Source of the DNA: Lachnospiraceae bacterium
Lineage (GTDB): Bacteria; Bacillota; Clostridia; Lachnospirales; Lachnospiraceae
Assembly (NCBI GenBank): GCA_017556805.1
Contig: JAFYMC010000036.1
Location: 1 to 64,000, forward strand
Length of the DNA stretch: 64,000 nt
Reading direction: 5' to 3'
Position 1 is the stretch's first letter; every line of letters starts with the position of its first letter. A program made the position numbers and the translations under genes. Shown here in pieces: positions 1 through 64,000 of this stretch. The notes beneath the pieces are model-generated. The model was not told where the DNA came from. It did not search any database and saw nothing but the letters and a program-made list of their open reading frames with translations.

Positions 1-213
1 AATGGGGACTTGGCAGACCAAGGTACAATGAGAGCATTAATTTCTAATGTTTATGCAGCCTATCAATTCTGCGATAATTCCGTGGTGGCAAACCAATTAC
101 ATGATTTGTGGAATTTCTTGATGTTTGAAAGCGATGGCAATCTAGAAAATGCGAAAGAAATTGCTTTGATTGAATTAAATGATTCACTACGTGCAATCAA
201 AGTAAGTGACTAA
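1..213 (+). CDS. unrecognised protein, C-terminal part only
   Basis: The reading frame is open from the first base of the window and ends at a TAA at 211-213, so only the last 70 residues are seen. A TTG at 10 is the first possible start inside the window, but the frame continues upstream of it and no ribosome binding site can be judged, so I treat the gene as cut by the window edge. The sequence is mildly acidic and looks helical, with several Asn and Asp. No family is recognised. Confidence 0.5.
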   Translation, partial: NGDLADQGTMRALISNVYAAYQFCDNSVVANQLHDLWNFLMFESDGNLENAKEIALIELNDSLRAIKVSD

Positions 214-222
214 CAACTTCAA

Positions 223-264
223 TTTGTCGAACACATGAAACTTTCAGTTTGTCGAAGCGACAAA
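223..264 (+). promoter_or_regulatory. two perfect Spo0A-box heptamers plus a small palindrome
   Basis: TGTCGAA, the core of the Spo0A binding box in sporulating Firmicutes, occurs at 225-231 and again at 250-256, 25 bp apart on the same strand. The second copy is part of a hairpin TTTGTCG (248-254), AAG, CGACAAA (258-264). The sites lie about 75-105 bp upstream of the gene at 330, near a pair of sporulation genes. Binding is inferred from sequence only. Confidence 0.4.
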
Positions 265-329
265 TCCGAATTTGCAGAGCCTTATAGACACAGCATTACG
301 GATAATCGGAAATTAGGGGAGGACATTGC

Positions 330-1019
330 ATGCAGTATTATACAAGAAGTTTTCATATGAGTTTGCTTCCGTATGAGTTATTGGATGAGTTTACGGTGCA
401 CGAGGAAGCAGAGCGGTTTAGTGAGGATTTTTATCAGAAGGTGTTAGAAGAAAAAAGGGCGCAGTATCGCAAAATATATTCGGACTTTGAGGACGGAGAG
501 ATTTTTTCCGGTGTATGCATCGCGGGAGTGGCAAAATTGATGGCTGATTTGCCGGGGAGTGTAGAGATAGCGGACTGCAGAGTGTTTTTCTTAAAAGCGA
601 TGGCGCCGTCTGTTTGGAAGTATTTTAAGGAAGAGGCAAGAAAACAGGAGATACGGTATAAACTTCTTTTTGAAAAAATAGAAAAGAGGGAGCAGGAAGA
701 CCGGTTAAAAATGCCGGAGCATTGGTTGCCGTTGTTTGATTTGGCGTGGCAAGACGGTGTTTTTTTCCTGCATGCCGTTGAGGGTGACAAGATAACTGCT
801 ACGGTGCGTGATGAGTTTTGTAATATCATGGATTTGACCTTTTTCGGAGCGGAGTGGTATGCGCAAGAGGAGGAGGAGATGCCGACTCGTATTTTGTTTA
901 CCGAGGTTCTGTGGGAGAACGGAAAGCTACGTTTGAACATTTTGACTCGTACAAACGAGTATTCTATCCTGGCGGAGGATGTGAAGTGTGTCTGGATGGA
1001 TGAGGATGAAGTAGAATAA
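330..1019 (+). CDS. hypothetical protein, 229 residues
   Basis: I do not recognise this family. The ATG at 330 has a good ribosome binding site (AGGGGAGGA at about 316-323). The product is acidic, rich in Glu, Phe and Trp, with a central charged helical stretch (about residues 105-125, many Lys/Glu/Arg) and a C-terminal part that looks like beta strands. No signal peptide, membrane segment or Cys cluster is visible, so it is probably cytoplasmic. It is a single gene: a terminator follows directly, and two Spo0A-box heptamers lie upstream, which suggests, without proof, control at the entry to sporulation. Confidence 0.6.
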   Translation: MQYYTRSFHMSLLPYELLDEFTVHEEAERFSEDFYQKVLEEKRAQYRKIYSDFEDGEIFSGVCIAGVAKLMADLPGSVEIADCRVFFLKAMAPSVWKYFKEEARKQEIRYKLLFEKIEKREQEDRLKMPEHWLPLFDLAWQDGVFFLHAVEGDKITATVRDEFCNIMDLTFFGAEWYAQEEEEMPTRILFTEVLWENGKLRLNILTRTNEYSILAEDVKCVWMDEDEVE

Positions 1020-1025
1020 TATGTA

Positions 1026-1063
1026 GGGGTACCAAAAGGATAGCGCTTTCGGTACTCCTTTTT
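1026..1063 (+). terminator. intrinsic terminator after the gene at 330
   Basis: GGGGTACC (1026-1033) pairs with GGTACTCC (1051-1058, one G-T pair) and is followed by TTTTT (1059-1063). It lies between convergent genes. Confidence 0.75.
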
Positions 1064-1068
1064 ATATA

Positions 1069-1650
1069 TTATCTTAGCAATGGCTGTATTTGTTCACCGT
1101 TTGCCGCCTTAGAAGCGGACACCGGTACCAGTGCCATGTCCGCAACCAGGGAATTCGGTTTGCCGGAGCAATCGTCTTGCCTAAACGGGACAAAGTAGTA
1201 GTTCCGGGTGTTCAGAAGTTTTCCGATGTTGGCGGCATTGCCGGTGAGGCCGTCGTTGGTGGAAATGGCGAGGAGCACTGGGCGGTTGTTCCGCAGGTGG
1301 GCTTTGACCGCCATGGTTACCGGGGTGTCGGTGATGGCATTGGCCAGTTTCGCAATGGTGTTTCCGGTGCACGGTGCCACAATGATAAGGTCGAAGAGTT
1401 TCTTCGGACCGATGGGTTCCGCTGCCGGAATGGTGTCGATGACGGTAGTGCCGGTGATGGCTTCCACATCGTTGCGGAAATCCTCGGCTTTATAAAAACG
1501 GCTGTTAATCTGAGCTGTAGAAAAAGAAAAAATCGGGGTTACAATCGCCCCGAGGCGAACCAATTCCTTGATTGGATCTAATATTTTCGAAAAAGTGCAA
1601 AAGGAGCCGGTAACGGCGAATCCGATGCGCATTCCTTTTAAATTATCCAT
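1069..1650 (-). CDS. dpaB: dipicolinate synthase subunit B
   Basis: This is the flavoprotein-like subunit (SpoVFB) of dipicolinic acid synthase, which converts dihydroxy-tetrahydrodipicolinate to dipicolinate in the mother cell for loading into spores. The 193-residue length is typical. The N-terminal Rossmann-like stretch contains GFAVTGSFCTF, and the conserved APCTGNTIAKLANAITDTPV segment is characteristic of the HFCD flavoprotein family. The AAAGGAG ribosome binding site lies inside the last codons of dpaA, with only 4 bp between the genes, so the two are translationally coupled. In Bacillus the operon is sigma-K dependent; I could not identify a clear sigma-K promoter here. Confidence 0.93.
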   Translation of the reverse strand: MDNLKGMRIGFAVTGSFCTFSKILDPIKELVRLGAIVTPIFSFSTAQINSRFYKAEDFRNDVEAITGTTVIDTIPAAEPIGPKKLFDLIIVAPCTGNTIAKLANAITDTPVTMAVKAHLRNNRPVLLAISTNDGLTGNAANIGKLLNTRNYYFVPFRQDDCSGKPNSLVADMALVPVSASKAANGEQIQPLLR

Positions 1651-1654
1651 ATGA

Positions 1655-2365
1655 TTACTCCTTTTTGATTTGTTCTATAATTTCGTCAAAGATCAGTTTT
1701 GCGGCAGATTCCGGGGAAAAACGGGACGGAAGTGCGCCTGCCGGAAGTACCCGGAGACCGGAAATGTCCTTGGTGAGACAAGGCGTGCTGGCCAGTTCGA
1801 TTAACAATGCAGGGGCGGTACGGCAGGAAAACGGTAAACGGTCTAATACGGCCGCCGGAATGGTATTGATGACCAGGGTACCGTCAAGGGCAGACAGCTC
1901 CGTGAGTTTCTTTGCGGAAAACCCTTTTTGTATGGCGGAAGCTAATTCCGACTGATTTTCGGTATATATCGTTACGGAAGCTCCCAGTGACGAAAACAGA
2001 CGGGCGCACTCCTTTCCGAGAAACCCATAACCAAGGACAAAAACAGTGCTTTCACATAAAGCGGTCTTTGTTTCCTGTATTGCCAGGGCTACCGCACCCT
2101 CTGCGGTATACACGGAATTTTTGGTGCGGAAAGCGGTACTCTGCTTGATACGGCGGTAACCCAAGGTCTGTAAAACCGCGTTTTCCGACGGAAATCCGCC
2201 CCAGATAAGGCAATTCTCGGTTATGACATCGGTGTGTGCCGAAATACGTTCTTTCGGGGATAAAATCAGAAGGTCTGCGGGAGCCTTTAAGGTATGACCT
2301 GCCTGTTGCAGGAGGTCGGTCAGAATGGCATGCCGACAGTCTTCTCCGTAAATCAGAAAATTCAT
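1655..2365 (-). CDS. dpaA: dipicolinate synthase subunit A
   Basis: This is the NAD(P)-binding subunit (SpoVFA) of dipicolinate synthase and the partner of DpaB just downstream. A Rossmann motif GYGFLGKECARLF is visible in the middle (about residues 113-125) with a following strand ASVTIYTEN. The N-terminal part carries the family pattern with LIWGGFP. At 236 residues it is shorter than the roughly 297-residue Bacillus protein, as the N-terminal and linker parts are trimmed; the nucleotide-binding domain is intact. The ATG is preceded by AAAGGAG. Presence of dpaAB shows that the host makes endospores. Confidence 0.9.
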   Translation of the reverse strand: MNFLIYGEDCRHAILTDLLQQAGHTLKAPADLLILSPKERISAHTDVITENCLIWGGFPSENAVLQTLGYRRIKQSTAFRTKNSVYTAEGAVALAIQETKTALCESTVFVLGYGFLGKECARLFSSLGASVTIYTENQSELASAIQKGFSAKKLTELSALDGTLVINTIPAAVLDRLPFSCRTAPALLIELASTPCLTKDISGLRVLPAGALPSRFSPESAAKLIFDEIIEQIKKE

Positions 2366-2480
2366 AAGCGACTCCTTTTGGTTTCATACCACAGTGTATT
2401 CGAGAAAAAAGGTTTGGTGTGTGCACGAAAGAAAAACATAAGGAATAAAGTAAAGGGAAGTGTGTTTGATTGGAGTATCT

Positions 2481-3497
2481 ATGGGACAATGTTTTTTCTC
2501 GGGCAGTAACAGCGGAGAAGGTTTTCATAACTACTTTGACGGAGTAGTACCGGAGTGGGAGCGTCTGACCCGGTACTTTATGATAAAGGGCGGCCCCGGA
2601 GTGGGAAAAAGTACCTTAATGAAACGAGTGGCGGCCAAATCGGAGGAAGCGGGAGAAGAAGTGGAGCGGTTTTACTGTTCCGGAGATCCGGACAGTCTGG
2701 ATGCGGTACGTCTGGTAAAGCGTGGCATTGTGTTTGCGGATGCCACCTCACCTCATGCCATGGATCCGCAGTATCCGGGGGCAGTGGAGGAGATTGTGAA
2801 TCTGGGAGAACAGATTGATAGAAACCGGATTATGAAGTACCGGGATGAGGTGGAAATGCTGACCAAAAAGAATAAGGAAAGCTACCGCAGGGGATATGCG
2901 TTTTTACGGGCAGCCAAGGCCTTGGAGGAGGAGCGTTATCGGGAAATTGCGGACTGCGTGGATGTGGAGAAGATAGAAAAGCTGGCAAGAGAGATTGCGG
3001 AGCGTATCGGATCGGGAGAAGGTAGGCAGTGCAGACGATTGTTTCTGGATGCCATCAGTTGTAAAGGAAGAGTCAGCTTTGCAAAAGAGCATTGCGAAGG
3101 GAACCGGGTATACCGGGTTCTGGGGGCGGAGAAGGATGTGGTGACGGATGTATTGGTAAAAGCGATACAAAACGACCGGAAGGAGCTGTTTTGCAGTCCG
3201 CTATGTCCGAACCGTGTGAATCACATGCTCTTGCGGGAACAGGAGGTATTCTTTACCACAGAGCCGGGGACGGAGGGGACACTGCTTTTGGCGGGGGAAC
3301 TTTTGAAAAAGGATTGCTCCGGTATTGCCTCCCGGTATGCGGAGGAGGCGCGTCGTTTGGAGGATTTGGCGATGTATTGCTTTAAAGAATGTAAGAAGAT
3401 TCATGATGAGTTAGAAGCGGTTTATAAGAAATGTGTGGATTTTGAGGCTATTACCGAACGGACAGAGGAACTTCTTGATTTGTTGCGGGAGTTATAA
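2481..3497 (+). CDS. P-loop ATPase of the PRK06851 type, function unknown
   Basis: A Walker A motif GGPGVGKSTL is seen near residue 38, followed by a CSGDPDSLD segment and by DATSPHAMDP, both typical of a Firmicute-specific ATPase family that I recognise by pattern but whose role is not known. The second half is mostly helical and charged. An in-frame GTG lies at 2460, but the ATG at 2481 has GGAG 5 bp upstream and gives the usual family N-terminus (MGQCFFSGSNSGEGF), so I chose it (338 residues). It is divergent from dpaAB and is followed by its own short gap. Confidence 0.75.
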   Translation: MGQCFFSGSNSGEGFHNYFDGVVPEWERLTRYFMIKGGPGVGKSTLMKRVAAKSEEAGEEVERFYCSGDPDSLDAVRLVKRGIVFADATSPHAMDPQYPGAVEEIVNLGEQIDRNRIMKYRDEVEMLTKKNKESYRRGYAFLRAAKALEEERYREIADCVDVEKIEKLAREIAERIGSGEGRQCRRLFLDAISCKGRVSFAKEHCEGNRVYRVLGAEKDVVTDVLVKAIQNDRKELFCSPLCPNRVNHMLLREQEVFFTTEPGTEGTLLLAGELLKKDCSGIASRYAEEARRLEDLAMYCFKECKKIHDELEAVYKKCVDFEAITERTEELLDLLREL

Positions 3498-3613
3498 AAA
3501 CATACAACGGAAAGTACCTCTGTGCCGGCAAAGCGGATGGTAGGACGGCAATGTATAAGGATGGAAAAGATAGCCATACTAAGGATAAATGAGAGAACAA
3601 ACCGGAGGCTGTG

Positions 3614-4648
3614 ATGAAGAAATTATGTTTTTTTGATGCGAAACCTTACGACAAGATATATTTTGACCCGTTTGCAAAGGAGTATAATTTTGAGATTTTG
3701 TACTGTGAGTCGAAACTCAATGAGCGGAGTGTGGTGTTTGCACAGGGCTGTGACGCGGTGGTGGCCTTTGTAAACGACCGTGTGAATGCCGAGGTGCTTC
3801 GTGCGTTGTCGGAGATGGGAATCTCCATTGTGGCACTGCGTTGTGCCGGCTACAACAATGTAGATTTTAAGGAGGCTTACGGCAAGGTGCACATTGTGAG
3901 AGTGCCGGCCTATTCCCCGTATGCGGTAGCAGAGTTTACCATGGGGATGTTTCTTGCTCTGAACCGGAAGTTGTACCGGGCCTATAATCGTATCAGGGAG
4001 TATAATTTCAGCTTAATCGGGCTTTTGGGTACGGATTTTCACGGAAAGACCATGGGTGTGGTAGGAACCGGAAAAATCGGGCAAGTGTTTATCGATATTT
4101 GCCTGGGCTTCGGAATGAAGGTATTGGCCTATGATCCTTATCCGAGAGAGCGTGAGGGGGTGCGTTATGTATCCTTTGAAGAACTGTGCCGGCACTCGGA
4201 TATGATATCGTTGCATTGTCCGTTAACCAAGGAGTCCTATCATTTGGTGGATGAGAAAGCAATCGAAACGATGAAGGACGGTGTTATGTTAGTCAATACC
4301 TCCCGTGGAGCCCTTATTGATTCCACGGCACTGATTGAAGGACTGAAAGAAGGGAAAATCGGTGCCGCGGGTCTGGATGTGTACGAGGAGGAGAGTGACT
4401 ATTTCTACGAGGACTATTCCGGTGCGGTGATGCCGGATGATGAGCTGGCACGTATCATTTCCATGCCAAACGTACTTCTCACCTCTCACCAGGCCTTTTT
4501 GACCCATGAGGCGTTAAAGAACATTGCGGAGACGACTCTGGAAAACCTGCGCCGGTATTTTGGGGGAGAGGCACTGCCGAACGAGATTTGTTACCGGTGT
4601 GCAAAGAGCGGAAGTTGTAAGAAGGAGCATAAGGAGAGATGCTTTTAA
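3614..4648 (+). CDS. D-lactate dehydrogenase-like 2-hydroxyacid dehydrogenase
   Basis: This is an NAD-dependent D-isomer-specific 2-hydroxyacid dehydrogenase, most like D-lactate dehydrogenase (pyruvate to D-lactate). The dinucleotide motif is GTGKIGQ (about 152-158). The catalytic triad is visible as Arg231 in NTSRGALID, Glu258 in LDVYEEE and His292 in LTSHQAFLT. GTG at 3611 and ATG at 3614 are both possible; GGAGG ends 5 bp before the ATG, which fits better. The protein ends in an unusual tail with four cysteines (EICYRCAKSGSCKKEHKERCF region), not part of the normal fold and possibly metal-binding. A terminator follows, so it is monocistronic. Confidence 0.88.
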   Translation: MKKLCFFDAKPYDKIYFDPFAKEYNFEILYCESKLNERSVVFAQGCDAVVAFVNDRVNAEVLRALSEMGISIVALRCAGYNNVDFKEAYGKVHIVRVPAYSPYAVAEFTMGMFLALNRKLYRAYNRIREYNFSLIGLLGTDFHGKTMGVVGTGKIGQVFIDICLGFGMKVLAYDPYPREREGVRYVSFEELCRHSDMISLHCPLTKESYHLVDEKAIETMKDGVMLVNTSRGALIDSTALIEGLKEGKIGAAGLDVYEEESDYFYEDYSGAVMPDDELARIISMPNVLLTSHQAFLTHEALKNIAETTLENLRRYFGGEALPNEICYRCAKSGSCKKEHKERCF

Positions 4649-4674
4649 ACGTACAGCAAACTGTGTAAACGTGT

Positions 4675-4707
4675 AAGGGACAGCCGAGAAAGAGGCGGTC
4701 CCTTTTT
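4675..4707 (+). terminator. intrinsic terminator after the dehydrogenase gene
   Basis: AAGGGAC (4675-4681) and GCC (4683-4685) pair with GGC (4694-4696) and GTCCCTT (4698-4704), with one opposed mismatch, followed by a T-run to 4707. Confidence 0.8.
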
Positions 4708-4852
4708 GTGCGAGGTGAAAACGGAAACCATCGGTGTTTCTGCCGGAATTCATCGGTTTTTCCGGAAACACTTGCGCATCTCGGAATAATATATTATAAT
4801 ATTATTATCTATGGTTGTCACTGCGGTGAAGGGACCGTGCTTAGGGAAGGTG

Positions 4853-5431
4853 ATGTTAAGAATGGCGAAAAAGGATCAGGGGACCAGAGAGCTTTATATT
4901 TTATTATTACGTACACAATCCTTACTCTCCAGAGTAATTCATATAGCAACGAAGGAACCGTACACACATATCTCCATCGGATTTTCCGGAGATTGTACGC
5001 AGTTTTACAGTTTTGCGAGACGGTATGCCAGACTGCCGCTTCCGGCGGGCTTTGTACATGAAAGTATCGAGTCCGGGATGATGGCAAGGAGCAAGAATGC
5101 GCCGTGTGCGCTGTACCGCATGGAGGTTCCGGCCCAGTCCTACCGGGCTATCCGCAGGAAGTTCAAAAAGATGCTTCCGATGCAGAAGCGGTTCCAGTAC
5201 AGCGTGTTAGGGACATTCCTTTGTTTCTTCGGGATTGCGTATAAGCGGCGGAACAAGTATTTTTGTTCCCAGTTTGTAGCGGAGACGTTAAACGAAGTGG
5301 GGATAATGGAACTCACCAAGTCGCCGGAGTTGTATCATCCGGTGGATTTTCTTACTCTTCCGGAGATGGAGTTGTGTTATGAAGGCACCTTGGGAGATTT
5401 GGCGAAACGGAGATTTGCGTTAGCGTGTTAG
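4853..5431 (+). CDS. permuted NlpC/P60 (YiiX/YebB-like) protein
   Basis: The pattern is that of circularly permuted papain-fold proteins of the YiiX type: an early His (His39 in EPYTHISIGF) and a late Cys (Cys138 in KYFCSQFVAE) with a following Glu. Such proteins are thought to cleave amide or ester bonds of peptidoglycan or lipid substrates; the true substrate is unknown. No signal peptide is visible. In-frame ATGs lie at 4811, 4853 and 4862; the AGGGAAGG sequence just before 4853 favours that start (192 residues). A strong terminator follows at 5484. Confidence 0.65.
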   Translation: MLRMAKKDQGTRELYILLLRTQSLLSRVIHIATKEPYTHISIGFSGDCTQFYSFARRYARLPLPAGFVHESIESGMMARSKNAPCALYRMEVPAQSYRAIRRKFKKMLPMQKRFQYSVLGTFLCFFGIAYKRRNKYFCSQFVAETLNEVGIMELTKSPELYHPVDFLTLPEMELCYEGTLGDLAKRRFALAC

Positions 5432-5483
5432 TTTGGGGATGGGAGAACATATATGAGGAAATAGAGTCATTTATGGAGACCGG

Positions 5484-5512
5484 AGCGGCACGACAGTAGT
5501 GCCGCTTTTTTT
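5484..5512 (+). terminator. intrinsic terminator
   Basis: AGCGGCAC (5484-5491), loop GACAGTA, GTGCCGCT (5499-5506), then a run of seven T. Perfect 8-bp stem. Confidence 0.9.
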
Positions 5513-5564
5513 GTCATAATACGTTATTGTGATAAATTTAAGAAGTATATGAAGGGAGCACAAA

Positions 5565-6272
5565 ATGAAGTTTACAATCGAGCATGTGTCAAAGAGCTTT
5601 GAGAAAAAGCAGGTATTAAAGGATATTGATTTTACCTTTGAAAATGGGAAAATTTACGGACTTTTGGGAAGAAACGGTGCCGGAAAAACCACGTTGTTTA
5701 ACTGTATCAACGGCGATATAAAAACAGACGGAGGCAAGTTTTCTTTGGAGGTAGACGGTACGGTAAGAAAAACAGAGCCGCAGGATATCGGTTATGTACT
5801 TTCTACGCCGACGGTGCCGGAGTTTTTGACGGGACGGGAGTTTTTGAAGTTTTTCCTGGACATTCATGAGGACCGCATTGAAAACAAGAAGACAATCGAC
5901 GAGTATTTTGAGTATGTCAGCATTGCTCCGGAAGACCGAGATAAGCTCTTAAAGGACTATTCCCACGGTATGAAGAACAAAATGCAGATGTTGGTTAATA
6001 TCATTGCCGAGCCGAGGGTGCTTCTGCTGGATGAGCCGCTGACCTCTTTGGATGTGGTGGTGGCAGAGGAGATGAAGCAGGTGCTTCGTTCCTTAAAGAA
6101 GGATTGTATTACGATTTTTTCCACCCACATTATGGATCTGGCGTTGGATTTGTGTGATGAAATCGTCCTGTTAAATCACGGAGTATTGGAGGTTGTGGAC
6201 AAATCCGATCTGGACAGCAGGGAGTTTAAGGAGAAGATTATTACGGCGCTTCGGGAGGACGGAAATGAGTAA
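5565..6272 (+). CDS. ABC transporter ATP-binding protein
   Basis: All nucleotide-binding domain motifs are present: Walker A GRNGAGKTT (35-43), a degenerate signature SHGMKNK (about 133-139, in place of LSGGQ), Walker B LLLDEP (153-158) with a D-loop SLD, and an H-loop histidine in FSTHIMD. The 235-residue length is that of a single ATPase subunit of an ABC-2-type exporter. The gene overlaps the following permease by 8 bp, so the two form one transporter. Start ATG is preceded by AAGGGAGC. Confidence 0.9.
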   Translation: MKFTIEHVSKSFEKKQVLKDIDFTFENGKIYGLLGRNGAGKTTLFNCINGDIKTDGGKFSLEVDGTVRKTEPQDIGYVLSTPTVPEFLTGREFLKFFLDIHEDRIENKKTIDEYFEYVSIAPEDRDKLLKDYSHGMKNKMQMLVNIIAEPRVLLLDEPLTSLDVVVAEEMKQVLRSLKKDCITIFSTHIMDLALDLCDEIVLLNHGVLEVVDKSDLDSREFKEKIITALREDGNE

Positions 6273-7848
6273 GACTTTGCGACTTTCTTTTTCGTTAAAG
6301 AATACATACCGGGTGAACAGTATTATTTATGCGTTAAAGCAGATTCCTCTCATTAAGAAGCTGATTCCCGGAAAGGCCTATCAGTCCCGGGGCTTAAAGG
6401 TGTTTGCCAATGTGTTGTTCTGGATTTGGGAGGTACTATCCACGTTTTTGTGGAAGCTTGTGTATTTTCTTTTGATGTTTTTTTTACCTATGAGCTTTTT
6501 GGGGATTTCCGAGGGAACGGAACCGGCCGCCTTTTTGCATCTTCTGTTGATTTTGTCCGCCATCGGAGCTTTTTTGAATACGTACATGTTTGATCCTACA
6601 AAGGATAAGTATTATGCCATGATATTGCTGGGGATGAATGCCAAGGAGTATACCTTAGTCAACTATTTTTACGAGATTATCCGGTTACTTCTGGGATTTA
6701 CGGCATTCGGTTTGTTGTTCGGACTCTTGGCAGGGCTTAAGGTCTGGGAATGCCTGCTGATTCCGTTGTTTGTGGCCGGTGTGAAGTTTATTTATGCGGC
6801 AGTGGAGTTGGTTCGTTATGAAAAGAACCGGAAGGTGGTAAGCGGAATTAGTCAGAATGTGGCGCGTCTTATACTGGCAGGAGTGTTACTGCTTTTTGCA
6901 TACGGACTGCCGGCGCTGGGGATTATGATTCCGCGAACAATCAGTATCGGTATTATGGGAGCGGTGATTTTTGCAGGGATATTGTCTTGGTGGAAGATTT
7001 TTGCTTTTACACAGTACCATGCCATGTACAAAGAGATTTTATTCGGTGCCATGGTTCTTATGGATCCGTCGGCACAGAGAGAAATCCAGCAGAAGCAGGA
7101 GCGGAAAAATATCAGTGCGGATACCGGTATTTCCAGTAATAAGAAGGGATTTGAGTACTTAAATGAGCTGTTTATTAAGCGTCACCGGAAGATTCTGTGG
7201 ACCTCCGCAATACGGATTGCGGTGATTGCGGCACTTGTGTTTGCGGGGTTATTGGTGGTGACTGTTGCTATGCCGGAGGAAAAGGCGGAACTGAACGAAT
7301 TGGTGATGACCTTTCTGCCGTACTTCGTGTTTATTATGTACGTCTTGAACCGGGGTACACAGTTTACGAGAGCGTTGTTTGTGAATTGTGACCACAGTTT
7401 GCTTACCTACTCCTTTTATAAGCAGCCGAAAATGATTTTAAAGCTGTTCCGTATCCGGCTGTGGGAGCTTATCAAAGTAAATCTTTTGCCGGCAGGGGTT
7501 GTGGGCGGCGGACTGGCGCTCTTGCTGTTTGCTTCCGGAGGCACGGCCAATCCGCTGAATTATGTGATTATCATTGTTTCCGTTATGTGCATGAGCATCT
7601 TTTTCTCGGTACATTATCTGATGCTGTACTACCTGTTACAGCCGTATAATGCGGGAACGGAGCTGAAAAGCGGAACCTACGGGATTATTATGTGGGTAAC
7701 CTACATTGCCTGCTTCGTTATGATGAAGCTTCGATTGCCGACGTTTGTATTCGGACTTTGTACGATTGCATTTTGTATATTGTACTCGGTGGTGGCATGT
7801 GCGCTGGTATATAAAGTGGCACCGAAAACCTTCCGTATTCGTTCGTAA
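6265..7848 (+). CDS. ABC transporter permease, about 12 membrane segments
   Basis: A 527-residue integral membrane protein with many hydrophobic segments, starting at about residue 45 and ending near the C-terminus, and a hydrophilic central part (about residues 275-315) that carries Lys/Glu-rich helices. It begins inside the 3-prime end of the ATPase gene (ATGAGTAA overlap), with GGGAGGA upstream, so the pair is translationally coupled. An ATG in frame at 6193 would extend it into the ATPase gene and is unlikely. The substrate cannot be told; ABC-2-like permeases of this size are often efflux or self-protection systems. Confidence 0.82.
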   Translation: MSKTLRLSFSLKNTYRVNSIIYALKQIPLIKKLIPGKAYQSRGLKVFANVLFWIWEVLSTFLWKLVYFLLMFFLPMSFLGISEGTEPAAFLHLLLILSAIGAFLNTYMFDPTKDKYYAMILLGMNAKEYTLVNYFYEIIRLLLGFTAFGLLFGLLAGLKVWECLLIPLFVAGVKFIYAAVELVRYEKNRKVVSGISQNVARLILAGVLLLFAYGLPALGIMIPRTISIGIMGAVIFAGILSWWKIFAFTQYHAMYKEILFGAMVLMDPSAQREIQQKQERKNISADTGISSNKKGFEYLNELFIKRHRKILWTSAIRIAVIAALVFAGLLVVTVAMPEEKAELNELVMTFLPYFVFIMYVLNRGTQFTRALFVNCDHSLLTYSFYKQPKMILKLFRIRLWELIKVNLLPAGVVGGGLALLLFASGGTANPLNYVIIIVSVMCMSIFFSVHYLMLYYLLQPYNAGTELKSGTYGIIMWVTYIACFVMMKLRLPTFVFGLCTIAFCILYSVVACALVYKVAPKTFRIRS

Positions 7849-7852
7849 TGAC

Positions 7853-7880
7853 TTGCAAAAAAAGTTAGTTGTGATATACT
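7853..7880 (+). promoter_or_regulatory. sigma-A promoter of the gene at 7935
   Basis: TTGCAA (7853-7858), 16-bp spacer, TATACT (7875-7880), then GGAATCAGAGGG. The promoter at 9114 has the same -35, the same spacer length, the same -10 and a similar downstream ATCAG. Confidence 0.65.
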
Positions 7881-7934
7881 GGAATCAGAGGGTGGTAAGT
7901 GCCTTCAATACGGAAGAAAACAAAGGGGATAGCT

Positions 7935-9101
7935 ATGGCAGGAAAAAAGAAAGATAGTGCGTTTAAGCTGGTATTGATGATTTTCGGTATTATTTTCAGC
8001 GTGGTTTTGGTTCCGGGACTGATTGTATGGGGGCCGGGAGCCGGTGCTTTGGTGGGTGTATCCCAGGCAGCGTCTCAGGAGGGAATTGAGTCCATGGTGA
8101 AGGAAGCAAAGCTTTCCGAGAATCTGCACACGCTTATGATGGAGGAGCTGGAAAAAGAAGCTCAGGTCGATGAACTGAATCCGGAGTTCTGGAACAGTTT
8201 GTTGGAGGATTGTATTTCCGTGGAGTTTATTGACGACTTGCTTGCGGAAGGCGTAGATTGCATGTATAACGGAACAGAACCGCAGCTCAATGTAGACAGT
8301 GTGGTGGACGGATTCCGCAGCGGTCTGGATGACCTTGCGGCGAATGGGTTTGATGATATTTACGCTGCATGCTTTGAAGGGGAAGAGTCCAAATTCTTCT
8401 CGTCGGAGTTTATTACGTCCGTAAAGACTGATATCGAGACCGATTTGTTAGAGAAGTATTCCGAGTATCCGGTGGATTCTTTGGAGGATTTGGAAGAGGC
8501 ATATGATACGCAGTTCGGTGCAGGGGCATTCGAGAAACTCTTTGATGAGGAAATGGAAGTTGTTAAAAAGGAGTGGAATGACGAATTCAGCCTGGAGGTG
8601 AACAATGAAATTGATTCCATGGCGGAAGAGTTGGAGCAGGAGATTAATACGGCGCTGTGGGATGTTACCCAGGATCCGGATATTCGCGAGACCTTTGATG
8701 TATTGAACGAAATCAGTGCAAATAAGGACAAGGTAAAGCTTGTGGCATACGGTATTGTATTGGCGGCAGTATTGCTACTTCTGATTTGTTTCTGGTTCGG
8801 TACCGCCGGTTTTGTGGTTCCGAGCGCTGCACTGATTCTCGGTGGTTTGCTGTGTAAACTGGTAACCTTGCTGGAGACTCCGATTATGGATCTTGTGAAG
8901 GCAGAACTGGCAACGGAACCGGGCGTAGAAGAATTCGGGTTTGTTGTGACGGATTTGATTACCGGTATTATGGCACCGTTCTTTGCGGAAATGTCCAAGT
9001 TCGGTTATACGATGATCGGTATCGGTGTACTTCTGATTTTATTGGCAATTTTAAAGGCCGTGGTAACGAAGAACATGCATGCTTCCGAGGAAGTAATGTA
9101 A
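7935..9101 (+). CDS. membrane protein with large acidic extracellular domain, unrecognised
   Basis: A 388-residue protein of unknown family. One membrane segment lies at the N-terminus (about residues 11-35). A long acidic, helical domain (about 45-255, very rich in Glu, Asp and Leu) follows, then two close membrane segments (about 268-312) and a last one (about 359-380). The arrangement suggests that the acidic domain faces outside. ATG at 7935 with AAAGGGG 6 bp upstream was chosen over the ATG at 7899, which has no ribosome binding site. It may be co-regulated with the next gene, whose promoter is nearly the same. Confidence 0.6.
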   Translation: MAGKKKDSAFKLVLMIFGIIFSVVLVPGLIVWGPGAGALVGVSQAASQEGIESMVKEAKLSENLHTLMMEELEKEAQVDELNPEFWNSLLEDCISVEFIDDLLAEGVDCMYNGTEPQLNVDSVVDGFRSGLDDLAANGFDDIYAACFEGEESKFFSSEFITSVKTDIETDLLEKYSEYPVDSLEDLEEAYDTQFGAGAFEKLFDEEMEVVKKEWNDEFSLEVNNEIDSMAEELEQEINTALWDVTQDPDIRETFDVLNEISANKDKVKLVAYGIVLAAVLLLLICFWFGTAGFVVPSAALILGGLLCKLVTLLETPIMDLVKAELATEPGVEEFGFVVTDLITGIMAPFFAEMSKFGYTMIGIGVLLILLAILKAVVTKNMHASEEVM

Positions 9102-9113
9102 CATAAAATAACT

Positions 9114-9141
9114 TTGCAAAAGAAACGCTTTATGCTATACT
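9114..9141 (+). promoter_or_regulatory. sigma-A promoter of the gene at 9191, inside a possible hairpin
   Basis: TTGCAA (9114-9119), 16-bp spacer, TATACT (9136-9141) with an extended TGC before it. The same stretch can fold: AAACGCT (9123-9129) pairs with AGCGTTT (9165-9171) ahead of a T-run, which could act as terminator of the gene before. Confidence 0.6.
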
Positions 9142-9190
9142 AATATCAGGTTAGTGTAGGATAGAGCGTTTTTTTGAAAGAAGGAATACG

Positions 9191-9769
9191 ATGGATAAGA
9201 AAAAGACATATACATATCAGGGGTTTACTTTTCATACAGAGGCAGAGCTTGCGGAAGCAAAGAAGGAAGCGGAGGTTGTGACCTATATTCGTTCCCAGGC
9301 GGATCTCGGAAATGTAAAAACGGTGGTGAAGCTGTATAACCGCCTGATTGAGAAGGGAACACTGGTAACACCGCTTGGAATTGCCTTTTTACAGGAGCTT
9401 CGTTCGCGGGCACTGGAGTCCGGGCTGGTGGCAGAGAGCAGTCTGCATGCGCTTCCGGAGCCGACAAAGCCGGAGAAGCAGCCGGAGACGAAGCTATCCA
9501 AGGATAAGAAGTTGATGGAGTATTATAAGGAAAAGTCCAAAAGGCTGACATTTACGGTGGCGGTACTATGCATTGTGATTGTCATTTTATTTGTGATTCG
9601 TCTGTTCGGTACGGCATCGCCGTTTACGGATTACGAACAGAAGGTGCTAAATGAGTACGCAGGCTGGAAGGAAGAACTGACGGAGAAGGAAGAAACCCTT
9701 CATCAGTGGGAAAAAAGCCTGACGGAGTGGGAGAAGGAACTGGTACAAAGGGAACAGGAATTACAGTAG
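9191..9769 (+). CDS. single-span membrane protein with C-terminal coiled coil
   Basis: A 192-residue protein that I cannot place in a family. The soluble N-terminal part (1-80) is helical; a Pro/Lys-rich linker (about 89-105) leads to one membrane segment (119-139). The rest (148-192) is a strongly charged coiled coil rich in Glu, Lys and Trp with a repeating EKEL/EWEK pattern. With Lys/Arg before the segment, the N-terminus is probably cytoplasmic and the coiled coil outside. It lies between another membrane protein and a two-component system, but no functional link is shown. Confidence 0.6.
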   Translation: MDKKKTYTYQGFTFHTEAELAEAKKEAEVVTYIRSQADLGNVKTVVKLYNRLIEKGTLVTPLGIAFLQELRSRALESGLVAESSLHALPEPTKPEKQPETKLSKDKKLMEYYKEKSKRLTFTVAVLCIVIVILFVIRLFGTASPFTDYEQKVLNEYAGWKEELTEKEETLHQWEKSLTEWEKELVQREQELQ

Positions 9770-9861
9770 AGCGTTCACAGTTTCCTGCGGATTCGGACAC
9801 AGATTTTCCATAATCCCGTGATAGGATAAGAAAAAGAGCGTTATCATAGGAGGCTGGTTTT

Positions 9862-10533
9862 ATGGAACGTACGAGGATTTTGGTAGTAGATGATGAGGGT
9901 CGCATGCGAAAGCTGGTGCGTGATTTTCTGGTAAAGAATAATTATGAAGTGGTGGAAGCGGAGAACGGAGAAGAAGCGGTTGATATTTTCTTTGAACAAA
10001 AGGATATCGAACTGATTATTTTAGATGTCATGATGCCGAAGATGGACGGTTGGCAGGTGTGTAAGGAGATTCGCCAGTATTCCACCGTGCCGATTATTAT
10101 GCTGACGGCCAAAAGCGATGAGAGAGACGAGCTTTTGGGCTTTGAGCTGGGGGTGGATGAGTATATTTCAAAGCCTTTCAGTCCGAAGATTTTAGTTGCA
10201 AGAGTGGAAGCGATTTTGCGGCGGGCCGGCACCGTAGCTGCGGAAACAACGGAGGTGGGCGGTATTGTGCTTGACAAGTCGGCCCATCAGGTGTTTGTGG
10301 ACGGACAGCCGATTGAACTGAGCGTCAAGGAGTTTGAGCTTCTGGCCTATTTTATCGATAATAAGGGATTGGCATTGTCCAGAGAGCGGATTTTGAATAA
10401 TGTGTGGAATTATGATTATTTCGGAGATGCCAGAACCATTGATACCCATGTAAAGAAGCTACGGAGCAAAATGGGGGATAAGGGCGATTATATCAAGACC
10501 ATCTGGGGGATGGGCTACAAATTCGAGGTGTAG
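9862..10533 (+). CDS. OmpR-family response regulator
   Basis: A 223-residue DNA-binding response regulator. The receiver domain (1-118) has the acidic pair Asp10-Asp11 in VVDDEG, the phosphoacceptor Asp55 in LDVMMPKMDGW, and Thr/Lys in LTAKSD and YISKPF. The C-terminal winged helix (about 128-222) ends in the family pattern DTHVKKLRSKMGD...IKTIWGMGYKFEV. AGGAGG precedes the ATG. The cognate kinase gene starts 3 bp after the stop codon. Targets are unknown; no binding site could be assigned. Confidence 0.95.
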   Translation: MERTRILVVDDEGRMRKLVRDFLVKNNYEVVEAENGEEAVDIFFEQKDIELIILDVMMPKMDGWQVCKEIRQYSTVPIIMLTAKSDERDELLGFELGVDEYISKPFSPKILVARVEAILRRAGTVAAETTEVGGIVLDKSAHQVFVDGQPIELSVKEFELLAYFIDNKGLALSRERILNNVWNYDYFGDARTIDTHVKKLRSKMGDKGDYIKTIWGMGYKFEV

Positions 10534-10536
10534 TGT

Positions 10537-12102
10537 ATGAAGCACGGAAAGCATTCCGTAAGAGTAAAATTGATCGTTCTGACCTTTGCGGCTATTTTTG
10601 CGACGGTGGCACTGTGTATTGTACTGAACGAAACTCTTTTGGTAAAGTACTACGAAAACAGCAAGCAGAAAATGCTGGGCGAGATGTATGTTGAAATCAA
10701 CCGTCTGGTATCGGACGCAGGCGGCGTGGAGTTTTATGAGGAAACGGGGGATATTTCGGAGGACCTTCGTTTGGAACTGGATATTTTATGTGCCAGGTCA
10801 AATGTTACCACGGTAATCGTAGAGGACATTATTTTTAAGGAGAGACCCCAAGCGATTGTCAGTTATTTCTTTGGTACCGGCGGTAAAAACGATCAGGATA
10901 TGCCGGTAATACGGGAATTGATCGGCGATTACTTTTTGCCGGGATACGGTGAAGGGTTGAAGGAGAAAAAGCTGGAGACGGAGACAGAGGATTACAGTAT
11001 TTTTTCCTTATATGATGCCCGGATGGAGTCCAAGTATATCGAACTTGTGGGATATCTGGACAGCGGAGAGATTATACTGTTGCGCTCCAATGTGGAGAGT
11101 ATGCAGGAAAGCGTAAAGGTGGCCAATAAGTTTTTGCTTTATGCGGGTCTTGCCAGTGCAGTGATGATTTCCGTGGTGATGTTTTTTGTCAGTAGGCGGT
11201 TTACGAAGCCGATTTTAAAGTTGGCGGAGATTTCCAAGGAAATGTCGGAGCTGAATTTTGATGTTAGATACGAGGCAAAGCGCCGAGATGAAATCGGAAC
11301 GCTGGGCAATAGCATGAATGTGCTATCGGAGAAGCTGGAGTCCACCATTTCCGAACTGAAAAGTGCCAATAACGAGTTACAGGTGGACATTGAGCGAAAG
11401 ATACAGGCGGAGGAGGTCCGTAAGGAGTTTCTTTCCAATGTTACCCATGAACTGAAGACGCCGATTGCGTTGATTCAGGGCTATGCGGAAGGGCTAAAGG
11501 ACAATATCAGTGAGAGTCCGGAGGACAGAGAGTTTTATTGTGATGTCATTATGGATGAGGCGGCGAAGATGAATGCTATGGTGAAAAAGCTTCTGACGCT
11601 GAATCAGTTGGAGTACGGAACCACAGCACCGGAATTTGCCCGGTTTGATTTGACGGAGGTAATCCGTGCGGTGTTAACTTCCGTGGAGGTGCTGGCGGTA
11701 CAAAAGGATGTTACGGTCCGCTTTGAACAGACGGAACCGGTGTATGTATGGGCGGATGAGTATATGGTGGAGGAGGTATTGACCAACTACATCAGCAATG
11801 CCTTTCATCATGTGGAGGGAGAACGGCTCATAGAGGTTCGTTTGACGCCGAAGGGAACCGGTATCCGGGTATCCGTCTTTAATACGGGAGCGCAGATTCC
11901 GGAGGAGGATTTGTCGAATATCTGGATTAAGTTCTACAAGGTTGATAAGGCACGTACCAGAGAGTACGGTGGCACCGGAATCGGCTTGTCGATTGTAAAG
12001 GCAATTATGGAGGCTCATAACCGGGCATACGGAGTACAGAATCATGCTTCCGGCGTGGAGTTCTGGTTTGAATTGGACCACTCCGCAGAATCTCAAAATT
12101 AA
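10537..12102 (+). CDS. sensor histidine kinase, HAMP type
   Basis: A 521-residue membrane kinase partnered with the regulator just upstream. Two membrane segments (about 8-30 and 195-215) enclose an extracellular sensor domain of about 165 residues. A HAMP domain follows (about 216-270). The phosphoacceptor is His304 in SNVTHELKTPIALIQGYAEGL; the ATPase domain shows the N-box TNYISNAFHH, an F-box region IWIKFYKVD and the G2 box GGTGIGLSIV. The G1 box is degenerate (SVFNTGAQIP). The domain order is the same as in cell-envelope-stress kinases, but the signal is unknown. Confidence 0.93.
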   Translation: MKHGKHSVRVKLIVLTFAAIFATVALCIVLNETLLVKYYENSKQKMLGEMYVEINRLVSDAGGVEFYEETGDISEDLRLELDILCARSNVTTVIVEDIIFKERPQAIVSYFFGTGGKNDQDMPVIRELIGDYFLPGYGEGLKEKKLETETEDYSIFSLYDARMESKYIELVGYLDSGEIILLRSNVESMQESVKVANKFLLYAGLASAVMISVVMFFVSRRFTKPILKLAEISKEMSELNFDVRYEAKRRDEIGTLGNSMNVLSEKLESTISELKSANNELQVDIERKIQAEEVRKEFLSNVTHELKTPIALIQGYAEGLKDNISESPEDREFYCDVIMDEAAKMNAMVKKLLTLNQLEYGTTAPEFARFDLTEVIRAVLTSVEVLAVQKDVTVRFEQTEPVYVWADEYMVEEVLTNYISNAFHHVEGERLIEVRLTPKGTGIRVSVFNTGAQIPEEDLSNIWIKFYKVDKARTREYGGTGIGLSIVKAIMEAHNRAYGVQNHASGVEFWFELDHSAESQN

Positions 12103-12115
12103 TTTAAAATTGCTA

Positions 12116-12144
12116 TTGATTTTTCCGAAAAACCATGCTATAAT
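12116..12144 (+). promoter_or_regulatory. rpmE promoter
   Basis: TTGATT (12116-12121), 17-bp spacer, perfect TATAAT (12139-12144), about 40 bp upstream of the rpmE start. Confidence 0.75.
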
Positions 12145-12186
12145 GAGAAAGCTGTTTTAAGTTATGGAGATAAAGAGGTGAAAGAC

Positions 12187-12393
12187 ATGAAAGAAGCAAT
12201 CCAGCCGAAATACTATCAGGCAAAGGTAACCTGCAACTGTGGTAATGAATTTGTTACCGGCTCTACCAAAGAGGAAATCCATGTGGAAGTTTGTTCCAAG
12301 TGCCATTCCTTCTATACCGGTCAGCAGAAAGCTGTAGCAGCACGTGGTGCTATTGATAAGTTCAACCGTAGATATGGTTTAAGCCAGAACTAA
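12187..12393 (+). CDS. rpmE: 50S ribosomal protein L31, zinc-binding form
   Basis: A 68-residue protein of the large ribosomal subunit. The zinc-binding version is shown by Cys16, Cys18, Cys36 and Cys39 (VTCNCGN and VCSKCHSFYTG), which distinguishes it from the Cys-free, zinc-independent YtjA/RpmE2 form. An in-frame GTG at 12178 exists, but AAAGAGGTG sits 6 bp before the ATG at 12187 and gives the normal family N-terminus MKEAIQPKY. It has its own promoter and a weak terminator-like hairpin downstream. Confidence 0.96.
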   Translation: MKEAIQPKYYQAKVTCNCGNEFVTGSTKEEIHVEVCSKCHSFYTGQQKAVAARGAIDKFNRRYGLSQN

Positions 12394-12415
12394 AAAAACA
12401 TAAAAGAACAAAAAT

Positions 12416-12450
12416 CAGGTTGAGGTTGTGATAATCTCAACCTGCTTTGC
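12416..12450 (+). terminator. weak terminator-like hairpin after rpmE
   Basis: CAGGTTGAG (12416-12424) pairs perfectly with CTCAACCTG (12436-12444), but the following bases (CTTTGCTTA) hold only a poor T-run, so read-through into the next genes is likely. Confidence 0.5.
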
Positions 12451-12481
12451 TTATAAGACACACACGGAGGAGGAGGTACAC

Positions 12482-13936
12482 ATGAAGTCATCAGGCATTG
12501 GAGGACAGGCCGTATTAGAAGGCGTTATGATGAAAAACAAAAGAGATTATGCGGTCGCTGTCAGAAAACCGAACGGCGAAATTGCTGTAGAAAAGGGCGA
12601 AATGATCAGCGCTACCGAGAAGTATAAAGTGCTTGGTTTGCCGTTAATCCGGGGCGTAGTGAATTTTGTGGAATCTTTGGTGTTAGGCGTAAAGATGCTT
12701 ACTTCTTCTGCGGAATATTTTGATGATGTGGTGGAAGAGCCGGGCAAGTTCGAGCTTTGGCTTCGGAAGAAGTTCGGCGAGAAGGCGGATAAGTTTATTA
12801 TGGGCGGTACCGTGTTCCTTTCCGTGGTAATGGCGATTGCGATTTTTATGTTGCTTCCGCTTTTGATTGTAAGCTTTATTGATGAAAATGTGATTTCTTA
12901 TGAGTGGAAGACCTTGATTGAAGGTTTGATCCGAGTGGTAATTTTCCTGGGATATGTGGTACTGATTTCCCGGTTAAAGGATATTAAAAGAGTATTTATG
13001 TATCACGGTGCGGAGCATAAGACCATTAATTGTATCGAGCACGGTATGGCGCCGACGGTACAGAATGTCAGAGAATGTTCCAGATTTCACAAGCGTTGCG
13101 GTACCAGCTTCCTGTTGTTTGTTATGTTAATCAGTGTGGTATTCTTCCTGATTGTACGTGTGGAGACGCTGTGGCTTCGTTTTGTGGTACGTGTTTTGTT
13201 TGTGCCGGTAATTGCGGGTATTTCCTATGAGTTTATCAGACTGGCAGGCAACAGTGATTCCAAGTTCATCGGCTTTTTAAGTAAGCCGGGCTTGTGGCTG
13301 CAGGGATTGACGACCAGAGAGCCGGATGATGACATGATTCGCGTGGCGGTGGCTTCCGTAGAGGCAGTGTTTGACTGGCAGGCGTATCTGGATGAGAATT
13401 TCGAGAAAAAGCTTCGTAAGAAAAACGGTAAGATAATCAAGGCACCGGCAGGAAAGACAGAGCCGGCAAAGGAGACGAAGAAGACGGTCAAGAAGACCGA
13501 GCTTCCGAAGGAAGAAGTACAGACGAAGGAAGAGCCGGTTACGGAGGTGCAGGCAGTAGCTGCGCCGGAACCGGAGAAGAAGGCGGCTAAGACCGTTTCC
13601 GAGGCTGTGGTAACAGAGGAAACGGTTTCGCAGAAGACCGAGCCGGAGGATATTACGGCGAAGTTTGACTGGAGCTTCCCGTCTGCGAAGAAAGATGCAA
13701 AAAAGGAAGAGCCGGACGAGGCTGCGGCAAAGGAAAGCAGAAGCCGTCTCGTTGAAAAGGTGGCTGCGGCAGACAAGGCGGAGAAAGCAGGAAAGGCGGC
13801 ACAAAAGGCTGTTGTGAATACACGCAATGCGGAGGATGAAGAGGAAGAAGATGACATTCTTCGTGCGTTAGATAAGTTTTTTGTATTTGAAGGCGAGGGA
13901 ACGGTCATGGAGCGTTCCGGAGACAAAGAGCATTAA
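12482..13936 (+). CDS. yqhQ: DUF1385 family membrane protein (YqhQ-like) with long charged tail
   Basis: The N-terminus MKSSGIGGQAVLEGVMMKNK is the hallmark of the DUF1385 family (Bacillus YqhQ). Membrane segments are visible at about residues 110-140, 155-175 and 205-250, and the conserved MYHGAEHKTINCIE and CSRFHKRCGTSFLL motifs (His, Glu and Cys residues) lie between them. The family role is unknown. Bacillus YqhQ is about 318 residues; here an extra tail of about 160 residues, rich in Lys, Glu, Ala and Pro, is added and is probably disordered. The ATG at 12482 with GGAGGAGGAGG upstream is preferred over the ATG at 12428. It lies next to rpmE, prmC and prfA, a common order in Clostridia. 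Confidence 0.88.
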   Translation: MKSSGIGGQAVLEGVMMKNKRDYAVAVRKPNGEIAVEKGEMISATEKYKVLGLPLIRGVVNFVESLVLGVKMLTSSAEYFDDVVEEPGKFELWLRKKFGEKADKFIMGGTVFLSVVMAIAIFMLLPLLIVSFIDENVISYEWKTLIEGLIRVVIFLGYVVLISRLKDIKRVFMYHGAEHKTINCIEHGMAPTVQNVRECSRFHKRCGTSFLLFVMLISVVFFLIVRVETLWLRFVVRVLFVPVIAGISYEFIRLAGNSDSKFIGFLSKPGLWLQGLTTREPDDDMIRVAVASVEAVFDWQAYLDENFEKKLRKKNGKIIKAPAGKTEPAKETKKTVKKTELPKEEVQTKEEPVTEVQAVAAPEPEKKAAKTVSEAVVTEETVSQKTEPEDITAKFDWSFPSAKKDAKKEEPDEAAAKESRSRLVEKVAAADKAEKAGKAAQKAVVNTRNAEDEEEEDDILRALDKFFVFEGEGTVMERSGDKEH

Positions 13937-13949
13937 AAGGCGGGATGTT

Positions 13950-14795
13950 ATGACCTATTCCGAATTGATGGCAGATGGAGTAAGACAGCTTACGGATGCC
14001 GGGTTTCCCGAGGCACGTACGGATGTAAGAGTGCTGTTGTTCCATGCATGCGGTCTGGATTTCATGTCCTTTTTACGGGACGGAGAGTTGCAGGTGCCGG
14101 CGGAGCAGGAACGACGGTTTGCGGAGATGCTGAGCCGCCGTATGGAACATGTTCCGGTGCAGTATATTACGGGAGAGCAGGACTTTTGCGGTTTAAGCTT
14201 TTCTGTACAGCCGGGAGTGCTGATTCCGCGCCCGGAGACGGAGCTTTTGGCAGAGGCGGTATTTACGGATGCAAAAGGGAAACGGGTACTGGATATGTGT
14301 ACCGGCTCCGGATGTATTGCAGTCACCGTAGCAAAGCTGGGAGCGCCGGCGTTTACGGCAGCGTCGGATTATTCCGAGGAGGCGCTTTGCGTGGCAAAGA
14401 AAAATGCGGAGCTTCTGAATGCGGATGTGACGTTTTTTCAAGGAGATTTGTTTGAAAATGTAGAAGGTGCGTATGATATCATTGTGTCCAATCCGCCGTA
14501 TATTAAGAGTAAGGTCATTGAAGAACTGATGCCGGAGGTAAAGGAGTTCGAACCCCGGATGGCTCTTGACGGGACAGCAGACGGGTTGCTTTTCTACCGA
14601 CGGATTACGGCAGAGGCAAAGAGATATCTGACCCCGGGGGGCAGACTGATGTTTGAAATCGGTCACGACCAGGGAGACGAAGTGGCAGGCCTGCTGGCGG
14701 CAGAAGGCTATGGATCCGTTGAAGTGAAGAAAGATTATGCCGGACTGGACCGGATGGTATTTGCGGTTTGGCCGGGTGATAATAAGGAGAATTAG
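13950..14795 (+). CDS. prmC: peptide chain release factor N5-glutamine methyltransferase
   Basis: PrmC methylates the glutamine of the GGQ motif in release factors, using S-adenosylmethionine. The 281-residue protein has the helical N-terminal domain that grips the factor and a Rossmann methyltransferase domain with [12 protein letters not shown] and the catalytic NPPY motif (residues 181-184). Start ATG at 13950 is preceded by AAGGCGGGA; an upstream ATG in frame at 13881 lies inside yqhQ and is rejected. Its substrate RF1 is encoded 2 bp downstream, so enzyme and substrate are co-translated. Confidence 0.96.
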
Positions 14796-14797
14796 AG

Positions 14798-15871
14798 ATG
14801 TTTGATAAGTTAGAGGATTTGTTACAGCGTTACGAGGAGCTCCAGAACGAATTAAGCGACCCGAACGTGGTAAATGATCAGGCGAGATTCCGTAAGCTCA
14901 TGAAAGAGCAGAACGATTTGGCTGATATCGTAGCGGAGTATAAGCGTTACAAGCAGACGAAGCAGGATATCGAGGACAGCCTTATGATGCTGGAAGAGGA
15001 AAGCGATGAGGATATGCGTGAAATGGCAAAGGAAGAGCTTGCCGAGGCAAAGAATCGCATAGAGGAGTGCGAGCAGAATTTAAAGATTTTACTCATTCCG
15101 AAGGACCCGAACGATGAGAAGAACGTTATCGTAGAAATCCGTGCGGGCGCAGGCGGTGATGAGGCGGCGTTATTTGCAGCGGAGCTTTACCGCATGTATG
15201 CGAAATATTCCGAGACCTTCCGTTGGAAGATTGATTTGATGAACGTCAATGAAAACGGTATCGGTGGCTTTAAGGAAGCAGTATTTATGGTAAATGGACA
15301 GGGCGCTTACTCGAAGTTAAAGTACGAGAGCGGCGTGCACCGTGTACAGCGTGTGCCGGTCACCGAGTCCGGCGGGCGTATTCATACCTCTACTGCAACG
15401 GTAGCAATCATGCCGGAGGCAGAGGAAGTAGATGTAGAGCTCAACATGAATGACTGTAAGTTCGATGTGTTCCGTGCATCCGGTAACGGCGGACAGTGTG
15501 TCAACACCACCGACTCCGCAGTGCGTTTGACTCATATTCCGACGGGTATCGTAATTTCCTGTCAGGATGAAAAGTCCCAGCTCAAAAACCGTGACAAGGC
15601 ATTAAAGGTGCTTCGTGCAAAGTTATATGAATTAGAGCTTGAAAAGGCCCATGATGCCGAGGCAGAGGCTAGACGCAGCCAGGTAGGTACCGGCGACCGT
15701 TCCGAGAAGATTCGTACCTATAACTTCCCGGACGGACGTGTAACCGACCACCGTATCAAGCTGACCACCCACCGTTTGAACGAAATCTTAAACGGCGATT
15801 TGACTGAGGTAGTAGATGCACTTACCGCAGCAGACCAGGCGGCAAAGCTGGCAAAGATGGCGGAAAATTAA
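14798..15871 (+). CDS. prfA: peptide chain release factor 1
   Basis: RF1 ends translation at UAA and UAG. The protein is 357 residues, the normal size. The stop-codon-reading tripeptide is PVT in [15 protein letters not shown], and the GGQ motif (Gly231-Gly232-Gln233) in [19 protein letters not shown] contacts the peptidyl-transferase centre. The glutamine is the target of PrmC encoded just upstream. A strong terminator at 15893 closes the unit. Confidence 0.97.
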
Positions 15872-15892
15872 GTTTTGGTATAGAATAGTAGG

Positions 15893-15935
15893 AAGAGACA
15901 GAATTTTGCTTGCAGGATATTCTGTCTCTTTTTTG
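15893..15935 (+). terminator. strong intrinsic terminator after prfA
   Basis: AAGAGACAGAAT (15893-15904) pairs perfectly with ATTCTGTCTCTT (15919-15930), followed by further T residues. 12-bp stem. Confidence 0.93.
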
Positions 15936-15991
15936 CGGAAAGTAAAAATGAAAAAGAAAATATGTGAATTCGCCCGGGGGGTGAAATCTCA

Positions 15992-16020
15992 TTGCTAATA
16001 TAGGGGGGATAAGATATAAT
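15992..16020 (+). promoter_or_regulatory. promoter upstream of the asparagine-synthetase-like gene
   Basis: TTGCTA (15992-15997), 17-bp spacer, TATAAT (16015-16020). A second TATAAT lies at 16060-16065 with a poorly spaced TTGAAT, so a second start is possible. Confidence 0.55.
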
Positions 16021-16086
16021 AAAAGAAAAGAGTTTGAATGAGATGCGAAACAGGATATATATAATGCATAAGAGAGGATAGATACT

Positions 16087-18135
16087 ATGAGCGGAATCTA
16101 CGGTTATATTAAGAATGAGAGCTTTCGGGAAGCTACGATTCCTAGGCCGGATAGATTAAGCATGTGGAATAAAGCTTATGGAAAAGATGCGCATTTAGAA
16201 GAACAGGAAGAGACATATCTGTTGGGGTGTTACATTGAAAAGTTGAGCAGCAAGGCGGTCTGTCCTTCGGAACTTATAAGGCGCGATAAGAAACGATGGA
16301 TGATGGATGCTGTTTTATATAACAGAGATGAAATATATGAGTTACTCGGTGATGTGAAGGCACCGGAGCTTGTGAAAAAATCCGATGAAGAGTTACTGGT
16401 TGAGTTGATTGAGAGAAAGGGCTTGGATGCTCTTGCGGAGGTAAACGGAGACTTTGCGGGTGCTGTTTATGATACAGAGACAAATTCTCTAACGCTTTTT
16501 CGGGATCATATGGGAATTCGACCGCTGTATTACTATGTTTCGGATGAATTTGTTTGCTTTTCCACCGATTTAAGAGGGGTATTGTCGGTTGAAAATGTGA
16601 AGGTGACGATAAACGAGGAATGGGTGTATCGCTCCTATTTTCATTTGATTCCGTATACATCCACTTCCACGGAATATAAGTATATTTACTGTGTTCGGCC
16701 TGCAAGTTACCTGAAGATTGAATTTCGGGAGAAATCATGCCGTAACAGGTATCCGGGCAGAATATTGCATGCAAAGGAATATGATTATGAGGTGGATGAC
16801 AGACAGCGAGTGTATTGGAAAACGCTAAACAGAGTTCGTATATCCGAGAAAAAGTATTGGCATTTAGGTGAGAGGAAGATTCGCTATAAGTCGGAAGAGG
16901 AGTATTGCAGTGAATTAAGAGAGCTTATTGAGGATTCGGTACAGCGCCGTCTGAATGCCTTTGACGGCATTGCCGGAGCGGAGTTTTCGGGCGGCTTGGA
17001 TTCTTCGTTGATCAGTATTCTGATAAAAAGGCTGGGAAGAGAGTGCATTTACTGCTCTTGGTCCAATGACCCCAAGGATTATCCTTTGGTGGAGGAGGAT
17101 GAAAGGCGAACGATACTGGAAATCTGTGAACGTTATTCGATGAAATGTAAATTTTTATCGAAGGATATTTATTTTAATAAATTTACAGAGTTCAATAAAC
17201 GAAGTGCCGATGTGTTAGATGTAACTTCGGATGAAAGTGTGCTTGAAAAGTATGCGCTTTGGCCTATGATAAATACGCAACATTTATTGAATTCTGCCGC
17301 TTATATTGGGAAGAACGGCGCGAAGGTCGTATTTACAGGGCATGGCGGAGATGAGGGAGTGAGTCACAGACCGAATCCGTATGAACTGATTTACCACAAG
17401 GAGATTAAGAATTACTTAAACTATTATTGTGATGTCCGCAAGAACAGGAATTTCAGAACGCTAAGAGGAATCAGGCGGGCGCTTAGAGCATACGTGCAGT
17501 CTAAAAAGGCATTAAGACACCGGAAAGAAGAATTAATGGCAGCACGAAATTATGATAAAAAGTTTTGGCAGATCATCCATCCTGATTTTGTAGAACGGGG
17601 AAAGAAGATGAAGGACATTCCTTTCACGTTCGGATATGATGTGGTGAAGTACATTTTAAGAAACGGTTCCAGAAACAGAATGGATTGTGTTGCCGTATAT
17701 GGGGCGTATTGCGGCGTCAGATATATGTTTCCGTATTTGGATTACCGTGTAATCGATTTTGCGGTTTCCATAGAAAGAGGTATGTATTTACGACACGGAA
17801 CCAATCGTTATGTGTTGAAGGCAGCTTTTCGGGATTTGTTACCGGATAGTTTGTTGGGGGAGGTCAATAAGTTTGATCCAAGCTTTGCGGCGGAACAGGT
17901 GGAACCGGTTCCGTTAGAGAGAAAGATCGAGGTTGTGAGAAAAAGAATCACGGAATTCAAGGAGAGGTATCACTGTTCAACGGTAGAAGAAATCTTTTCG
18001 TTGGATGACATTCTGGAAGAAATTGATACAAAAGAAATAACCGAGCAAAACATAGGAGAGCTGATTAAAAAGTGCGAAACGGTATTAGACACATTCCGCT
18101 TGCAGGTTTTGGTGGAAAAGGCCAGACAGCAATGA
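16087..18135 (+). CDS. asparagine-synthetase-like enzyme without glutaminase Cys; candidate RiPP macrolactam synthetase
   Basis: A 682-residue protein with the two-domain asparagine synthetase layout. The N-terminal glutamine-hydrolase-like domain (1-220) keeps the core DFAGAVYDTETNSL and RDHMGIRPLYYY, but it starts MSGIYGY: the catalytic Cys2 is Ser, so glutamine cannot be used as nitrogen donor. The C-terminal ATP-pyrophosphatase domain has an intact SGGLDSS (301-307) and a GHGGDEG motif. This combination (AMP-forming amide synthetase, dead glutaminase) is typical of lasso-peptide C proteins and of related enzymes that activate a side-chain carboxylate. The small Cys-rich peptide gene 116 bp downstream is the obvious candidate substrate. 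No leader protease or RRE/PqqD gene is nearby. A free-ammonia asparagine synthetase is the alternative. Confidence 0.75.
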   Translation: MSGIYGYIKNESFREATIPRPDRLSMWNKAYGKDAHLEEQEETYLLGCYIEKLSSKAVCPSELIRRDKKRWMMDAVLYNRDEIYELLGDVKAPELVKKSDEELLVELIERKGLDALAEVNGDFAGAVYDTETNSLTLFRDHMGIRPLYYYVSDEFVCFSTDLRGVLSVENVKVTINEEWVYRSYFHLIPYTSTSTEYKYIYCVRPASYLKIEFREKSCRNRYPGRILHAKEYDYEVDDRQRVYWKTLNRVRISEKKYWHLGERKIRYKSEEEYCSELRELIEDSVQRRLNAFDGIAGAEFSGGLDSSLISILIKRLGRECIYCSWSNDPKDYPLVEEDERRTILEICERYSMKCKFLSKDIYFNKFTEFNKRSADVLDVTSDESVLEKYALWPMINTQHLLNSAAYIGKNGAKVVFTGHGGDEGVSHRPNPYELIYHKEIKNYLNYYCDVRKNRNFRTLRGIRRALRAYVQSKKALRHRKEELMAARNYDKKFWQIIHPDFVERGKKMKDIPFTFGYDVVKYILRNGSRNRMDCVAVYGAYCGVRYMFPYLDYRVIDFAVSIERGMYLRHGTNRYVLKAAFRDLLPDSLLGEVNKFDPSFAAEQVEPVPLERKIEVVRKRITEFKERYHCSTVEEIFSLDDILEEIDTKEITEQNIGELIKKCETVLDTFRLQVLVEKARQQ

Positions 18136-18160
18136 AAAAACGGTGTGTATGCTGATAAAT

Positions 18161-18178
18161 TCTAACAAAGTTGTTAGA
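18161..18178 (+). promoter_or_regulatory. palindrome next to the precursor promoter, candidate operator
   Basis: TCTAACA (18161-18167), AAGT, TGTTAGA (18172-18178): a perfect 7-bp inverted repeat ending 4 bp before the -35 box at 18183. No T-run follows, so it is not a terminator of the synthetase gene. No regulator gene is adjacent. Confidence 0.45.
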
Positions 18179-18182
18179 GTTA

Positions 18183-18211
18183 TTGACATGCGGATAGGAA
18201 TAATGTACTAT
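18183..18211 (+). promoter_or_regulatory. strong sigma-A promoter of the small peptide gene
   Basis: Perfect TTGACA (18183-18188), 17-bp spacer, TACTAT (18206-18211). It gives a 5-prime leader of about 35 bases before the ATG at 18252 and allows much higher expression than the enzyme gene upstream. Confidence 0.75.
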
Positions 18212-18251
18212 ATAGAAAAATGTGAATACATCAATACGGAGGAAATCAGAT

Positions 18252-18479
18252 ATGAAGAAGTGGAACGCACCGGAGATGGTTGAATTAGCAATTGAGAGCA
18301 CGGCAGATAAATGTGAGGGTAATACTGGTTTTACCGGGGAAGATAATCCAAATTATAAGACGAAAACCAAACATTGTGAGTGTGGTCACAGCACAAACTT
18401 TGTGTTTTGTGATGTGTGTGGCGCCGGTGATAAAGAAACCGGAGACGATACCGTTGTTACAGACAGATTGTCTGCATAA
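18252..18479 (+). CDS. 75-residue Cys-rich peptide, candidate RiPP precursor
   Basis: The N-terminus MKKWNAPEMVELAIESTADK has the MKKxWxxPxxxxLxIxxT look of leader peptides of Firmicute lasso-type and related precursors. The remaining 55 residues hold five cysteines (21, 42, 44, 53, 56), His41 and His46, many Thr, Asn, Asp and Gly, and end in TDRLSA. The Cys pattern CxCGH...CDVCG also resembles a small zinc ribbon. The ATG at 18252 has CGGAGGAAA upstream; an in-frame ATG at 18222 lacks a site and lies in the leader. The gene has its own promoter and a very strong terminator, as expected for an abundant precursor. Confidence 0.6.
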   Translation: MKKWNAPEMVELAIESTADKCEGNTGFTGEDNPNYKTKTKHCECGHSTNFVFCDVCGAGDKETGDDTVVTDRLSA

Positions 18480-18510
18480 GATATGAATGTAGTGTTAGAT
18501 TGAAGATTTA

Positions 18511-18556
18511 AGACACAGTATCTACAGAAATGTGGATGCTGTGTCTTTTCGTTTTT
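18511..18556 (+). terminator. strong intrinsic terminator after the peptide gene
   Basis: AGACACAGTATC (18511-18522) pairs with GATGCTGTGTCT (18535-18546, one T-G pair), followed by TTTTCGTTTTT. Confidence 0.93.
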
Positions 18557-18670
18557 ATGTATAGTGGTGTTTTCTTAACAAAAAAGAACATTCTGTTAAC
18601 ATTTTGAAAAGGTCTTCCATTTTTCGGCGATTTGTATTATAATTACTGGCGTAGTTTATTGAGATGCAGT

Positions 18671-18703
18671 GTTAAAATATTGATATTACAATGATATTTT
18701 AAC
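18671..18703 (+). promoter_or_regulatory. 33-bp inverted repeat upstream of the first xylanase gene
   Basis: GTTAAAATAT (18671-18680) and ATATTTTAAC (18694-18703) are perfect 10-bp arms around a 13-bp centre. The repeat lies between a TATAAT at 18638-18643 and the ATG at 18735, so it would be in the transcribed leader or act as an operator. A second small inverted repeat, TTAACA (18575-18580) and TGTTAA (18594-18599), lies further upstream. Both are candidates for substrate-dependent control of the xylanases. Confidence 0.5.
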
Positions 18704-18734
18704 CGCAAAGAGAATTAAAGGAGAAGAGAGTAGT

Positions 18735-19994
18735 ATGAGAAAAATGAAATTGACTTTACTCGCAGCGGTAATGGTAGTTGCACTGGCTGCCTGCGGAACC
18801 AAAGATAACAACGTAGATCCGACTCCGGAACCGACCGCGGCAGCACAGCCGACGGCGACCCCGGAACCGACTGCAACCCCGGAACCGACCGCAACCCCGA
18901 AGCCGACGGTGACCCCGAAGCCGACCGCAACGCCGATCCCGGAGTTTACACAGACCTTTAAGGATGTATACGGTGAGTACGGTTTAAAGGCCGGTACCTG
19001 TATGTCCGAGTTTATGTCGAATGATGCAAGATGTCAGGAGTTCATTAAAAAGAACTTTAACAGTATTACCTTTGAGAATGAGCTTAAGCCGGATTACATT
19101 CTAGACCAGGAGGCAAGTAAGGCTGCCGGTGATTTGGTAGTTAAGTTCAGCCCGGCCACCGAGAAGATGTTAAAGTGGTGTCAGGACAACAATATGGCAG
19201 TGCGTGGTCATACGTTGATTTGGCATAGTCAGACTCCGCAGTGGATTTTCTATGATAACTTCGATACCAGCGGGAACCTGGTAGGCAGAGAGGTAATGCT
19301 TGCCCGTATGGAAAGCTACATGAAGCAGGTGTTTGAGTTGTTAGAGCAGAAGGGCTATTCCGATATGTTTTATGCTTACGATGTGGTAAACGAGGCTTGG
19401 TTAGACGACGGAACCATGCGTCCGAGTAACTGGCTTACTACCATCGGGGAGGATTACTTATGGCAGGCGTTCTATCTGGCAGATAAGTATGCTCCGGAAC
19501 ATATTGATTTGTACTATAACGATTTCAATGAGCAGTTTAAGACCGAAGCTCTTTACAACTTCTTCCAGACCTTAAAGGATGAGGACGGAAACTACCTGAT
19601 TGACGGTGTCGGCTTCCAGGCGCATCTTTACACTAAGGATGATATGGATTTGTACTTTGCGCATATGGATAAGATTGCAACCTTGGGTCTTAAGATTAAC
19701 TTAACGGAGCTTGATGTTTGTCTCGGCAAGTACAATGATATCGGATATGCAACCGACCAGAACAAGAAGATTCAGGGTCAGTTCTACTACAACTTAATCA
19801 GTGGTATTATGGAGCGTGTACAGGCAGGTTCCGTAAAGATGGACGCATTGACCTTCTGGGGCTTTGCGGATGAGCTTTCCTGGAGACAGGAGTACAATCC
19901 GATGTTACTGGACAGAAAGTGGAATCCGAAGTACGCATACGGTGCAGCACTTCTGATGAAAGAATACGCAGGCTTTGATGAAGTAACCGAATAA
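18735..19994 (+). CDS. endo-1,4-beta-xylanase, GH10, lipoprotein
   Basis: A secreted, lipid-anchored xylanase that cuts internal beta-1,4 links in xylan. The signal peptide ends in a lipobox (LAACG, lipidated Cys at about residue 20). A Thr/Pro-rich linker with PTATPEP-type repeats (about 30-75) spans the cell wall. The GH10 barrel then shows NSITFENELKPDY, HTLIWHSQTPQW, the acid/base Glu220 in DVVNEAW and the nucleophile Glu325 in LTELDV. No separate carbohydrate-binding module is present. The start has AAAGGAGA upstream. It is followed 29 bp later by a close paralogue with the same layout. Confidence 0.95.
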   Translation: MRKMKLTLLAAVMVVALAACGTKDNNVDPTPEPTAAAQPTATPEPTATPEPTATPKPTVTPKPTATPIPEFTQTFKDVYGEYGLKAGTCMSEFMSNDARCQEFIKKNFNSITFENELKPDYILDQEASKAAGDLVVKFSPATEKMLKWCQDNNMAVRGHTLIWHSQTPQWIFYDNFDTSGNLVGREVMLARMESYMKQVFELLEQKGYSDMFYAYDVVNEAWLDDGTMRPSNWLTTIGEDYLWQAFYLADKYAPEHIDLYYNDFNEQFKTEALYNFFQTLKDEDGNYLIDGVGFQAHLYTKDDMDLYFAHMDKIATLGLKINLTELDVCLGKYNDIGYATDQNKKIQGQFYYNLISGIMERVQAGSVKMDALTFWGFADELSWRQEYNPMLLDRKWNPKYAYGAALLMKEYAGFDEVTE

Positions 19995-20023
19995 GCCCGT
20001 TTGTATAAGGAGAAGAGAATAAT

Positions 20024-21301
20024 ATGAGAAAATGGAAATTAGGTGTTCTTGCAGCTGTGTTGGTGTTTGCGATGTCTGCCTGCGGTACAAAAGACACCGG
20101 TGTTGCACCTACAACGGCACCGACCGCGACGGTGGCACCGACAATGACTCCGGAGCCGACTGCGACCCCGGAACCGACGGCGACTCCGAAGCCGACCGCG
20201 ACCCCGAGACCGACGGCAACCCCGAAGCCGACGCAGGCACCGGAAGTAGAAGAGACCATTAAGGATGTAATGGCTGAGTATGGCATGAAAGCGGGCACTT
20301 GTATGTCTGCGTATATGTTATACGATACCAAGTGCCAGGAGATTATAAAAAGGAACTTCAACAGTATTACCTTTGAAAATGAGCTGAAGCCGGATTATGT
20401 GTTCAACAAAGAGAAGAGTATTGCTGCCGGAGAGTTAGTGGTTGAGTTTTCCGAGGATACGATTAAGCTCTTAGACTGGTGTAAGGAAAACGGAATGGCA
20501 GTACGCGGACATACGCTTGTATGGCACAGCCAGACTCCGAACTGGATTTTCTATGAGAACTTTGATGAAAGCGGCGCAATGGCAAGTAAGGAAGTTATGT
20601 TAGAGCGTATGGAGAGCTATATCCGTCAGGTGTTTGAACTGTTGGAAGAGCAGGGATACAGCGATATGTTCTATGCCTATGACGTAGTAAACGAGGCATG
20701 GATGGAAGACGGTACGTTACGTAAATGGTGGGCAAACTGGTATACCACCATCGGAGAAGAGTACTTATGGTATGCATTCTATTATGCGGATAAGTATGCA
20801 CCGGAGCATATCGATTTGTTCTACAACGATTACAATGAGCATTTAAAGGGTGATTGCTTATACAATTTTGTAAATACCCTTGTAGATGAGGATGGTAATT
20901 ACTTAATCGACGGTGTAGGTTTCCAGGCCCACGTTTATACCGAGGATGATTTGGATCAGTATTTTGCTACCGTTGAAAAAATCGGTTCTACCGGACTTAA
21001 GGTAACCTTAACCGAGCTTGATGTACATCTCGGAAGATGGGAGCATCCACTTAAGCCGACGGATGAGAATTTCAAGGTACAGGGACAGTTCCTTTATAAT
21101 TTGGTCAGCGGTCTTGTAGAAAGAGCTCAGGCCGGCAAGGTAGAGATGAATGCCTTGACTTATTGGGGCTTTACCGATAAGCTTTCCTGGAGAAAGGAAT
21201 ATAATCCGACGTTATTTGATACGGAGTATCGTCCGAAGTACGCATATTATGCAGCACTTCTGATGAAGGAATACGCAGGCTTTGATGAAGTAACCGAATA
21301 A
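20024..21301 (+). CDS. endo-1,4-beta-xylanase, GH10, lipoprotein (tandem paralogue)
   Basis: A second GH10 lipoprotein of 425 residues with the same plan as the gene before: signal peptide with lipobox (MSACG), PTATPKP-type linker (about 30-75), and catalytic barrel with acid/base Glu224 (DVVNEAW) and nucleophile Glu331 (LTELDV). The two proteins share long stretches of identity and even an identical end, KEYAGFDEVTE, so a recent tandem duplication is clear. AAGGAGA precedes the ATG. The gene is probably transcribed with the first one and ends at a strong terminator. Differences around the substrate cleft (for example RKWWANWYTT against RPSNWLTT) may tune product length. Confidence 0.95.
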   Translation: MRKWKLGVLAAVLVFAMSACGTKDTGVAPTTAPTATVAPTMTPEPTATPEPTATPKPTATPRPTATPKPTQAPEVEETIKDVMAEYGMKAGTCMSAYMLYDTKCQEIIKRNFNSITFENELKPDYVFNKEKSIAAGELVVEFSEDTIKLLDWCKENGMAVRGHTLVWHSQTPNWIFYENFDESGAMASKEVMLERMESYIRQVFELLEEQGYSDMFYAYDVVNEAWMEDGTLRKWWANWYTTIGEEYLWYAFYYADKYAPEHIDLFYNDYNEHLKGDCLYNFVNTLVDEDGNYLIDGVGFQAHVYTEDDLDQYFATVEKIGSTGLKVTLTELDVHLGRWEHPLKPTDENFKVQGQFLYNLVSGLVERAQAGKVEMNALTYWGFTDKLSWRKEYNPTLFDTEYRPKYAYYAALLMKEYAGFDEVTE

Positions 21302-21311
21302 GCTTTTCGGA

Positions 21312-21339
21312 CCGCCGCACAATGTGCGGCGGTTTTTTT
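21312..21339 (+). terminator. intrinsic terminator after the xylanase pair
   Basis: CCGCCGCAC (21312-21320), loop AAT, GTGCGGCGG (21324-21332), then seven T. Confidence 0.95.
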
Positions 21340-21353
21340 ATACGTGGGTTTCC

Positions 21354-21605
21354 GGTTCTTACAAGTGGGTGGAGTTTTCTGATACCGCCGGGAGCTTGTA
21401 TATTATCTCCTTTTTGCTGAGCGCAACGCTCCGTCAAACTTCCTCCAATCGGTTCTAAACGTCTCTCGGGAGCGACCTCGAGACTTAGAACCGCTAGGAG
21501 GCGATTTCGACTGCGCTAAAAACGCGCCCCTTCGGGAATGCAAAAATCCGATAATATGCAAGCTCCCGGCGGATTAAATTAAATTTGCTAACACTTGTAA
21601 GAACC
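21354..21605. repeat. 252-bp nested inverted-repeat element, possible MITE or structured RNA
   Basis: This stretch, in the 388-bp gap between the xylanases and luxE, has no gene. It folds as nested stems. The outer arms GGTTCTTACAAGTG (21354-21367) and CACTTGTAAGAACC (21592-21605) pair perfectly. The second pair, 21385-21407 and 21550-21572, has 23 pairs with one G-T. AGCGCA (21420-21425) pairs with TGCGCT (21512-21517). CCTCC (21442-21446) pairs with GGAGG (21497-21501). CGGTTCTAA (21450-21458) pairs with TTAGAACCG (21485-21493), with inner GTCTC and GAGAC (21461-21465, 21480-21484). The nested symmetry is far beyond chance. It may be a miniature inverted-repeat element or a non-coding RNA. 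Confidence 0.75.
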
Positions 21606-21629
21606 TCACCGCGTCCGAGAAAGTAATAG

Positions 21630-21659
21630 TTGCAGATAACAAGAAAAAAATGGTATACT
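21630..21659 (+). promoter_or_regulatory. promoter of the luxE-luxC operon
   Basis: TTGCAG (21630-21635), 18-bp spacer, TATACT (21654-21659) with an extended TGG before it, followed by AAAATATCAGGG. Confidence 0.6.
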
Positions 21660-21689
21660 AAAATATCAGGGTTTATAAGGAGGGTGTGT

Positions 21690-22811
21690 ATGTCGGCAAG
21701 AACGAAGTTGTTTAAGTTAAAAAAGCCTTATGATAACGGTGAATCCGATGCATTGTTTTTGAAAGCAATGCAGGAGAATTGTGCCTTTCAGTATGAGAAT
21801 TGTTCGGAGTATCGTAAGATTTTGGATACAAAAGGCTTCTCGCCTAAAGACCTAAAGGAGTACAAGGATTTGGAACATTTGCCGTTTTTGCCGACGCTAT
21901 ATTTTAAGCATCATGCGGTGTTTTCCATGCCGCAAAGACGGATGCTGATTAAGGCTACCTCCAGCGGTACCAGTGGGCAGAAGTCACGGATGGGATACAA
22001 TTTTATGAGCCTGTATCGGGGATTACGTATGATTTTGACGCTTGGGAAGCATCACCGGTTGTTTTCGTTAAAGCCGGTGCATTATCTGATTCTTGGGTAT
22101 GAACCGAATAAGGCAAATAAGACGGTGATTTCCAAAACTTCCTACGGCTTTACCTATTTTGCTCCGGCCCTCAGCAGAGATTATGCCCTGCGGTATACGA
22201 AGGACGGATATAAACTGGATTTGGATAATCTAAAGGAGAAGCTGATAAAGTTCAGCCGGCAGAAGCATCCGGTGCGGACTGCCGGATTTCCTGCGTATAC
22301 CTACTTTTTGTTAAAGCGGATGAAAGAAGAAGGTGTTCGGGTAACCTTGCCGAAGGGGTCTGTTCTGACCTTGGGAGGCGGTTGGAAGCAGTTTTATGCC
22401 GAGCGGGTAGAGAAAAAAGAGTTTTATGCCCTGGCGAACGAGGTGTTGGGCATTGAGGAGAGCAATATTATCGAGTTTTTCGGCGCGGCGGAACATCTGG
22501 TGTTGTATGTGGACTGTAAGTGTCACCATTTCCATGTGCCGGTGTACAGCAGAGTGTTAATCCGGGATGTGGATACATTGAAACCGGTGCCGGACGGGGA
22601 AATCGGCCTTATCAATCTGATGACGCCGGAGGTAGACAGCGTTCCGATTTTAAGTATTATGACGGATGATTTGGGACGATTACATAGGGAAAAATGTCCA
22701 TGCGGTGTAGATGCACCGTGGTTGGAGATTATCGGACGTGTGGGTATCCGGGACATTGTGACCTGTGCCGCGGGAGCGGACAAGTTGTTGGCGGGAGGTG
22801 ACGGGAAATGA
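21690..22811 (+). CDS. LuxE-like acyl-protein synthetase
   Basis: A 373-residue member of the LuxE/PaaK-like adenylate-forming family, which activates a fatty acid with ATP and passes the acyl group to a cysteine for reduction. The phosphate-binding loop is TSSGTSGQKSR (about residues 90-100); a GGGWKQ motif and an FFGAAEH motif are typical. The C-terminal end holds a cluster CxCG and the signature GLINLMTPE. The ATG at 21690 has AAGGAGGGTG upstream and is preferred over the ATG at 21630. It overlaps the reductase gene by ATGA. No luciferase gene is present. Confidence 0.82.
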   Translation: MSARTKLFKLKKPYDNGESDALFLKAMQENCAFQYENCSEYRKILDTKGFSPKDLKEYKDLEHLPFLPTLYFKHHAVFSMPQRRMLIKATSSGTSGQKSRMGYNFMSLYRGLRMILTLGKHHRLFSLKPVHYLILGYEPNKANKTVISKTSYGFTYFAPALSRDYALRYTKDGYKLDLDNLKEKLIKFSRQKHPVRTAGFPAYTYFLLKRMKEEGVRVTLPKGSVLTLGGGWKQFYAERVEKKEFYALANEVLGIEESNIIEFFGAAEHLVLYVDCKCHHFHVPVYSRVLIRDVDTLKPVPDGEIGLINLMTPEVDSVPILSIMTDDLGRLHREKCPCGVDAPWLEIIGRVGIRDIVTCAAGADKLLAGGDGK

Positions 22812-24070
22812 TTTTGATGCACGGAGAAGTAATCGATTCCAATGTAGAGCAAAAGTATCTGGAAGGCTTGTATGAGGAATGTGCAAAGACTTTAGTAGTA
22901 AAAGAGTCTATTTCAACGGAGTGTGTCATTGCGGCTTGTGATCAGCTGTATCGGGCGGCGATGCGCGGAGAGTATGATGAAATCGCTTTGCCGTTGCTTC
23001 AAATGGCAAATTTGACCTATGAGCGATTTCTTGGGTTGGCACGGTTGTTTTCACGGGAAGAACTGGAATATAAATGTAAAACGGAGTTGGGAGATTGGTA
23101 CGGAGCCTTGCCGGCGTTAAAGAACGGTACGGTAAGAAAACGGTATCCGCTGGGAGTACTGTTTCATATTGCGGCAGGGAATGTAGACGGTCTTCCGGCC
23201 TACAGCGTAATCGAAGGTCTGCTTGCGGGAAATGTAAATATTTTAAAGCTACCTACGGGAGATAACGGCCTTTCGGTAAGGTTGCTGTCGGAATTGATTC
23301 GGTTTGAACCTAAGTTAAAGGACTATATTTACGTATTTGACGTACCGTCGGCAGAAACTGAGACTTTGCGGGTGTTTGCGGAGCTGGCGGATGCTGTCGT
23401 GGTTTGGGGCGGAGATGAAGCGGTGGCAGCGGCAAGACAGTTGGCCGGCGTAAATACAAAAATTATTCCGTGGGGACACAAGCTTTCCTTTGCATATGTC
23501 ACAAAGCGGGCGGATGAGGAAGCTTTGTACGGTCTGGCACGGCACATCTGCGAGACCAATCAGGTGCTATGTTCCTCTTGTCAGGGAATTTTTCTGGATA
23601 CAGAGGATCGGGAGACACAGGAACGGTTTGGAGAACGCTTTTTTGAATTGCTGAAGAGGGCCAATGCAGAGCTTGGAAAAGCGGATATCGGTATGCGGGG
23701 AAAGAATACCCTTCGCTTGTATACGGATTCTTTGGAGGCGTCCGACGGTCGCCGGATATTGCAGGAGGACGGTGTCAGTGTCGTTATACAAGAGGACAGT
23801 GAGCTTGCGCTTTCCTATTTGTTCCGGAATGTGTGGATAAAACGGATGCCGCGGCAGGAGATTGTGGAAAGGTTAAAGAGGCATAAGGGGCATTTGCAGA
23901 CCTGTGGTTTGTTGTGCGGGTTTGAAGAAAAGGCGGAATTGGCTGCTTTACTCGGAACTGCAGGGGTGGTCCGGATTACGGGCAGTGAGATGTCCCGGAT
24001 GATTCCGGGAGAGGCCCATGACGGAACCTATCCTTTGCGGGAGTACAGCCGTATTGTGGAAATAGATTGA
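22808..24070 (+). CDS. LuxC-like long-chain acyl-CoA/acyl-protein reductase
   Basis: A 420-residue NADPH-dependent acyl reductase of the LuxC type (aldehyde dehydrogenase superfamily), which reduces the activated acyl group delivered by LuxE to a fatty aldehyde. The family pattern PLGVLFHIAAGNVDGLPAYS is near residue 120; the catalytic cysteine is probably Cys255 in NQVLCSSCQGIF, with Cys258 beside it. The start ATG overlaps the luxE stop (ATGA) and has GGGAGGTGACGGG upstream. Outside luminous bacteria the use of the aldehyde is not known; membrane lipid or signal synthesis are guesses. Confidence 0.82.
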   Translation: MILMHGEVIDSNVEQKYLEGLYEECAKTLVVKESISTECVIAACDQLYRAAMRGEYDEIALPLLQMANLTYERFLGLARLFSREELEYKCKTELGDWYGALPALKNGTVRKRYPLGVLFHIAAGNVDGLPAYSVIEGLLAGNVNILKLPTGDNGLSVRLLSELIRFEPKLKDYIYVFDVPSAETETLRVFAELADAVVVWGGDEAVAAARQLAGVNTKIIPWGHKLSFAYVTKRADEEALYGLARHICETNQVLCSSCQGIFLDTEDRETQERFGERFFELLKRANAELGKADIGMRGKNTLRLYTDSLEASDGRRILQEDGVSVVIQEDSELALSYLFRNVWIKRMPRQEIVERLKRHKGHLQTCGLLCGFEEKAELAALLGTAGVVRITGSEMSRMIPGEAHDGTYPLREYSRIVEID

Positions 24071-24091
24071 CGGAGTAAGAGAGGAGACAGT

Positions 24092-24595
24092 ATGCGGGAA
24101 CAGTTGACACAAAAGGATATAGAACGAATTGAAGCGGAAATCGAGCACAGAAAGCTGGTGGTGCGGAAGGAAGCACTGGAAGCGGTGAAGGAAGCAAGAG
24201 CTCACGGCGATTTAAGCGAGAATTTTGAATACCATGCGGCCAAGAAGGATAAAAATAAAAATGAAAGCCGGATTCGTTATCTGGAGCGGATGCTTCGGAC
24301 GGCGGAGATTATTTCCGAGGATTCCGCGGCAGACGAGGTAGGGCTCAACAATACGGTCACCTTGTATTTTGAAGAGGATGAGGAATGTGAGGAGTTTCGT
24401 CTGGTGACCTCTATCCGTGGAAATTCCCTAAAGAATCTTATCAGCATCGAATCGCCGCTCGGGAAGGCGGTGTACGGGAAAAAACTGGGAGAGCGTGTAC
24501 TGGTGCCGGTAGGAAACGGCGACGGTTATTACGTGGAAATTCGGGAAATTAAGAACACGGTGGATGACGGAAGCGACACCATTCGGTCTTATTAA
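24092..24595 (+). CDS. greA: GreA/GreB-family transcription elongation factor
   Basis: GreA enters the RNA polymerase secondary channel and stimulates cleavage of backtracked RNA. The N-terminal coiled coil carries the tip GDLSENFEYHAAK, with the catalytic acidic residues Asp40 and Glu43. The C-terminal FKBP-like domain ends in GEIREI-type strands. At 167 residues it is about ten longer than usual. It follows luxC by 21 bp with AGAGGAGA as binding site and could be read from the same transcript. Confidence 0.92.
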   Translation: MREQLTQKDIERIEAEIEHRKLVVRKEALEAVKEARAHGDLSENFEYHAAKKDKNKNESRIRYLERMLRTAEIISEDSAADEVGLNNTVTLYFEEDEECEEFRLVTSIRGNSLKNLISIESPLGKAVYGKKLGERVLVPVGNGDGYYVEIREIKNTVDDGSDTIRSY

Positions 24596-24647
24596 GAAAT
24601 TCATTGGAAACGCTGATACAGAATTATGTAAAAAGAAGTCGTTATAC

Positions 24648-24676
24648 TTGTATTTTACGCTTTAATATGGTATACT
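24648..24676 (+). promoter_or_regulatory. promoter of the degV family gene
   Basis: TTGTAT (24648-24653), 17-bp spacer, TATACT (24671-24676) with an extended TGG before it. Confidence 0.6.
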
Positions 24677-24720
24677 AGCTAAGTATGATTATAATCCCCC
24701 GAACAGTAATGGAGGTAGGA

Positions 24721-25602
24721 ATGAGCGACAATTATGTGATTGTGAGCGGTGCGACCGGAGATATGCCGCAGAGTATCATTGAGGAATACGGTATTCACGT
24801 GATTCCGATGACGGTCAGAGTCGGCGAGCAAGATTATTTATATCATCCGGATGAAAAGGAATTGACCTGCAAGGATTTTTACGCAAAATTAAGTTCCGGA
24901 GCGGAGTCTGTAACTACACAGATTACGCCGATTGTGTTTAAAGATGTGTTTGAGAAGTATTGTAAGGAAGGGAAGGATGTGTTGTACATTGCCTTTTCCT
25001 CCGGTTTGAGCGGAACGGTGAATTCCGCACGTTTGGTGGCACAGGAACTTTCGGAGGAGTATCCGGAATGTAAAGTCGTGTGTATCGACTCTTTGTGTGC
25101 ATCCATTGGGGAAGGATATCTGGTATATCTGGCAGGAAAGCTTCGGAAGGAAGGAAAATCCTTCGATGAGGTTGTGTCGTTTGTAGAGGAGAATCGTACA
25201 AGAGTATGCCATTGGTTTACGGTGGACGATTTGATTCACTTAAAGCGCGGAGGCAGATTAAACAGTTTGGAAGCGGTCGTCGGGACGGCACTTAAGATTA
25301 AGCCGGTGCTTTCTATTGACCGGGAAGGTAAGCTTACGGTAGTATCCAAGGTACGCGGAACCAAAAGAGGCATGGAGTATTTGATGGAACGTCTGGTAAG
25401 CGACGGTATTGATACAACGAATCAGACGGTGATGGTAGGACATGCGGATGCACCTGATGTTGCGGAACAATTAAAAGAGCAACTGCTTTCTGCGGGTCTT
25501 GTGAAGGATGTCATCATCAGCAATGTGGGACCGATTATCGGTACCCATGTAGGAAGCGGTATGTTTGCACTTACATTTTTAGGTGAAAATTATAAGTTCT
25601 AG
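24721..25602 (+). CDS. DegV family fatty-acid-binding protein
   Basis: DegV proteins (FakB-type) bind a fatty acid and present it to the FakA kinase for entry into phospholipid synthesis. The 293-residue protein shows the family features: an N-terminal VSGATGDMP strand and loop, PMTVRVG, TTQITP, the fatty-acid pocket region IAFSSGLSGTVNSARL, HLKRGGRLN and the ending VGPIIGTHVGSGMFALTFLG. ATG at 24721 with ATGGAGGTAGG upstream is chosen over the ATG at 24685. The nearby fatty acid reduction pair luxE-luxC could draw on the same fatty acids, which is an inference only. The prophage begins just behind this gene. Confidence 0.9.
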   Translation: MSDNYVIVSGATGDMPQSIIEEYGIHVIPMTVRVGEQDYLYHPDEKELTCKDFYAKLSSGAESVTTQITPIVFKDVFEKYCKEGKDVLYIAFSSGLSGTVNSARLVAQELSEEYPECKVVCIDSLCASIGEGYLVYLAGKLRKEGKSFDEVVSFVEENRTRVCHWFTVDDLIHLKRGGRLNSLEAVVGTALKIKPVLSIDREGKLTVVSKVRGTKRGMEYLMERLVSDGIDTTNQTVMVGHADAPDVAEQLKEQLLSAGLVKDVIISNVGPIIGTHVGSGMFALTFLGENYKF

Positions 25603-25603
25603 G

Positions 25604-25650
25604 TTTAAGAAATTGCGAAACCCTTGATTTTACTGGGTTTTAAGAAATTG
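25604..25650 (+). repeat. 12-bp direct repeat at the prophage border, candidate att or integrase site
   Basis: TTTAAGAAATTG occurs at 25604-25615 and again at 25639-25650, directly behind the degV stop codon. Between the copies, AAACCC (25618-25623) and GGGTTT (25635-25640) can pair. The attL core should lie in 25603-25695, but it cannot be fixed without the right end. Confidence 0.4.
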
Positions 25651-25656
25651 AGATGT

Positions 25657-25707
25657 AGCTTCCATGGGGTTGATAGCAACAAACTAGCAACACTATGGAA
25701 GCTTTTC
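25657..25707 (+). terminator. hairpin with T-run between degV and the integrase 3-prime end
   Basis: AGCTTCCAT (25657-25665) pairs with ATGGAAGCT (25695-25703), followed by TTTCT on the plus strand. The 29-nt loop is long, and the right arm overlaps the last codons of the integrase gene. Confidence 0.4.
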
Positions 25708-26757
25708 TATTGCCTCCCGGAGCTGCTCTACCGTCTTATGAATATACACTTTTTCGTCAAGGTCTTTTCCGGAATGCCCCATGAGGAGATTTCGGATAAC
25801 AGGGTTTGTACCGGCATCGTCCAGCATGGAGCTGAAAGTGTGGCGGCAGTCATGCAGCGTGTACTCCGTAGTTATTCCGATTTCCTTTATCGTATCCATG
25901 AAGAGTTTCCGGAGCTTGTCATAGGATATGCATCCACCCTTCTTTCTTATGGATGGCATCATGTACTCTCCAGGTGCATCGTATAGCTCTTTCACAAACT
26001 GCTGTATCCGCGGATGGATCGGAATGATTCGGTCCTTACCGGCATCTGTTTTGCTTCCGCCAGTCATAATCATGTTCTCTATATCCACGTTCTCCTTCGG
26101 CATTGTGGAAAATTCTTTCGCTCTCCATCCGGTGTAGATGTATATGAGTATGATTCGTACAAACGGAATTGCTGCATTGTTCCATAGTTTTTCTATATCG
26201 TCCGCACTGAACCGTACTCCGTGTTCTTCATCGTCCGGATTGCTTATCTGCAGAAACTCCGCATGATTCTTCTGAACGACATCCTCTCGCATTGCGAAGG
26301 CGTACATCCCCTTTATATGCAGTACCACGTTTTCTATTGATGCGCGTTTTAATGGGATGCTGTCGATGAGATTTTGCAAATCCCGGTGACGCAAATCGGC
26401 AAATACCTTCTTGTACAGAGGTTTGCAATGATTATATGCTGTTCTCGCTGCGTATTTTGACGATTCAGAGAGTTTCTTCTTTGAGGTGACAAATTTATCG
26501 TTGAAATACATTTCGTAGATTTCTGCGAAGGTGAGGTCCTTCCTGGAGAGGTCTACCGGATTCTTGTTGTACTCCGCCAGCGCAATCATTGCCTCAGTCC
26601 GATCCTCGTAGTATCCCAGGATTTCGTAGGTGTATGTCCCTTTATCATTTATCTTCGGATTCACACCCACCATCCAGGGGCGGCGGCGATTCCCGGACAG
26701 CTTCTTGATAGTTCCGTAGTTGTTCGGATTCCGCATTATCTGACGTTTTCTCGGCAT
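25693..26757 (-). CDS. int: tyrosine-type site-specific integrase
   Basis: A 354-residue phage integrase. The N-terminal arm-binding domain and the SAM-like core-binding domain (about 60-150) precede the catalytic domain, in which the tyrosine recombinase residues are seen: Arg in YTGWRAKEF, Lys in GGSKTDAGKDRIIP, the HxxR pair in LHDCRHTFSS, His in LLMGHSGKD and the nucleophile Tyr in EKVYIH. It faces the host gene degV, as expected for a gene next to attL. GGAAGTGATTTTTT precedes the ATG. A promoter region with inverted repeats lies upstream. Confidence 0.96.
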   Translation of the reverse strand: MPRKRQIMRNPNNYGTIKKLSGNRRRPWMVGVNPKINDKGTYTYEILGYYEDRTEAMIALAEYNKNPVDLSRKDLTFAEIYEMYFNDKFVTSKKKLSESSKYAARTAYNHCKPLYKKVFADLRHRDLQNLIDSIPLKRASIENVVLHIKGMYAFAMREDVVQKNHAEFLQISNPDDEEHGVRFSADDIEKLWNNAAIPFVRIILIYIYTGWRAKEFSTMPKENVDIENMIMTGGSKTDAGKDRIIPIHPRIQQFVKELYDAPGEYMMPSIRKKGGCISYDKLRKLFMDTIKEIGITTEYTLHDCRHTFSSMLDDAGTNPVIRNLLMGHSGKDLDEKVYIHKTVEQLREAIEKLP

Positions 26758-26785
26758 AAAAAATCACTTCCTTTCCAAAAAATGC

Positions 26786-26893
26786 GTGACTTTGTAGAAG
26801 GGAAGTGATATAATATACTCGTCTGATATTATATTTAGGGGACTTCCCTTATATATGGCATTTCGCTCCGGTTGCCGCCGGGGCGTTTTGTTT
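26786..26893 (+). ncRNA. candidate small RNA with promoter and terminator, divergent from int
   Basis: A plus-strand promoter GTGACT (26786-26791), 17-bp spacer, TATAAT (26809-26814) is followed about 50 bp later by a terminator CGCTCCGG (26864-26871), loop TTGCCG, CCGGGGCG (26878-26885) and T-rich DNA. The transcript would be about 70 nt and fits no gene; only an 18-codon frame (ATG at 26855) is inside. AAGGGAAGT (26798-26806) and ACTTCCCTT (26842-26850) form a perfect inverted repeat across the start site and may be an operator. Confidence 0.45.
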
Positions 26894-26896
26894 ATT

Positions 26897-27136
26897 TTAT
26901 TTTTTCTTTAGGAGCCAAATATTGAATGCTGCGAACACTACACACACAGGCAAACTTATAGAGAATCCAATCGCACCCATAAAAATTCCAATAAGTAAAA
27001 ATATAAGATTACCTACAACAGCCGTAATCAAAAAAGCTCCGCCGAAATCAAGAGATATTTTGTTTTTATGTTGCCATATTGCAAATGGAATAGTATAAAA
27101 TAAAAGGTCTAGTATTATTGTTAGAAATATATTCAT
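26897..27136 (-). CDS. small membrane protein of the lysogeny module
   Basis: A 79-residue, very hydrophobic protein with two to three membrane segments (about 2-20, 33-57 and 58-75) and a basic C-terminal KKK. No family is recognised. It sits between the integrase and the ImmA-like gene on the minus strand, so it is expressed in the lysogen; superinfection exclusion is a reasonable guess from position, not from sequence. The ATG is preceded by AAGGAGAAA. Confidence 0.6.
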   Translation of the reverse strand: MNIFLTIILDLLFYTIPFAIWQHKNKISLDFGGAFLITAVVGNLIFLLIGIFMGAIGFSISLPVCVVFAAFNIWLLKKK

Positions 27137-27165
27137 GTATTTCTCCTTAGCATCATACTATGAGT

Positions 27166-28197
27166 TTAGTTGAAAGGTAACTCTTCGTCAAAACCATCTG
27201 GGATACTAAGAAAAGCATCTGAAGGTTGCCGCCATGCCGATAAAATACCATTTGCAAAGAATATGCTTTTTTCTCCGCAAATAGGACAATAACGAGCGTT
27301 TGAAGGAAGAATTCTACTCTCACAAGCAAAGTTAGTACATTGGTTTACTAAGTTTGCGCCGCATATTTGGCAATAGTTTCCGTTTATTTCTGTTTCTTCG
27401 TTTTTACACTTAGGACACTCAGTTAATTTTTGATTTTCATGTGTTCGTAATAACGGATATTTCATATCGTCTTCATCTCTCCATTCTAAAGTATTTTTAA
27501 ATCCGCAGATAGGGCAGTGTTTACCACGGCGTTGAATAATTACAGCATCACAAATCTTACATTTTTTCTTGAAAATAAATTCGTAGTAATATGCAAAAAT
27601 CCGTTTATCGTATTCGTCTTCCGGATTCACATGTGACTTCCATATCTGAAATTCATAAAATCGTCTCTTGGATGCCGGGTCAGAGATTTTACACAGGGTA
27701 CGTATATCTTTTGCACTGTTTATGCGAAAACCTAAAAGCGCAGCATGTGGAACCAGTATGAGCTGTGCGAAATAATCTGCTTCTTCTTCAAAATAATAGT
27801 AAGATTCGTCATCAAGTCCTCTTCTATATAGTTTTTCTGTACCGGCTATTTCGTGATGATTTAAAATTACATGACCTAATTCGTGTGCTAAATTCCAACG
27901 TACTCTATTTGAGGTTGCAATGTTCTTATCTATGTCATTATAATATATACAGAATTTTCCGGTGGAACCTTGGCGAACCGCATACGAATCTTTTGTTTCG
28001 GCGGTAAGAATCATTTCTTCGTATGGAATTCTGTGTTTTTTTATTTGGCTACTATATGTGATCAGTTTTATATATTTGATATTTCTTATAAGATTACCTA
28101 TTTTTAATGGCAAGGAAGGGGTTCCATACATTACAAGAGTATCGCAAACCATCTGTTTAATTTCGTTTCGTCTATTATTCGATATCTCCAGAGTCAT
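27166..28197 (-). CDS. ImmA/IrrE-type metallopeptidase with three C-terminal zinc ribbons
   Basis: The N-terminal half (about 1-200) is an ImmA/IrrE domain with the zinc protease motif HELGH followed by a downstream EEEADYFAQ that supplies the third ligand. ImmA enzymes cleave the phage or ICE repressor after DNA damage. The C-terminal part has three CxxC...CxxC ribbons (CKICD...CPICG, CPKCK...CQICG, CTNFACE...CPICG), which are not usual for ImmA. The gene overlaps the repressor gene end by 23 bp; ATG at 28197 has GGGAGG close upstream, so translation is coupled. The partner and target is very likely the repressor encoded just before it. Confidence 0.85.
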   Translation of the reverse strand: MTLEISNNRRNEIKQMVCDTLVMYGTPSLPLKIGNLIRNIKYIKLITYSSQIKKHRIPYEEMILTAETKDSYAVRQGSTGKFCIYYNDIDKNIATSNRVRWNLAHELGHVILNHHEIAGTEKLYRRGLDDESYYYFEEEADYFAQLILVPHAALLGFRINSAKDIRTLCKISDPASKRRFYEFQIWKSHVNPEDEYDKRIFAYYYEFIFKKKCKICDAVIIQRRGKHCPICGFKNTLEWRDEDDMKYPLLRTHENQKLTECPKCKNEETEINGNYCQICGANLVNQCTNFACESRILPSNARYCPICGEKSIFFANGILSAWRQPSDAFLSIPDGFDEELPFN

Positions 28198-28561
28198 CTT
28201 CCTCCCAGTTATAGTCATCAAAATTTGCTCTTAATATGTTCATAAGTTTAGTTTTTTCCTTATCGGACATTTTATTTCGTTCTCTTTGGATAATTGATAA
28301 ATCGGAATCGATAGGAGCGTACTCGGTTCCATCTTTATCAAATTGTACTTTCTTTCTCACATCACTTCTTCCATAAAGATAATCCATATCTACATTAAAA
28401 TAATCTGCAATAGCTTCATATAGTTCTTTAGAAGGATATCGTTCGCCCATCTCCCACATTCCTACAGTGCTTTTGGAGGTGCCTAATTCATCAGCAAGTT
28501 TTCCTTGCGTAAATCCTCGTTCTGTTCTTAATTTGAAAATAATATCTTTAAATTCACTCAT
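28175..28561 (-). CDS. CI-type HTH (XRE) lysogeny repressor
   Basis: A 128-residue repressor. The N-terminal helix-turn-helix of the Cro/C1 type is clear (KLRTERGFTQGKLADELGTSKSTVGMWEMGERYP region). The acidic C-terminal tail (about 80-128) has no peptidase motif, so it cannot cleave itself like lambda CI; the neighbouring ImmA-like protease would do so. ATG at 28561 has AAAGGGGG upstream; the longer in-frame start at 28621 lies inside an operator. It is transcribed away from the Cro-like gene from a shared operator region. Confidence 0.9.
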   Translation of the reverse strand: MSEFKDIIFKLRTERGFTQGKLADELGTSKSTVGMWEMGERYPSKELYEAIADYFNVDMDYLYGRSDVRKKVQFDKDGTEYAPIDSDLSIIQRERNKMSDKEKTKLMNILRANFDDYNWEEDDSGDIE

Positions 28562-28592
28562 TTGTGATGCCCCCTTTCTAATGTATATAGTA

Positions 28593-28621
28593 ATAATATC
28601 ACAAAAAGTGAAGAAAAGCAA
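28593..28621 (-). promoter_or_regulatory. repressor promoter
   Basis: On the minus strand: TTGCTT (28621-28616), 17-bp spacer, TATTAT (28598-28593). Operator 1 (28600-28610) lies in the spacer, so the repressor can shut off its own gene. Confidence 0.65.
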
Positions 28622-28717
28622 TAATTAAAAACACAATAAGTGAAAAAAATAAATCACAAAAAGTGATTGACAAAAATCACAAAGAGTGGTATTATGTACA
28701 AAAAGCCACTAAAAGTG
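28600..28717. promoter_or_regulatory. five palindromic operators of the lysogeny switch
   Basis: CAC-N5-GTG palindromes occur at 28600-28610 (CACAAAAAGTG), 28632-28642 (CACAATAAGTG), 28655-28665 (CACAAAAAGTG), 28678-28688 (CACAAAGAGTG) and 28707-28717 (CACTAAAAGTG), most extended to TCAC/GTGA. They cover both divergent promoters and the start of the early transcript, as in a lambda-like switch. Repressor and Cro are the expected ligands. Confidence 0.8.
28667..28695 (+). promoter_or_regulatory. early (lytic) promoter
   Basis: Perfect TTGACA (28667-28672), 17-bp spacer, TATTAT (28690-28695). Operator 4 lies in the spacer; operators 3 and 5 flank the promoter. Confidence 0.8.
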
Positions 28718-28736
28718 AGCGGAAAGGAGCGTTACA

Positions 28737-28970
28737 TTGAACAACTTAGTTATCGCAAAAAAACTAATCGAATTACGAGGCGACAGAACACAGGCGCAGA
28801 TTGCAAAGGCGATTGGTGTTTCGCCTTCGGCGTATAGTATGTATGAAGTAGGACAAAGAATACCTCGTGATGAGATAAAGGTGAAAATTGCAAGGTTTTA
28901 TAAGAAATCTGTGCAGTCGATTTTTTTTAATGACGAAGCCACAAATAGTGAACAAAAGGAGGCATTATGA
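28737..28970 (+). CDS. Cro-like HTH (XRE) regulator, TTG start
   Basis: A 77-residue DNA-binding protein made of almost nothing but one helix-turn-helix of the Cro/C1 type (KKLIELRGDRTQAQIAKAIGVSPSAYSMYEVGQRIPRDE region). The start is TTG with AAAGGAG about 7 bp upstream; no ATG fits. It is the first gene of the early operon, next to the operators, so Cro function (keeping the repressor off) is likely. Its end overlaps the antirepressor gene by 4 bp (ATGA). Confidence 0.85.
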   Translation: MNNLVIAKKLIELRGDRTQAQIAKAIGVSPSAYSMYEVGQRIPRDEIKVKIARFYKKSVQSIFFNDEATNSEQKEAL

Positions 28971-29671
28971 ACAACTTACAAATTTTCAACTCCGCAGAGT
29001 TCGGAGAGATCAGAACAGTAACGATTGGTGGAGAGCCGTGGTTTGTGGCAAAGGATATTTGCGAAGTGTTAAAGCACACAAATCCTACTGTCGCAATGCA
29101 GATGTTAGAGGAAGATGAACGCACTAAAGTTTCTTTAGGCCGTGCAGGAGAAACAAATGTTATTAACGAAAGCGGACTTTATGCGTTGATTATCAAAAGT
29201 AATTTGCCGAGTGCGAAGAAGTTCCGAAAGTGGGTTACATCAGAAGTTCTTCCGTCTATCCGCAGAACCGGCACATACAACCTTCCGGGTACATACAAGG
29301 AAGCGTTGATTCAGTTGGTAGCACAGGTGGAAGAAAACGAGAAGCTGGCACTTGAAAACTCGGAGTTAAAGCCGAAGGCAGAGTTCTTCGATGCTGTGGC
29401 AGATAGCAAGACAGCGTTCTCAATGCAAGAGGTAGCGAAGGTGCTTGCAATCAAGGGATATGGAAGAAACAACCTCTTTGAGTTTTTGAGAAATGAGGAA
29501 ATCTTAGACCGGTACAACGTGCCGTATCAGAGATATGTTGACTGCGGATGGTTCCGGGTTATCGAGCAAAAGTACATGAGGGACGGAGAACCGTGTGTAT
29601 CTACAAAGACTCTGGTGTATCAGAAGGGCGTGGATGCGATTCGGAAGCGGATTATGCAGAAGACTGCGTAG
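28967..29671 (+). CDS. phage antirepressor, BRO-N and KilA-C domains
   Basis: A 234-residue protein with an N-terminal BRO domain (about 5-100, with EPWFVAKDICEVL, LRRAGET-like NVINESGLYALI and FRKWVTSEVLPSIRRTG) and a C-terminal KilA-C/ANT domain (about 125-230, with FFDAVADSKTAFSMQEVAKVL). Such proteins counter the repressor or regulate early genes, probably by protein binding or DNA binding. AAAGGAGG precedes the ATG, which overlaps the Cro-like stop codon. Confidence 0.92.
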   Translation: MNNLQIFNSAEFGEIRTVTIGGEPWFVAKDICEVLKHTNPTVAMQMLEEDERTKVSLGRAGETNVINESGLYALIIKSNLPSAKKFRKWVTSEVLPSIRRTGTYNLPGTYKEALIQLVAQVEENEKLALENSELKPKAEFFDAVADSKTAFSMQEVAKVLAIKGYGRNNLFEFLRNEEILDRYNVPYQRYVDCGWFRVIEQKYMRDGEPCVSTKTLVYQKGVDAIRKRIMQKTA

Positions 29672-29686
29672 GGAAGGAGTGATTAC

Positions 29687-29941
29687 ATGGCGTTTGCTAC
29701 AAAGAACATCACTGTAGAAGAAGCGTGCCACTTCCTCAATATCGACCGGCAGAGATTTCAGAATCTGGTCCGCCGGGGTGACTTCGCGGACATAGCCGAG
29801 GCGATCGATTCGCTTTCTGGTGAGAAAAAGAAGAAGAAGTATTACATCAAGGCCGGTGCATTTTTACAAAAATACGCATTAACTTGGGATGATATTTTTG
29901 CGCTGAGAGAAGAGATGGCGCAGAAAGGAGTTGCGGTATGA
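29687..29941 (+). CDS. small DNA-binding protein, excisionase-like
   Basis: An 84-residue protein starting MAFATKNITVEEACHFLNID, a pattern of MerR/excisionase-like winged helix proteins (a helix with AxxFLNID..RFQNLVRRGDF followed by a basic KKKKKYYI wing). It is far from the integrase, so a role in early gene control is as likely as excision. AAGGAGTG precedes the ATG. It overlaps the next small frame by ATGA. Confidence 0.6.
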   Translation: MAFATKNITVEEACHFLNIDRQRFQNLVRRGDFADIAEAIDSLSGEKKKKKYYIKAGAFLQKYALTWDDIFALREEMAQKGVAV

Positions 29942-30060
29942 ATGATGAAATTTCTGTAGAAAACATTTCGCTTTTTGACTGCTATGTATATGCGGCCAGA
30001 GGATACAGAGCAACCGTTGAAAACGGCATGGTTACTGAGTTTTCTAAGGAAGAGGAGTAA
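29938..30060 (+). CDS. 40-residue early protein, unrecognised
   Basis: ATG at 29938 overlaps the previous stop (ATGA) with AAAGGAGTTGCG upstream, and the frame ends with TAA at 30058-30060. The product (MNDEISVENISLFDCYVYAA start) is acidic and matches no family. Tight coupling and a good ribosome site support it as a real gene. Confidence 0.55.
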   Translation: MNDEISVENISLFDCYVYAARGYRATVENGMVTEFSKEEE

Positions 30061-30076
30061 AGAAATCCCTTCCGAA

Positions 30077-30176
30077 ACGGCGTAAATTTGGCGCGCATTT
30101 TGCACGCCACTTGAACGGCAAATGTAATACAAACGGCGTTACACTGGCGCACGTTTGGCGTGCAGTTGGCGTACTG
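30077..30176 (+). repeat. 11-bp GGCG iterons, candidate replication origin
   Basis: Direct 11-bp units with core GGCGYRC: ACGGCGTAAAT (30077-30087), TTGGCGCGCAT (30088-30098), an inverted copy TTTGCACGCCA (30099-30109), then four in tandem: ACGGCGTTACA (30133-30143), CTGGCGCACGT (30144-30154), TTGGCGTGCAG (30155-30165), TTGGCGTACTG (30166-30176). The same unit repeats four times inside the replisome organiser gene (41042-41085). Together with the T-rich hexamers directly after it, this resembles an iteron origin. Confidence 0.65.
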
Positions 30177-30179
30177 AGG

Positions 30180-30227
30180 TTTAGGTTTAGGTTTAGGTAT
30201 AGGTTTAGGTTAAGATTTAGGTTTAGT
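30180..30227 (+). repeat. eight TTTAGG-type hexamers next to the iterons
   Basis: TTTAGG x3 (30180-30197), TATAGG, TTTAGG, TTAAGA, TTTAGG and TTTAGT run to 30227 without gaps. Six-base periodicity without coding sense suggests a DNA-unwinding element or binding array rather than a gene. It resembles telomere repeats only by sequence. Confidence 0.75.
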
Positions 30228-30316
30228 ATACTACTCCGTTATATATTTTCCCCTAAAGGAGAAAATAATAACTCCGTAGTAAAGAAAAAATGCTAAAAAA
30301 AGAAAGTTGGTGCGGT

Positions 30317-30520
30317 ATGGGTTTTTACACAAACGATCCGGTAGCTGATGCGGAAGCGTATTCGGCGTACCAAGAAAGACAGTTGCTTAAGCTCCCGGTA
30401 TGTCGCAAGTGTAAGGAGCGCATACAGGATGATACCTGTTTCAAGATTGATGGTGAGGCGTACCACGATGGATGCGCTCGGAAACTGTTTGAGGTATGGA
30501 CAGAGGATTTGATGGATTAA
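30317..30520 (+). CDS. small protein with a Cys/His zinc-binding motif
   Basis: A 67-residue protein with CRKCKERI...CFKIDGEAYHDGC, a LIM-like or single zinc finger pattern (two CxxC-like pairs and a His). The N-terminus MGFYTNDPVADAEAYSAYQ resembles other small Clostridial phage proteins. An ATG at 30290 also fits the frame, but the family-like N-terminus starts at 30317. It is the first gene after the iteron region. Confidence 0.55.
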   Translation: MGFYTNDPVADAEAYSAYQERQLLKLPVCRKCKERIQDDTCFKIDGEAYHDGCARKLFEVWTEDLMD

Positions 30521-30532
30521 CGGAGGATTGAT

Positions 30533-31165
30533 ATGCAAGAGACAGAAAAGATTTACAGCGCGATACACGGAGTTATCTCGGATATCGGCGTGATAACGAA
30601 GGAGAAAAAGAATACGCAAGGGGATTACATGTACCGAGGCGTGGATGATGTTATGAATGCCCTACAGCCGGCACTTATCAAAAACAAATTGTTTATCGTG
30701 CCTACGGTAACAAATGAGCAGCGAGAGGAAAGAGCATCCAAGAACGGCGGAACGTTACTCTATACGAGACTGACGGTAGAGTTCCGGTTCTTTGCAGAGG
30801 ACGGAAGCAATATTGTTGCTACGGTTATCGGTGAGGCGATGGATTCCGGAGATAAGGCAACGAACAAGGCTTTATCGGTTGCGTATAAATACGCTTGCTT
30901 CCAGGTATTCTGCATCCCTACAGACGAGGCGGACGATGCGGACCGCGAGGAACCGCAACCGGAGACTCTGTATGTGGATTCCACGAAGATTACAGTGCTT
31001 CGGGACAAGTTGAAGCAGAAAGGCGTTAAGGAAGAGGCAATACTGGAGAGATACCACTGTGAAACTATTGAGAAATTGACGGTTGTAGACTTTATGAAGG
31101 CGATGTCCGGTCTGGAAAAGACTCCGGATGCAAAGGCTGAACCGGATGTGGATTTTGGAATTTAA
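30533..31165 (+). CDS. erf: ERF family single-strand annealing recombinase
   Basis: ERF proteins anneal single-stranded DNA and drive phage recombination, often to circularise the genome. The 210-residue protein has the ERF core (about 1-140): YMYRGVDDVMNALQPAL and the highly conserved GEAMDSGDKATNKALSVAYKYA. The C-terminal part (about 150-210) is a small helical domain with an acidic end, PDVDFGI, of the sort that contacts single-strand binding proteins. CGGAGGA precedes the ATG. It stands next to the DUF1351 gene, its usual partner. Confidence 0.9.
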   Translation: MQETEKIYSAIHGVISDIGVITKEKKNTQGDYMYRGVDDVMNALQPALIKNKLFIVPTVTNEQREERASKNGGTLLYTRLTVEFRFFAEDGSNIVATVIGEAMDSGDKATNKALSVAYKYACFQVFCIPTDEADDADREEPQPETLYVDSTKITVLRDKLKQKGVKEEAILERYHCETIEKLTVVDFMKAMSGLEKTPDAKAEPDVDFGI

Positions 31166-31182
31166 GAGAGGAGATTGAGACT

Positions 31183-32076
31183 ATGGAACTTGTTGTGAAT
31201 GAATATCAGTTGCCGGTTGTGAAGATGAATTACGAGCAGTTGGAGGCGGAATTAAAGAACCGCTTGACGGAGTATAAGGGCCTTGCAGTTACGGACGATA
31301 CACTCCCGGCTTGTAAGGATGCACAGAAGGAGCTTGCGAGACTCCGTATCGAGATTGATGATTACCGGAAGGAGAAGAAGAAGGAGTTATCCGCGCCGAT
31401 CGTAGAGTTCGAAGAGAAGTGCAAGAAGTTGGTTGCGATGGTTGTCGAGGCAGAGGAACCGTTAAAGGCCGGTATCAAATTTTACGACGATGCGAAGCGT
31501 GAGGAAAAGAGAAAGGCTGCGGAAGAGATTGCGGCCGAGGTAGCCGCAGAGGTTGGGTTGAATGAGAAGTACGCGGCATCTCTGACGGTTATTGATAAAT
31601 ACATGAATCTTACCGCAAGCAAGAAGAGTGTTCGCGAGGATTTGGAGACCAGAGCGTTTGCTTTAAAGGCGGAACAGGACAAGGAAGCGGAGCGCATGGA
31701 TATTCTCGTGAATGTGCTGAACATGGAGAACCAGCGTTTGAAGAATCACATGACGATTGCAGAGTTTGTGTATTACATCGAACAGGGCATGAGTACCGCC
31801 GGCATTATCGAGAAGATTAAGGACCAGGCCGAGCGCGTGTACAAGGCTGAGAACTATACTCCGGAGGAAGAAGAACCGAAGGCTGCTCCGGAAGAAGTGG
31901 CACCGGCAGAGGAAAAGCCGGCGGAGGTAAAGGCAGAAGCCAAGGCGGATGAACCGGAGAAGTTTTACAGCATGACGGTGAGATTCACCGGTACGCTGGA
32001 CCAGATGAAGAATATTTCCGCAAGAATCAAGGAGAGCGGAATCACATACCAGGTGCTTGAAAAGAAAGAGGTGTAA
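31183..32076 (+). CDS. DUF1351 domain protein
   Basis: A 297-residue protein with a long helical, Lys/Glu-rich coiled coil (about 15-200), recognised as the DUF1351 phage family, typical neighbour of ERF or RecT-type recombinases. A Pro/Glu/Ala-rich linker (about 225-260) leads to a small C-terminal domain (FYSMTVRFTGTLDQMKNISARI) like those found in RecT-associated proteins. The role is probably in recombination or as a nuclease accessory factor; this is not shown. AGAGAGGAG precedes the ATG. Confidence 0.82.
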   Translation: MELVVNEYQLPVVKMNYEQLEAELKNRLTEYKGLAVTDDTLPACKDAQKELARLRIEIDDYRKEKKKELSAPIVEFEEKCKKLVAMVVEAEEPLKAGIKFYDDAKREEKRKAAEEIAAEVAAEVGLNEKYAASLTVIDKYMNLTASKKSVREDLETRAFALKAEQDKEAERMDILVNVLNMENQRLKNHMTIAEFVYYIEQGMSTAGIIEKIKDQAERVYKAENYTPEEEEPKAAPEEVAPAEEKPAEVKAEAKADEPEKFYSMTVRFTGTLDQMKNISARIKESGITYQVLEKKEV

Positions 32077-32079
32077 GGG

Positions 32080-32619
32080 ATGGATACTACCGGACGTTTA
32101 GTTTCAGTGGCGAGGGATATCATCAGCAAAAAGCTCATGGTATCCTTCGTAATCGACACGGAGCCGGTGGATGATTTGAACAACCTGGCGCAGTTGGAGA
32201 GTTTGGATATTAAGGCCGGTAAGCACAAGAAACGGCGGTCACTGGATGCGAATGGGATGCTGTGGGCGTGTCTATCCGAGATGGCTGCAGTGCTCCGTAC
32301 CGACAAATGGGATGTGTATCTGATGATGCTGAAACGGTATGGGAAATTCACATACATATGCGTGAAGCCGGCCGTGGTGGATGCGGTCAAGGCACAGTGG
32401 AGAGAGTGCGAGGTTGTTGGAGAGGTTGATATAAACGGTCAGAAGGCGGTACAGATGCTTTGCTACTTTGGGAGCAGTACGATGGATACGAAAGAGTTCA
32501 GTGTTTTGTTGGATGGTGTTGTTTCTGAGATGCAAGAAATGGGATTAACGCCGCCACCGTCCGAGTCAATGAGGAGGGCGCTTGAATTATGGGAAAAACA
32601 GAAGAGTGGAGAAGTGTAA
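32080..32619 (+). CDS. NinB-like recombination-associated protein
   Basis: A 179-residue protein with the pattern KKRRSLDANGMLWACLSEMA, seen in the NinB/YqaN-like and related phage proteins (R-S-L-D-A-N followed by a helix), and a C-terminal helix with KEFSVLLDGVVSEMQEMGL. The role is probably in recombination, together with ERF. The start follows DUF1351 by 3 bp; the last 31 bp overlap the start of the HNH gene. Confidence 0.6.
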   Translation: MDTTGRLVSVARDIISKKLMVSFVIDTEPVDDLNNLAQLESLDIKAGKHKKRRSLDANGMLWACLSEMAAVLRTDKWDVYLMMLKRYGKFTYICVKPAVVDAVKAQWRECEVVGEVDINGQKAVQMLCYFGSSTMDTKEFSVLLDGVVSEMQEMGLTPPPSESMRRALELWEKQKSGEV

Positions 32620-33122
32620 AAGGGTATGAAGGGTTTTATGAGGTAAGCAATTTGGGTAATGTGAGGTCATTAGCTCGTAGGCATAGGACATTCGATGGAG
32701 TAAAGGTTATCAATGGGGTTAAAGGTCTGAGTCCGACTGATAACGGAAATGGTTACTTAATTATATCTCTAAGCAAAGATGGGATGAGAAAAAAACGTTA
32801 TATTCATAGGCTTGTTGCTGAAGCGTTCATAAATAAACCTAAAGGAAAAAAATATGTAAACCACATTGATTACAACAGAAAGAATAATAATGTTAATAAT
32901 TTGGAATGGTGTACTCAAGCAGAAAATATAGAACACTCGAAACCAAACATGCCAAAGCAACGCAATTTTAGGCCGTCGTCTGGATATAGATATATTTCTA
33001 TGAGAAGAGGACGTTACAGAGTTACTATAAAAAGGGCAAAAACGGATAGAAGTTTTTCGAGCCTTGAGGATGCGATTAAATACAGAAATGAGGTATGCAA
33101 TGCAATCAATTATACAGTCTGA
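32589..33122 (+). CDS. HNH endonuclease with NUMOD4 domain
   Basis: A 177-residue free-standing HNH homing-type nuclease. The N-terminus has the NUMOD4 signature EEWRSVKGYEGFYEVSNLGNV; the HNH_3 core follows with HRLVAEAFI, NHIDYNRKNNNVNNLEWCT (H-N-N). The C-terminal part (about 115-177) is an AP2-like DNA-binding fold rich in Arg and Lys. The gene is more AT-rich than its neighbours and overlaps both the previous gene (31 bp) and the next one (23 bp), as if inserted with its own coding edges fused into them. Confidence 0.9.
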   Translation: MGKTEEWRSVKGYEGFYEVSNLGNVRSLARRHRTFDGVKVINGVKGLSPTDNGNGYLIISLSKDGMRKKRYIHRLVAEAFINKPKGKKYVNHIDYNRKNNNVNNLEWCTQAENIEHSKPNMPKQRNFRPSSGYRYISMRRGRYRVTIKRAKTDRSFSSLEDAIKYRNEVCNAINYTV

Positions 33123-33378
33123 TAGACAATGTCTTGTTTGTGCTACAACCCAGAACCTTCATTCACATCACATTTTCGGAAATAACCCAAATAGAAAGCA
33201 CTCGGAGAAATACGGACTCAAGGTTTACTTGTGCTATCCGCATCACAACGGAAGTGATAAGGGCGTACACTTCGACAAGACACTTGATACCGCGCTGAAA
33301 ATCATGGCACAGAGGAAATTTGAAGAGGTATATCCGGAACTGAACTTCCGGGAGATTTTTGGAAAGAGCTATTTGTAG
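33100..33378 (+). CDS. small zinc-binding HNH-like phage protein
   Basis: A 92-residue protein with CLVCATTQNLHSHHIF, YLCYPHHN and the ending RKFEEVYPELNFREIFGKSYL, a pattern common in phages. The CxxC, HHIF and CxxHH elements form an HNH/treble-clef-like zinc site; nuclease activity is possible but unproven. The start ATG at 33100 (ATGAGGT upstream) gives the family N-terminus MQSIIQSDRQC and overlaps the end of the HNH gene by 23 bp. Confidence 0.65.
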   Translation: MQSIIQSDRQCLVCATTQNLHSHHIFGNNPNRKHSEKYGLKVYLCYPHHNGSDKGVHFDKTLDTALKIMAQRKFEEVYPELNFREIFGKSYL

Positions 33379-33390
33379 AGGAGAGATTAT

Positions 33391-33867
33391 ATGGACATGG
33401 AAATTTACAGAGGAGATGTGTTTTATGTGGTTAAAGGCAATGAGATTGGAAATGAACAACAGGCTGGAAGGCCGGCGGTAATCGTTAGTAATAATATGGG
33501 AAATGAACATAGCAACAATGTGACCGTGGTATACCTTACCACAAAACCGAAGGCGGATTTGCCTACTCATACTACGGTTGTGACAACGAGAGAAGTATCT
33601 ACTGCCTTATGTGAAGGAGTTACAACGGTAAGCAAAGACAGACTCACTTCGTTTATGTGTGCGTTAAAGGACGAGGAAATGAATCGTATCGACGAATGCC
33701 TCAGAATTGCGCTGCATCTCGATGGGCCGTTACCGTTCACACCGGATGCGGAGGAGTTTAAGGCACCACCGGCAGAGGTAATGGATGTGGAAGTTGCACT
33801 GATAAAGGCCCAGACGGAGAGGGACTTATACAAGGAGCTGTACATGAGACACACAGGATTGATGTAG
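33391..33867 (+). CDS. PemK/MazF-family endoribonuclease toxin-like protein
   Basis: The first 115 residues are a PemK/MazF fold: IYRGDVFYVV at the N-terminus, QQAGRPAVIVSNN with the conserved Arg and Val-Ile-Val strand, VTVVYLTTKPK and TVSKDRLTSFMCAL. These toxins cut mRNA. The C-terminal extension (about 116-158) is acidic and ends in a helix (TERDLYKELYMRHTGLM). No antitoxin gene lies beside it, so it may have been recruited for another use by the phage or need a host antitoxin. GAGGAGAG precedes the ATG. Confidence 0.75.
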   Translation: MDMEIYRGDVFYVVKGNEIGNEQQAGRPAVIVSNNMGNEHSNNVTVVYLTTKPKADLPTHTTVVTTREVSTALCEGVTTVSKDRLTSFMCALKDEEMNRIDECLRIALHLDGPLPFTPDAEEFKAPPAEVMDVEVALIKAQTERDLYKELYMRHTGLM

Positions 33868-33998
33868 CAAGCAGCGGCGAAAGCTGTTTGGATAAATGCA
33901 CCGGTTGTTTTGCATATCACTTCGGTGTATTCCATTGGTTCTACTGACTTATCAAATCCCCTTCGTCCGTCAAACGGAGGGGAGAAAGGAGAATAGAT

Positions 33999-34616
33999 GT
34001 GGCCTATAGCAAGGATTTGTATAGAGAGCGGAAAGAGAACGGCCTGTGTGTCAAGTGTGGGAAGAAAAAGGACACATCCGGTGTACTCTGCTCCGAGTGT
34101 AAAGAGAAGGGAAATAAAAGCCAGAGAATGGGATACGGCTATTACATCAGTATCGGTATATGTCCGAGATGCAAGAAGGAAAAGCTGTACGGAGACGAGA
34201 GAGCGTGCTTGATGTGTAACGCCGAACGATACGGCCGGCAGTTAAACCGGGACAGAGACCGCGCAAATGAGGTTCACAGGAAGAGTGCCAGGAAGATATA
34301 TGCTGAATCTTCCGCAAAAGGAATCTGCACCAGGTGCAACAAGCGGAAGGCCGTGGAAGGTCAGAAGCGTTGCAAGATGTGCATTGAGAGGGTGAATGAG
34401 TACAGAAGAGCGAAAAGAGGAATTCCGAGACGGTTACGCCCAGACTTCGGATTGTGCTACCTCTGTGGTGACACGGTAAAGGAAGGGCAGAAGGTGTGTG
34501 CAACGTGTCACGAGAAGATAACGGAAGGGAATCGCAGACAGGACCGCTCCGGAAGACCGGATTTTATCTTTGGAAAGAAGATGTACGACTGGGAAGCACG
34601 AAAGAGAGTAGGTTGA
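33999..34616 (+). CDS. protein with about five CxxC zinc knuckles, GTG start
   Basis: A basic, 205-residue protein built of repeated zinc modules: CVKCGKKK...CSECKEKG, CPRCKKEK...CLMCNAER, CTRCNKRK...CKMCIERV and CYLCGDTV...CATCHEKI, at 35-60 residue spacing. Between them lie basic helices (for example YGRQLNRDRDRANEVHRK). No catalytic motif is seen; DNA or RNA binding is likely. The GTG start has GAAAGGAG upstream and gives the N-terminus MAYSKDLYRERKENGLC. It directly precedes the DNA methyltransferase. Confidence 0.6.
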   Translation: MAYSKDLYRERKENGLCVKCGKKKDTSGVLCSECKEKGNKSQRMGYGYYISIGICPRCKKEKLYGDERACLMCNAERYGRQLNRDRDRANEVHRKSARKIYAESSAKGICTRCNKRKAVEGQKRCKMCIERVNEYRRAKRGIPRRLRPDFGLCYLCGDTVKEGQKVCATCHEKITEGNRRQDRSGRPDFIFGKKMYDWEARKRVG

Positions 34617-34620
34617 TTTT

Positions 34621-36330
34621 ATGATAAATGGAGAATTGGTAGTAGATAATTTTGCCGGTGGTGGCGGAGCAAGTACCGGCATTGAGATGGCAACCGGGTT
34701 TAGCGTGGATATTGCAATCAATCACGATCCGGAAGCAATAAAAATGCATAAGGCAAATCACCCAAGCACGAAACATTATTGTGAAAGTGTATGGGACGTA
34801 AATCCGGTTGAGGCGTGTGAGGGACATCCGGTTGCGCTTGCATGGTTTTCACCGGATTGTAAACACTTTTCTAAGGCTAAAGGCGGAAAACCCAAGGATA
34901 AGACGATAAGGGGACTTGCGTGGGTTGCGCTTCGTTGGGCGGCATTAGTAAGGCCTAGGGTTATCATGTTGGAGAATGTAGAAGAATTTAAAACGTGGGG
35001 ACCGCTAAACAGAAGTCATAGACCTATAAAGGCAAAACAAGGAGTTACTTTCCAAAGATTTGTGAAACAGTTGGAAGAGTTGGGATACGAATTGGAATAT
35101 AGGGAACTTACGGCTGCTGATTATGGCGCGCCGACTATGCGGAAAAGATTCTTTTTGATTGCACGGTGTGACGGTAAGCCGATAGTGTGGCCGAACCCTA
35201 CACATGGTCCGAGGGATAGTGTGCAGGTAAAAGCCGGTCTATTGGAACCATATGTAGGAGCATACACACAGCTTGATTTTTCTCTTCCGTGTCCGTCCAT
35301 TTTTGATACCGCCGAAGAGATAAAAGAGAAGTATGGAATACGTGCGGTACGTCCACTTGCACCGAAGACAATGGAGAGGATTGCAAGGGGATTGAAGAAA
35401 TTTGTTATCGACAATAGCGAACCGTTTATAGTGCAGGTAAATCATTCCGGTAGTAATTCGGATTACTGCAAAAGTATGGAGGATCCGTTACAGGTAATTA
35501 CATCTAAACACGGATTCGGGATTGTGGAACCGATAATCGCACCGTATATGGGAACGAACACCACGAATCATCCCGGAGGGAATTGTGAGAATCCGATACA
35601 TACAATCACTACCGGGAATCAACAATGCCTTATAAGTCCGACACTGATTCAGTATCATTCCGAAACATCGGGGAAAGAGGTTCGGGGACAGAGTTTGAGT
35701 GATCCGATTATGACGGTGGATAGTTCGAATCGTTATGGATTGGTAACGTCGTTCTTACACAAGTATTTTGATGGTGGATATAAAGGGGCAGGTGATACGG
35801 TGGAAAACCCACTGCCTACCGTAACAACGTGGGACCATAACAGCGTGGTGACCGCGAATTTAATTCAGATGAATAATAATTGCGACGGAAGGGATATAAC
35901 GGAACCTATACCGACCATAACCGCAGGAGACGGACATTTCGGAGAAGTAAGGGCGTTTTTGATTAAGTATTACGGTTGCGGTACCGGACAAAATATCGAG
36001 GAACCGCTGGACACGGTTACATCCAGAGATCGTTTTGGGTTGGTAACTATTCACAGAGTACAGTATCAGATAGTCGATATAGGCCTCCGCATGTTGGAAC
36101 CGAAAGAGTTGTACGGATGTCAAGGGTTCCCGGATGATTATATTATTGACAAGGATTATACCGGGAAAGAGTATCCGAGAAGCGAGCAGGTCCGTAGGTG
36201 TGGTAATGCGGTATGTCCTCCGATACCTGCAGCGTTGGTAAGAGCAAATCTTCCGGAACTATGCAAAAGTGAACGTATGAAAAATATGCGGATTGATGAT
36301 AGCATGGAGCAACTTTGTTTTGCTATGTAG
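34621..36330 (+). CDS. DNA cytosine-C5 methyltransferase with repeat-built recognition region
   Basis: A 569-residue C5 methyltransferase. Motif I is DNFAGGGGASTGIEMA, motif IV is WFSPDCKHFSKAKG (catalytic Cys within SPDC instead of PPC), motif VI is ENVEEF, a basic motif VIII-like segment is MRKRFFLIA, and motifs IX and X are at the end (RMLEPKELYGCQGFP and RRCGNAVCPP). Between VIII and IX (about residues 268-480) are six repeats of about 30-40 residues with a DPLxTVTTxxxxGLV core, in place of a usual target-recognition domain. No endonuclease gene is beside it; the likely role is protection against host restriction. Confidence 0.9.
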   Translation: MINGELVVDNFAGGGGASTGIEMATGFSVDIAINHDPEAIKMHKANHPSTKHYCESVWDVNPVEACEGHPVALAWFSPDCKHFSKAKGGKPKDKTIRGLAWVALRWAALVRPRVIMLENVEEFKTWGPLNRSHRPIKAKQGVTFQRFVKQLEELGYELEYRELTAADYGAPTMRKRFFLIARCDGKPIVWPNPTHGPRDSVQVKAGLLEPYVGAYTQLDFSLPCPSIFDTAEEIKEKYGIRAVRPLAPKTMERIARGLKKFVIDNSEPFIVQVNHSGSNSDYCKSMEDPLQVITSKHGFGIVEPIIAPYMGTNTTNHPGGNCENPIHTITTGNQQCLISPTLIQYHSETSGKEVRGQSLSDPIMTVDSSNRYGLVTSFLHKYFDGGYKGAGDTVENPLPTVTTWDHNSVVTANLIQMNNNCDGRDITEPIPTITAGDGHFGEVRAFLIKYYGCGTGQNIEEPLDTVTSRDRFGLVTIHRVQYQIVDIGLRMLEPKELYGCQGFPDDYIIDKDYTGKEYPRSEQVRRCGNAVCPPIPAALVRANLPELCKSERMKNMRIDDSMEQLCFAM

Positions 36331-36344
36331 GAAAGGAGCATGAC

Positions 36345-36527
36345 ATGATCGGAGACAATTACGAATGTGACGGACAGATGAATATATCGGATGTTCTCGG
36401 AGAGCATCCGGAAGAGATAAAGCCTGGAGAGTGTATGCATCATTTTGTTTTGTTGCGTACCAAGAGAGCGAAGTATTACAAATGCGTGAAGTGTGGAAAG
36501 AGGTGTCGTTATGCGAAGAGGATTTAA
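36345..36527 (+). CDS. 60-residue protein with CxxC motif
   Basis: Start ATG at 36345 has AAAGGAG upstream. The protein (MIGDNYECDGQMNISDVLGE start) ends in YYKCVKCGKRCRYAKRI, a zinc knuckle half. No known family. Its 3-prime end overlaps the next small frame by 17 bp. Confidence 0.5.
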   Translation: MIGDNYECDGQMNISDVLGEHPEEIKPGECMHHFVLLRTKRAKYYKCVKCGKRCRYAKRI

Positions 36528-36606
36528 GGGATTTGTGATAAACTTCCTGTTCTTCGTTCTGTGTGTGGTTATGGTCTATAGCTGGGCGGTGATGATATGG
36601 CCGTAA
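36511..36606 (+). CDS. 31-residue single-span membrane peptide
   Basis: ATG at 36511 to TAA at 36604-36606 encodes MRRGFKGFVINFLFFVLCVV followed by MVYSWAVMIWP: a basic head and one hydrophobic span. It overlaps both neighbours, as phage micro-genes often do; AAGAGGTG lies 5 bp upstream. Lysis-like or membrane-modifying roles are conjecture. Confidence 0.45.
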   Translation: MRRGFKGFVINFLFFVLCVVMVYSWAVMIWP

Positions 36607-37025
36607 AGGTATGTTTGGAATGCGGTAAATCGTTCGAGGTTTTTGGTCCTGAGTACCGCCAGAATCATGCGCTTTACTGCTCCGTAGAGTGTGGCAAGAA
36701 GTACAGACGCAAGGCAAGTGATGCCGAGCGTTTACATACTGTTATCTGTTCGGAGTGCGGAACAGAGTTTGAGACCACGAGAGCAAATAGGACTTGTTGT
36801 AGTGAGGAGTGCATGAAAGAGCGCGGCAGAAGGCGTTCGCGTGAGAATGGAAAGATGTACCGTGTGAAGTACAAGGAAGCGAAGGAACCGAAGAAGAAGA
36901 CTCCGAAGGAAGAGGCGTGGGAAATCGAGGCAGAGGCCCGGAAGGTTGGTATGAACTACGGTATGTACTACGCACTGAAACAGATGGAGAAGGAAAGAGC
37001 AAATAGATTGAGAGGTACGGCATGA
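36597..37025 (+). CDS. zinc-ribbon protein with two CxxC...C modules
   Basis: A 142-residue basic protein. CLECGKSFEVFGPEYRQNHALYC-like and CSECGTEF...CCSEEC segments form two zinc ribbons (about 5-70); the rest is Lys/Arg/Glu-rich helix (about 75-142). Nucleic acid binding is probable, function unknown. The ATG overlaps the membrane peptide gene. Confidence 0.6.
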   Translation: MAVKVCLECGKSFEVFGPEYRQNHALYCSVECGKKYRRKASDAERLHTVICSECGTEFETTRANRTCCSEECMKERGRRRSRENGKMYRVKYKEAKEPKKKTPKEEAWEIEAEARKVGMNYGMYYALKQMEKERANRLRGTA

Positions 37026-37387
37026 GTAAAAAGAGACCATATTATCCGACACCGACTCCGAATAGCCTGGTGACTCATGCGGTGAAGCACCGGGAGTTTG
37101 AGAGAGGCGAGAGAGTCGGAATCGAAAAAGGGATGTTGCTTACTCTTGCGGTAGTTCTGAATCTGCTGATAGAGGATTACTGGCCGAAGACAGCTCCGCA
37201 GAGGGTTCCTAAACTGGCGGAGGACGCGGTAAACCTCATAGACGCTATCCAGTGTGGGGTTGTGGATGTAGAGGACTGTGTGGCCTATTTGGAGCGAGAG
37301 ACCGGCATGAAATTCAATGCCGACTGGATAAAGCACACCGGGAATGCAAAGGATGTTTCAAAACTGAAAGGAGATTGTGATGTATAA
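37022..37387 (+). CDS. hypothetical phage protein, 121 residues
   Basis: A helical protein with a central hydrophobic helix (GMLLTLAVVLNLLIEDYW, about 37-54), without clear family. The start overlaps the previous stop (ATGA) and follows a GAGAGGTACGGC sequence. It is part of the tightly packed early operon. Confidence 0.5.
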   Translation: MSKKRPYYPTPTPNSLVTHAVKHREFERGERVGIEKGMLLTLAVVLNLLIEDYWPKTAPQRVPKLAEDAVNLIDAIQCGVVDVEDCVAYLERETGMKFNADWIKHTGNAKDVSKLKGDCDV

Positions 37388-37742
37388 AGTTGGTGATGAA
37401 GTTTATGTAAAGGCACAGGTAGTAGATACAGATGTGAACGTATTTAAAAGTTACAATCACAAGGTACAATTTTTGGATTCTATAAACAACGAGTGGGATT
37501 GGGTTTCCGAAAGTGCTATTTCTGACAAAACCTACACCCAAGGGCTTGCGGATGCGTGGGAGTTGGCGAAGAAGATTGTCTGCCATGAAGAACAAGGCGG
37601 TATGTCCATTCCTTGTTTCAGTGCTATTTTTGACGAGTATATGACTGTAGAGGAAGTTCTTGCATCACTTACCGCAGAAGAAGCCCTTGCCAAAATCGAA
37701 GCCTATGAGAAGGAAAAGAAATCAAGGTGGGGGATGTGGTAG
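37380..37742 (+). CDS. phage protein, first part of a possible frameshifted gene
   Basis: The 120-residue frame (MYKVGDEVYVKAQVVDTDVN start) is a small SH3-like or KOW-like beta domain (about 1-50) followed by a helix ending at ...EAYEKEKKSRWGMW. Just before the end, the sequence GGAAAAGAAATCAAGG (from 37712) allows a -1 shift at AAG (37716-37718), after which the frame continues to 37906 with IKVGDVVEDEEGTKA, which has the same VGDxV module. ATG at 37380 is preferred over the GTG at 37377; the operon is tightly packed here. Confidence 0.55.
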   Translation: MYKVGDEVYVKAQVVDTDVNVFKSYNHKVQFLDSINNEWDWVSESAISDKTYTQGLADAWELAKKIVCHEEQGGMSIPCFSAIFDEYMTVEEVLASLTAEEALAKIEAYEKEKKSRWGMW

Positions 37743-37906
37743 AGGACGAAGAAGGAACGAAGGCACTTGTAATTGATGAATCTACGGAAAACACATGCTT
37801 TGTCTTTACGGAAAACGGATGTGTTGAGGATTGGTACAAGGTGGACTTGAAAAAGACCGGAAAGAAAATTTCAATTAGTGATTTGCTTCGGCAGATAGGA
37901 GAGTGA
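37718..37906 (+). pseudogene. second part of the frameshifted gene (-1 frame)
   Basis: This frame has no good start of its own (only GTG at 37727 or 37736), but encodes 62 residues with IKVGDVVEDEEGTKALVIDE and WYKVDLKKTGKKISISDLLRQ, and stops at TGA 37904-37906, 4 bp before the next gene. It reads as the natural C-terminal domain of the preceding protein. It could be a programmed -1 frameshift, a mutation, or a sequencing error; the sequence alone cannot decide. Confidence 0.5.
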
Positions 37907-37910
37907 CGGA

Positions 37911-38330
37911 ATGAGATTGACGAAAAGAGACGAAAACGGAGAAGCATTCATTGTCTTAAATGCTGATAGTCCAGACTGGACCGTGAGCGTAAACCCGTTA
38001 TATGAACACACGATACAGTGCGAAGCCATTGACAAATTGGCTGAACTGGAAGATGCAGAGGAACAAGGACTTCTCCTGCGGTTGCCGTCGGCAGAGGGAG
38101 CAGAAGTCTTTGTAATTGACTTCATATATGAGTGCAAGCATCAGTTTAATTGTCCTGTTACTTTTAGAGAATACAGATGTGAAGAAGGAGAGTTTTGCGA
38201 ACATCAATACAAGAAGTATATTGTAAAATCGGCACGATTTAATTATGCGATGATAAAGAAATTAGGCGAAACTGTATTCTTGACAAAGGAAGAAGCCGAA
38301 TCCGCACTTGCGGAGAAAGGTGGTGTGTGA
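37911..38330 (+). CDS. hypothetical phage protein, 139 residues
   Basis: An acidic protein starting MRLTKRDENGEAFIVLN, with a likely helix (AIDKLAELEDAEEQGLLLRLP) and four cysteines (C97, C110, C116 region), resembling a family of small Clostridial phage proteins of unknown role. Its last codons form a 20-bp sequence (38301-38320) repeated at the end of the next gene. Next gene starts at the stop codon (TGATG). Confidence 0.6.
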   Translation: MRLTKRDENGEAFIVLNADSPDWTVSVNPLYEHTIQCEAIDKLAELEDAEEQGLLLRLPSAEGAEVFVIDFIYECKHQFNCPVTFREYRCEEGEFCEHQYKKYIVKSARFNYAMIKKLGETVFLTKEEAESALAEKGGV

Positions 38331-38548
38331 TGGGAAAAGCAGTTACAAACGGAGAAATCGCAATCGGCTATGAGTATTTCAAAGGAGTACGGAAAAAGCC
38401 GTGTATCGTGGTTAGAATCGGAAATGAGTATTTTACCCTTGGCACATTTGCAAACGAAGGAAACGCAGAGTTTTTCGTGGATAAGTTGTCAGAAATGGTA
38501 GGAGCGAAAGAAGAATCCGTACTTGCGGAGAAAGGAGGTACAGAATGA
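38330..38548 (+). CDS. hypothetical phage protein, 72 residues
   Basis: A small protein with a beta-rich core (NEYFTLGTFANEGNAEFFVDKL) and no family. Its 3-prime end carries the second copy of the 20-bp repeat, which includes GGAGAAAGGAGGT, the ribosome binding site for the next gene. The start uses the A of the previous TGA. Confidence 0.5.
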   Translation: MGKAVTNGEIAIGYEYFKGVRKKPCIVVRIGNEYFTLGTFANEGNAEFFVDKLSEMVGAKEESVLAEKGGTE

Positions 38549-38772
38549 ATAGTCAGCTTAAAGAGATATGCAAAATGTGTGATAACTATTGTACGGATGC
38601 AGAATGCGAGAACGAAAGAGATTGCAAGATTGCAAAATTGGTAGACGAAAACCGCACCTTAAAAGCAGAGAATAAGAGGGTGCGGAAGGAACTTTCGGAC
38701 TTGCGATTGCAAATGTCCTATATTCACAATCCGAACACCATCGGAGACAGACACGAAATGGGCGCATGGTAG
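38545..38772 (+). CDS. small Cys-rich coiled-coil protein
   Basis: A 75-residue protein. Five Cys at the N-terminus (ICKMCDNYCTDAECEN ERDC pattern) suggest a zinc-binding knot; the middle is a coiled coil rich in Lys, Glu and Leu (DENRTLKAENKRVRKELSDL). No family is recognised. The start is coupled to the previous stop (ATGA-like overlap). Confidence 0.5.
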   Translation: MNSQLKEICKMCDNYCTDAECENERDCKIAKLVDENRTLKAENKRVRKELSDLRLQMSYIHNPNTIGDRHEMGAW

Positions 38773-38792
38773 AGAAAGCGAGGTAAGCGGAA

Positions 38793-39236
38793 ATGAGTAT
38801 GACGGAGAGTGAAAGAGAAGAAATCCTTAGTGATATTCGTGATGGCTATATTGACGAGTGGGATAATTTAACCATTGATGAGTTGTTCAAGCAGATTGAA
38901 AGCGAACACAAGGAAATCCAACAGTACAGAGCAATCGGCACTGTTTCCGAGTTCCGAGAGTTGAAGGAAAAGAAATATGATTGCGATATTAAGCATCTTT
39001 TTGGCGAATGTTCCTATGCGGAAACCGGATGTTCTGATTGCATCGGAAAATTGAAAATCAAGGATGCTTTGGAAAAGGCAACGGCGAAGAAACCGATTCC
39101 CTATGTTCCTGATTGTGCATCTATTAACTTTATTAAATTTGTATGCCCGAATTGTAAGAAGGATGTACCGCTGTTGCTAACACCGAGATATTGTAATTGC
39201 GGACAGAAACTTGATTGGAGCGAAGGAAAGGAGTGA
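38793..39236 (+). CDS. hypothetical phage protein with zinc ribbon
   Basis: A 147-residue protein. The N-terminal half is an acidic helix-rich segment (about 1-55); a Cys-rich part (CDIKHLFGECSYAETGCSDC) and a C-terminal zinc ribbon (VCPNCKKD...YCNCGQKLDW) follow. This is typical for the many small zinc proteins of this operon, function unknown. Confidence 0.55.
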   Translation: MSMTESEREEILSDIRDGYIDEWDNLTIDELFKQIESEHKEIQQYRAIGTVSEFRELKEKKYDCDIKHLFGECSYAETGCSDCIGKLKIKDALEKATAKKPIPYVPDCASINFIKFVCPNCKKDVPLLLTPRYCNCGQKLDWSEGKE

Positions 39237-39240
39237 TGGC

Positions 39241-39519
39241 ATGAAGTGTTCAAAGGAAATTGCAGAGAAGGTAAAAAGATACCAAAAGTTAAAGAGCGAG
39301 GAAGAAAAGCTATACAAGGAAATCGAAAAATACTTTGTAGAAGAACTTGATGCAGAAGGATTCCAAGAGCCTTTTATAGCAGACAAGCCGAAGGGAGAAA
39401 AGCAAAATGGGGATGAATACTGCGACCAATATTGTGTATACGAAGATTGGTATGAAGGTACATACTACCACCAAATAGAAGGAAGCAGAAAGTATGTCGG
39501 ATATTCGTTCAGTGTATAG
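39241..39519 (+). CDS. hypothetical phage protein, 92 residues
   Basis: An N-terminal coiled-coil helix (about 1-45, MKCSKEIAEKVKRYQKLKSE) leads into a Tyr/Asp-rich end (EDWYEGTYYHQIEGSRKYV). ATG at 39241 has AAAGGAG upstream; a longer frame from 39211 overlaps the previous gene without a ribosome site. No family recognised. Confidence 0.5.
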   Translation: MKCSKEIAEKVKRYQKLKSEEEKLYKEIEKYFVEELDAEGFQEPFIADKPKGEKQNGDEYCDQYCVYEDWYEGTYYHQIEGSRKYVGYSFSV

Positions 39520-39536
39520 AAAAGGAGAGTGATACC

Positions 39537-39857
39537 ATGGCAGATTTAAAATCTTGTCCGTTCTGCGGTGGGGAAGCGGAGATTTGGGAAGATAAGGTGT
39601 TTTGTACTTATGTGCCACAATGCAAAGAATGTAATGCACAGCGTGGAAGATATATAAACAAAGAAAATGCAATCAAGGCATGGAACACCCGAAAGCCGAT
39701 GGAAGCGGTGGTTGCGGAACTGGAAAAGCGAGCGAATGACAATGACAGAGCCGCAGACAGATTGAGTGGAATTGAGAGTAAAAAGAAAATCACATCATGG
39801 CGAGCAAGAGCGGAAGCGTTAAGAGATGCCGCCGAGATTGTCCGAGGAAAGGAGTAA
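39537..39857 (+). CDS. Lar-type restriction alleviation protein
   Basis: The first 50 residues match the Lar family: LKSCPFCGGEAEI, CTYVPQCKEC and the ending NKENAIKAWNTR. Lar of the Rac prophage alleviates type I restriction by modulating the host enzyme. The second half (about 55-106) is a helix with Arg and Glu. The gene is consistent with the phage's methyltransferase as a second defence against restriction. AAAGGAGAG precedes the ATG. Confidence 0.8.
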   Translation: MADLKSCPFCGGEAEIWEDKVFCTYVPQCKECNAQRGRYINKENAIKAWNTRKPMEAVVAELEKRANDNDRAADRLSGIESKKKITSWRARAEALRDAAEIVRGKE

Positions 39858-39860
39858 GGG

Positions 39861-40076
39861 ATGAAGCTGATTATTGAAGTTATATTGATTATTGTATTTG
39901 CCATCTATTGGTTTCAAAGTACAAAATTAGACAGACGGCTTGTGAAGGTTGGGAAAGCACTTGCAGAGCAAAATGCACTGTTAGAAAAGCGGTGTGAGTT
40001 ACTGGAAACAATCTTTGCAAAGCAGTATGAGGAAGTGAAGAAGAAGTATGCCAGTGATAGAAAGGAGCAACCATGA
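39861..40076 (+). CDS. single-span membrane protein with short coiled coil
   Basis: A 71-residue protein: an N-terminal membrane segment (about 3-20, LIIEVILIIVFAIYWF) and a helical tail with Leu, Glu and Lys. It overlaps the next gene by ATGA. The role is unknown. Confidence 0.5.
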   Translation: MKLIIEVILIIVFAIYWFQSTKLDRRLVKVGKALAEQNALLEKRCELLETIFAKQYEEVKKKYASDRKEQP

Positions 40077-40639
40077 AAGAAGCGTTTGAGAAGATACGGA
40101 AGCGGATTGTCAAACTTTACGGAGAGACTCCGCCAATAGCTATTATAAATCCGAGAAATGAAGATGTGAAGGAAAGCAATGCGTACTTGAAATGCCTTGA
40201 AATCGTTCGCGAAGTCGAAGCGGAATACATGAAGAATCCGGTGTATCAGTATGCTATGATGTACGCAAAAAACCTTGTGCTGTTTGGTGTTGATGTAAGA
40301 GAGAATTTGGATTCGGCTGTAGCGCAATCTATGGCACTGAATCAAGCATATATCAAAGGTGTTGATGATGAACGGAAGCGAATATACGAAGCGGAATTTG
40401 GTAAGGACATAAATGTCCGTAGCAATGGGTGGATTCCTTGCAGTGAGAGATTGCCGGAAGAACCAAAAGAGAATCCGTTTTTCGAGGGGAAGCCTTTGGA
40501 ATTATACCTTGTGTCAATGAAACATGACAAATATCCGTGGAGAGCATTTTGGAACGGAAAGGATTTTACAGATGGATGGAGCATTGTTCAGCCGGAAGCA
40601 TGGATGCCATTACCGGAACCGTACAAACCGGATAAATAA
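40073..40639 (+). CDS. DUF551-type phage protein
   Basis: The C-terminal half (about 125-188) shows the DUF551 signature: SNGWIPCSERLPEEP...YLVSMKHDKYPWRAFWNGKDFTDGW...AWMPLPEPYK. The N-terminal half is helical. DUF551 occurs in many phage early regions and has no known function. The ATG overlaps the stop of the gene before. Confidence 0.75.
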   Translation: MKEAFEKIRKRIVKLYGETPPIAIINPRNEDVKESNAYLKCLEIVREVEAEYMKNPVYQYAMMYAKNLVLFGVDVRENLDSAVAQSMALNQAYIKGVDDERKRIYEAEFGKDINVRSNGWIPCSERLPEEPKENPFFEGKPLELYLVSMKHDKYPWRAFWNGKDFTDGWSIVQPEAWMPLPEPYKPDK

Positions 40640-40660
40640 CATAAGAAGGGAAGCGAGGAT

Positions 40661-41386
40661 ATGTCGAGCAAAAGGATGTTTACGGCGAAAATAACGGACA
40701 GCGATCCGTTTACAGATATGCCTCTATCAGCACAAGGTCTGTATTTTCAGTTCTGCATGAATGCGGATGATGATGGGTTCGTGAATAGAGCGAAGAAAGT
40801 CATGGGGAATGTGGGAGCATCGAAGAAGGATTATCAGTACCTGGTGGACAAACGTTTTATCCTGGTGATTGATGGCGTGGTTATTATAAAACACTGGCGG
40901 ATGCACAATACGATTTCCCGGAACAGATACCACGAGACGCAGTACACGGATATAAAGGAGAAGCTGCTGTTGAAGGATAATGGGGCATACTCGCTCACTG
41001 AGGGAAATCCGATCGATGATTCGAAGCTGGTTGACAGGGATACGGCGTGCGAACGGCGTGCGGATGGCGTGCAAACGGCGCGCACCGAGGAGAAACCGAA
41101 GAAGGTCGCTACGAAAAAGACTGCGGAGCCGGTGGTTTACTATCCGAATGATTATGTGCTGGATGGAGCGTTTAAGGCTTATGTGCAGATGCGTGTGAAG
41201 ATTAAGAAACCGATGACGGATAGAGCGATAGAACTGGCGATGAAGGAACTGGAGAAGCTTTCCGGGGGTGATGCGGATACCGCTGTTGCTATCCTGGAGC
41301 AGTCGATTCTTAATTCGTGGCAAGGGTTATTCGCTTTGAAGGATAGGAAGACGAATAACGGCGGAGTGAATTGGGACAATGTTTAG
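40661..41386 (+). CDS. replisome organiser / replication initiator
   Basis: A 241-residue protein. The N-terminal part (about 1-95) is a winged-helix domain of the kind found in phage replication initiators (RMFTAKITDSDPFTDMPLSAQ, WRMHNTISRNRYHETQY). A basic linker (about 115-155) is encoded by the iteron DNA at 41042-41085. The C-terminal part (about 160-240) is DnaD-like in its helices (AFKAYVQMRVKIKKPMTD). It should bind the phage origin and recruit the loader encoded next. Start ATG has AGCGAGGAT upstream. Confidence 0.72.
   Translation: MSSKRMFTAKITDSDPFTDMPLSAQGLYFQFCMNADDDGFVNRAKKVMGNVGASKKDYQYLVDKRFILVIDGVVIIKHWRMHNTISRNRYHETQYTDIKEKLLLKDNGAYSLTEGNPIDDSKLVDRDTACERRADGVQTARTEEKPKKVATKKTAEPVVYYPNDYVLDGAFKAYVQMRVKIKKPMTDRAIELAMKELEKLSGGDADTAVAILEQSILNSWQGLFALKDRKTNNGGVNWDNV
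41042..41085 (+). repeat. four tandem 11-bp iterons inside the initiator gene
   Basis: ACGGCGTGCGA (41042-41052), ACGGCGTGCGG (41053-41063), ATGGCGTGCAA (41064-41074) and ACGGCGCGCAC (41075-41085). They match the iterons at 30077-30176. An origin inside the initiator gene is known from lambda O and Lactococcus phages, so this is a candidate replication origin. Confidence 0.7.
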
Positions 41387-41400
41387 GAAGGAGAAGGGAA

Positions 41401-41961
41401 ATGACGCGCGAGGAAACGAAGAGGCTTATACAGGTAATGTGTGCGGCGTATCCGAATTACAAACCGGCGAATCTGACGGATACCGTGGATGTGTGGCATC
41501 TCATGCTTGCAGAACACGATTACCGGACGATGTCGCTGGCATTGAAGGCGTTTATTACTACGGACACCGGTGGGTTCGCTCCGTCCGTAGGACAAGTCCT
41601 GGAGTGCTACCATTCGTTGACAGCTCCGGAGGAGTTAAACGAGATGCAAGCGTGGGCGTTGGTAGCGAAGGCGATACGGAACGGTATCTACGGAGCAGAG
41701 GAAGAGTTCGCAAAGTTGCCGCCGGCCGTACAGAGAGCGGTAGGCAATCCGGGGAATATCAGAGAGTGGGCGATGATGGATACGAGCAGCGTGCATAGCG
41801 TGGTTCAGTCAAATGTCATGCGTACATATCGCTCCGTCATTGCGAAGCAGAACCAAGAGCGGAGACTTCCGGTGGATGTTAAGGCAATGATTGAGGAGAA
41901 GGCAAGGGAACGACTTATCGGGGAAGGGGTGAGCGGATGTCTACAGATTACGCAAGCGTGA
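41401..41961 (+). CDS. phage helicase-loader protein (G39P-like)
   Basis: An ATG at 41401 (MTREETKRLIQVMCAAYPNY) gives the N-terminus typical of G39P-like replicative helicase loader/inhibitor proteins, and DTGGFAPSVGQVLE is the usual next motif. These proteins bring the helicase onto the initiator-bound origin. The 186-residue protein is helical throughout, with a basic C-terminal end. An in-frame ATG at 41371 is within the gene before and is not chosen. AGGAAGGAGAAGG precedes the start. Confidence 0.72.
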   Translation: MTREETKRLIQVMCAAYPNYKPANLTDTVDVWHLMLAEHDYRTMSLALKAFITTDTGGFAPSVGQVLECYHSLTAPEELNEMQAWALVAKAIRNGIYGAEEEFAKLPPAVQRAVGNPGNIREWAMMDTSSVHSVVQSNVMRTYRSVIAKQNQERRLPVDVKAMIEEKARERLIGEGVSGCLQITQA

Positions 41962-42149
41962 ACGTGAAATGCCCTTTTTATATCTCCGAAGATTCAAAGG
42001 CTATTCACTGCGAGGGGTTAGAAAAGGGAAGCAGAATTGCGGTAGAATTTAGGGGTAAGCAGTACAGAGAGAGCGTGAAGGAAAAGTATTGCAACGGAGA
42101 TTTTGAAAAGTGCAAGCTGTACAAAACGATCAATCAGAAATACGAGTGA
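41937..42149 (+). CDS. small phage protein with CPFY motif
   Basis: A 70-residue protein (MSTDYASVNVKCPFYISEDS start) with four Cys (C12, C25, C52, C59 region), fitting a small zinc-binding family common in Clostridial phages, function unknown. It overlaps the loader gene end by 25 bp. Confidence 0.6.
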   Translation: MSTDYASVNVKCPFYISEDSKAIHCEGLEKGSRIAVEFRGKQYRESVKEKYCNGDFEKCKLYKTINQKYE

Positions 42150-42156
42150 GGTCATT

Positions 42157-42534
42157 ATGTGGAGAGGGAACAAGTATCATGCACAGAAAATAGTGGTGGA
42201 TGGGGAGAAGTTCGACAGCAAAGCGGAGCTTCGCCGGTGGAGAGAATTGAAACTCCTGGAAGCATCGGGGGAGATATTCGGCCTACAACGCCAGGTCGAG
42301 TACGTCCTTATCCAGGAACAGAGAGAACCGGTAGAAGGAAAGAAGGGCGGAAGACTTGTGGAGCGTAAATGCTCCTATATAGCAGACTTCGTATACGAGA
42401 GAGACGGAGAGCTTGTCGTAGAGGATGTAAAGGGATGTCGCAAGGGAGCGGCCTATGATTTGTTCGTGATAAAGCGTAAGCTCATGCTCGAACGGTACGG
42501 AATAAAGATAAGAGAGGTAAACAAGAATGGTTGA
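42157..42534 (+). CDS. DUF1064 protein, PD-(D/E)XK nuclease-like
   Basis: A 125-residue member of DUF1064 (phage nuclease-like family). The pattern NKYHAQKIVVDGEKFDSKAE is the family N-terminus, and DFVYERDGELVVEDVKG holds the acidic and Lys residues of a PD-(D/E)XK site (D-x(n)-E-D-x-K). It may process branched DNA, like RusA, in replication. ATG at 42157 has GAGGTCATT upstream and is chosen over the longer frame from 42103. It overlaps dut by 8 bp. Confidence 0.82.
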   Translation: MWRGNKYHAQKIVVDGEKFDSKAELRRWRELKLLEASGEIFGLQRQVEYVLIQEQREPVEGKKGGRLVERKCSYIADFVYERDGELVVEDVKGCRKGAAYDLFVIKRKLMLERYGIKIREVNKNG

Positions 42535-42949
42535 GATTAAGGTTTTACTGGAAAAGGGAATAAAGATGCCGACAAAGGCACACAAGAGCGATGCTGGATA
42601 CGATATCTACGCACCGGAAGCGTTTGGGGTAGCACCGAAGCATAGTTGGACGATCGATACCGGCGTACACATGGTTATCCCGGAAGGGTATGTGGGATTC
42701 CTTAAGAGCAAGTCCGGTCTGAATGTGAAGCATGGTTTGACCGGTGAAGGTGTAGTGGATGCCGGTTACACCGGAAGCATCCAGGTGAAGCTGTACAACG
42801 ACAGTGCCGCACCGTATATCTTCGCAGAGGGAGATAAGGTGATTCAGATTGTGATTCTGCCGGTTCCGGAGACGGAACTGGTACAGGTGGATGAATTACC
42901 GGAAACAGAACGTGGCGACCGTGGTTTTGGCAGTAGTGGTGCAAGATAA
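42527..42949 (+). CDS. dut: dUTP diphosphatase
   Basis: A trimeric-type dUTPase (dUTP to dUMP and pyrophosphate), 140 residues. All five motifs are visible: DAGYDIYAP, SKSGLNV, GVVDAGYTGSIQVKLYN, GDKVIQIVIL and RGDRGFGSSG. It keeps uracil out of phage DNA. It is the last gene of the early operon and is followed by a strong terminator. Confidence 0.96.
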   Translation: MVEIKVLLEKGIKMPTKAHKSDAGYDIYAPEAFGVAPKHSWTIDTGVHMVIPEGYVGFLKSKSGLNVKHGLTGEGVVDAGYTGSIQVKLYNDSAAPYIFAEGDKVIQIVILPVPETELVQVDELPETERGDRGFGSSGAR

Positions 42950-42959
42950 AAACATAAAG

Positions 42960-42982
42960 GAGTGCTTCGGCACTCTTTTTTT
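42960..42982 (+). terminator. terminator between early and late phage genes
   Basis: GAGTGC (42960-42965), TTCG tetraloop, GCACTC (42970-42975), then seven T. Very strong; late genes then need their own promoter. Confidence 0.95.
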
Positions 42983-43052
42983 ATTTCCGGGTTAGAAAAC
43001 AAATCACTTGATTTTTTATGATTGGGTTAGGCGAGAAAAGAGAGGTGTGCCA

Positions 43053-43550
43053 ATGAAATCAAAAAAGAGAGTAGAGGTCCCGGAAAAGCTATGGGAGAAA
43101 ATCAAAGAGGAATACATCTCGACAGATACCAGTTACCGCCAACTGGAGCGTAGACACGGAGTGTCATATGCAAAGATACAAGCGAAGGCAAGGATGGGTG
43201 ACTGGCAAGGCGAGAGAGAGCGATTTAAATCAAACAGGACAAATAAATCGCTTGATTTGATATGCGAGCACCAGGCGAAAGAGATATCCAAAGCACTTAT
43301 GGTAGCAAATAAGTTGCTGGATAAAATCGAGCGGTCTGTGGATGCTGTCGAGGATGGTGACACTCAGTCCATTAAACAGCTTACCGGAGCAGTAAAGGAT
43401 TTGAAAGAGATCGGAGTCTTCCGCGCTGACATGGACAGACGCGAACAGATGGCGCGTATTGCAAAGCTGGAGAAGGAGACTGCAGAGGAAGTCAAGGATA
43501 CCACCATCCAGATTGTTATTGACGATGAATTGAAGAGATTCAGTAAGTAG
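43053..43550 (+). CDS. terminase small subunit
   Basis: A 165-residue protein with a basic N-terminal helix-turn-helix (KKRVEVPEKLWEKIKEEY...DTSYRQLERRHGVSYAKIQAKAR), as in terminase small subunits that recognise phage DNA, and a coiled-coil second half. ATG at 43053 has AGAGGTG upstream; a frame from 43008 has no ribosome site. It directly precedes the large subunit, which confirms the role. Confidence 0.85.
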   Translation: MKSKKRVEVPEKLWEKIKEEYISTDTSYRQLERRHGVSYAKIQAKARMGDWQGERERFKSNRTNKSLDLICEHQAKEISKALMVANKLLDKIERSVDAVEDGDTQSIKQLTGAVKDLKEIGVFRADMDRREQMARIAKLEKETAEEVKDTTIQIVIDDELKRFSK

Positions 43551-43558
43551 GTGAGCGT

Positions 43559-44989
43559 ATGGAGATGAAAATAACCAGGCCACAGCCGAAGCAAGAGCTG
43601 TTTATGCTTGCAGACTCTCACGATGTTGGATTTGGAGGTAGCAGAGGCGGAGGAAAGAGCTGGTCTGTCCGAACAAAGGCAAAGCTCCTTTGCGGTAATT
43701 ACGCTGGAATTAAGACGCTTATTGTGAGAAGGACATACAAGGAGCTACAAAACAACCACATCAATTTTCTTATTCCGGAATTGAAGGGTGTTGCAACGTA
43801 CAACAAAACAGAGAAGGTATTTACGTTCTTGAATGGAAGCACTATTGCCTTCGGTTATTGTAACAATGACAATGACGTGTTGCAGTACCAGGGAGCGGAA
43901 TACGATGTCATATTCCTCGATGAAGCAACACAGCTTCGCGAGGAGTGGATAAAGAAGATAAGGGTATGTTGCCGAGGCGTAAACGGATTCCCAAAGAGAA
44001 TCTATTACACCATGAATCCAGGCGGAGAATCACACGGATATATCAAACGATTATTCATTGACAGAAAATTCGAAGCTGGAGAGAGACCGGAGGACTACAC
44101 TTTCATTCAGTCGTTACTTACGGATAATCTAATCCTCATGGAGACGCAACCGGACTACATAAAGGATTTGGAGTCTCTTCCGCCAAAGCTAAGGGAAGCG
44201 TGGCTTAATGGTCGCTGGGATGTGTTCGAAGGCGCGTACTTTGAAGAGTTCCGTACCACACCCGATCCACAGAGGTGCCACGAAGCTGGCATAACGGAAG
44301 AAGAGGCACTGGAAGACCACAAGTTCACCCATGTGATAGAACCGTTCGAGATTCCTCCGGACTGGAAGATATACCGGTCCTATGACTGGGGTTATGGAAA
44401 ACCGTTCTCATGCGGATGGTGGGCCGTGGACTACGAAGGAATCGCATACCGCATCCTGGAACTGTACGGCTGCACCGGTACACCAAACGAGGGTGTGAGA
44501 TGGAGTAACAAGGAGCAGTTCGGAAAGATTGCAGAGATTGAGAGAGAACATCCATGGTTACGCGGTAAGAAGATACAAGGTGTTGCCGATCCGTCCATAT
44601 GGGATGGTTCACACGGTATATCGGCGGCGGAAGAGGCAGAGAAGTTCCAGCTATGGTTTGAACCGGGAATCAATGACCGTATTCCGGGATGGATGCAGTT
44701 CAGAGAGCGCATGAAGTTCGATGAGAACGGATATGCGATGATTTACTTTTTCAACACTTGCAAGGATGCTATCAGAACAATACCGCTGATGATGTATGAC
44801 GAACACAAGGTGGAGGATTTGGATTCTGATTTGGAAGACCATGCGTGTGACGAAATCCGGTATTTCTGCATGATGCGTCCGATTGCACCGAGAGTAATAG
44901 ACACCAAGATGAAACCTATGCACGATCCGCTGAATCAGTATGCGGAGCATGGCAAGTACCATAAATACAACGCTATCAAAAGGGGGTAA
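43559..44989 (+). CDS. terminase large subunit
   Basis: The packaging motor: an ATPase and nuclease. Walker A is GGSRGGGKS (26-34), Walker B VIFLDE (117-122), with an arginine-containing C-motif region. The nuclease domain follows with acidic sites in SYDWGYGKPF and ADPSIWDGS. The 476-residue length is typical. The start ATG has AGTAGGTGAG upstream. The portal gene follows 3 bp after the stop. Confidence 0.95.
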   Translation: MEMKITRPQPKQELFMLADSHDVGFGGSRGGGKSWSVRTKAKLLCGNYAGIKTLIVRRTYKELQNNHINFLIPELKGVATYNKTEKVFTFLNGSTIAFGYCNNDNDVLQYQGAEYDVIFLDEATQLREEWIKKIRVCCRGVNGFPKRIYYTMNPGGESHGYIKRLFIDRKFEAGERPEDYTFIQSLLTDNLILMETQPDYIKDLESLPPKLREAWLNGRWDVFEGAYFEEFRTTPDPQRCHEAGITEEEALEDHKFTHVIEPFEIPPDWKIYRSYDWGYGKPFSCGWWAVDYEGIAYRILELYGCTGTPNEGVRWSNKEQFGKIAEIEREHPWLRGKKIQGVADPSIWDGSHGISAAEEAEKFQLWFEPGINDRIPGWMQFRERMKFDENGYAMIYFFNTCKDAIRTIPLMMYDEHKVEDLDSDLEDHACDEIRYFCMMRPIAPRVIDTKMKPMHDPLNQYAEHGKYHKYNAIKRG

Positions 44990-44992
44990 ACC

Positions 44993-46993
44993 ATGGCGAG
45001 AAAGATTAGAGTGGCCGGTGATGAGGCCAGGAGGCAAGGACTTATGCAGAGAGCTGCAGCAGAGATTGATATGCTGAAGAAGAACAAGGCGGCAAAGGAG
45101 ATTCAGTCCATGCAACCGAAGAAGATTGGTCCGGATGAGGTATTGAAGGCATCCGACATCCTCAAGAAGTATAAGGCCGGTAAAACGAGACTGGAGCAGA
45201 AAATTATTGCGAACGAGGAGTTCTGGAAGCTCCGTCAGTGGCGGTATATCGATGAGGAGAATGCGGAGAAGGAATTCCAGCCGGCAACCGCATGGTTGTG
45301 GAGCTGTATCCAGAGCAGATACAGTGATGTGATGGATTCTTATCCTACGTGTAATGTAAAGCCGAGACAGGCGGATGACAAGGGCGAGGCAACGAAGCTC
45401 TCCGCTGTCGTTCCGGTGGTTATGGAGCAGAACCGGTATGAGGAGACCTACTCCGATATCGCGTGGTATATGCTCAAGCATGGCGGATGTGCCCAGGGAG
45501 TATTCTGGGATGGCAGCAAGCACAACGGTCTTGGGGACATCAGTATCAAGAAGATTGACTTTATCAACCTCTTCTGGGAGCCGGGCATTACGGATATCCA
45601 GGAGTCTACGCATCTGTTCCATACCGAGCTTGTGAATAACTCTCTCCTGGAACAGAGATATCCGCAGTGCGTAGGCAAACTGGGCGGTAACGGCATCACA
45701 CTTGCGAAGTATCTGTACGATGACAACGTGGATACGTCCGAGAAGAGCGTGGTAATCGATTGGTACTACCATACCGAGTATAACGGCAAGCGTGCGCTGC
45801 AGTTTGTAAAGTATGTAAACGACATCGTTCTGTATGCTACGGAGAACGAGACTGACATTCCGATGCGCCAGGAGATGGATGTGGAGACCGGTATCCCGCT
45901 TGAGGTTCCGACCGGAGAGATGAGTATCGCGCAGAGAGGTCTGTATGACCATGCGAAGTATCCGTTCGTGGTACAGGCACTGTATCCGGTAGAGGGAAGC
46001 ATCTGCGGATACGGACTTACGGACATCGGCAGAGACACCCAGGTGCAGATTGATGAGATGAATAAAGCTATCATGGAGAATGGTAAGGCCGGTGCAACGC
46101 CGAGATACTTCTCCAGAGGCGATGGAAGCGTCAATGAGGAAGAGTTTGGTGACTACAGCAAGAAGATTATCCATGTGGCCGGTAACGTGGATGAGGTCAA
46201 CCTCAGAGCGGTAGATAATTATCCGCTTCCGCCGGTATACGTTGAGTTGTACCGTAGCAAGGTAGAGGAACTTAAGTACGTCACTTCCAACCAGGATTCC
46301 AACAACGGAGTTGCTCCGTCCGGTGTGACCGCTGCATCCGCGATTGCGGCACTCCAGGAGACCGCCGGCAAGAATGCGCGAAGCAGTAACAAGGCATTCC
46401 ACAGAGCATACAGAGATGTTGTGTACCTTGTAATCGAATTGATCAGACAGTTTTACGATATTCCGCGTACCTTCCGCATTGCCCCGGACGTAAACGGCCA
46501 GGAGCAGTATGTGGAGTACAGCAACGCCGGCATTAAGGAACAGCAGATGCAGACCATGGGAGTTGCTACCGGATACCGCTTACCGGAGTTTGACATCGAG
46601 GTTACGAGTGAGAAGGCGAATCCGTACAAGAAGATGGAGATGAACGAGCTTGCCCTGAACTTCTATGCACAGGGATTCTTCAATCCGGATATGGCAGACC
46701 AGGCACTTGCGTGCTTGCAGATGATGGATTTCTCTCACAAGGACGAGATTGTCCAGAGAATCCAGCAAAACGGTACGTTACAGCAGCTTCTCGTACAGTA
46801 TCAGCAGATTGCGCTTGAGCTTGCACAGATGCATAATCCGATGCTGGCCGAGCAGATTGCACAGCAGATTCTTATGAGTGGCGGACAACCGATTCCGACT
46901 GGAGGCGTGGCAGATGTGGAAATGGGACAGCAAGAGCATCCGTATGTGGAGAAGTCTCGCGAACAGGCGAGAGCGTCCACACAGGCAGAATAG
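44993..46993 (+). CDS. portal protein
   Basis: A 666-residue protein at the place where the portal gene lies, between terminase and capsid genes. The length, the early basic part, the middle with conserved GVTAASAIAALQETAGKNAR (a portal stem signature), and a Gln-rich helical C-terminal end (about 590-650, QQILMSGGQPIPTG) fit the large podovirus-type portal. It should form the dodecameric DNA channel. GGGGGTAAACC precedes the ATG. Confidence 0.87.
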   Translation: MARKIRVAGDEARRQGLMQRAAAEIDMLKKNKAAKEIQSMQPKKIGPDEVLKASDILKKYKAGKTRLEQKIIANEEFWKLRQWRYIDEENAEKEFQPATAWLWSCIQSRYSDVMDSYPTCNVKPRQADDKGEATKLSAVVPVVMEQNRYEETYSDIAWYMLKHGGCAQGVFWDGSKHNGLGDISIKKIDFINLFWEPGITDIQESTHLFHTELVNNSLLEQRYPQCVGKLGGNGITLAKYLYDDNVDTSEKSVVIDWYYHTEYNGKRALQFVKYVNDIVLYATENETDIPMRQEMDVETGIPLEVPTGEMSIAQRGLYDHAKYPFVVQALYPVEGSICGYGLTDIGRDTQVQIDEMNKAIMENGKAGATPRYFSRGDGSVNEEEFGDYSKKIIHVAGNVDEVNLRAVDNYPLPPVYVELYRSKVEELKYVTSNQDSNNGVAPSGVTAASAIAALQETAGKNARSSNKAFHRAYRDVVYLVIELIRQFYDIPRTFRIAPDVNGQEQYVEYSNAGIKEQQMQTMGVATGYRLPEFDIEVTSEKANPYKKMEMNELALNFYAQGFFNPDMADQALACLQMMDFSHKDEIVQRIQQNGTLQQLLVQYQQIALELAQMHNPMLAEQIAQQILMSGGQPIPTGGVADVEMGQQEHPYVEKSREQARASTQAE

Positions 46994-47001
46994 GAGAGGC
47001 T

Positions 47002-47319
47002 ATGGTAGACGTTACATTTAAACCCAAGGAACTGAAGCTTACGATTAAGGGCCATGCCGGCGCAGCAGAAAAGGGAAAGGACATCGTATGTAGTGCGGTG
47101 TCCATCCTGGCGTACCAGCTTGCGTTTGCGGTAGAGGAAAGCAGAGATATGCTCGAAGAGGAACCGGTGATTCAGATTGAAGAGGGGGATGTGGTGGTAT
47201 CATGCGTCCCTAAGAAACCGTTCCTTGCAACGATGCAGAGAACATACTGGACGGTGCTGTGTGGTTTTGAGCTGCTTATCAGTATGCATGGAAACTACAT
47301 CAATTTCACTGTTGAATAA
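47002..47319 (+). CDS. phage-encoded Prp-type cysteine protease
   Basis: A 105-residue protein of the Prp family (YsxB), the cysteine protease that removes the N-terminal peptide of ribosomal protein L27 in Firmicutes. The family signature is clear: His18 in KGHAGAAEKGKD and Cys30 in DIVCSAVSIL, the catalytic pair. It lies between portal and scaffold, the place of a prohead protease. Scaffold, capsid and the 754-residue protein each start with the Prp-type site NLQLF(A/G), so they are the likely substrates. Host Prp has the same job for staphylococcal phages; here the phage brings its own. Confidence 0.85.
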   Translation: MVDVTFKPKELKLTIKGHAGAAEKGKDIVCSAVSILAYQLAFAVEESRDMLEEEPVIQIEEGDVVVSCVPKKPFLATMQRTYWTVLCGFELLISMHGNYINFTVE

Positions 47320-47357
47320 GGCGTTTTCATTCTTTTTGTCATATAATCCTCCGCAGA

Positions 47358-47384
47358 AGGGGCATCCGAAAGGGTGTCCTTTTT
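47358..47384 (+). terminator. intrinsic terminator inside the late operon
   Basis: AGGGGCATCC (47358-47367), GAAA tetraloop, GGGTGTCCTT (47372-47381) with three G-T pairs, then T residues. It reduces reading from portal-prp into the capsid genes, unless a new promoter follows. Confidence 0.75.
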
Positions 47385-47495
47385 GCTTTGAAAAATTTTT
47401 TTGTTTCGGGGTTAGAGAAAACACTATAGGCTTTGCTACGCTGACCATAGAAGGGTTCGTGCCCCAAAATAGCACAGACGAAAGGAGCATTTTAT

Positions 47496-48434
47496 ATGCG
47501 TGATTATTTATTGCTTAACTTACAGCTTTTCGGTGAAGGCGGCGATGGTGGAGCCGGCGGAGAAGGCGCAGTAGGTGGCGAAACTTCCGGAGCAGATATA
47601 CCTTCCGCTATCCCGGAGCGGGCAAGAAAGAACTACAGAGAGGCAGTCGAGAGACACTCCCCGAAGGTTCAGAATGATGCTCAGACCACTACAGAGCAGA
47701 AACCGAGCGAGAAGAAGACAACGTATGCGGACCTCATCAAGAGTGATGAGTACAAGGATGAACACCAGGCGTACATGGAGAAGACGATCGGTGACCGTTT
47801 GAAGAAGTACAAGGGCGTTGAGGCGCAAAACGCACAGATGATGGGACTTCTGGAAACCGTTGCATCCAAGTACGGTGTTGATAGTACCGCAGAGAATTTC
47901 CTTGAGACGCTTACCCAGAAGATGGAAGCGGATGATTCCTACTATGAGAATTATGCGATGGAGCATGACATCTCCCTGGAAGAGGCAAGGAAGGTTGTTA
48001 CTTTGGAGCGCAAGGTACAGGCCATTGAAGCACAGGAACAGGCAAGACAGAAACAGGAGGCTATGCATCAGCAGATTATGATTCTCCGCCAGAATGCAGA
48101 GAAGACGAAGGCCCGGTTCCCTGGTTTTGACCTTGACGCAGAGATGCAGAATGAACGGTTCCGCAGACTGTGTGCAGTGAACAATGGCGATACAACGGCA
48201 GCTTACATGGCGTGTCATTGGGAACAGGTAATGTCCGGAGCGGTACAGAATGCCGCCCAGCAGATTACGGCGCAGACCGCACAGGCGGTAGCGGCGAATA
48301 AGGCAAGACCGTCCGAGAATGGCATGAGCGGAAGCGTTGCCGCAGTAACCACAGCAGAAGATTTCAGCAATATGTCCCTGGACCAGCTCCGGGCATATGC
48401 AGACGCTGAAAAGAGAAAACGACAGGGAAGATAG
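47496..48434 (+). CDS. capsid scaffolding protein
   Basis: A 312-residue protein. It begins MRDYLLLNLQLFGEGGDGG, with an NLQLF motif that should be cut by Prp after Phe12; a Gly-rich stretch follows (to about 35). The middle and end are long charged coiled coils rich in Glu, Lys and Gln (about 85-260), as in phage scaffolds (GP20/Phage scaffold type). It directly precedes the capsid gene. GAAAGGAG lies before the ATG. Confidence 0.82.
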   Translation: MRDYLLLNLQLFGEGGDGGAGGEGAVGGETSGADIPSAIPERARKNYREAVERHSPKVQNDAQTTTEQKPSEKKTTYADLIKSDEYKDEHQAYMEKTIGDRLKKYKGVEAQNAQMMGLLETVASKYGVDSTAENFLETLTQKMEADDSYYENYAMEHDISLEEARKVVTLERKVQAIEAQEQARQKQEAMHQQIMILRQNAEKTKARFPGFDLDAEMQNERFRRLCAVNNGDTTAAYMACHWEQVMSGAVQNAAQQITAQTAQAVAANKARPSENGMSGSVAAVTTAEDFSNMSLDQLRAYADAEKRKRQGR

Positions 48435-48471
48435 CAATTATCTCCCTGTATACAGAAGGGAGAAAACAACC

Positions 48472-49476
48472 ATGAGAAAGAAGAATTTAAACTTGCAGTT
48501 ATTTGCAGAGTTCACCCAGGGTACCACTGCTGGTACTCCGACCGTTAATCCGGTCAATGTAACCACGATGTCCGCACTGTCTCCGACCATGAAGACCTTC
48601 TACAACAAGACCTTGTTGGAGAATGCTCGTGAGCAGATGGTGTTCACACAGTTCGGTGACAAGCAGCCGATGAAGGGCAACAAGATTGAGTGGAGAAAGT
48701 TCAATACCTTTGCAAAGGCGTTGACTCCGCTTACTGAAGGCGTTATTCCGGAAGGCAAGACCTTCGGCATGACCGCTATCGAGGCAACCACCACCCAGCA
48801 TGGTGATTACACCGCAGTATCTGACCGCTTAGAGTTAGAGTCCTATGATGATGTAATCTTCGGTGCTACCGAGGAGATGGGTGCTGCAGAGGGCGAGACC
48901 TACGACACCCTTACCAGAAACGTGCTTGTAGGCGGTAATTCCGTAGCATACTGTGGTGGCAAGACCTCCAGAACTGCTCTTACCACTACCGATGTACTTA
49001 CTCCGGAGATGGTTGCAAAGGCAGCTACCTGGTTGAAGAAGAACAAGGCTCCGCTCATTGACGGTTCCTATGTTGCAATCATTCATCCGTCCGTAGCATT
49101 CGACCTCCGCAACAGCGAGGAGTGGAAGGAATTCCATAAGTACAACGATGTTCAGCCGATCTTCAAGGGCGAAATCGGTATGCTCCACAATGTTCGTTTC
49201 GTTGAGAGCAACGAGGCAAAGGTTTGGGGCAAGGGCGAAGGCCAGTCTGCTGTATACGCTACTCTGTTCTTCGGTAAGAAGGCATTCGGCGTACTCGATC
49301 CGGAAGGTGAAGGCATGGAGATGATCGTTAAGCCGAAGGGAACCATCGGCGGACCGCTTGAGCAGTTCAGTACCATTGGTTACAAGTTCTGCCACGGTGC
49401 AAAGATTCTGTACCAGGAGAGAATTCTCCGTGTAGAATCCGGTTCTTCCTACGGTGACGTAGACCAGGAGAACTAA
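48472..49476 (+). CDS. major capsid protein, N4-gp56 family
   Basis: A 334-residue capsid protein of the N4-gp56 family, recognised by PTMKTFYNKTLLENAREQ, KQPMKGNKIEWRKF, LTEGVIPEGKT and DGSYVAIIHPSVAFDLR. It is an HK97-fold protein. The N-terminus MRKKNLNLQLFAEFTQG carries the Prp site (cut after Phe11). The ATG at 48472 (GAAGGGAG upstream) gives this motif; the frame from 48397 overlaps the scaffold and is not used. Confidence 0.92.
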   Translation: MRKKNLNLQLFAEFTQGTTAGTPTVNPVNVTTMSALSPTMKTFYNKTLLENAREQMVFTQFGDKQPMKGNKIEWRKFNTFAKALTPLTEGVIPEGKTFGMTAIEATTTQHGDYTAVSDRLELESYDDVIFGATEEMGAAEGETYDTLTRNVLVGGNSVAYCGGKTSRTALTTTDVLTPEMVAKAATWLKKNKAPLIDGSYVAIIHPSVAFDLRNSEEWKEFHKYNDVQPIFKGEIGMLHNVRFVESNEAKVWGKGEGQSAVYATLFFGKKAFGVLDPEGEGMEMIVKPKGTIGGPLEQFSTIGYKFCHGAKILYQERILRVESGSSYGDVDQEN

Positions 49477-49490
49477 GACCAACCATAAAA

Positions 49491-49515
49491 GGGAGCGGAT
49501 TCGCCTTCCGCTCCC
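49491..49515 (+). terminator. hairpin after the capsid gene (no T-run)
   Basis: GGGAGCGGA (49491-49499) pairs perfectly with TCCGCTCCC (49507-49515). The following TATAAAG lacks a T-run, so it is more probably an mRNA-stabilising or partial-stop element that raises capsid expression over later genes. Confidence 0.6.
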
Positions 49516-49536
49516 TATAAAGAAAGGATGATAGGC

Positions 49537-49782
49537 ATGGCAACAACTAAAGAAAGCACAGCTACCGGTAAGAAGATTCGTGTTAAGCTTCCGAGAGCAA
49601 ACGGACACAATGCAAACCAGGATGAGTTTTTCTCCGTAAACTTCAAGAACTACATCATCAAGCGTGGTGAGTACGTTGAGATTCCGGAGGAACTTGCAGA
49701 GGTAATCGAGAACGGCGAGAAGGCAGAAGATGCCGCTTTCGAGTTTGCAGAGAAGAAAGCTCTCAAGGAACCGAAGGCTTAA
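49537..49782 (+). CDS. small protein behind the capsid gene
   Basis: An 81-residue acidic/basic protein (MATTKESTATGKKIRVKLPR start) with a beta-rich core (DEFFSVNFKNYIIKRGEYVEIPEEL) and a helical end. Position and size fit a head decoration or head-completion protein, but no family is known to me. AGAAAGGATGATAGGC precedes the ATG; a strong terminator follows. Confidence 0.55.
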   Translation: MATTKESTATGKKIRVKLPRANGHNANQDEFFSVNFKNYIIKRGEYVEIPEELAEVIENGEKAEDAAFEFAEKKALKEPKA

Positions 49783-49799
49783 GAATGAGAATGATGGAA

Positions 49800-49826
49800 G
49801 GGGAAGCTGTATGCTTTCCCTTTTTT
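49800..49826 (+). terminator. intrinsic terminator after the head genes
   Basis: GGGGAAGC (49800-49807), loop TGTAT, GCTTTCCC (49813-49820, one G-T), then six T. Confidence 0.85.
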
Positions 49827-49845
49827 ACTTAAAAGGGGGTAAACC

Positions 49846-50286
49846 ATGAGAATTGAGGAGTGCATCAACCGAGTGGATTCCGTAAAGCCGAACCACTACG
49901 GAGTAGAAGAGAAGGTAAGGTGGTTGTCCTACCTTGACGCATCCATTAAGAGAGAGATTATCGACACACATGAACAGCCTGTACCGGCGGAAGAAAAGAC
50001 CATCATCGTTATTGGTGACGGTGAAATCCCGGAAGAGGAAAGCACAGAGTTCACCGGATATACTCCGGATGACATGACCGCGGAGCTTCTCGTACCGTTT
50101 CCGTTTGATGAACTGTACGTTGCGTACCTTAAGGCCAAGATTGACGAGGAGAACGGAGAAACGGCGCGGTATAACAACAGTGCAGCTACCTTCAATGGGT
50201 TGCTGATGGATTACGAGAAGGCATACAACAGAGACCATATGCCGATTCGGAAGCATATGCGTATCTTCAAGGGGGTGCATATCTGA
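49846..50286 (+). CDS. head-tail connector/adaptor-like protein
   Basis: A helical, acidic 146-residue protein with the pattern of podovirus adaptor proteins: an N-terminal helix (MRIEECINRVDSVKPNHYG), PFPFDELYVAYLKAKIDEENGE, and a C-terminal Tyr-rich helix (TARYNNSAATFNGLLMDYEKAYNR). It follows the capsid genes and precedes the tail gene, as adaptors do. The stop overlaps the next start by one base (TGATG). No direct family name can be given. Confidence 0.6.
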   Translation: MRIEECINRVDSVKPNHYGVEEKVRWLSYLDASIKREIIDTHEQPVPAEEKTIIVIGDGEIPEEESTEFTGYTPDDMTAELLVPFPFDELYVAYLKAKIDEENGETARYNNSAATFNGLLMDYEKAYNRDHMPIRKHMRIFKGVHI

Positions 50287-52112
50287 TGTATTTCCCACAG
50301 TACAATGATGTACCGAGAAGCAGAGAGATGACCGCCGTGTTTGGCGGATATAACCATAGATTGTCGTGTGCAGAGGGCGAATTCTACGACATGAAGAACA
50401 TGACTACGGACTACTATCCGATTCTCTCCCCACGTAAGAAGAGGGGCAAAGCATGGGAATTGGGAGCGTGCAGAGGCATGGCATCCACGAACGGACACGT
50501 TTATTGGGTGGATGGTATGTATCTCTATCGAGACGGTGAGAAGATTGCTGACCGGATGGTTTCGATGAGCTATGTGGCCCATGCGGATATGCCGGTGATG
50601 GGTTCAAGTATCGTATTTGCAAGCGGCGGTAATGCGCTGACTTGTGCGTATGACACGAACAAAGGCGAATTCTCCAATCTGTACGATTTTTTGGATGTAG
50701 GTGCGAACGGTGGGGTTTTATTCGGACCTTCTACACCGGAAGGAAGCACTATTGACATCAGCGCAAGCGAGGAAGAACCGGTAGACGGAGAGTATCGTGC
50801 CGCATGGGTAGATGGTAAGAAGGTACTGAGGCAGTGGTCCGAAAGCACGTCCACATGGGTGTCTACTCCTACCAATCACTATTTTATCAGCACAGATTAT
50901 CCGTCCGACCTCAAGAAAGGTGATTGTGTAAAGATAACGGTGAATTTTAGTACAGGAAGCGGAACCATGGATATTCCGGATGTAGCGAAAGTTATCCTCC
51001 CGAATGAAGAAGAAGGAAATAAGAGGTCTGTGGAAACCTATGTGGTTGAATTGGTAGACAAGAACGAGGAAGGGGTAATTACGAGAGGCATCGTCCTTCC
51101 TGGTGTGCTTGCTGAGTATATAAAAATCGGCAGTGGAATCAGAATCGAGCGCATCGTTCCTAACATGGATTTTATCGTAGAGTGTGAGAACCGTCTTTGG
51201 GGAGCCGCTTATGATGGTCATGAAATCTATTCGTGTAAGCTTGGAGATTTCAAAAACTGGAGACTTTTCCGGGGCATTTCAACCGATTCCTATGCAGTGA
51301 CCATTGGTTCTGATGGCGGATTCACCGGAGCAGTCACGTACCTTAATACTCCGATTTTCTTCAAGGAAGACAGCATGATTCGTATCTATCCGTCTCCTAC
51401 CGGCGCACACCAGGTGAAGGAAACGAAGTGCAGAGGCTTGCAGTTCTATTGCCACAGGAGTTTGTGCGTAATCAACGAGGTCCTGTATTACAAGAGTAAG
51501 GACTGTATCTGTGCGTTTGACGGAAGTTTACCGGTAAGCGTGTCTGAAAACTTTGGTGAGGTTAGATATGAGAACGCAGTAGCTGGTACAATAGGTAATA
51601 AATACTACATCAGTATGTCCGGTGGCGGAAGGAAAAATCTCTTTGTGTACGATGTTGTGAAACATATCTGGACACGAGAAGATGAAATCTCTGTATCTGA
51701 GTTCTGCCGACACGAGGATGACCTCTATATGGCCGTAAAAGAAGGAAATAAGGAGAGGATTTGCACTGTAAACGGCACTCTCCCGACCGATTCGTCTGAA
51801 CTTGAGGATGATTTCGAGTGGTACGTGGAAAGCGGAATGATCGGATTCAATACTCCGGACAATAAGTATGTGTCGAAGCTTACCATCCGACTCTCGATGG
51901 AGTTGGGGACGAATGTAGATGTGTATCTGCAGTACGATTCCTCCGGAACATGGGAACACGTTGCGAATATGAGCGGCACAGGCACGAAGTCCGTGAATGT
52001 CCCGGTATTACCGAGAAGATGTGACCACTTCCGTTACAAAATCAGTGGTGTGGGTGATTGCAAAATCTTCTCCATCACCAAAACCATCGAAGAAGGGAGC
52101 GATGTTCGATGA
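50286..52112 (+). CDS. tail protein, probable tail nozzle (beta-propeller)
   Basis: A 608-residue, beta-rich protein with repeated short strands and Trp/Tyr-rich segments (MTTDYYPILSPRKKRG, HVYWVDGMYLYRDGEKIAD, IPNMDFIVECENRLWGA, KNLFVYDVVKHIWTRED). It resembles the nozzle proteins of short-tailed phages, which form the lower end of the tail tube. It follows the adaptor gene and precedes a short coupled frame. No catalytic motif is visible. Confidence 0.6.
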   Translation: MYFPQYNDVPRSREMTAVFGGYNHRLSCAEGEFYDMKNMTTDYYPILSPRKKRGKAWELGACRGMASTNGHVYWVDGMYLYRDGEKIADRMVSMSYVAHADMPVMGSSIVFASGGNALTCAYDTNKGEFSNLYDFLDVGANGGVLFGPSTPEGSTIDISASEEEPVDGEYRAAWVDGKKVLRQWSESTSTWVSTPTNHYFISTDYPSDLKKGDCVKITVNFSTGSGTMDIPDVAKVILPNEEEGNKRSVETYVVELVDKNEEGVITRGIVLPGVLAEYIKIGSGIRIERIVPNMDFIVECENRLWGAAYDGHEIYSCKLGDFKNWRLFRGISTDSYAVTIGSDGGFTGAVTYLNTPIFFKEDSMIRIYPSPTGAHQVKETKCRGLQFYCHRSLCVINEVLYYKSKDCICAFDGSLPVSVSENFGEVRYENAVAGTIGNKYYISMSGGGRKNLFVYDVVKHIWTREDEISVSEFCRHEDDLYMAVKEGNKERICTVNGTLPTDSSELEDDFEWYVESGMIGFNTPDNKYVSKLTIRLSMELGTNVDVYLQYDSSGTWEHVANMSGTGTKSVNVPVLPRRCDHFRYKISGVGDCKIFSITKTIEEGSDVR

Positions 52113-52342
52113 GACTTGACTATCCCAACCTTATCGGCGGAAGTCCTACGGACCAGATACAACAGTTAAGGACGTGCATGGTTCATATGGTGGACACCAT
52201 AAATCTCTTTATTGGCAGTCAAGAGAGCGCAAATGATGCTGTTAAGAGAGAAATGGAGGCCATAAAGAACGATTTGCAGAGAATGAATCAGAGCATGGAC
52301 GTACAGAACCAATATACAATGAAGCAGATTAAGGGGGTATGA
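52109..52342 (+). CDS. small coiled-coil virion protein
   Basis: A 77-residue helical protein (MRLDYPNLIGGSPTDQIQQL start) with a likely trimeric coiled coil in the second half. The ATG overlaps the previous stop (ATGA). It is placed among tail genes and probably helps assembly. Function not known. Confidence 0.5.
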   Translation: MRLDYPNLIGGSPTDQIQQLRTCMVHMVDTINLFIGSQESANDAVKREMEAIKNDLQRMNQSMDVQNQYTMKQIKGV

Positions 52343-52344
52343 TA

Positions 52345-54606
52345 ATGCGAAACATCAATTTACAGTTGTTTGCGCTCACGCTGAACACGAAGACATCCAT
52401 TGTGGATTACCTTAAGAGTACCGGACAGGATTCTTCGTATGCCAACAGAAAAAAGCTGGCCGGTCAGTACGGTATCTCGAATTACACCGGTACCGCAGAC
52501 CAGAACACGAAGCTTCTGCAGAAGATGCAGAATGCAAGTTCCGCATCAGCAAGTAGCACAAATAAGCAGAGTGGTACGAGCAAGACAGCGTCTTCCGCAG
52601 TAAAGAACAGCGTTGCTGATAAGGTCCTGGACTTTGCTGCAAGCGCGAAAAAGAATTCTGCCGGCAGTGACACTGTCGTAAAGGATGCGGCGGATTTGCT
52701 GGAGCAGAGAACGGAGCAGACGTTTGCATCAAACCCGGCAGTATCTACTCCTCTTGTATCAGAGTACATTCCGAAGGCAGAAACTCCGCAGACGAATCCG
52801 GTAGAGATGCCGACTGTTTCCACTTCGCAGTTTAAGCCGGTAGATATGCCGACTTTTACACCGCAGACGAATGTGAACATACCGACATATACTCCGGTAG
52901 AAATGCCGACCTATACGCCGAACACACAGCCGGCACAACAGGCTACTCCGTTAAAGGACAGACTGGACCAGGCTACTCTTGATAAGTTAAACTCTCAGTT
53001 CGTGGTATCGGACGCTTACAACAAAGCTATGGAGTATACCAATGGACTCCTGCAGAATTTAAACTCCGGAAGGACGCAGTATACGGACCAGATTTCCCAG
53101 CTCATCAAGGATTTCCAGAACAGAGAGAAGTTTTCCTATGATTCCGCTACCGATCCGTTATTCCAGCAGATGCTTGGTTCCGCCATGCAGTCCGGTAATC
53201 TTGCAATGCAAGACACGATGGGACAGGCCGCGGCACTTACCGGGGGATACGGTTCTTCCTATTCCCAGGCGGTAGGCAACAATGCCTACAATCAGTACAT
53301 CCAGGAAGCGTACAACAACCTTCCGGAGTATTATCAGCTTGCGATGGATGCGTACAACATGGAAGGTCAGAATATGCTCAACCAGATTAGCCTTCTGGAT
53401 GCTGCAGACTCCAAAGAGTATGACCGTATGTTCAATGCATGGAATACGAATTACCAAAATGCACAGGATATGTACAACAAGGAGTACGGTGCATGGAGAG
53501 ACAGCGTAGCGGATGCGTATAATTACGCCGGTCTGCAGAATGATGATTACTGGAACAACCTGGAGTACAACGAGAGCATCCGTCAGAACGAGCAGAACTT
53601 CCAGTATCAGCAGTATCTCGACCAGCTCAAGCAGTCTCAGTGGCAGAACGAGTTCAATTATCAGCAGTACCTTGACCAGATGAACCAGGCTAATGCCGAC
53701 CGCGACTTCCAGTATCAGCAGTACAGAGACCAGGTGGCGCAGAATCAGTGGCAGAACGAGTTCAACTACGGCCAGTACATGGACCAGGTGGCACAGAATC
53801 AGTGGAAGGACGAGTTTGATTACCAGAAGGAACAGGATAAGGCTGCACAGGACCGTTGGCAGAATGAGTTTGACTATGAGAAGGAACAGGACAAGCAAGC
53901 TCAGACCAACTACGAGAACGAGTTTAATTATCAGAAAGAACAGGATAAGCAGTCCCAGAGTAATTGGGAGCAGCAGTTCGAGTATGGCAAGGAACAGGAT
54001 GCATTATCTCAGAGTAATTGGGAAAAGCAGTTCGCCCAGGATGTCATCGAGTTTGATAAATCCTTTGCAGAGGAGCAGAGACAGTTCGATCAGTCTCTCA
54101 GAGAAGACCAGCGGCAGTACGACACTTCCATGAAGTTCAACAAGGACCAGGCGAAGGAAGAACAGGCCAGATGGGAGAAAGAACAGGCAGAAAAGGGTGC
54201 TTCCGGTAATTCTGGTTCGGGTGAGGCAAAACTCTCTAATCTGACAAACACCGAAATAGAGAATGTGAAGGAAATCTACACAGAAGCCGGAGGTGGAATG
54301 AACGGAAATATCGCGGTAGACCGGTACCTTACTATGATCGGTAAGAACAATGTGGATAACGAAACGCTTGCCTCAATGCTTGCAAGCGTAGAGATTCCTC
54401 TTGAGTACCAGAACTGGACCATCGATAAGGACACAAACAATGGTGGATTCTTATGGTGGAAGGGTGAAGACCACAACGACACGTATAAATACGGAGATGA
54501 AATTCTTACCTACGATGAACTTGTAGAAAGAATCGAGGAATCCGACCTTAGCGATGCGAAAAAGAAGGAACTGAAGAAGAAACTTAAAGAACAATCTAAA
54601 AATTAG
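52345..54606 (+). CDS. virion protein with Prp site and nine 18-residue repeats
   Basis: A 753-residue protein. It begins MRNINLQLFALTLN, so a Prp-type cut after Phe9 is expected. Residues about 10-215 are low-complexity Ser/Thr/Ala/Pro-rich; 215-400 are helical with YNKAMEYTNGLLQ and MLGSAMQSGNLAMQDTMGQAAAL; 412-573 are nine tandem 18-residue repeats of the form QxxWQNEFxYxxxQDxxx; the rest is a charged coiled coil and a small C-terminal domain. The ATG at 52345 has GGGGG upstream at 7 bp; the ATG at 52339 is also in frame. Its place before the giant ejected protein suggests an internal virion protein or a tail part. Confidence 0.65.
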   Translation: MRNINLQLFALTLNTKTSIVDYLKSTGQDSSYANRKKLAGQYGISNYTGTADQNTKLLQKMQNASSASASSTNKQSGTSKTASSAVKNSVADKVLDFAASAKKNSAGSDTVVKDAADLLEQRTEQTFASNPAVSTPLVSEYIPKAETPQTNPVEMPTVSTSQFKPVDMPTFTPQTNVNIPTYTPVEMPTYTPNTQPAQQATPLKDRLDQATLDKLNSQFVVSDAYNKAMEYTNGLLQNLNSGRTQYTDQISQLIKDFQNREKFSYDSATDPLFQQMLGSAMQSGNLAMQDTMGQAAALTGGYGSSYSQAVGNNAYNQYIQEAYNNLPEYYQLAMDAYNMEGQNMLNQISLLDAADSKEYDRMFNAWNTNYQNAQDMYNKEYGAWRDSVADAYNYAGLQNDDYWNNLEYNESIRQNEQNFQYQQYLDQLKQSQWQNEFNYQQYLDQMNQANADRDFQYQQYRDQVAQNQWQNEFNYGQYMDQVAQNQWKDEFDYQKEQDKAAQDRWQNEFDYEKEQDKQAQTNYENEFNYQKEQDKQSQSNWEQQFEYGKEQDALSQSNWEKQFAQDVIEFDKSFAEEQRQFDQSLREDQRQYDTSMKFNKDQAKEEQARWEKEQAEKGASGNSGSGEAKLSNLTNTEIENVKEIYTEAGGGMNGNIAVDRYLTMIGKNNVDNETLASMLASVEIPLEYQNWTIDKDTNNGGFLWWKGEDHNDTYKYGDEILTYDELVERIEESDLSDAKKKELKKKLKEQSKN
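53578..54063 (+). repeat. nine tandem 54-bp coding repeats
   Basis: Units of 54 bp (18 residues) start at 53578 and at each 54 bp up to 54063, all with a FxYxxxxD core. The first five units have QQYxDQ, the later ones QKEQDK. Expansion by slippage or unequal crossing over is likely. Confidence 0.85.
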
Positions 54607-54617
54607 GAGGACAAGGA

Positions 54618-57600
54618 ATGGGGAAATTTTTGGATTACACTAGTAGAAAGGAAGAGGAGAAATCCTCTTCCTACGGTGGTCTTGGAGGGTTCGGAAGGTA
54701 TACTCTTGGAAACACGATAGGAATTGATACCTTTGATGATGACCTTAAAAACACCAACAAGATTCTGTCTGACGTGTATAACACATGGCAGAACAGAGAC
54801 TCCATGACATCAAAAAAGAATACGGTAGCATCCATGCGAAATCGTTTGAATGACTTGTATTCTTATTCTCGCTCAAGCGGTCAGGATACCACAGAAATCA
54901 AGAAGGTGCTGGATGCATATGATGCGGCATTAGGTGATTGGGACGGACTCACCGAGTATTACGGAGGGTTCAAGAGCGGAGATGCGTATTCAAATTACAT
55001 GAAGGAGCAAGCTAAAAAGGAAGAGCTTTCCAAAAAGTCTGCGTTCGATGAGTACAGACATCTTCTTGAGGACGAAGAGTTCATGAAGAATGCGAACTAT
55101 GATTCCGCAAAGAAGAATATGTCCTTCTGGGATCATCTGACCGACAAGTCCGACCTTTATGAAGTCAATAAGGAGAACAAGGATGGACTGCTGTACGATA
55201 TCGACCATGCCCTTAGTAAAGCCTTCCCGGTAGAGAGTACGAAGTATCAGTATCTTACCGATGATGAGTTGAGCGTTTACTATGGACTCCATGCTCAGGA
55301 TAAGAACCAGGCGGATGACTTCCTTGAGAAGATGAGCAAGGAATTAAATAAGAGAATGACCGATGCAGACCTTGAAGGGCAGAGAGAATTCGCACAGAAG
55401 AATGCTTTCACCGGGACGATTTCTACCATCGGTGCATTGGGCAACAACCTTATTGGTGGTATTTCTGCTTTGAACAGTGATATCAAAAACCTCATCACCG
55501 GTAATGATGTCGATGCGAATGATTACGCACACATCTACACGAACAGAGCGGATGCACTGACGGAAGCGGTTTCGGATAATATCGGAGAGAGTACGGACAC
55601 CAAGGTGCTTCCGTTCCTCTATGACACCGGTATGTCCATTGCAAATTCGGCGTTGAATCTGGTGCTTCTCGGTGGTAGCGGCTCCCTTGCGAATATGTCC
55701 ACCCAGGCATACTCTTCTAAAATGAAGGAGATGCAAGACAGAGGAGCTTCTCAGACGGAGATGATTCTTACCTCTGCATTGGCAGCCGGCATCGAAGCAA
55801 TTACCGAAAAGATTCCGATGGACAACCTGTTAAAGCCGAAGGGAGTAACCACTCTCAGAAGATTTATCGGTGAAACAATGAAACAGGCTGGAATCGAGGC
55901 CACAGAAGAAGGCGTTTCCTCCATTCTGAATCAGACCGTAGATGTACTGAGCGGTCAGTTGGGGGGAACATCCGAATTTAAGAACCAGTATGAGGATTAT
56001 CTCCTCAGAGGCTATACAGAGGACGAGGCGAAGAAAGAAGTCGCAAAGGGAGCATTGGAAGAGACGTTGCTTTCCGCTCTTGGTGGTGCCATCAGTGGTG
56101 GTTTCATGGGTGGTGTTTCTTCCAGCGTTGAGTATTCCGGATACAAGGAAATCGGCAATCTTGTTTCAAAGAATAATCAGACCGGCACCCTTTCGGATAT
56201 TGCTACAGAACTTAACGGTAACGGATTTGCTGAGTATGTGAAGATGATCAATGAGGGTACCGCAAATAAGGCGCAGATTGGTAGTCTGTATCAGAAGGTG
56301 TCCGAGGAGGCAGATAAGAGATATCTGGATGAGAAGGGCAACGCCGAGATGCACGCTATCGCAAACCGGGCAAATGAACTTGGCGATACCAGAAGTTCCG
56401 GTGTGATTGCATCCGCCATTGTAAAGAAACTGAGCGGCAAGAGTCTTTCTGCGGAAGAGAAGACCGCAATCAAGACGGATACCGCAAAGACCATCATGAC
56501 AGAGATTCGCAATGGAGAAATCACCGCAGAGAGCAACGAGGCACTGGATAAGGCACTTGACAGAGTGGGCAAGGTATCTTCCATGCTTACCACGACAAAG
56601 ACTGCTGATTCGATCGCTGTAAAGAAGCGCATGGCATCCATGCACACCGGCGATGAGACGATTGACAATGCTACCGGTAACAAGATTACCATTGAGGGTA
56701 TGAGAACGGATGACGATGGCAACACTGTTCTCCAGACGAGTGAGGGAGAGAGACTTCTGGATGATGTCACCCTTTCCGATGGAGACGCGGAGGTGGTTGC
56801 TATGGCAGAGGGAATGGACGCGGATAAGGCGGACCTGTTCGTATCCCTGTATCAGTCCGGAAGTGACGTTCAGAGCTACAGTGATTCCTTTGAGCTTGCA
56901 TTCGCCTACGGCAAGAATGCATACGGAACCAACGAACCGCTAAAGAACAAGGGCGTTTTGACTGAGGCCCAGGTAGCAAGTGTGTATGAACTTGGTCTCC
57001 GGAGCAGTACGGCCGACCAGCAGAAGACAATCGATGAGATTGCGGCGAAGCATTTTGCTGACGGTAAAGAGATTCTTCCGGGGAAATTCGATGATTCCGC
57101 AGTAAATTACAAGAAACTTAACGGCAGACAGAAGGCGGCGGTATCCTTTGCGAGAATGCTGTCCGAGAAGACCGGTGTGAACATCGTATTCTTCGAGTCT
57201 GAGGCGGACGAGAACGGCCACAGAACGGCGGAGAACGGACGATACGAGAGGAATAGTAACACTATCTATGTCGATGTGTACGCCGGCATGAATGAGAACG
57301 TGGTAGAGGATGCAATCATCCCTACGCTTTCCCATGAGATGACGCACTGGATGAAGAACAAGGCCCCGGAAGCATATGCGAAGCTGTCCAGTATTGTAAT
57401 GGATACGATCGGAGCTGATATGGGAGCATCCCCGGCTGTTCTTGTTGGAGCAGAGCGTGCCAGATTCAATGTGGCACATAATGCGGATGTGTCCAGTGAG
57501 TATGCACAGGACGAGCTTATCGCAAGAGCGTGTGAGGATATGCTTACCGGAAGCGCGCGCGCAAAGGAAATTCTCTCTCAGATGGACGAGAAGACCGCGA

Positions 57601-60600
57601 GAACGCTTGCCGAAAAGGTAAAGGAGTTCTTCGAGAAGTTCAAGGAGTGGATGGCAGACCTTCTCAATGTGTATAAGTCCAACAGCAACGAGGCGAAGAT
57701 TATCCGCAAGTATGCTGACCTGATGAACGAGTTGCAAGAGACATGGGACGATGCGTTTGAGAAGTCTATCAGAGCAAACCAGGCGATGGAGAAAGCATCC
57801 GCCAGACCGGAAAGAATGGCTGCATCCGAGAGACAGTATGCAGAAAGAGAGTCTTACAGAAGTGAAGTTGCCGAATGGTTTTCAGATGGTATGCCGAGCG
57901 GAGAAACTTTTATTCTTGGCAACACGAGTGATGTTATTCAAGGACTCGGAGCTATGGAAATGGATATTTACATCTTGGGTGACAAAATTAAGACGATTTT
58001 AGAGGAACATCCGGAAATAACCATTGATGAAATCAAGAAGATTCCGCAGATTCTCGAAAAACCTATCTTGATTTTGGCAAGTAAAAATGTAAAAGGGAAG
58101 CGTTCTAACTCTCGAATTGTAGCGTTTGGAAATGTGAAAGGAAAGAACGGACAGCCGGTGCTTTCGGTTCTTGACCTTAAACCGTTTGAAAAGGGAATCC
58201 GGATTGACGATATGCAAAAAGTTTCGAGTGCATATACAAAAACAGGTGAGAACAGAGTAGATTTTATTAAGCAAAGCCTTGTAATGTATGCGGACAAAAA
58301 AAGAGCCACATCATTACTTCGAACCATAGGCTTCTCTGCACCTATGGAACTGAATGACAGTGGCTTTTTAGGTAGTATATCATATATTAACGAAAAAGTC
58401 AAATTAGAGGGAAAGAACTTCTCCGAAGTATTCAGAGAAAGAGAAATTCAGTTTTCCGACAGGGCTTCAAACGGAAACGGCCTTACTCCGGAGCAAGTGG
58501 AGTTTTTCAAAGATTCAAAGATTCGTGATGAAAATGGAAATCTTTTGGTGATGTACCATGGTACCGGCAGAGCTGACCGCGTAGGATACCATTTCAGAGA
58601 GGACAGAGCAACATCTGGCCCAATGGCATTCTTTACGGATAGCAAGAGCGTAGCTGACAATTATGCAAAGGACAAACAGGACACGTCACTTGCATACGAC
58701 GAGAGATATCGTGACTACTACACACAGTTCCGTATTGAGGTAGACAGTAAGGAGATGTCAATCACGGAGGCTTGGGACAAGTTACCGGTAGCAAAGAAGG
58801 TTGAAATCAGAAAGAGAGCTCCTCATGTAACGTTTGATGATGATATGGAGAATATTGTCTATAACGAAAACGCAGAGAGGGGCACCGGTGGTTTTGATAG
58901 ATATCGCATCAATGAACACGGAGGAAATTATCTTTCTGCACTTGTTGGCGAGTGGTTAGAAGACGGAAATCTTTACGGACAAGAAGAGGAGTTTCTCACA
59001 GTTCTTTCGCTTGTTGGTCTTGAAGATGTTAAGTACATGGATCCGGATATGAGGGATGAGAAGACTTACCAGGTGTATTTGAATGTGAAGAATCCGTTCG
59101 ATACAACGAATATTTCTTCTGATATGGTACAGGCATTTAAGAATGCAGCAGATAATACCGTGTATGAACCGGGAGCTGGTGCGGATACGTGGGATAAGCG
59201 CAACATCAGACCGGAGCAGTGGATTGAAAGACTGGAGAGTGACATCGCAAACGGAACAACCTATGTATGGACTTCTATCCCGGATTTCGTAACGGATGTT
59301 TTGAAGAAGAATGGCTATGATGGAATTGTGGACAAGGGCGGTAAACAAGGTGGTTCTGTTCACACGGTTGTGATTCCGTTCTATTCCAACCAGGTAAAGG
59401 ATATCACTAATCAGAATCCTACAGAGGATGTTGACATCCGGTATTCCGAGCGTCAGACCGAAAGCATCTATGATGCCGTAGGCGAGCTGAAGCGGCTGCA
59501 GCGTGAGAACGATAAGCTCCGCAAGGACGTGGACCGTCTCAGACAGAGAAACAGACTGGAACATACCGTTACCGGCGGAAACATTCTGAATGAGAATCAG
59601 ATTGATGCGGTTGCCGGCCACATTCTGAATATTGCAGACAGCAGATACGGCAAGGAGACTCTTGCTAAGGAGCTGAAGGAGATTTACACGTATTTGCAGT
59701 CCGAGGGTGTTGAATGGGATGTATTCATGTCGAAGGCAACGGATACCGCGCAGAGACTCATTGCAGAGGCAAGAGAACGTAAGATCCCGAACGATTACTC
59801 CAAGATGATTCTGGATACGCTTCGGACAACGAGAGTGTCTCTCAATGATGTTCAGAAGGAAGAGGCAAAGAACGCCTTCGGAAGTGACTGGAACCGTATG
59901 TACTTCGGAAGAGTCCTTGTGGCAAACGATGGCATTCCGCTTGAGTCCGTATGGAGTGAGTGGTCTATGATGTATCCGGACGTATTCGATGCTGATATTT
60001 CAGATGCGGACATGGCAACGGCGGTCCTGGATGCTTACGATACTCTCAAGGCATCTTCGGAAATCGTAGAGTCCTACGACAACGCTGAGACCGCAAGAGC
60101 GATTGCGCTGGAGATTTACAATCAGTTCTGGAACGTATCCCCGGTGAGAACGCTTGCCGATAAGCACAGCAAGGAAGTGAAGCGTTTGAAGTTCGAGCAT
60201 CGACAGGAGATGAAGGAACTGAGAGACCGGTACAACGTCAAGAAGGATGAGGCCGTTCAGACTACGAAGGAGCGGTACCAGAAGACGATCCAGCGTCTGA
60301 AGGAGAAGCGTGCCGAGGATATTCAGTTCTATAGGGATAAGAGCAGAGAATACACGAAGCAGTATAAGGAGAAGCTGGACAGACAGGCAGTGATCAACAA
60401 AATCACGAAGAAGGCATTGAAGCTTAACACCTGGCTTGTGAAGAATTCCAAAGACGAACACGTTCCGGAAATCTTAAAGAAACCGGTAGCTGCGGTTCTG
60501 AAATCTCTTAACTTCTCTTCCGAGCGTTTACTTGGAATGAGAGGCGGAGAGATGACCGGTGAACCGACTCAGAGGGATATATCGCTCAGTAAGGCATTTG

Positions 60601-62942
60601 AGAATCTACAGTCTGTTCTTGTGGATGTAAGTAATTCTCAGATTACCAATAAAGAGATTGAGGGAATGTATGGGCATCTCGATATGCCAGATGGATTCAT
60701 GGATAGCGTAAACAGTACAGTAAAGGAAATCCACGATATCCTCCGGGATGTAGGAGACAACGAACACATCCTTAATCAGATGACCGTAGAGCAGTTAGAG
60801 GAGATGAGTAAGATTCTTTCCACCCTTACCCATGCGGTGAGAAATATGAATAAGGCACTTGCTACCGCGAACGGTGAGAGCATTGCAAATCTCGCACAGG
60901 ATACGATGCTGTATGCCGATAGCATGGGACAGCACAGCAAGGCGATCGGAAAGATTACAGACTTCTTCAATTACGACAACGTACTCCCGGTATTCGCTTT
61001 CAAGAGATTCGGAGAAGGCGGACAGAAGATTTTCGAGGGACTCCAGGACGGATGGGATAAATTCGCATTCCATGTAAAGGAAATCATCGACTACACCGAG
61101 AGCGTGTACGATGCGAAAGAAGTACGTGAGTGGAGCAACGAGGTACACGAGTTTGAGCTTGTGGTAAAACAGGGAACCGAGACGGTCAAGATGACAACGG
61201 CCCAGGTAATGGCACTGTACTGTTTGCAGAAGCGTGAACAGGCGAGAGGCCACTTAGTTGCCGGCGGTATCCGTGTAGCAGACTTCAAGGCGAAGAAACA
61301 GGGTAAGGTATCCCAACCGGAGGGAGCTGTTCTCAGACCGTCTGATATCGACAGCATCATTTCTGTTCTGACCGACCGCCAGGTAGAGGTTGCCGACAGA
61401 CTACAGGAATTCATGAATGATACCTGTACTGATTGGGGTAATGAGGTTTCCATGAAGAGATTCGGATACAAGGCTTTTGGAGAAGAGAACTACTTCCCGA
61501 TTCAGTCTGATGAGAATAATCTTCCACAGGATGATGCGAAAGAGCAAAACAACAAACTATTCAGACTCCTTAATATGTCCTTCACAAAGGGAACGATTAA
61601 GAATGCGAACAACAGAGTAGTTATTGAGAGCATCTTTGATGTATTCGCTTCCCACACTTCCGATATGGCGAAGTACAATGCGCTTGCACTTCCGATACTG
61701 GATGCCTTCAAGTGGTACAATTACAAGGAGAAGAAACCTCTTAATCCGATGAATAGGGACGATAAGAGATTCACCACCATCGGCGTTAAGCAGTCCCTGG
61801 AGAAAGCTTACGGTGAAGGCGTGAAGGGATACATCGTGCAGTTCCTTCGTGACATCAACGGAGAGAGCAACGCAATCACCACTACCGAGCAGATGAGTAA
61901 GAAGCTTATCTCAAACTACAAGGTGGCTTCCGTAGGAGCAAACCTCCGCGTGGCGATCTTGCAGCCTACGGCGTATGTGAGAGCATCCGTTTTAATCGAT
62001 CCGAAGTACCTTGCGAAAGCATTCGCCCAAAAGCCGCAGATTCAGAAGGCAAAGGACACTTGCGGAATGGCATTGTGGAAATCTCTTGGATTCTACGACA
62101 CCAATATTAACGCCGGCGTTACGGAGATGATAAAGCATGACGATTCCTGGTACGATGTGGCAAAGGAAAAGTCCATGTTTCTCGCGGAAAAGGCCGATGA
62201 GCTTACCTGGGGATTCCTCTACAACGCGTGTGAGGCTGAAGTATCCGACAACAATCCGGGACTTTCCGGTGAAGCGAAGGACGAGGCAGTTGCAAAGAGA
62301 CTGCGCGAGGTTATCTACAGCACCCAGGTGGTAGACTCCACGATGACCAGAACACAGGCTATGAGAAGTCGGTCCACATGGAGCCAGATTATCACATCCT
62401 TCATGTCCGAGCCGATGGTATCCTACAATCTTCTGCACGAGCAGTTCATGAACTTTACTGCGGATACGAAGAAGTACGGATTCAAGGGAGCGATGAGGCG
62501 GAACGGAAAGTACATCGCAAGAACGGCAGTGACCTACGCCATCACGACATTGTGTGCGGCAACGATGGGCGGACTCATTGATACCTTGCGAGATGACGAT
62601 GAGGAGAAAGAATTCGGAGAGATTTTCTTTGCGAACATCAAGGACAACGCACTGTCCGATGTTCTGAGTATGTTACCGCTCATGAGAGACGTGGTATCCA
62701 TCTACAAGGGATTCGGAGCAAACCGTCTTGATATGCAAGGCGTGACGAGCATGGTAAATGCAACGAAGAAGCTTGCGAAGGATTTGAGAGACGGAGATGG
62801 TATTTCCTATAGCACCGCATATTCCGTAATGAGAGCATTCTCTCAGACGAGCGGTCTCCCAGTAAGCAATGCTATGCGTGATGTAGTAGCAATCTGGAAC
62901 AGTACCATCGGAGAGATGTACGAGTCCTTAAAGCTCAAATAG
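54618..62942 (+). CDS. 2,774-residue polyvalent protein, probable ejected virion effector
   Basis: A giant multidomain protein. Hydrophobic helices are seen at about 263-285, 331-360 and 481-510. A zinc metallopeptidase motif HEMTH is at 906-910. A domain about 1080-1290 (YRSEVAEWFSDGMP to FREREIQFSDR) resembles the C-terminal domains of MuF-type phage toxins. An ADP-ribosyltransferase-like PolyVal domain spans about 1300-1590 (MYHGTGRADRVGYHF at 1312, MAFFTDSKSVADNYA, NGYDGIVDKGG near 1566). Coiled coils lie at about 1620-1660 and 1850-1940, and a C-terminal LPD-like region with TTEQMSKKLISNYKVASVGA ends with a membrane helix (about 2632-2655). Such proteins are packed in the head and injected. 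Confidence 0.8.
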   Translation: MGKFLDYTSRKEEEKSSSYGGLGGFGRYTLGNTIGIDTFDDDLKNTNKILSDVYNTWQNRDSMTSKKNTVASMRNRLNDLYSYSRSSGQDTTEIKKVLDAYDAALGDWDGLTEYYGGFKSGDAYSNYMKEQAKKEELSKKSAFDEYRHLLEDEEFMKNANYDSAKKNMSFWDHLTDKSDLYEVNKENKDGLLYDIDHALSKAFPVESTKYQYLTDDELSVYYGLHAQDKNQADDFLEKMSKELNKRMTDADLEGQREFAQKNAFTGTISTIGALGNNLIGGISALNSDIKNLITGNDVDANDYAHIYTNRADALTEAVSDNIGESTDTKVLPFLYDTGMSIANSALNLVLLGGSGSLANMSTQAYSSKMKEMQDRGASQTEMILTSALAAGIEAITEKIPMDNLLKPKGVTTLRRFIGETMKQAGIEATEEGVSSILNQTVDVLSGQLGGTSEFKNQYEDYLLRGYTEDEAKKEVAKGALEETLLSALGGAISGGFMGGVSSSVEYSGYKEIGNLVSKNNQTGTLSDIATELNGNGFAEYVKMINEGTANKAQIGSLYQKVSEEADKRYLDEKGNAEMHAIANRANELGDTRSSGVIASAIVKKLSGKSLSAEEKTAIKTDTAKTIMTEIRNGEITAESNEALDKALDRVGKVSSMLTTTKTADSIAVKKRMASMHTGDETIDNATGNKITIEGMRTDDDGNTVLQTSEGERLLDDVTLSDGDAEVVAMAEGMDADKADLFVSLYQSGSDVQSYSDSFELAFAYGKNAYGTNEPLKNKGVLTEAQVASVYELGLRSSTADQQKTIDEIAAKHFADGKEILPGKFDDSAVNYKKLNGRQKAAVSFARMLSEKTGVNIVFFESEADENGHRTAENGRYERNSNTIYVDVYAGMNENVVEDAIIPTLSHEMTHWMKNKAPEAYAKLSSIVMDTIGADMGASPAVLVGAERARFNVAHNADVSSEYAQDELIARACEDMLTGSARAKEILSQMDEKTARTLAEKVKEFFEKFKEWMADLLNVYKSNSNEAKIIRKYADLMNELQETWDDAFEKSIRANQAMEKASARPERMAASERQYAERESYRSEVAEWFSDGMPSGETFILGNTSDVIQGLGAMEMDIYILGDKIKTILEEHPEITIDEIKKIPQILEKPILILASKNVKGKRSNSRIVAFGNVKGKNGQPVLSVLDLKPFEKGIRIDDMQKVSSAYTKTGENRVDFIKQSLVMYADKKRATSLLRTIGFSAPMELNDSGFLGSISYINEKVKLEGKNFSEVFREREIQFSDRASNGNGLTPEQVEFFKDSKIRDENGNLLVMYHGTGRADRVGYHFREDRATSGPMAFFTDSKSVADNYAKDKQDTSLAYDERYRDYYTQFRIEVDSKEMSITEAWDKLPVAKKVEIRKRAPHVTFDDDMENIVYNENAERGTGGFDRYRINEHGGNYLSALVGEWLEDGNLYGQEEEFLTVLSLVGLEDVKYMDPDMRDEKTYQVYLNVKNPFDTTNISSDMVQAFKNAADNTVYEPGAGADTWDKRNIRPEQWIERLESDIANGTTYVWTSIPDFVTDVLKKNGYDGIVDKGGKQGGSVHTVVIPFYSNQVKDITNQNPTEDVDIRYSERQTESIYDAVGELKRLQRENDKLRKDVDRLRQRNRLEHTVTGGNILNENQIDAVAGHILNIADSRYGKETLAKELKEIYTYLQSEGVEWDVFMSKATDTAQRLIAEARERKIPNDYSKMILDTLRTTRVSLNDVQKEEAKNAFGSDWNRMYFGRVLVANDGIPLESVWSEWSMMYPDVFDADISDADMATAVLDAYDTLKASSEIVESYDNAETARAIALEIYNQFWNVSPVRTLADKHSKEVKRLKFEHRQEMKELRDRYNVKKDEAVQTTKERYQKTIQRLKEKRAEDIQFYRDKSREYTKQYKEKLDRQAVINKITKKALKLNTWLVKNSKDEHVPEILKKPVAAVLKSLNFSSERLLGMRGGEMTGEPTQRDISLSKAFENLQSVLVDVSNSQITNKEIEGMYGHLDMPDGFMDSVNSTVKEIHDILRDVGDNEHILNQMTVEQLEEMSKILSTLTHAVRNMNKALATANGESIANLAQDTMLYADSMGQHSKAIGKITDFFNYDNVLPVFAFKRFGEGGQKIFEGLQDGWDKFAFHVKEIIDYTESVYDAKEVREWSNEVHEFELVVKQGTETVKMTTAQVMALYCLQKREQARGHLVAGGIRVADFKAKKQGKVSQPEGAVLRPSDIDSIISVLTDRQVEVADRLQEFMNDTCTDWGNEVSMKRFGYKAFGEENYFPIQSDENNLPQDDAKEQNNKLFRLLNMSFTKGTIKNANNRVVIESIFDVFASHTSDMAKYNALALPILDAFKWYNYKEKKPLNPMNRDDKRFTTIGVKQSLEKAYGEGVKGYIVQFLRDINGESNAITTTEQMSKKLISNYKVASVGANLRVAILQPTAYVRASVLIDPKYLAKAFAQKPQIQKAKDTCGMALWKSLGFYDTNINAGVTEMIKHDDSWYDVAKEKSMFLAEKADELTWGFLYNACEAEVSDNNPGLSGEAKDEAVAKRLREVIYSTQVVDSTMTRTQAMRSRSTWSQIITSFMSEPMVSYNLLHEQFMNFTADTKKYGFKGAMRRNGKYIARTAVTYAITTLCAATMGGLIDTLRDDDEEKEFGEIFFANIKDNALSDVLSMLPLMRDVVSIYKGFGANRLDMQGVTSMVNATKKLAKDLRDGDGISYSTAYSVMRAFSQTSGLPVSNAMRDVVAIWNSTIGEMYESLKLK

Positions 62943-62952
62943 CAATAATTTC

Positions 62953-62985
62953 AAGGGAAGGTTAGAGAATAGCCTTCCCTTTTGC
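62953..62985 (+). terminator. terminator-like hairpin after the giant gene
   Basis: AAGGGAAGG (62953-62961) pairs perfectly with CCTTCCCTT (62973-62981), followed by a short T-run. Confidence 0.75.
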
Positions 62986-63025
62986 TTATACTGAGCGTAG
63001 AAAAGTCGGAAAGGAGATAAAGACG

Positions 63026-64000
63026 ATGGAAAAAATTTCTCATAGAATCACTCTTGACGTACATAAGGGCGGCATCCAGAAGGTACTTCATGGTATGTTC
63101 ACCGGTGATGTACTGTCGAGAAAAATAGTGATTTCTCTTGTGGCTGGCAGTGCTGTGTGTAATATGGACGAGAACACGACTGCGGTCATGTATGTTACCA
63201 AACCGAGCGGAGTTACGAATTACGGAGCGTGTACCGTAGAAGGCAACCTTGTTACCTATGACATTTTACCGGCGGACATTGACGAACCGGGAATCACCCA
63301 GATGCAGCTCAAGGTTGTTTCCGGAGAAAAAGTCTTGTATGCTCCGGTGTTTTCCGTAGAGGCACAGAAGAGTAGCACGAGCGATACGCCGGCGGAAACC
63401 TCTCCGCAGTTCTCTGCACTGGAACAGGCACTTGCACAGGTAGAGGAAGTGTACAACAAGCGCATCGTATCCGTAGAAGTGGAAGAGGACTATACCTTTG
63501 TCGTTACCTATGCAGACGGAGAAACGTATACTTCCGATGCTTTCAAGGCATTGATGGAAGAAATCGAGAAGGCGGAGCATGAGCGTGCGGAAGCGGAAGT
63601 GGCGAGAGATGTTGCGGAAGAGAATCGTGAGCTTGCAGAGAGTGCGAGAGCGAGTTCTTATGCTGATATGCAGAACGATATCCAGAGTGCCATCGATGCA
63701 AACACCGCACTCTACAACAGAGTCGAGGAGCTTGCAGACGAGGGACTCATCACCGAAAGTCGCGTGGTCGAAATCATCGAGGAGCAAGGTGGCGGAGGTG
63801 GTGGCGGTACCGTTGTGTTACCGGACAACGTACTCGTGGCATCCGATGTGACCGCTGCAGACGTAGAAGCACCGAAAAACAACGCTGATTTATTCGGCAG
63901 TCTTCCGCCTTCTGACTATGCAAAGACTACGGATGTAAATGCGATTAAGAACGGCACAACCCAAGTCGGCAACGCCAAAACCCTTGACGGACACGGAGCG
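63026..64000 (+). CDS. BppU-like tail fibre / baseplate protein, 3-prime cut
   Basis: The frame is open from the ATG at 63026 (GGAAAGGAGATAAAGACG upstream) to the end of the window, 325 residues so far. The N-terminal part (about 1-120, ISHRITLDVHKGGIQKVLHG, QMQLKVVSGEKVLYAPVFSVE) is like the BppU N-terminal domain of baseplate upper proteins. A coiled coil (about 170-235, EEIEKAEHERAEAEVARDVAEENRELAES) and a Gly-rich linker (GGGGGGG) lead into a repeat-like part (LFGSLPPSDYAKTTDVNAIKNG), typical of receptor-binding fibres. It may bind host surface sugars. Confidence 0.75.
   Translation, partial: MEKISHRITLDVHKGGIQKVLHGMFTGDVLSRKIVISLVAGSAVCNMDENTTAVMYVTKPSGVTNYGACTVEGNLVTYDILPADIDEPGITQMQLKVVSGEKVLYAPVFSVEAQKSSTSDTPAETSPQFSALEQALAQVEEVYNKRIVSVEVEEDYTFVVTYADGETYTSDAFKALMEEIEKAEHERAEAEVARDVAEENRELAESARASSYADMQNDIQSAIDANTALYNRVEELADEGLITESRVVEIIEEQGGGGGGGTVVLPDNVLVASDVTAADVEAPKNNADLFGSLPPSDYAKTTDVNAIKNGTTQVGNAKTLDGHGA

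Follow-up and report, generated by a model that had tools for sequence, protein, structure and literature searches.

Prohead proteases of the HK97/herpes type lie beside the portal and head genes and trim head proteins. The protease described here likewise lies in that place, but it is of an unrelated family, lacks a delta domain, and has predicted substrates with short leaders and a fixed motif. The nearest precedent is phage 80alpha of S. aureus, whose CP and SP are processed by host Prp; CP and SP mutated at the cleavage site are also reported to give viable 80alpha (PMC5744158), so cleavage need not be essential. In the structure of S. aureus Prp (SaPrp) with its substrate, the Gln at P3 forms bonds with Gly29 and Asp31, and the roles of Gly21, Asp31 and Ser38 are known (PMC9405229). 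The system analysed here shares with 80alpha the C108 enzyme family and the site [N/D]LQxF-A (the hyphen marks the scissile bond) at scaffold and capsid N-termini. The 80alpha enzyme, however, is host-encoded, whereas ours is encoded by the phage within a head operon, is predicted to act on one more substrate (an ejection protein here, a tail protein in relatives), and has relatives in hosts without an L27-linked Prp of their own. A second precedent is orf13 of Streptococcus phage Cp-1, described in PMC12445089 as a phage-encoded small cysteine protease of clan CR/C108 that trims the major head protein at its N-terminus. It matches PF04327 with only 18.5 bits and removes 48 residues, and neither the Cp-1 scaffold nor the Cp-1 MCP (first 90 residues) bears an LQxF leader. 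In phiFL3A, PLgT-1, BL3 and Oenococcus phages, a gene of the same family adjoins the portal or lies a few genes away; it is annotated as 'ribosomal protein' or 'peptidase' (phrog_4478), with no stated substrate. To these precedents the present analysis adds a phage-wide rule, co-varying specificity and Prp-less hosts.

The window (the whole stretch of 64,000 nucleotides that was analysed) contains a prophage whose head module has both a P22-type portal and an N4-gp56-type major capsid protein (MCP). The features are as follows.

25693..26757, minus strand: prophage integrase (PF00589)
43559..44989, plus strand: terminase large subunit (PF03237/PF04466; PHROG terminase families)
44993..46993, plus strand: P22-type portal (PF16510, 89.4 bits; phrog_156)
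47002..47319, plus strand: phage Prp cysteine protease, 105 aa (PF04327, 50.3 bits; phrog_4478)
47496..48434, plus strand: scaffold-like protein, 312 aa, directly before the MCP (phrog_13908, 164 bits)
47496..47531, plus strand: leader of the scaffold-like protein, MRDYLLLNLQLF, predicted scissile bond F12-G13, conserved in relatives
48472..49476, plus strand: MCP, 334 aa (TIGR04387 N4-gp56 capsid, 232 bits; PF13252; phrog_1357)
48472..48504, plus strand: leader MRKKNLNLQLF of the MCP, predicted scissile bond F11-A12
52339..54606, plus strand: putative internal (ejection) virion protein, 755/753 aa (PF12200; phrog_2307, 5182)
52345..52371, plus strand: leader MRNINLQLF of the 753-aa protein, predicted scissile bond F-A
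54618..62942, plus strand: polyvalent protein, 2774 aa, with MuF_C and ART-PolyVal domains and without leader

The integrase gene probably marks the left end of the prophage; the genes preceding it look host-like by eye. The sequence-only reading had placed a Prp-type cysteine protease with His18 and Cys30 where a prohead protease is expected, and both points are borne out. The protein matches PF04327 (Peptidase_Prp / MEROPS C108) at E 2.9e-13, above the gathering cut-off of 27 bits, its PHROG match is the 'peptidase' family phrog_4478, and Gly17, His18, Gly25, Asp27, Cys30 and Ser34 are all present. These include the catalytic dyad and the equivalents of SaPrp Gly21, Asp31 and Ser38 (G17, H18, D27, C30, S34), while Gly25-x-Asp27 corresponds to the P3-binding pair Gly29/Asp31. 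In an alignment of 30 Prps, G17, H18, A19, C30 and S34 are invariant. The gene lies between the portal and the scaffold-like gene, with head genes on its other side; a stray host gene is ruled out by this place within the head operon. It does not lie between L21 and L27 (the host has a separate copy at L27), and among the 11 NCBIfam models listed none reached its cut-off, the best score being 42.7 bits against 171 (ribosomal-processing Prp, L27 equivalog).

Three proteins had been said to start with an L27-type motif, and the motif search agrees. When 70 mechanically chosen, little-overlapping ORFs of the window (20,170 aa) were searched for [ND][LIV]Q[LFHMYIV][FL][AGSC], exactly three matches were found, all N-terminal, in the scaffold-like protein, the MCP and the 753/755-aa protein, at offsets of 7, 6 and 6 from the starts used (31 from the start of the longest MCP ORF, at 48397). 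A chance origin of the motif is rejected on these counts. The staphylococcal L27 motif given for comparison, LNLQFF-A, is that of Table 1 of PMC9405229. The third N-terminus reads M(IM)RNINLQLF-A, the bracketed residues belonging to the 755-aa version from the first ATG; the GGGGG before the second ATG, which gives 753 aa, is better spaced by eye. Among the loci examined, five of five distinct N-termini ahead of the ..SIVDYLKS stretch bear the leader. The N-terminal domain of this protein is common to endolysin families, and we infer a role as ejection protein. The scaffold-like protein has the motif start, and its identity is assigned only from its place before the MCP, phrog_13908 being a family of unknown function.

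We consider it likely that a dedicated prophage Prp (C108) trims these three leaders, and that enzyme and leaders form a largely self-sufficient module independent of host Prp. The enzyme would be made from the head operon and would remove a leader of 9-12 residues, with N-L-Q-L-F at its end, from the scaffold-like protein, the MCP and the putative ejection protein. In the proposed mechanism, the loop Gly17-Asp27 would close on the P3 Gln via Gly25 and Asp27, so that His18 is brought to Cys30, the residue that would cut F-A or F-G. To judge by 80alpha, the leader probably acts in folding or in the order of assembly, and cleavage probably accompanies head assembly. Enzyme and leaders would evolve as one module with no need of host Prp. 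The claim that the phage uses its own enzyme on three proteins stands as far as the enzyme is concerned, and co-occurrence, co-variation and presence without host Prp make the three N-termini likely sites; its use on them is predicted. The genes, the motifs, their co-occurrence and co-variation, and the Prp-less host bins are observed, and from these sequences we infer cleavage itself, its timing and its purpose.

The survey of related phage loci that had been proposed for prp plus leader starts covered 117 representatives (97% MCP clusters; MCP domains under 230 aa were dropped before the tree was built), 89 of which have a portal-to-capsid module, defined by a portal gene that precedes the MCP gene on the same strand. 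For a leader to be scored, a passing site on either MCP or scaffold sufficed, and a Prp counted wherever it lay in the fetched locus. Prp and leader occur together in 81 of the 89 modules and are both absent from four (L211, L224, L227, L213); two have Prp without leader (L172, L208) and two leader without Prp (L174, L212), four discordant in all (Fisher 8.9e-5, not tree-corrected). The table was the same with a cleaner portal profile built from seven seeds. It uses the site score alone, and by-eye leader calls (L172, L174, L181, L208, the L093 group and the L185 scaffold) make up an alternative version; in L172 and L208, F-ending leaders are visible by eye. Over all 117 representatives, among which leaders often stand without a Prp in the fetched DNA, the categories Prp+ leader+, Prp+ leader-, Prp- leader+ and Prp- leader- number 85, 2, 23 and 7 (Fisher 9.9e-4). 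A tree-aware pair test gave about three pairs changing in the same direction, one opposite and one without difference, which is not significant. Of the 87 Prp-bearing representatives, only 68 yielded a scaffold site. By these sequence comparisons, the relatives speak for a protease-substrate module dedicated to the phage.

Most leader-bearing representatives without Prp in the fetched DNA (21 of 23) lie outside portal-to-capsid modules and are mostly cut short or split. Upstream sequence is under 2,500 bases in 14 of the 23; the other nine are L174, L212, L162, L203, L179, L217, L218, L220 and L222. A genome-wide Prp search, which left out the L218 genome, found Prp beside a portal elsewhere in the same genome for L162, L179, L220 and L222, a second Prp in another prophage for L217, and a single, unplaced Prp for L203.

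Enzyme and site appear to change together. Eighty-seven representatives have a Prp and a P3 call (P3 is excluded from the site score, and was set by eye for L172, L208 and L229). In all seven whose Prp lacks Gly-x-Asp, P3 Gln is absent at every called site (for example NLLRF and NLKLF/DLRLF), whereas 77 of the 80 with Gly-x-Asp retain Gln on at least one site; the exceptions, L228, L230 and L233, lack it on both substrates. These losses amount to five changes on the tree, and a tree-aware pair test (three same, none opposite, one no difference) is too small for significance. Decaying pseudo-enzymes are rejected as the source of the altered sites, since all 30 aligned Prps, altered ones included, retain His, Cys and Ser, and in the L092 clade two unrelated proteins keep one and the same alternative site. 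P1' is small (A/S/G) at 80 of 82 MCP and 66 of 68 scaffold sites, P1' being part of the score; the training sites for the score were of the Q type and had F or L at P1, so that P1 = F is partly circular. P2 differs in 22 of 65 MCP/scaffold pairs of single phages. Some phage Prps, as judged from these sites, seem to have moved to targets unlike host L27.

Capsid maturation had also been proposed to be coupled to ribosomal protein processing. The genome evidence comes from metagenome bins, which are possibly incomplete or mixed. Of 66 host genomes with a readable L27 N-terminus, five have no L27 leader. Four of these (G098, G114, G120, G135) have no prp between L21 and L27; their PF04327 matches at E <= 0.001 (2, 2, 1 and 1) all lie within phage head modules, and the head-module proteins of their prophages retain leaders. 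The fifth, G107, has no Prp match, and both Prp and leader are absent from its phage. The phage system thus seems able to run without ribosome processing, and the coupling is not supported; the shift of some phage Prps to other sites also speaks against it. Simple mimicry of L27 is rejected because prophage leaders occur in hosts whose L27 has none.

These hosts also bear on the view that host Prp does the cutting, as with 80alpha, and that the phage copy is redundant or serves gene dosage. We regard this as unlikely, given the Prp-plus-leader prophages in the four bins without L27-operon prp and L27 leader, and the joint shift of enzyme and sites away from host L27 (L208, for example, against host IGLQFF). 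It draws strength from the window's host, which has its own L27-linked prp and a long L27 (MFKMNLQFF-AHKKG), so that host Prp could do or share the cutting here, from the 80alpha precedent (PMC5744158), and from L174 and L212, which keep leaders in a portal-to-capsid module without phage Prp; the leader-bearing loci outside complete modules add slightly to it and take a little from the reading of a dedicated phage enzyme.

That the leader stays uncut as an assembly or folding signal, with Prp as a chaperone binding it, appears improbable: the catalytic His, Cys and Ser are invariant even where loops are altered, P1' is almost always small, and the 80alpha proteins are cut at that site. In its favour, PMC5744158 and PMC9405229 state that uncleavable 80alpha CP/SP is viable whereas assembly requires the SP N-terminus in uncut form, and a chaperone role for Prp has been proposed in review. 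A dedicated, cutting phage Prp might still act on host L27, as had been suggested; this is possible for the window phage, since P2 variation within single phages suggests that NLQFF is probably accepted. We give very little credence, however, to the view that host L27 or ribosome assembly is the main target of phage Prp in infection, with secondary effects on phage proteins. The likeness of phage and host motifs and the P2 tolerance speak for it, but Prp is retained where host L27 has no leader, co-occurs with structural leaders, and has sites that diverged from L27 in several lineages.

A dedicated phage Prp would allow mature head proteins to be predicted by one simple rule across a large group of Firmicutes phages, and would explain phage genes annotated 'ribosomal protein' or 'peptidase'. 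For a proposed antibiotic target it would offer enzyme-substrate pairs whose specificity has changed in nature, and it would make the purpose of Prp cleavage in capsid assembly testable in phages of seemingly Prp-less hosts. We suggest more tentatively, and with some doubt, that Prp plus leader may be an autonomous, re-codable phage module, with P3 recoded several times on both sides and orthogonal to host L27, that it may persist in unlinked, apparently domesticated Clostridia head gene sets, and that L27 processing is possibly a captured branch.

Against the dedicated module stand six loci (L034, L043, L048, L049, L053, L054) in which Prp is present, with no leader seen nearby and no match to the capsid profile. 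A tblastn search of phages with the window Prp returned 32 records with E as high as 10, the best of them having E 8e-5, and one with the phiFL3A Prp returned 31 at E <= 0.01; for all but eight of the latter a host genus is named, and these hosts we take to be Firmicutes. A literature search on the named phages found no N-terminal data among the matches listed. Seven of the 31 records were examined (phiFL3A, Krappator27, PLgT-1, TP712, BL3, TMW 1.1447 P1 and DO134P1, roles in the last assigned by position), and all seven bear the leader on both scaffold and MCP, five of them also on a tail protein. Among related genomes, 57 of 98 match the window Prp. Most of these matches are assumed to be host Prp copies; next to the window's own match, L126 (90%) and L127 (43%) rank highest, and both are in head modules.

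The window holds bacterial chromosome and a prophage that starts near an integrase gene. The head operon of the prophage encodes TerL, a P22-type portal, Prp, a scaffold-like protein (named by its position before the capsid gene), and an N4-gp56-type capsid protein; after small genes follow proteins of 608, 753/755 and 2774 aa, the last of them polyvalent. The features referred to here are:

25693-26757, integrase
47002-47319, phage Prp, above the Pfam cut-off and with the known active-site set
between the small genes and the 753/755-aa gene, 608-aa protein, a member of phrog_511 (internal virion protein family)
52339-54606, 753/755-aa protein
54618-62942, 2774-aa polyvalent protein (domains MuF_C and ART-PolyVal)

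The sequence-only reading of a phage Prp together with three N-terminal L27-type motifs was borne out, as the enzyme passes the Pfam cut-off and the motif is absent elsewhere in 70 mechanically chosen window ORFs. The three proteins start with MRDYLLLNLQLF, MRKKNLNLQLF and M(IM)RNINLQLF, with the predicted cuts before G, A and A, respectively. In the loci compared, the third leader is found on 5/5 distinct N-termini that precede a SIVDYLKS-type stretch. The domain right after this predicted cut matches families otherwise called endolysin or L-alanyl-D-glutamate peptidase, and cleavage would leave a domain of endolysin-family type at the new N-terminus. The polyvalent protein, encoded directly downstream of this third predicted substrate, has no leader. 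To the left of the prophage, host-like DNA at 18735-21301 encodes two neighboring similar proteins that appear by eye to be a duplicated secreted GH10-type enzyme.

The host's own Prp gene lies within the L21-L27 operon on a different contig; its product aligns with the phage Prp by BLAST over 48 columns only, at 42% identity. The phage enzyme scores below the cut-off of each of the 11 NCBIfam models listed, which rules it out as a ribosomal equivalog. The proposed coupling of capsid maturation to ribosomal protein processing was not supported. The core idea, that a phage Prp acts on its own virion proteins, is well supported by sequence comparison, cleavage itself being predicted.

Searches of viral contigs gave 53 loci with the window Prp and 39 and 39 with two capsid proteins, with partial overlap. 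A search of genome contigs with a capsid alignment contributed the best 80 of 103 relatives, whose titles name Clostridia or Bacillota/Firmicutes. Clustering of capsids at 97% left 117 representatives, 87 with Prp, of which 82 have a site on the capsid protein and 68 have one on the scaffold by a leader score that leaves out P3. Where portal and capsid genes lie on one strand (89 representatives), Prp and leader occur together in 81, Prp alone in two, leader alone in two and neither in four. The losses of both are informative: L211, L224 and L227 retain terminase, portal, scaffold and capsid, and L213 portal and capsid. L174 and L212, whose modules lack Prp but still have leaders, may, by analogy with staphylococcal phage 80alpha, rely on the host's enzyme. 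Among the other 28 representatives, 21 bear leaders without Prp in the locus DNA, which counts against a simple Prp-leader rule. Fourteen of these loci end within 2.5 kb upstream; others include split gene sets, with Prp beside a portal elsewhere in the same genome for L162, L179, L220 and L222, and L203, L217 and L218 are left over. In six further loci (L034, L043, L048, L049, L053, L054), a phage Prp adjoins a portal-like gene, with no nearby leader and no capsid-profile match in the locus DNA.

In several Clostridia genomes, the head genes are split over two chromosomal places. One block holds scaffold and capsid genes whose products bear Prp leaders, and a LysM protein comes next (L217, L220, L222, L179, L214); in L217 and L220 it lies near YabP/YabQ-type and phosphopentomutase-like genes. 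The other block, TerS-TerL-portal-Prp, neighbors a class V aminotransferase-like gene in 3/3 loci covering that flank (L362, L363, L365; in L364 the flank lies outside its DNA). No tail genes were seen by eye near these sets, which may represent a domesticated GTA-like head with Prp still in use.

The arrangement extends to named phages. In phiFL3A, Krappator27, PLgT-1, TP712, BL3, TMW 1.1447 P1 and DO134P1, a sample from 31 records matching a Prp search, Prp lies near portal or head genes; leaders are present on scaffold and capsid in 7/7 and on a tail protein in 5/7. In Dorea phage DO134P1 (L060), the Prp match at about 8001-8300 has no annotated gene, and three structural-type proteins have leaders. 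In 80alpha, host Prp cuts capsid and scaffold between F and A, and the phage stays viable when the cleavage sites are mutated (PMC5744158). Phage Cp-1 is described as having its own protease assigned to C108 (PMC12445089); unlike the window phage, however, its capsid protein lacks an LQxF leader. The open literature searched held no description of a phage-encoded Prp with LQxF substrates; an earlier mention is possible, the likeliest places (Wall 2015 and 2017) lying outside the search.

Enzyme and site also appear to vary together. In S. aureus Prp with a substrate analogue, Gly29 and Asp31 bond the P3 Gln (PMC9405229). The P3 Gln is absent in 7/7 representatives without the equivalent Gly-x-Asp. 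In the L092-L097 clade, the loop is shortened and the Asp lost (SEGNALIC, SELIC, SEGNYLIC); the leaders on its scaffold and capsid proteins follow the pattern [NKM]LLR[FH]. L207 has the loop GQALVC with sites NLKLF and DLRLF, and L208 SEAGC with LNLF and LDLF (by eye); in L226 and L189, Glu replaces Gly29 and the P3 Gln is absent. On the capsid tree there are five changes of Gly-x-Asp and six of P3 Gln; a tree-aware test found four supported pairs only, too few for significance. The altered Prps in the alignment (without L189) all retain His, Cys and Ser, so these look like re-tuned proteases rather than dead ones. Against the Pfam cut-off of 27, L092 (30.3) and L207 (35.0) score above; L097 (21.6), L093 (17.2) and L208 (25.7) score below and were assigned also by position and invariant residues. 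P2 is mostly L (also F, H, M, R, K, I, V and others), and differs between capsid and scaffold of one phage in 22/65 pairs. In L284 (host G109), Prp has a long substrate-loop insertion (GHAVSDEVLNGCGCDETDISRADSDSVC), and the neighboring capsid-like protein has the leader SLKLF followed by G.

L27 was located in 68/78 distinct host genomes, with a readable N-terminus in 66: 61 with a leader and five without. In G098, G114, G120 and G135, L27 starts as MAHKKG right behind a stop or two-residue stub, directly after L21 with nothing between. The four genomes are metagenome bins with no stated completeness, so mis-binning or an overlooked prp is possible. Their PF04327 matches (E <= 0.001; 2, 2, 1 and 1) all map to the head modules of phages (L207 and L271, L178 and L172, L158, and L180, respectively). 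These modules keep their leaders: NLKLF/DLRLF, NLQFF, DLQHF/DIQRF, IQLF (by eye), NLQLF before S, and DLQHF/HLQLF. The G135 module lies within a 117-kb contig, in which genes resembling chromosomal ones and another prophage-like set can also be seen by eye.
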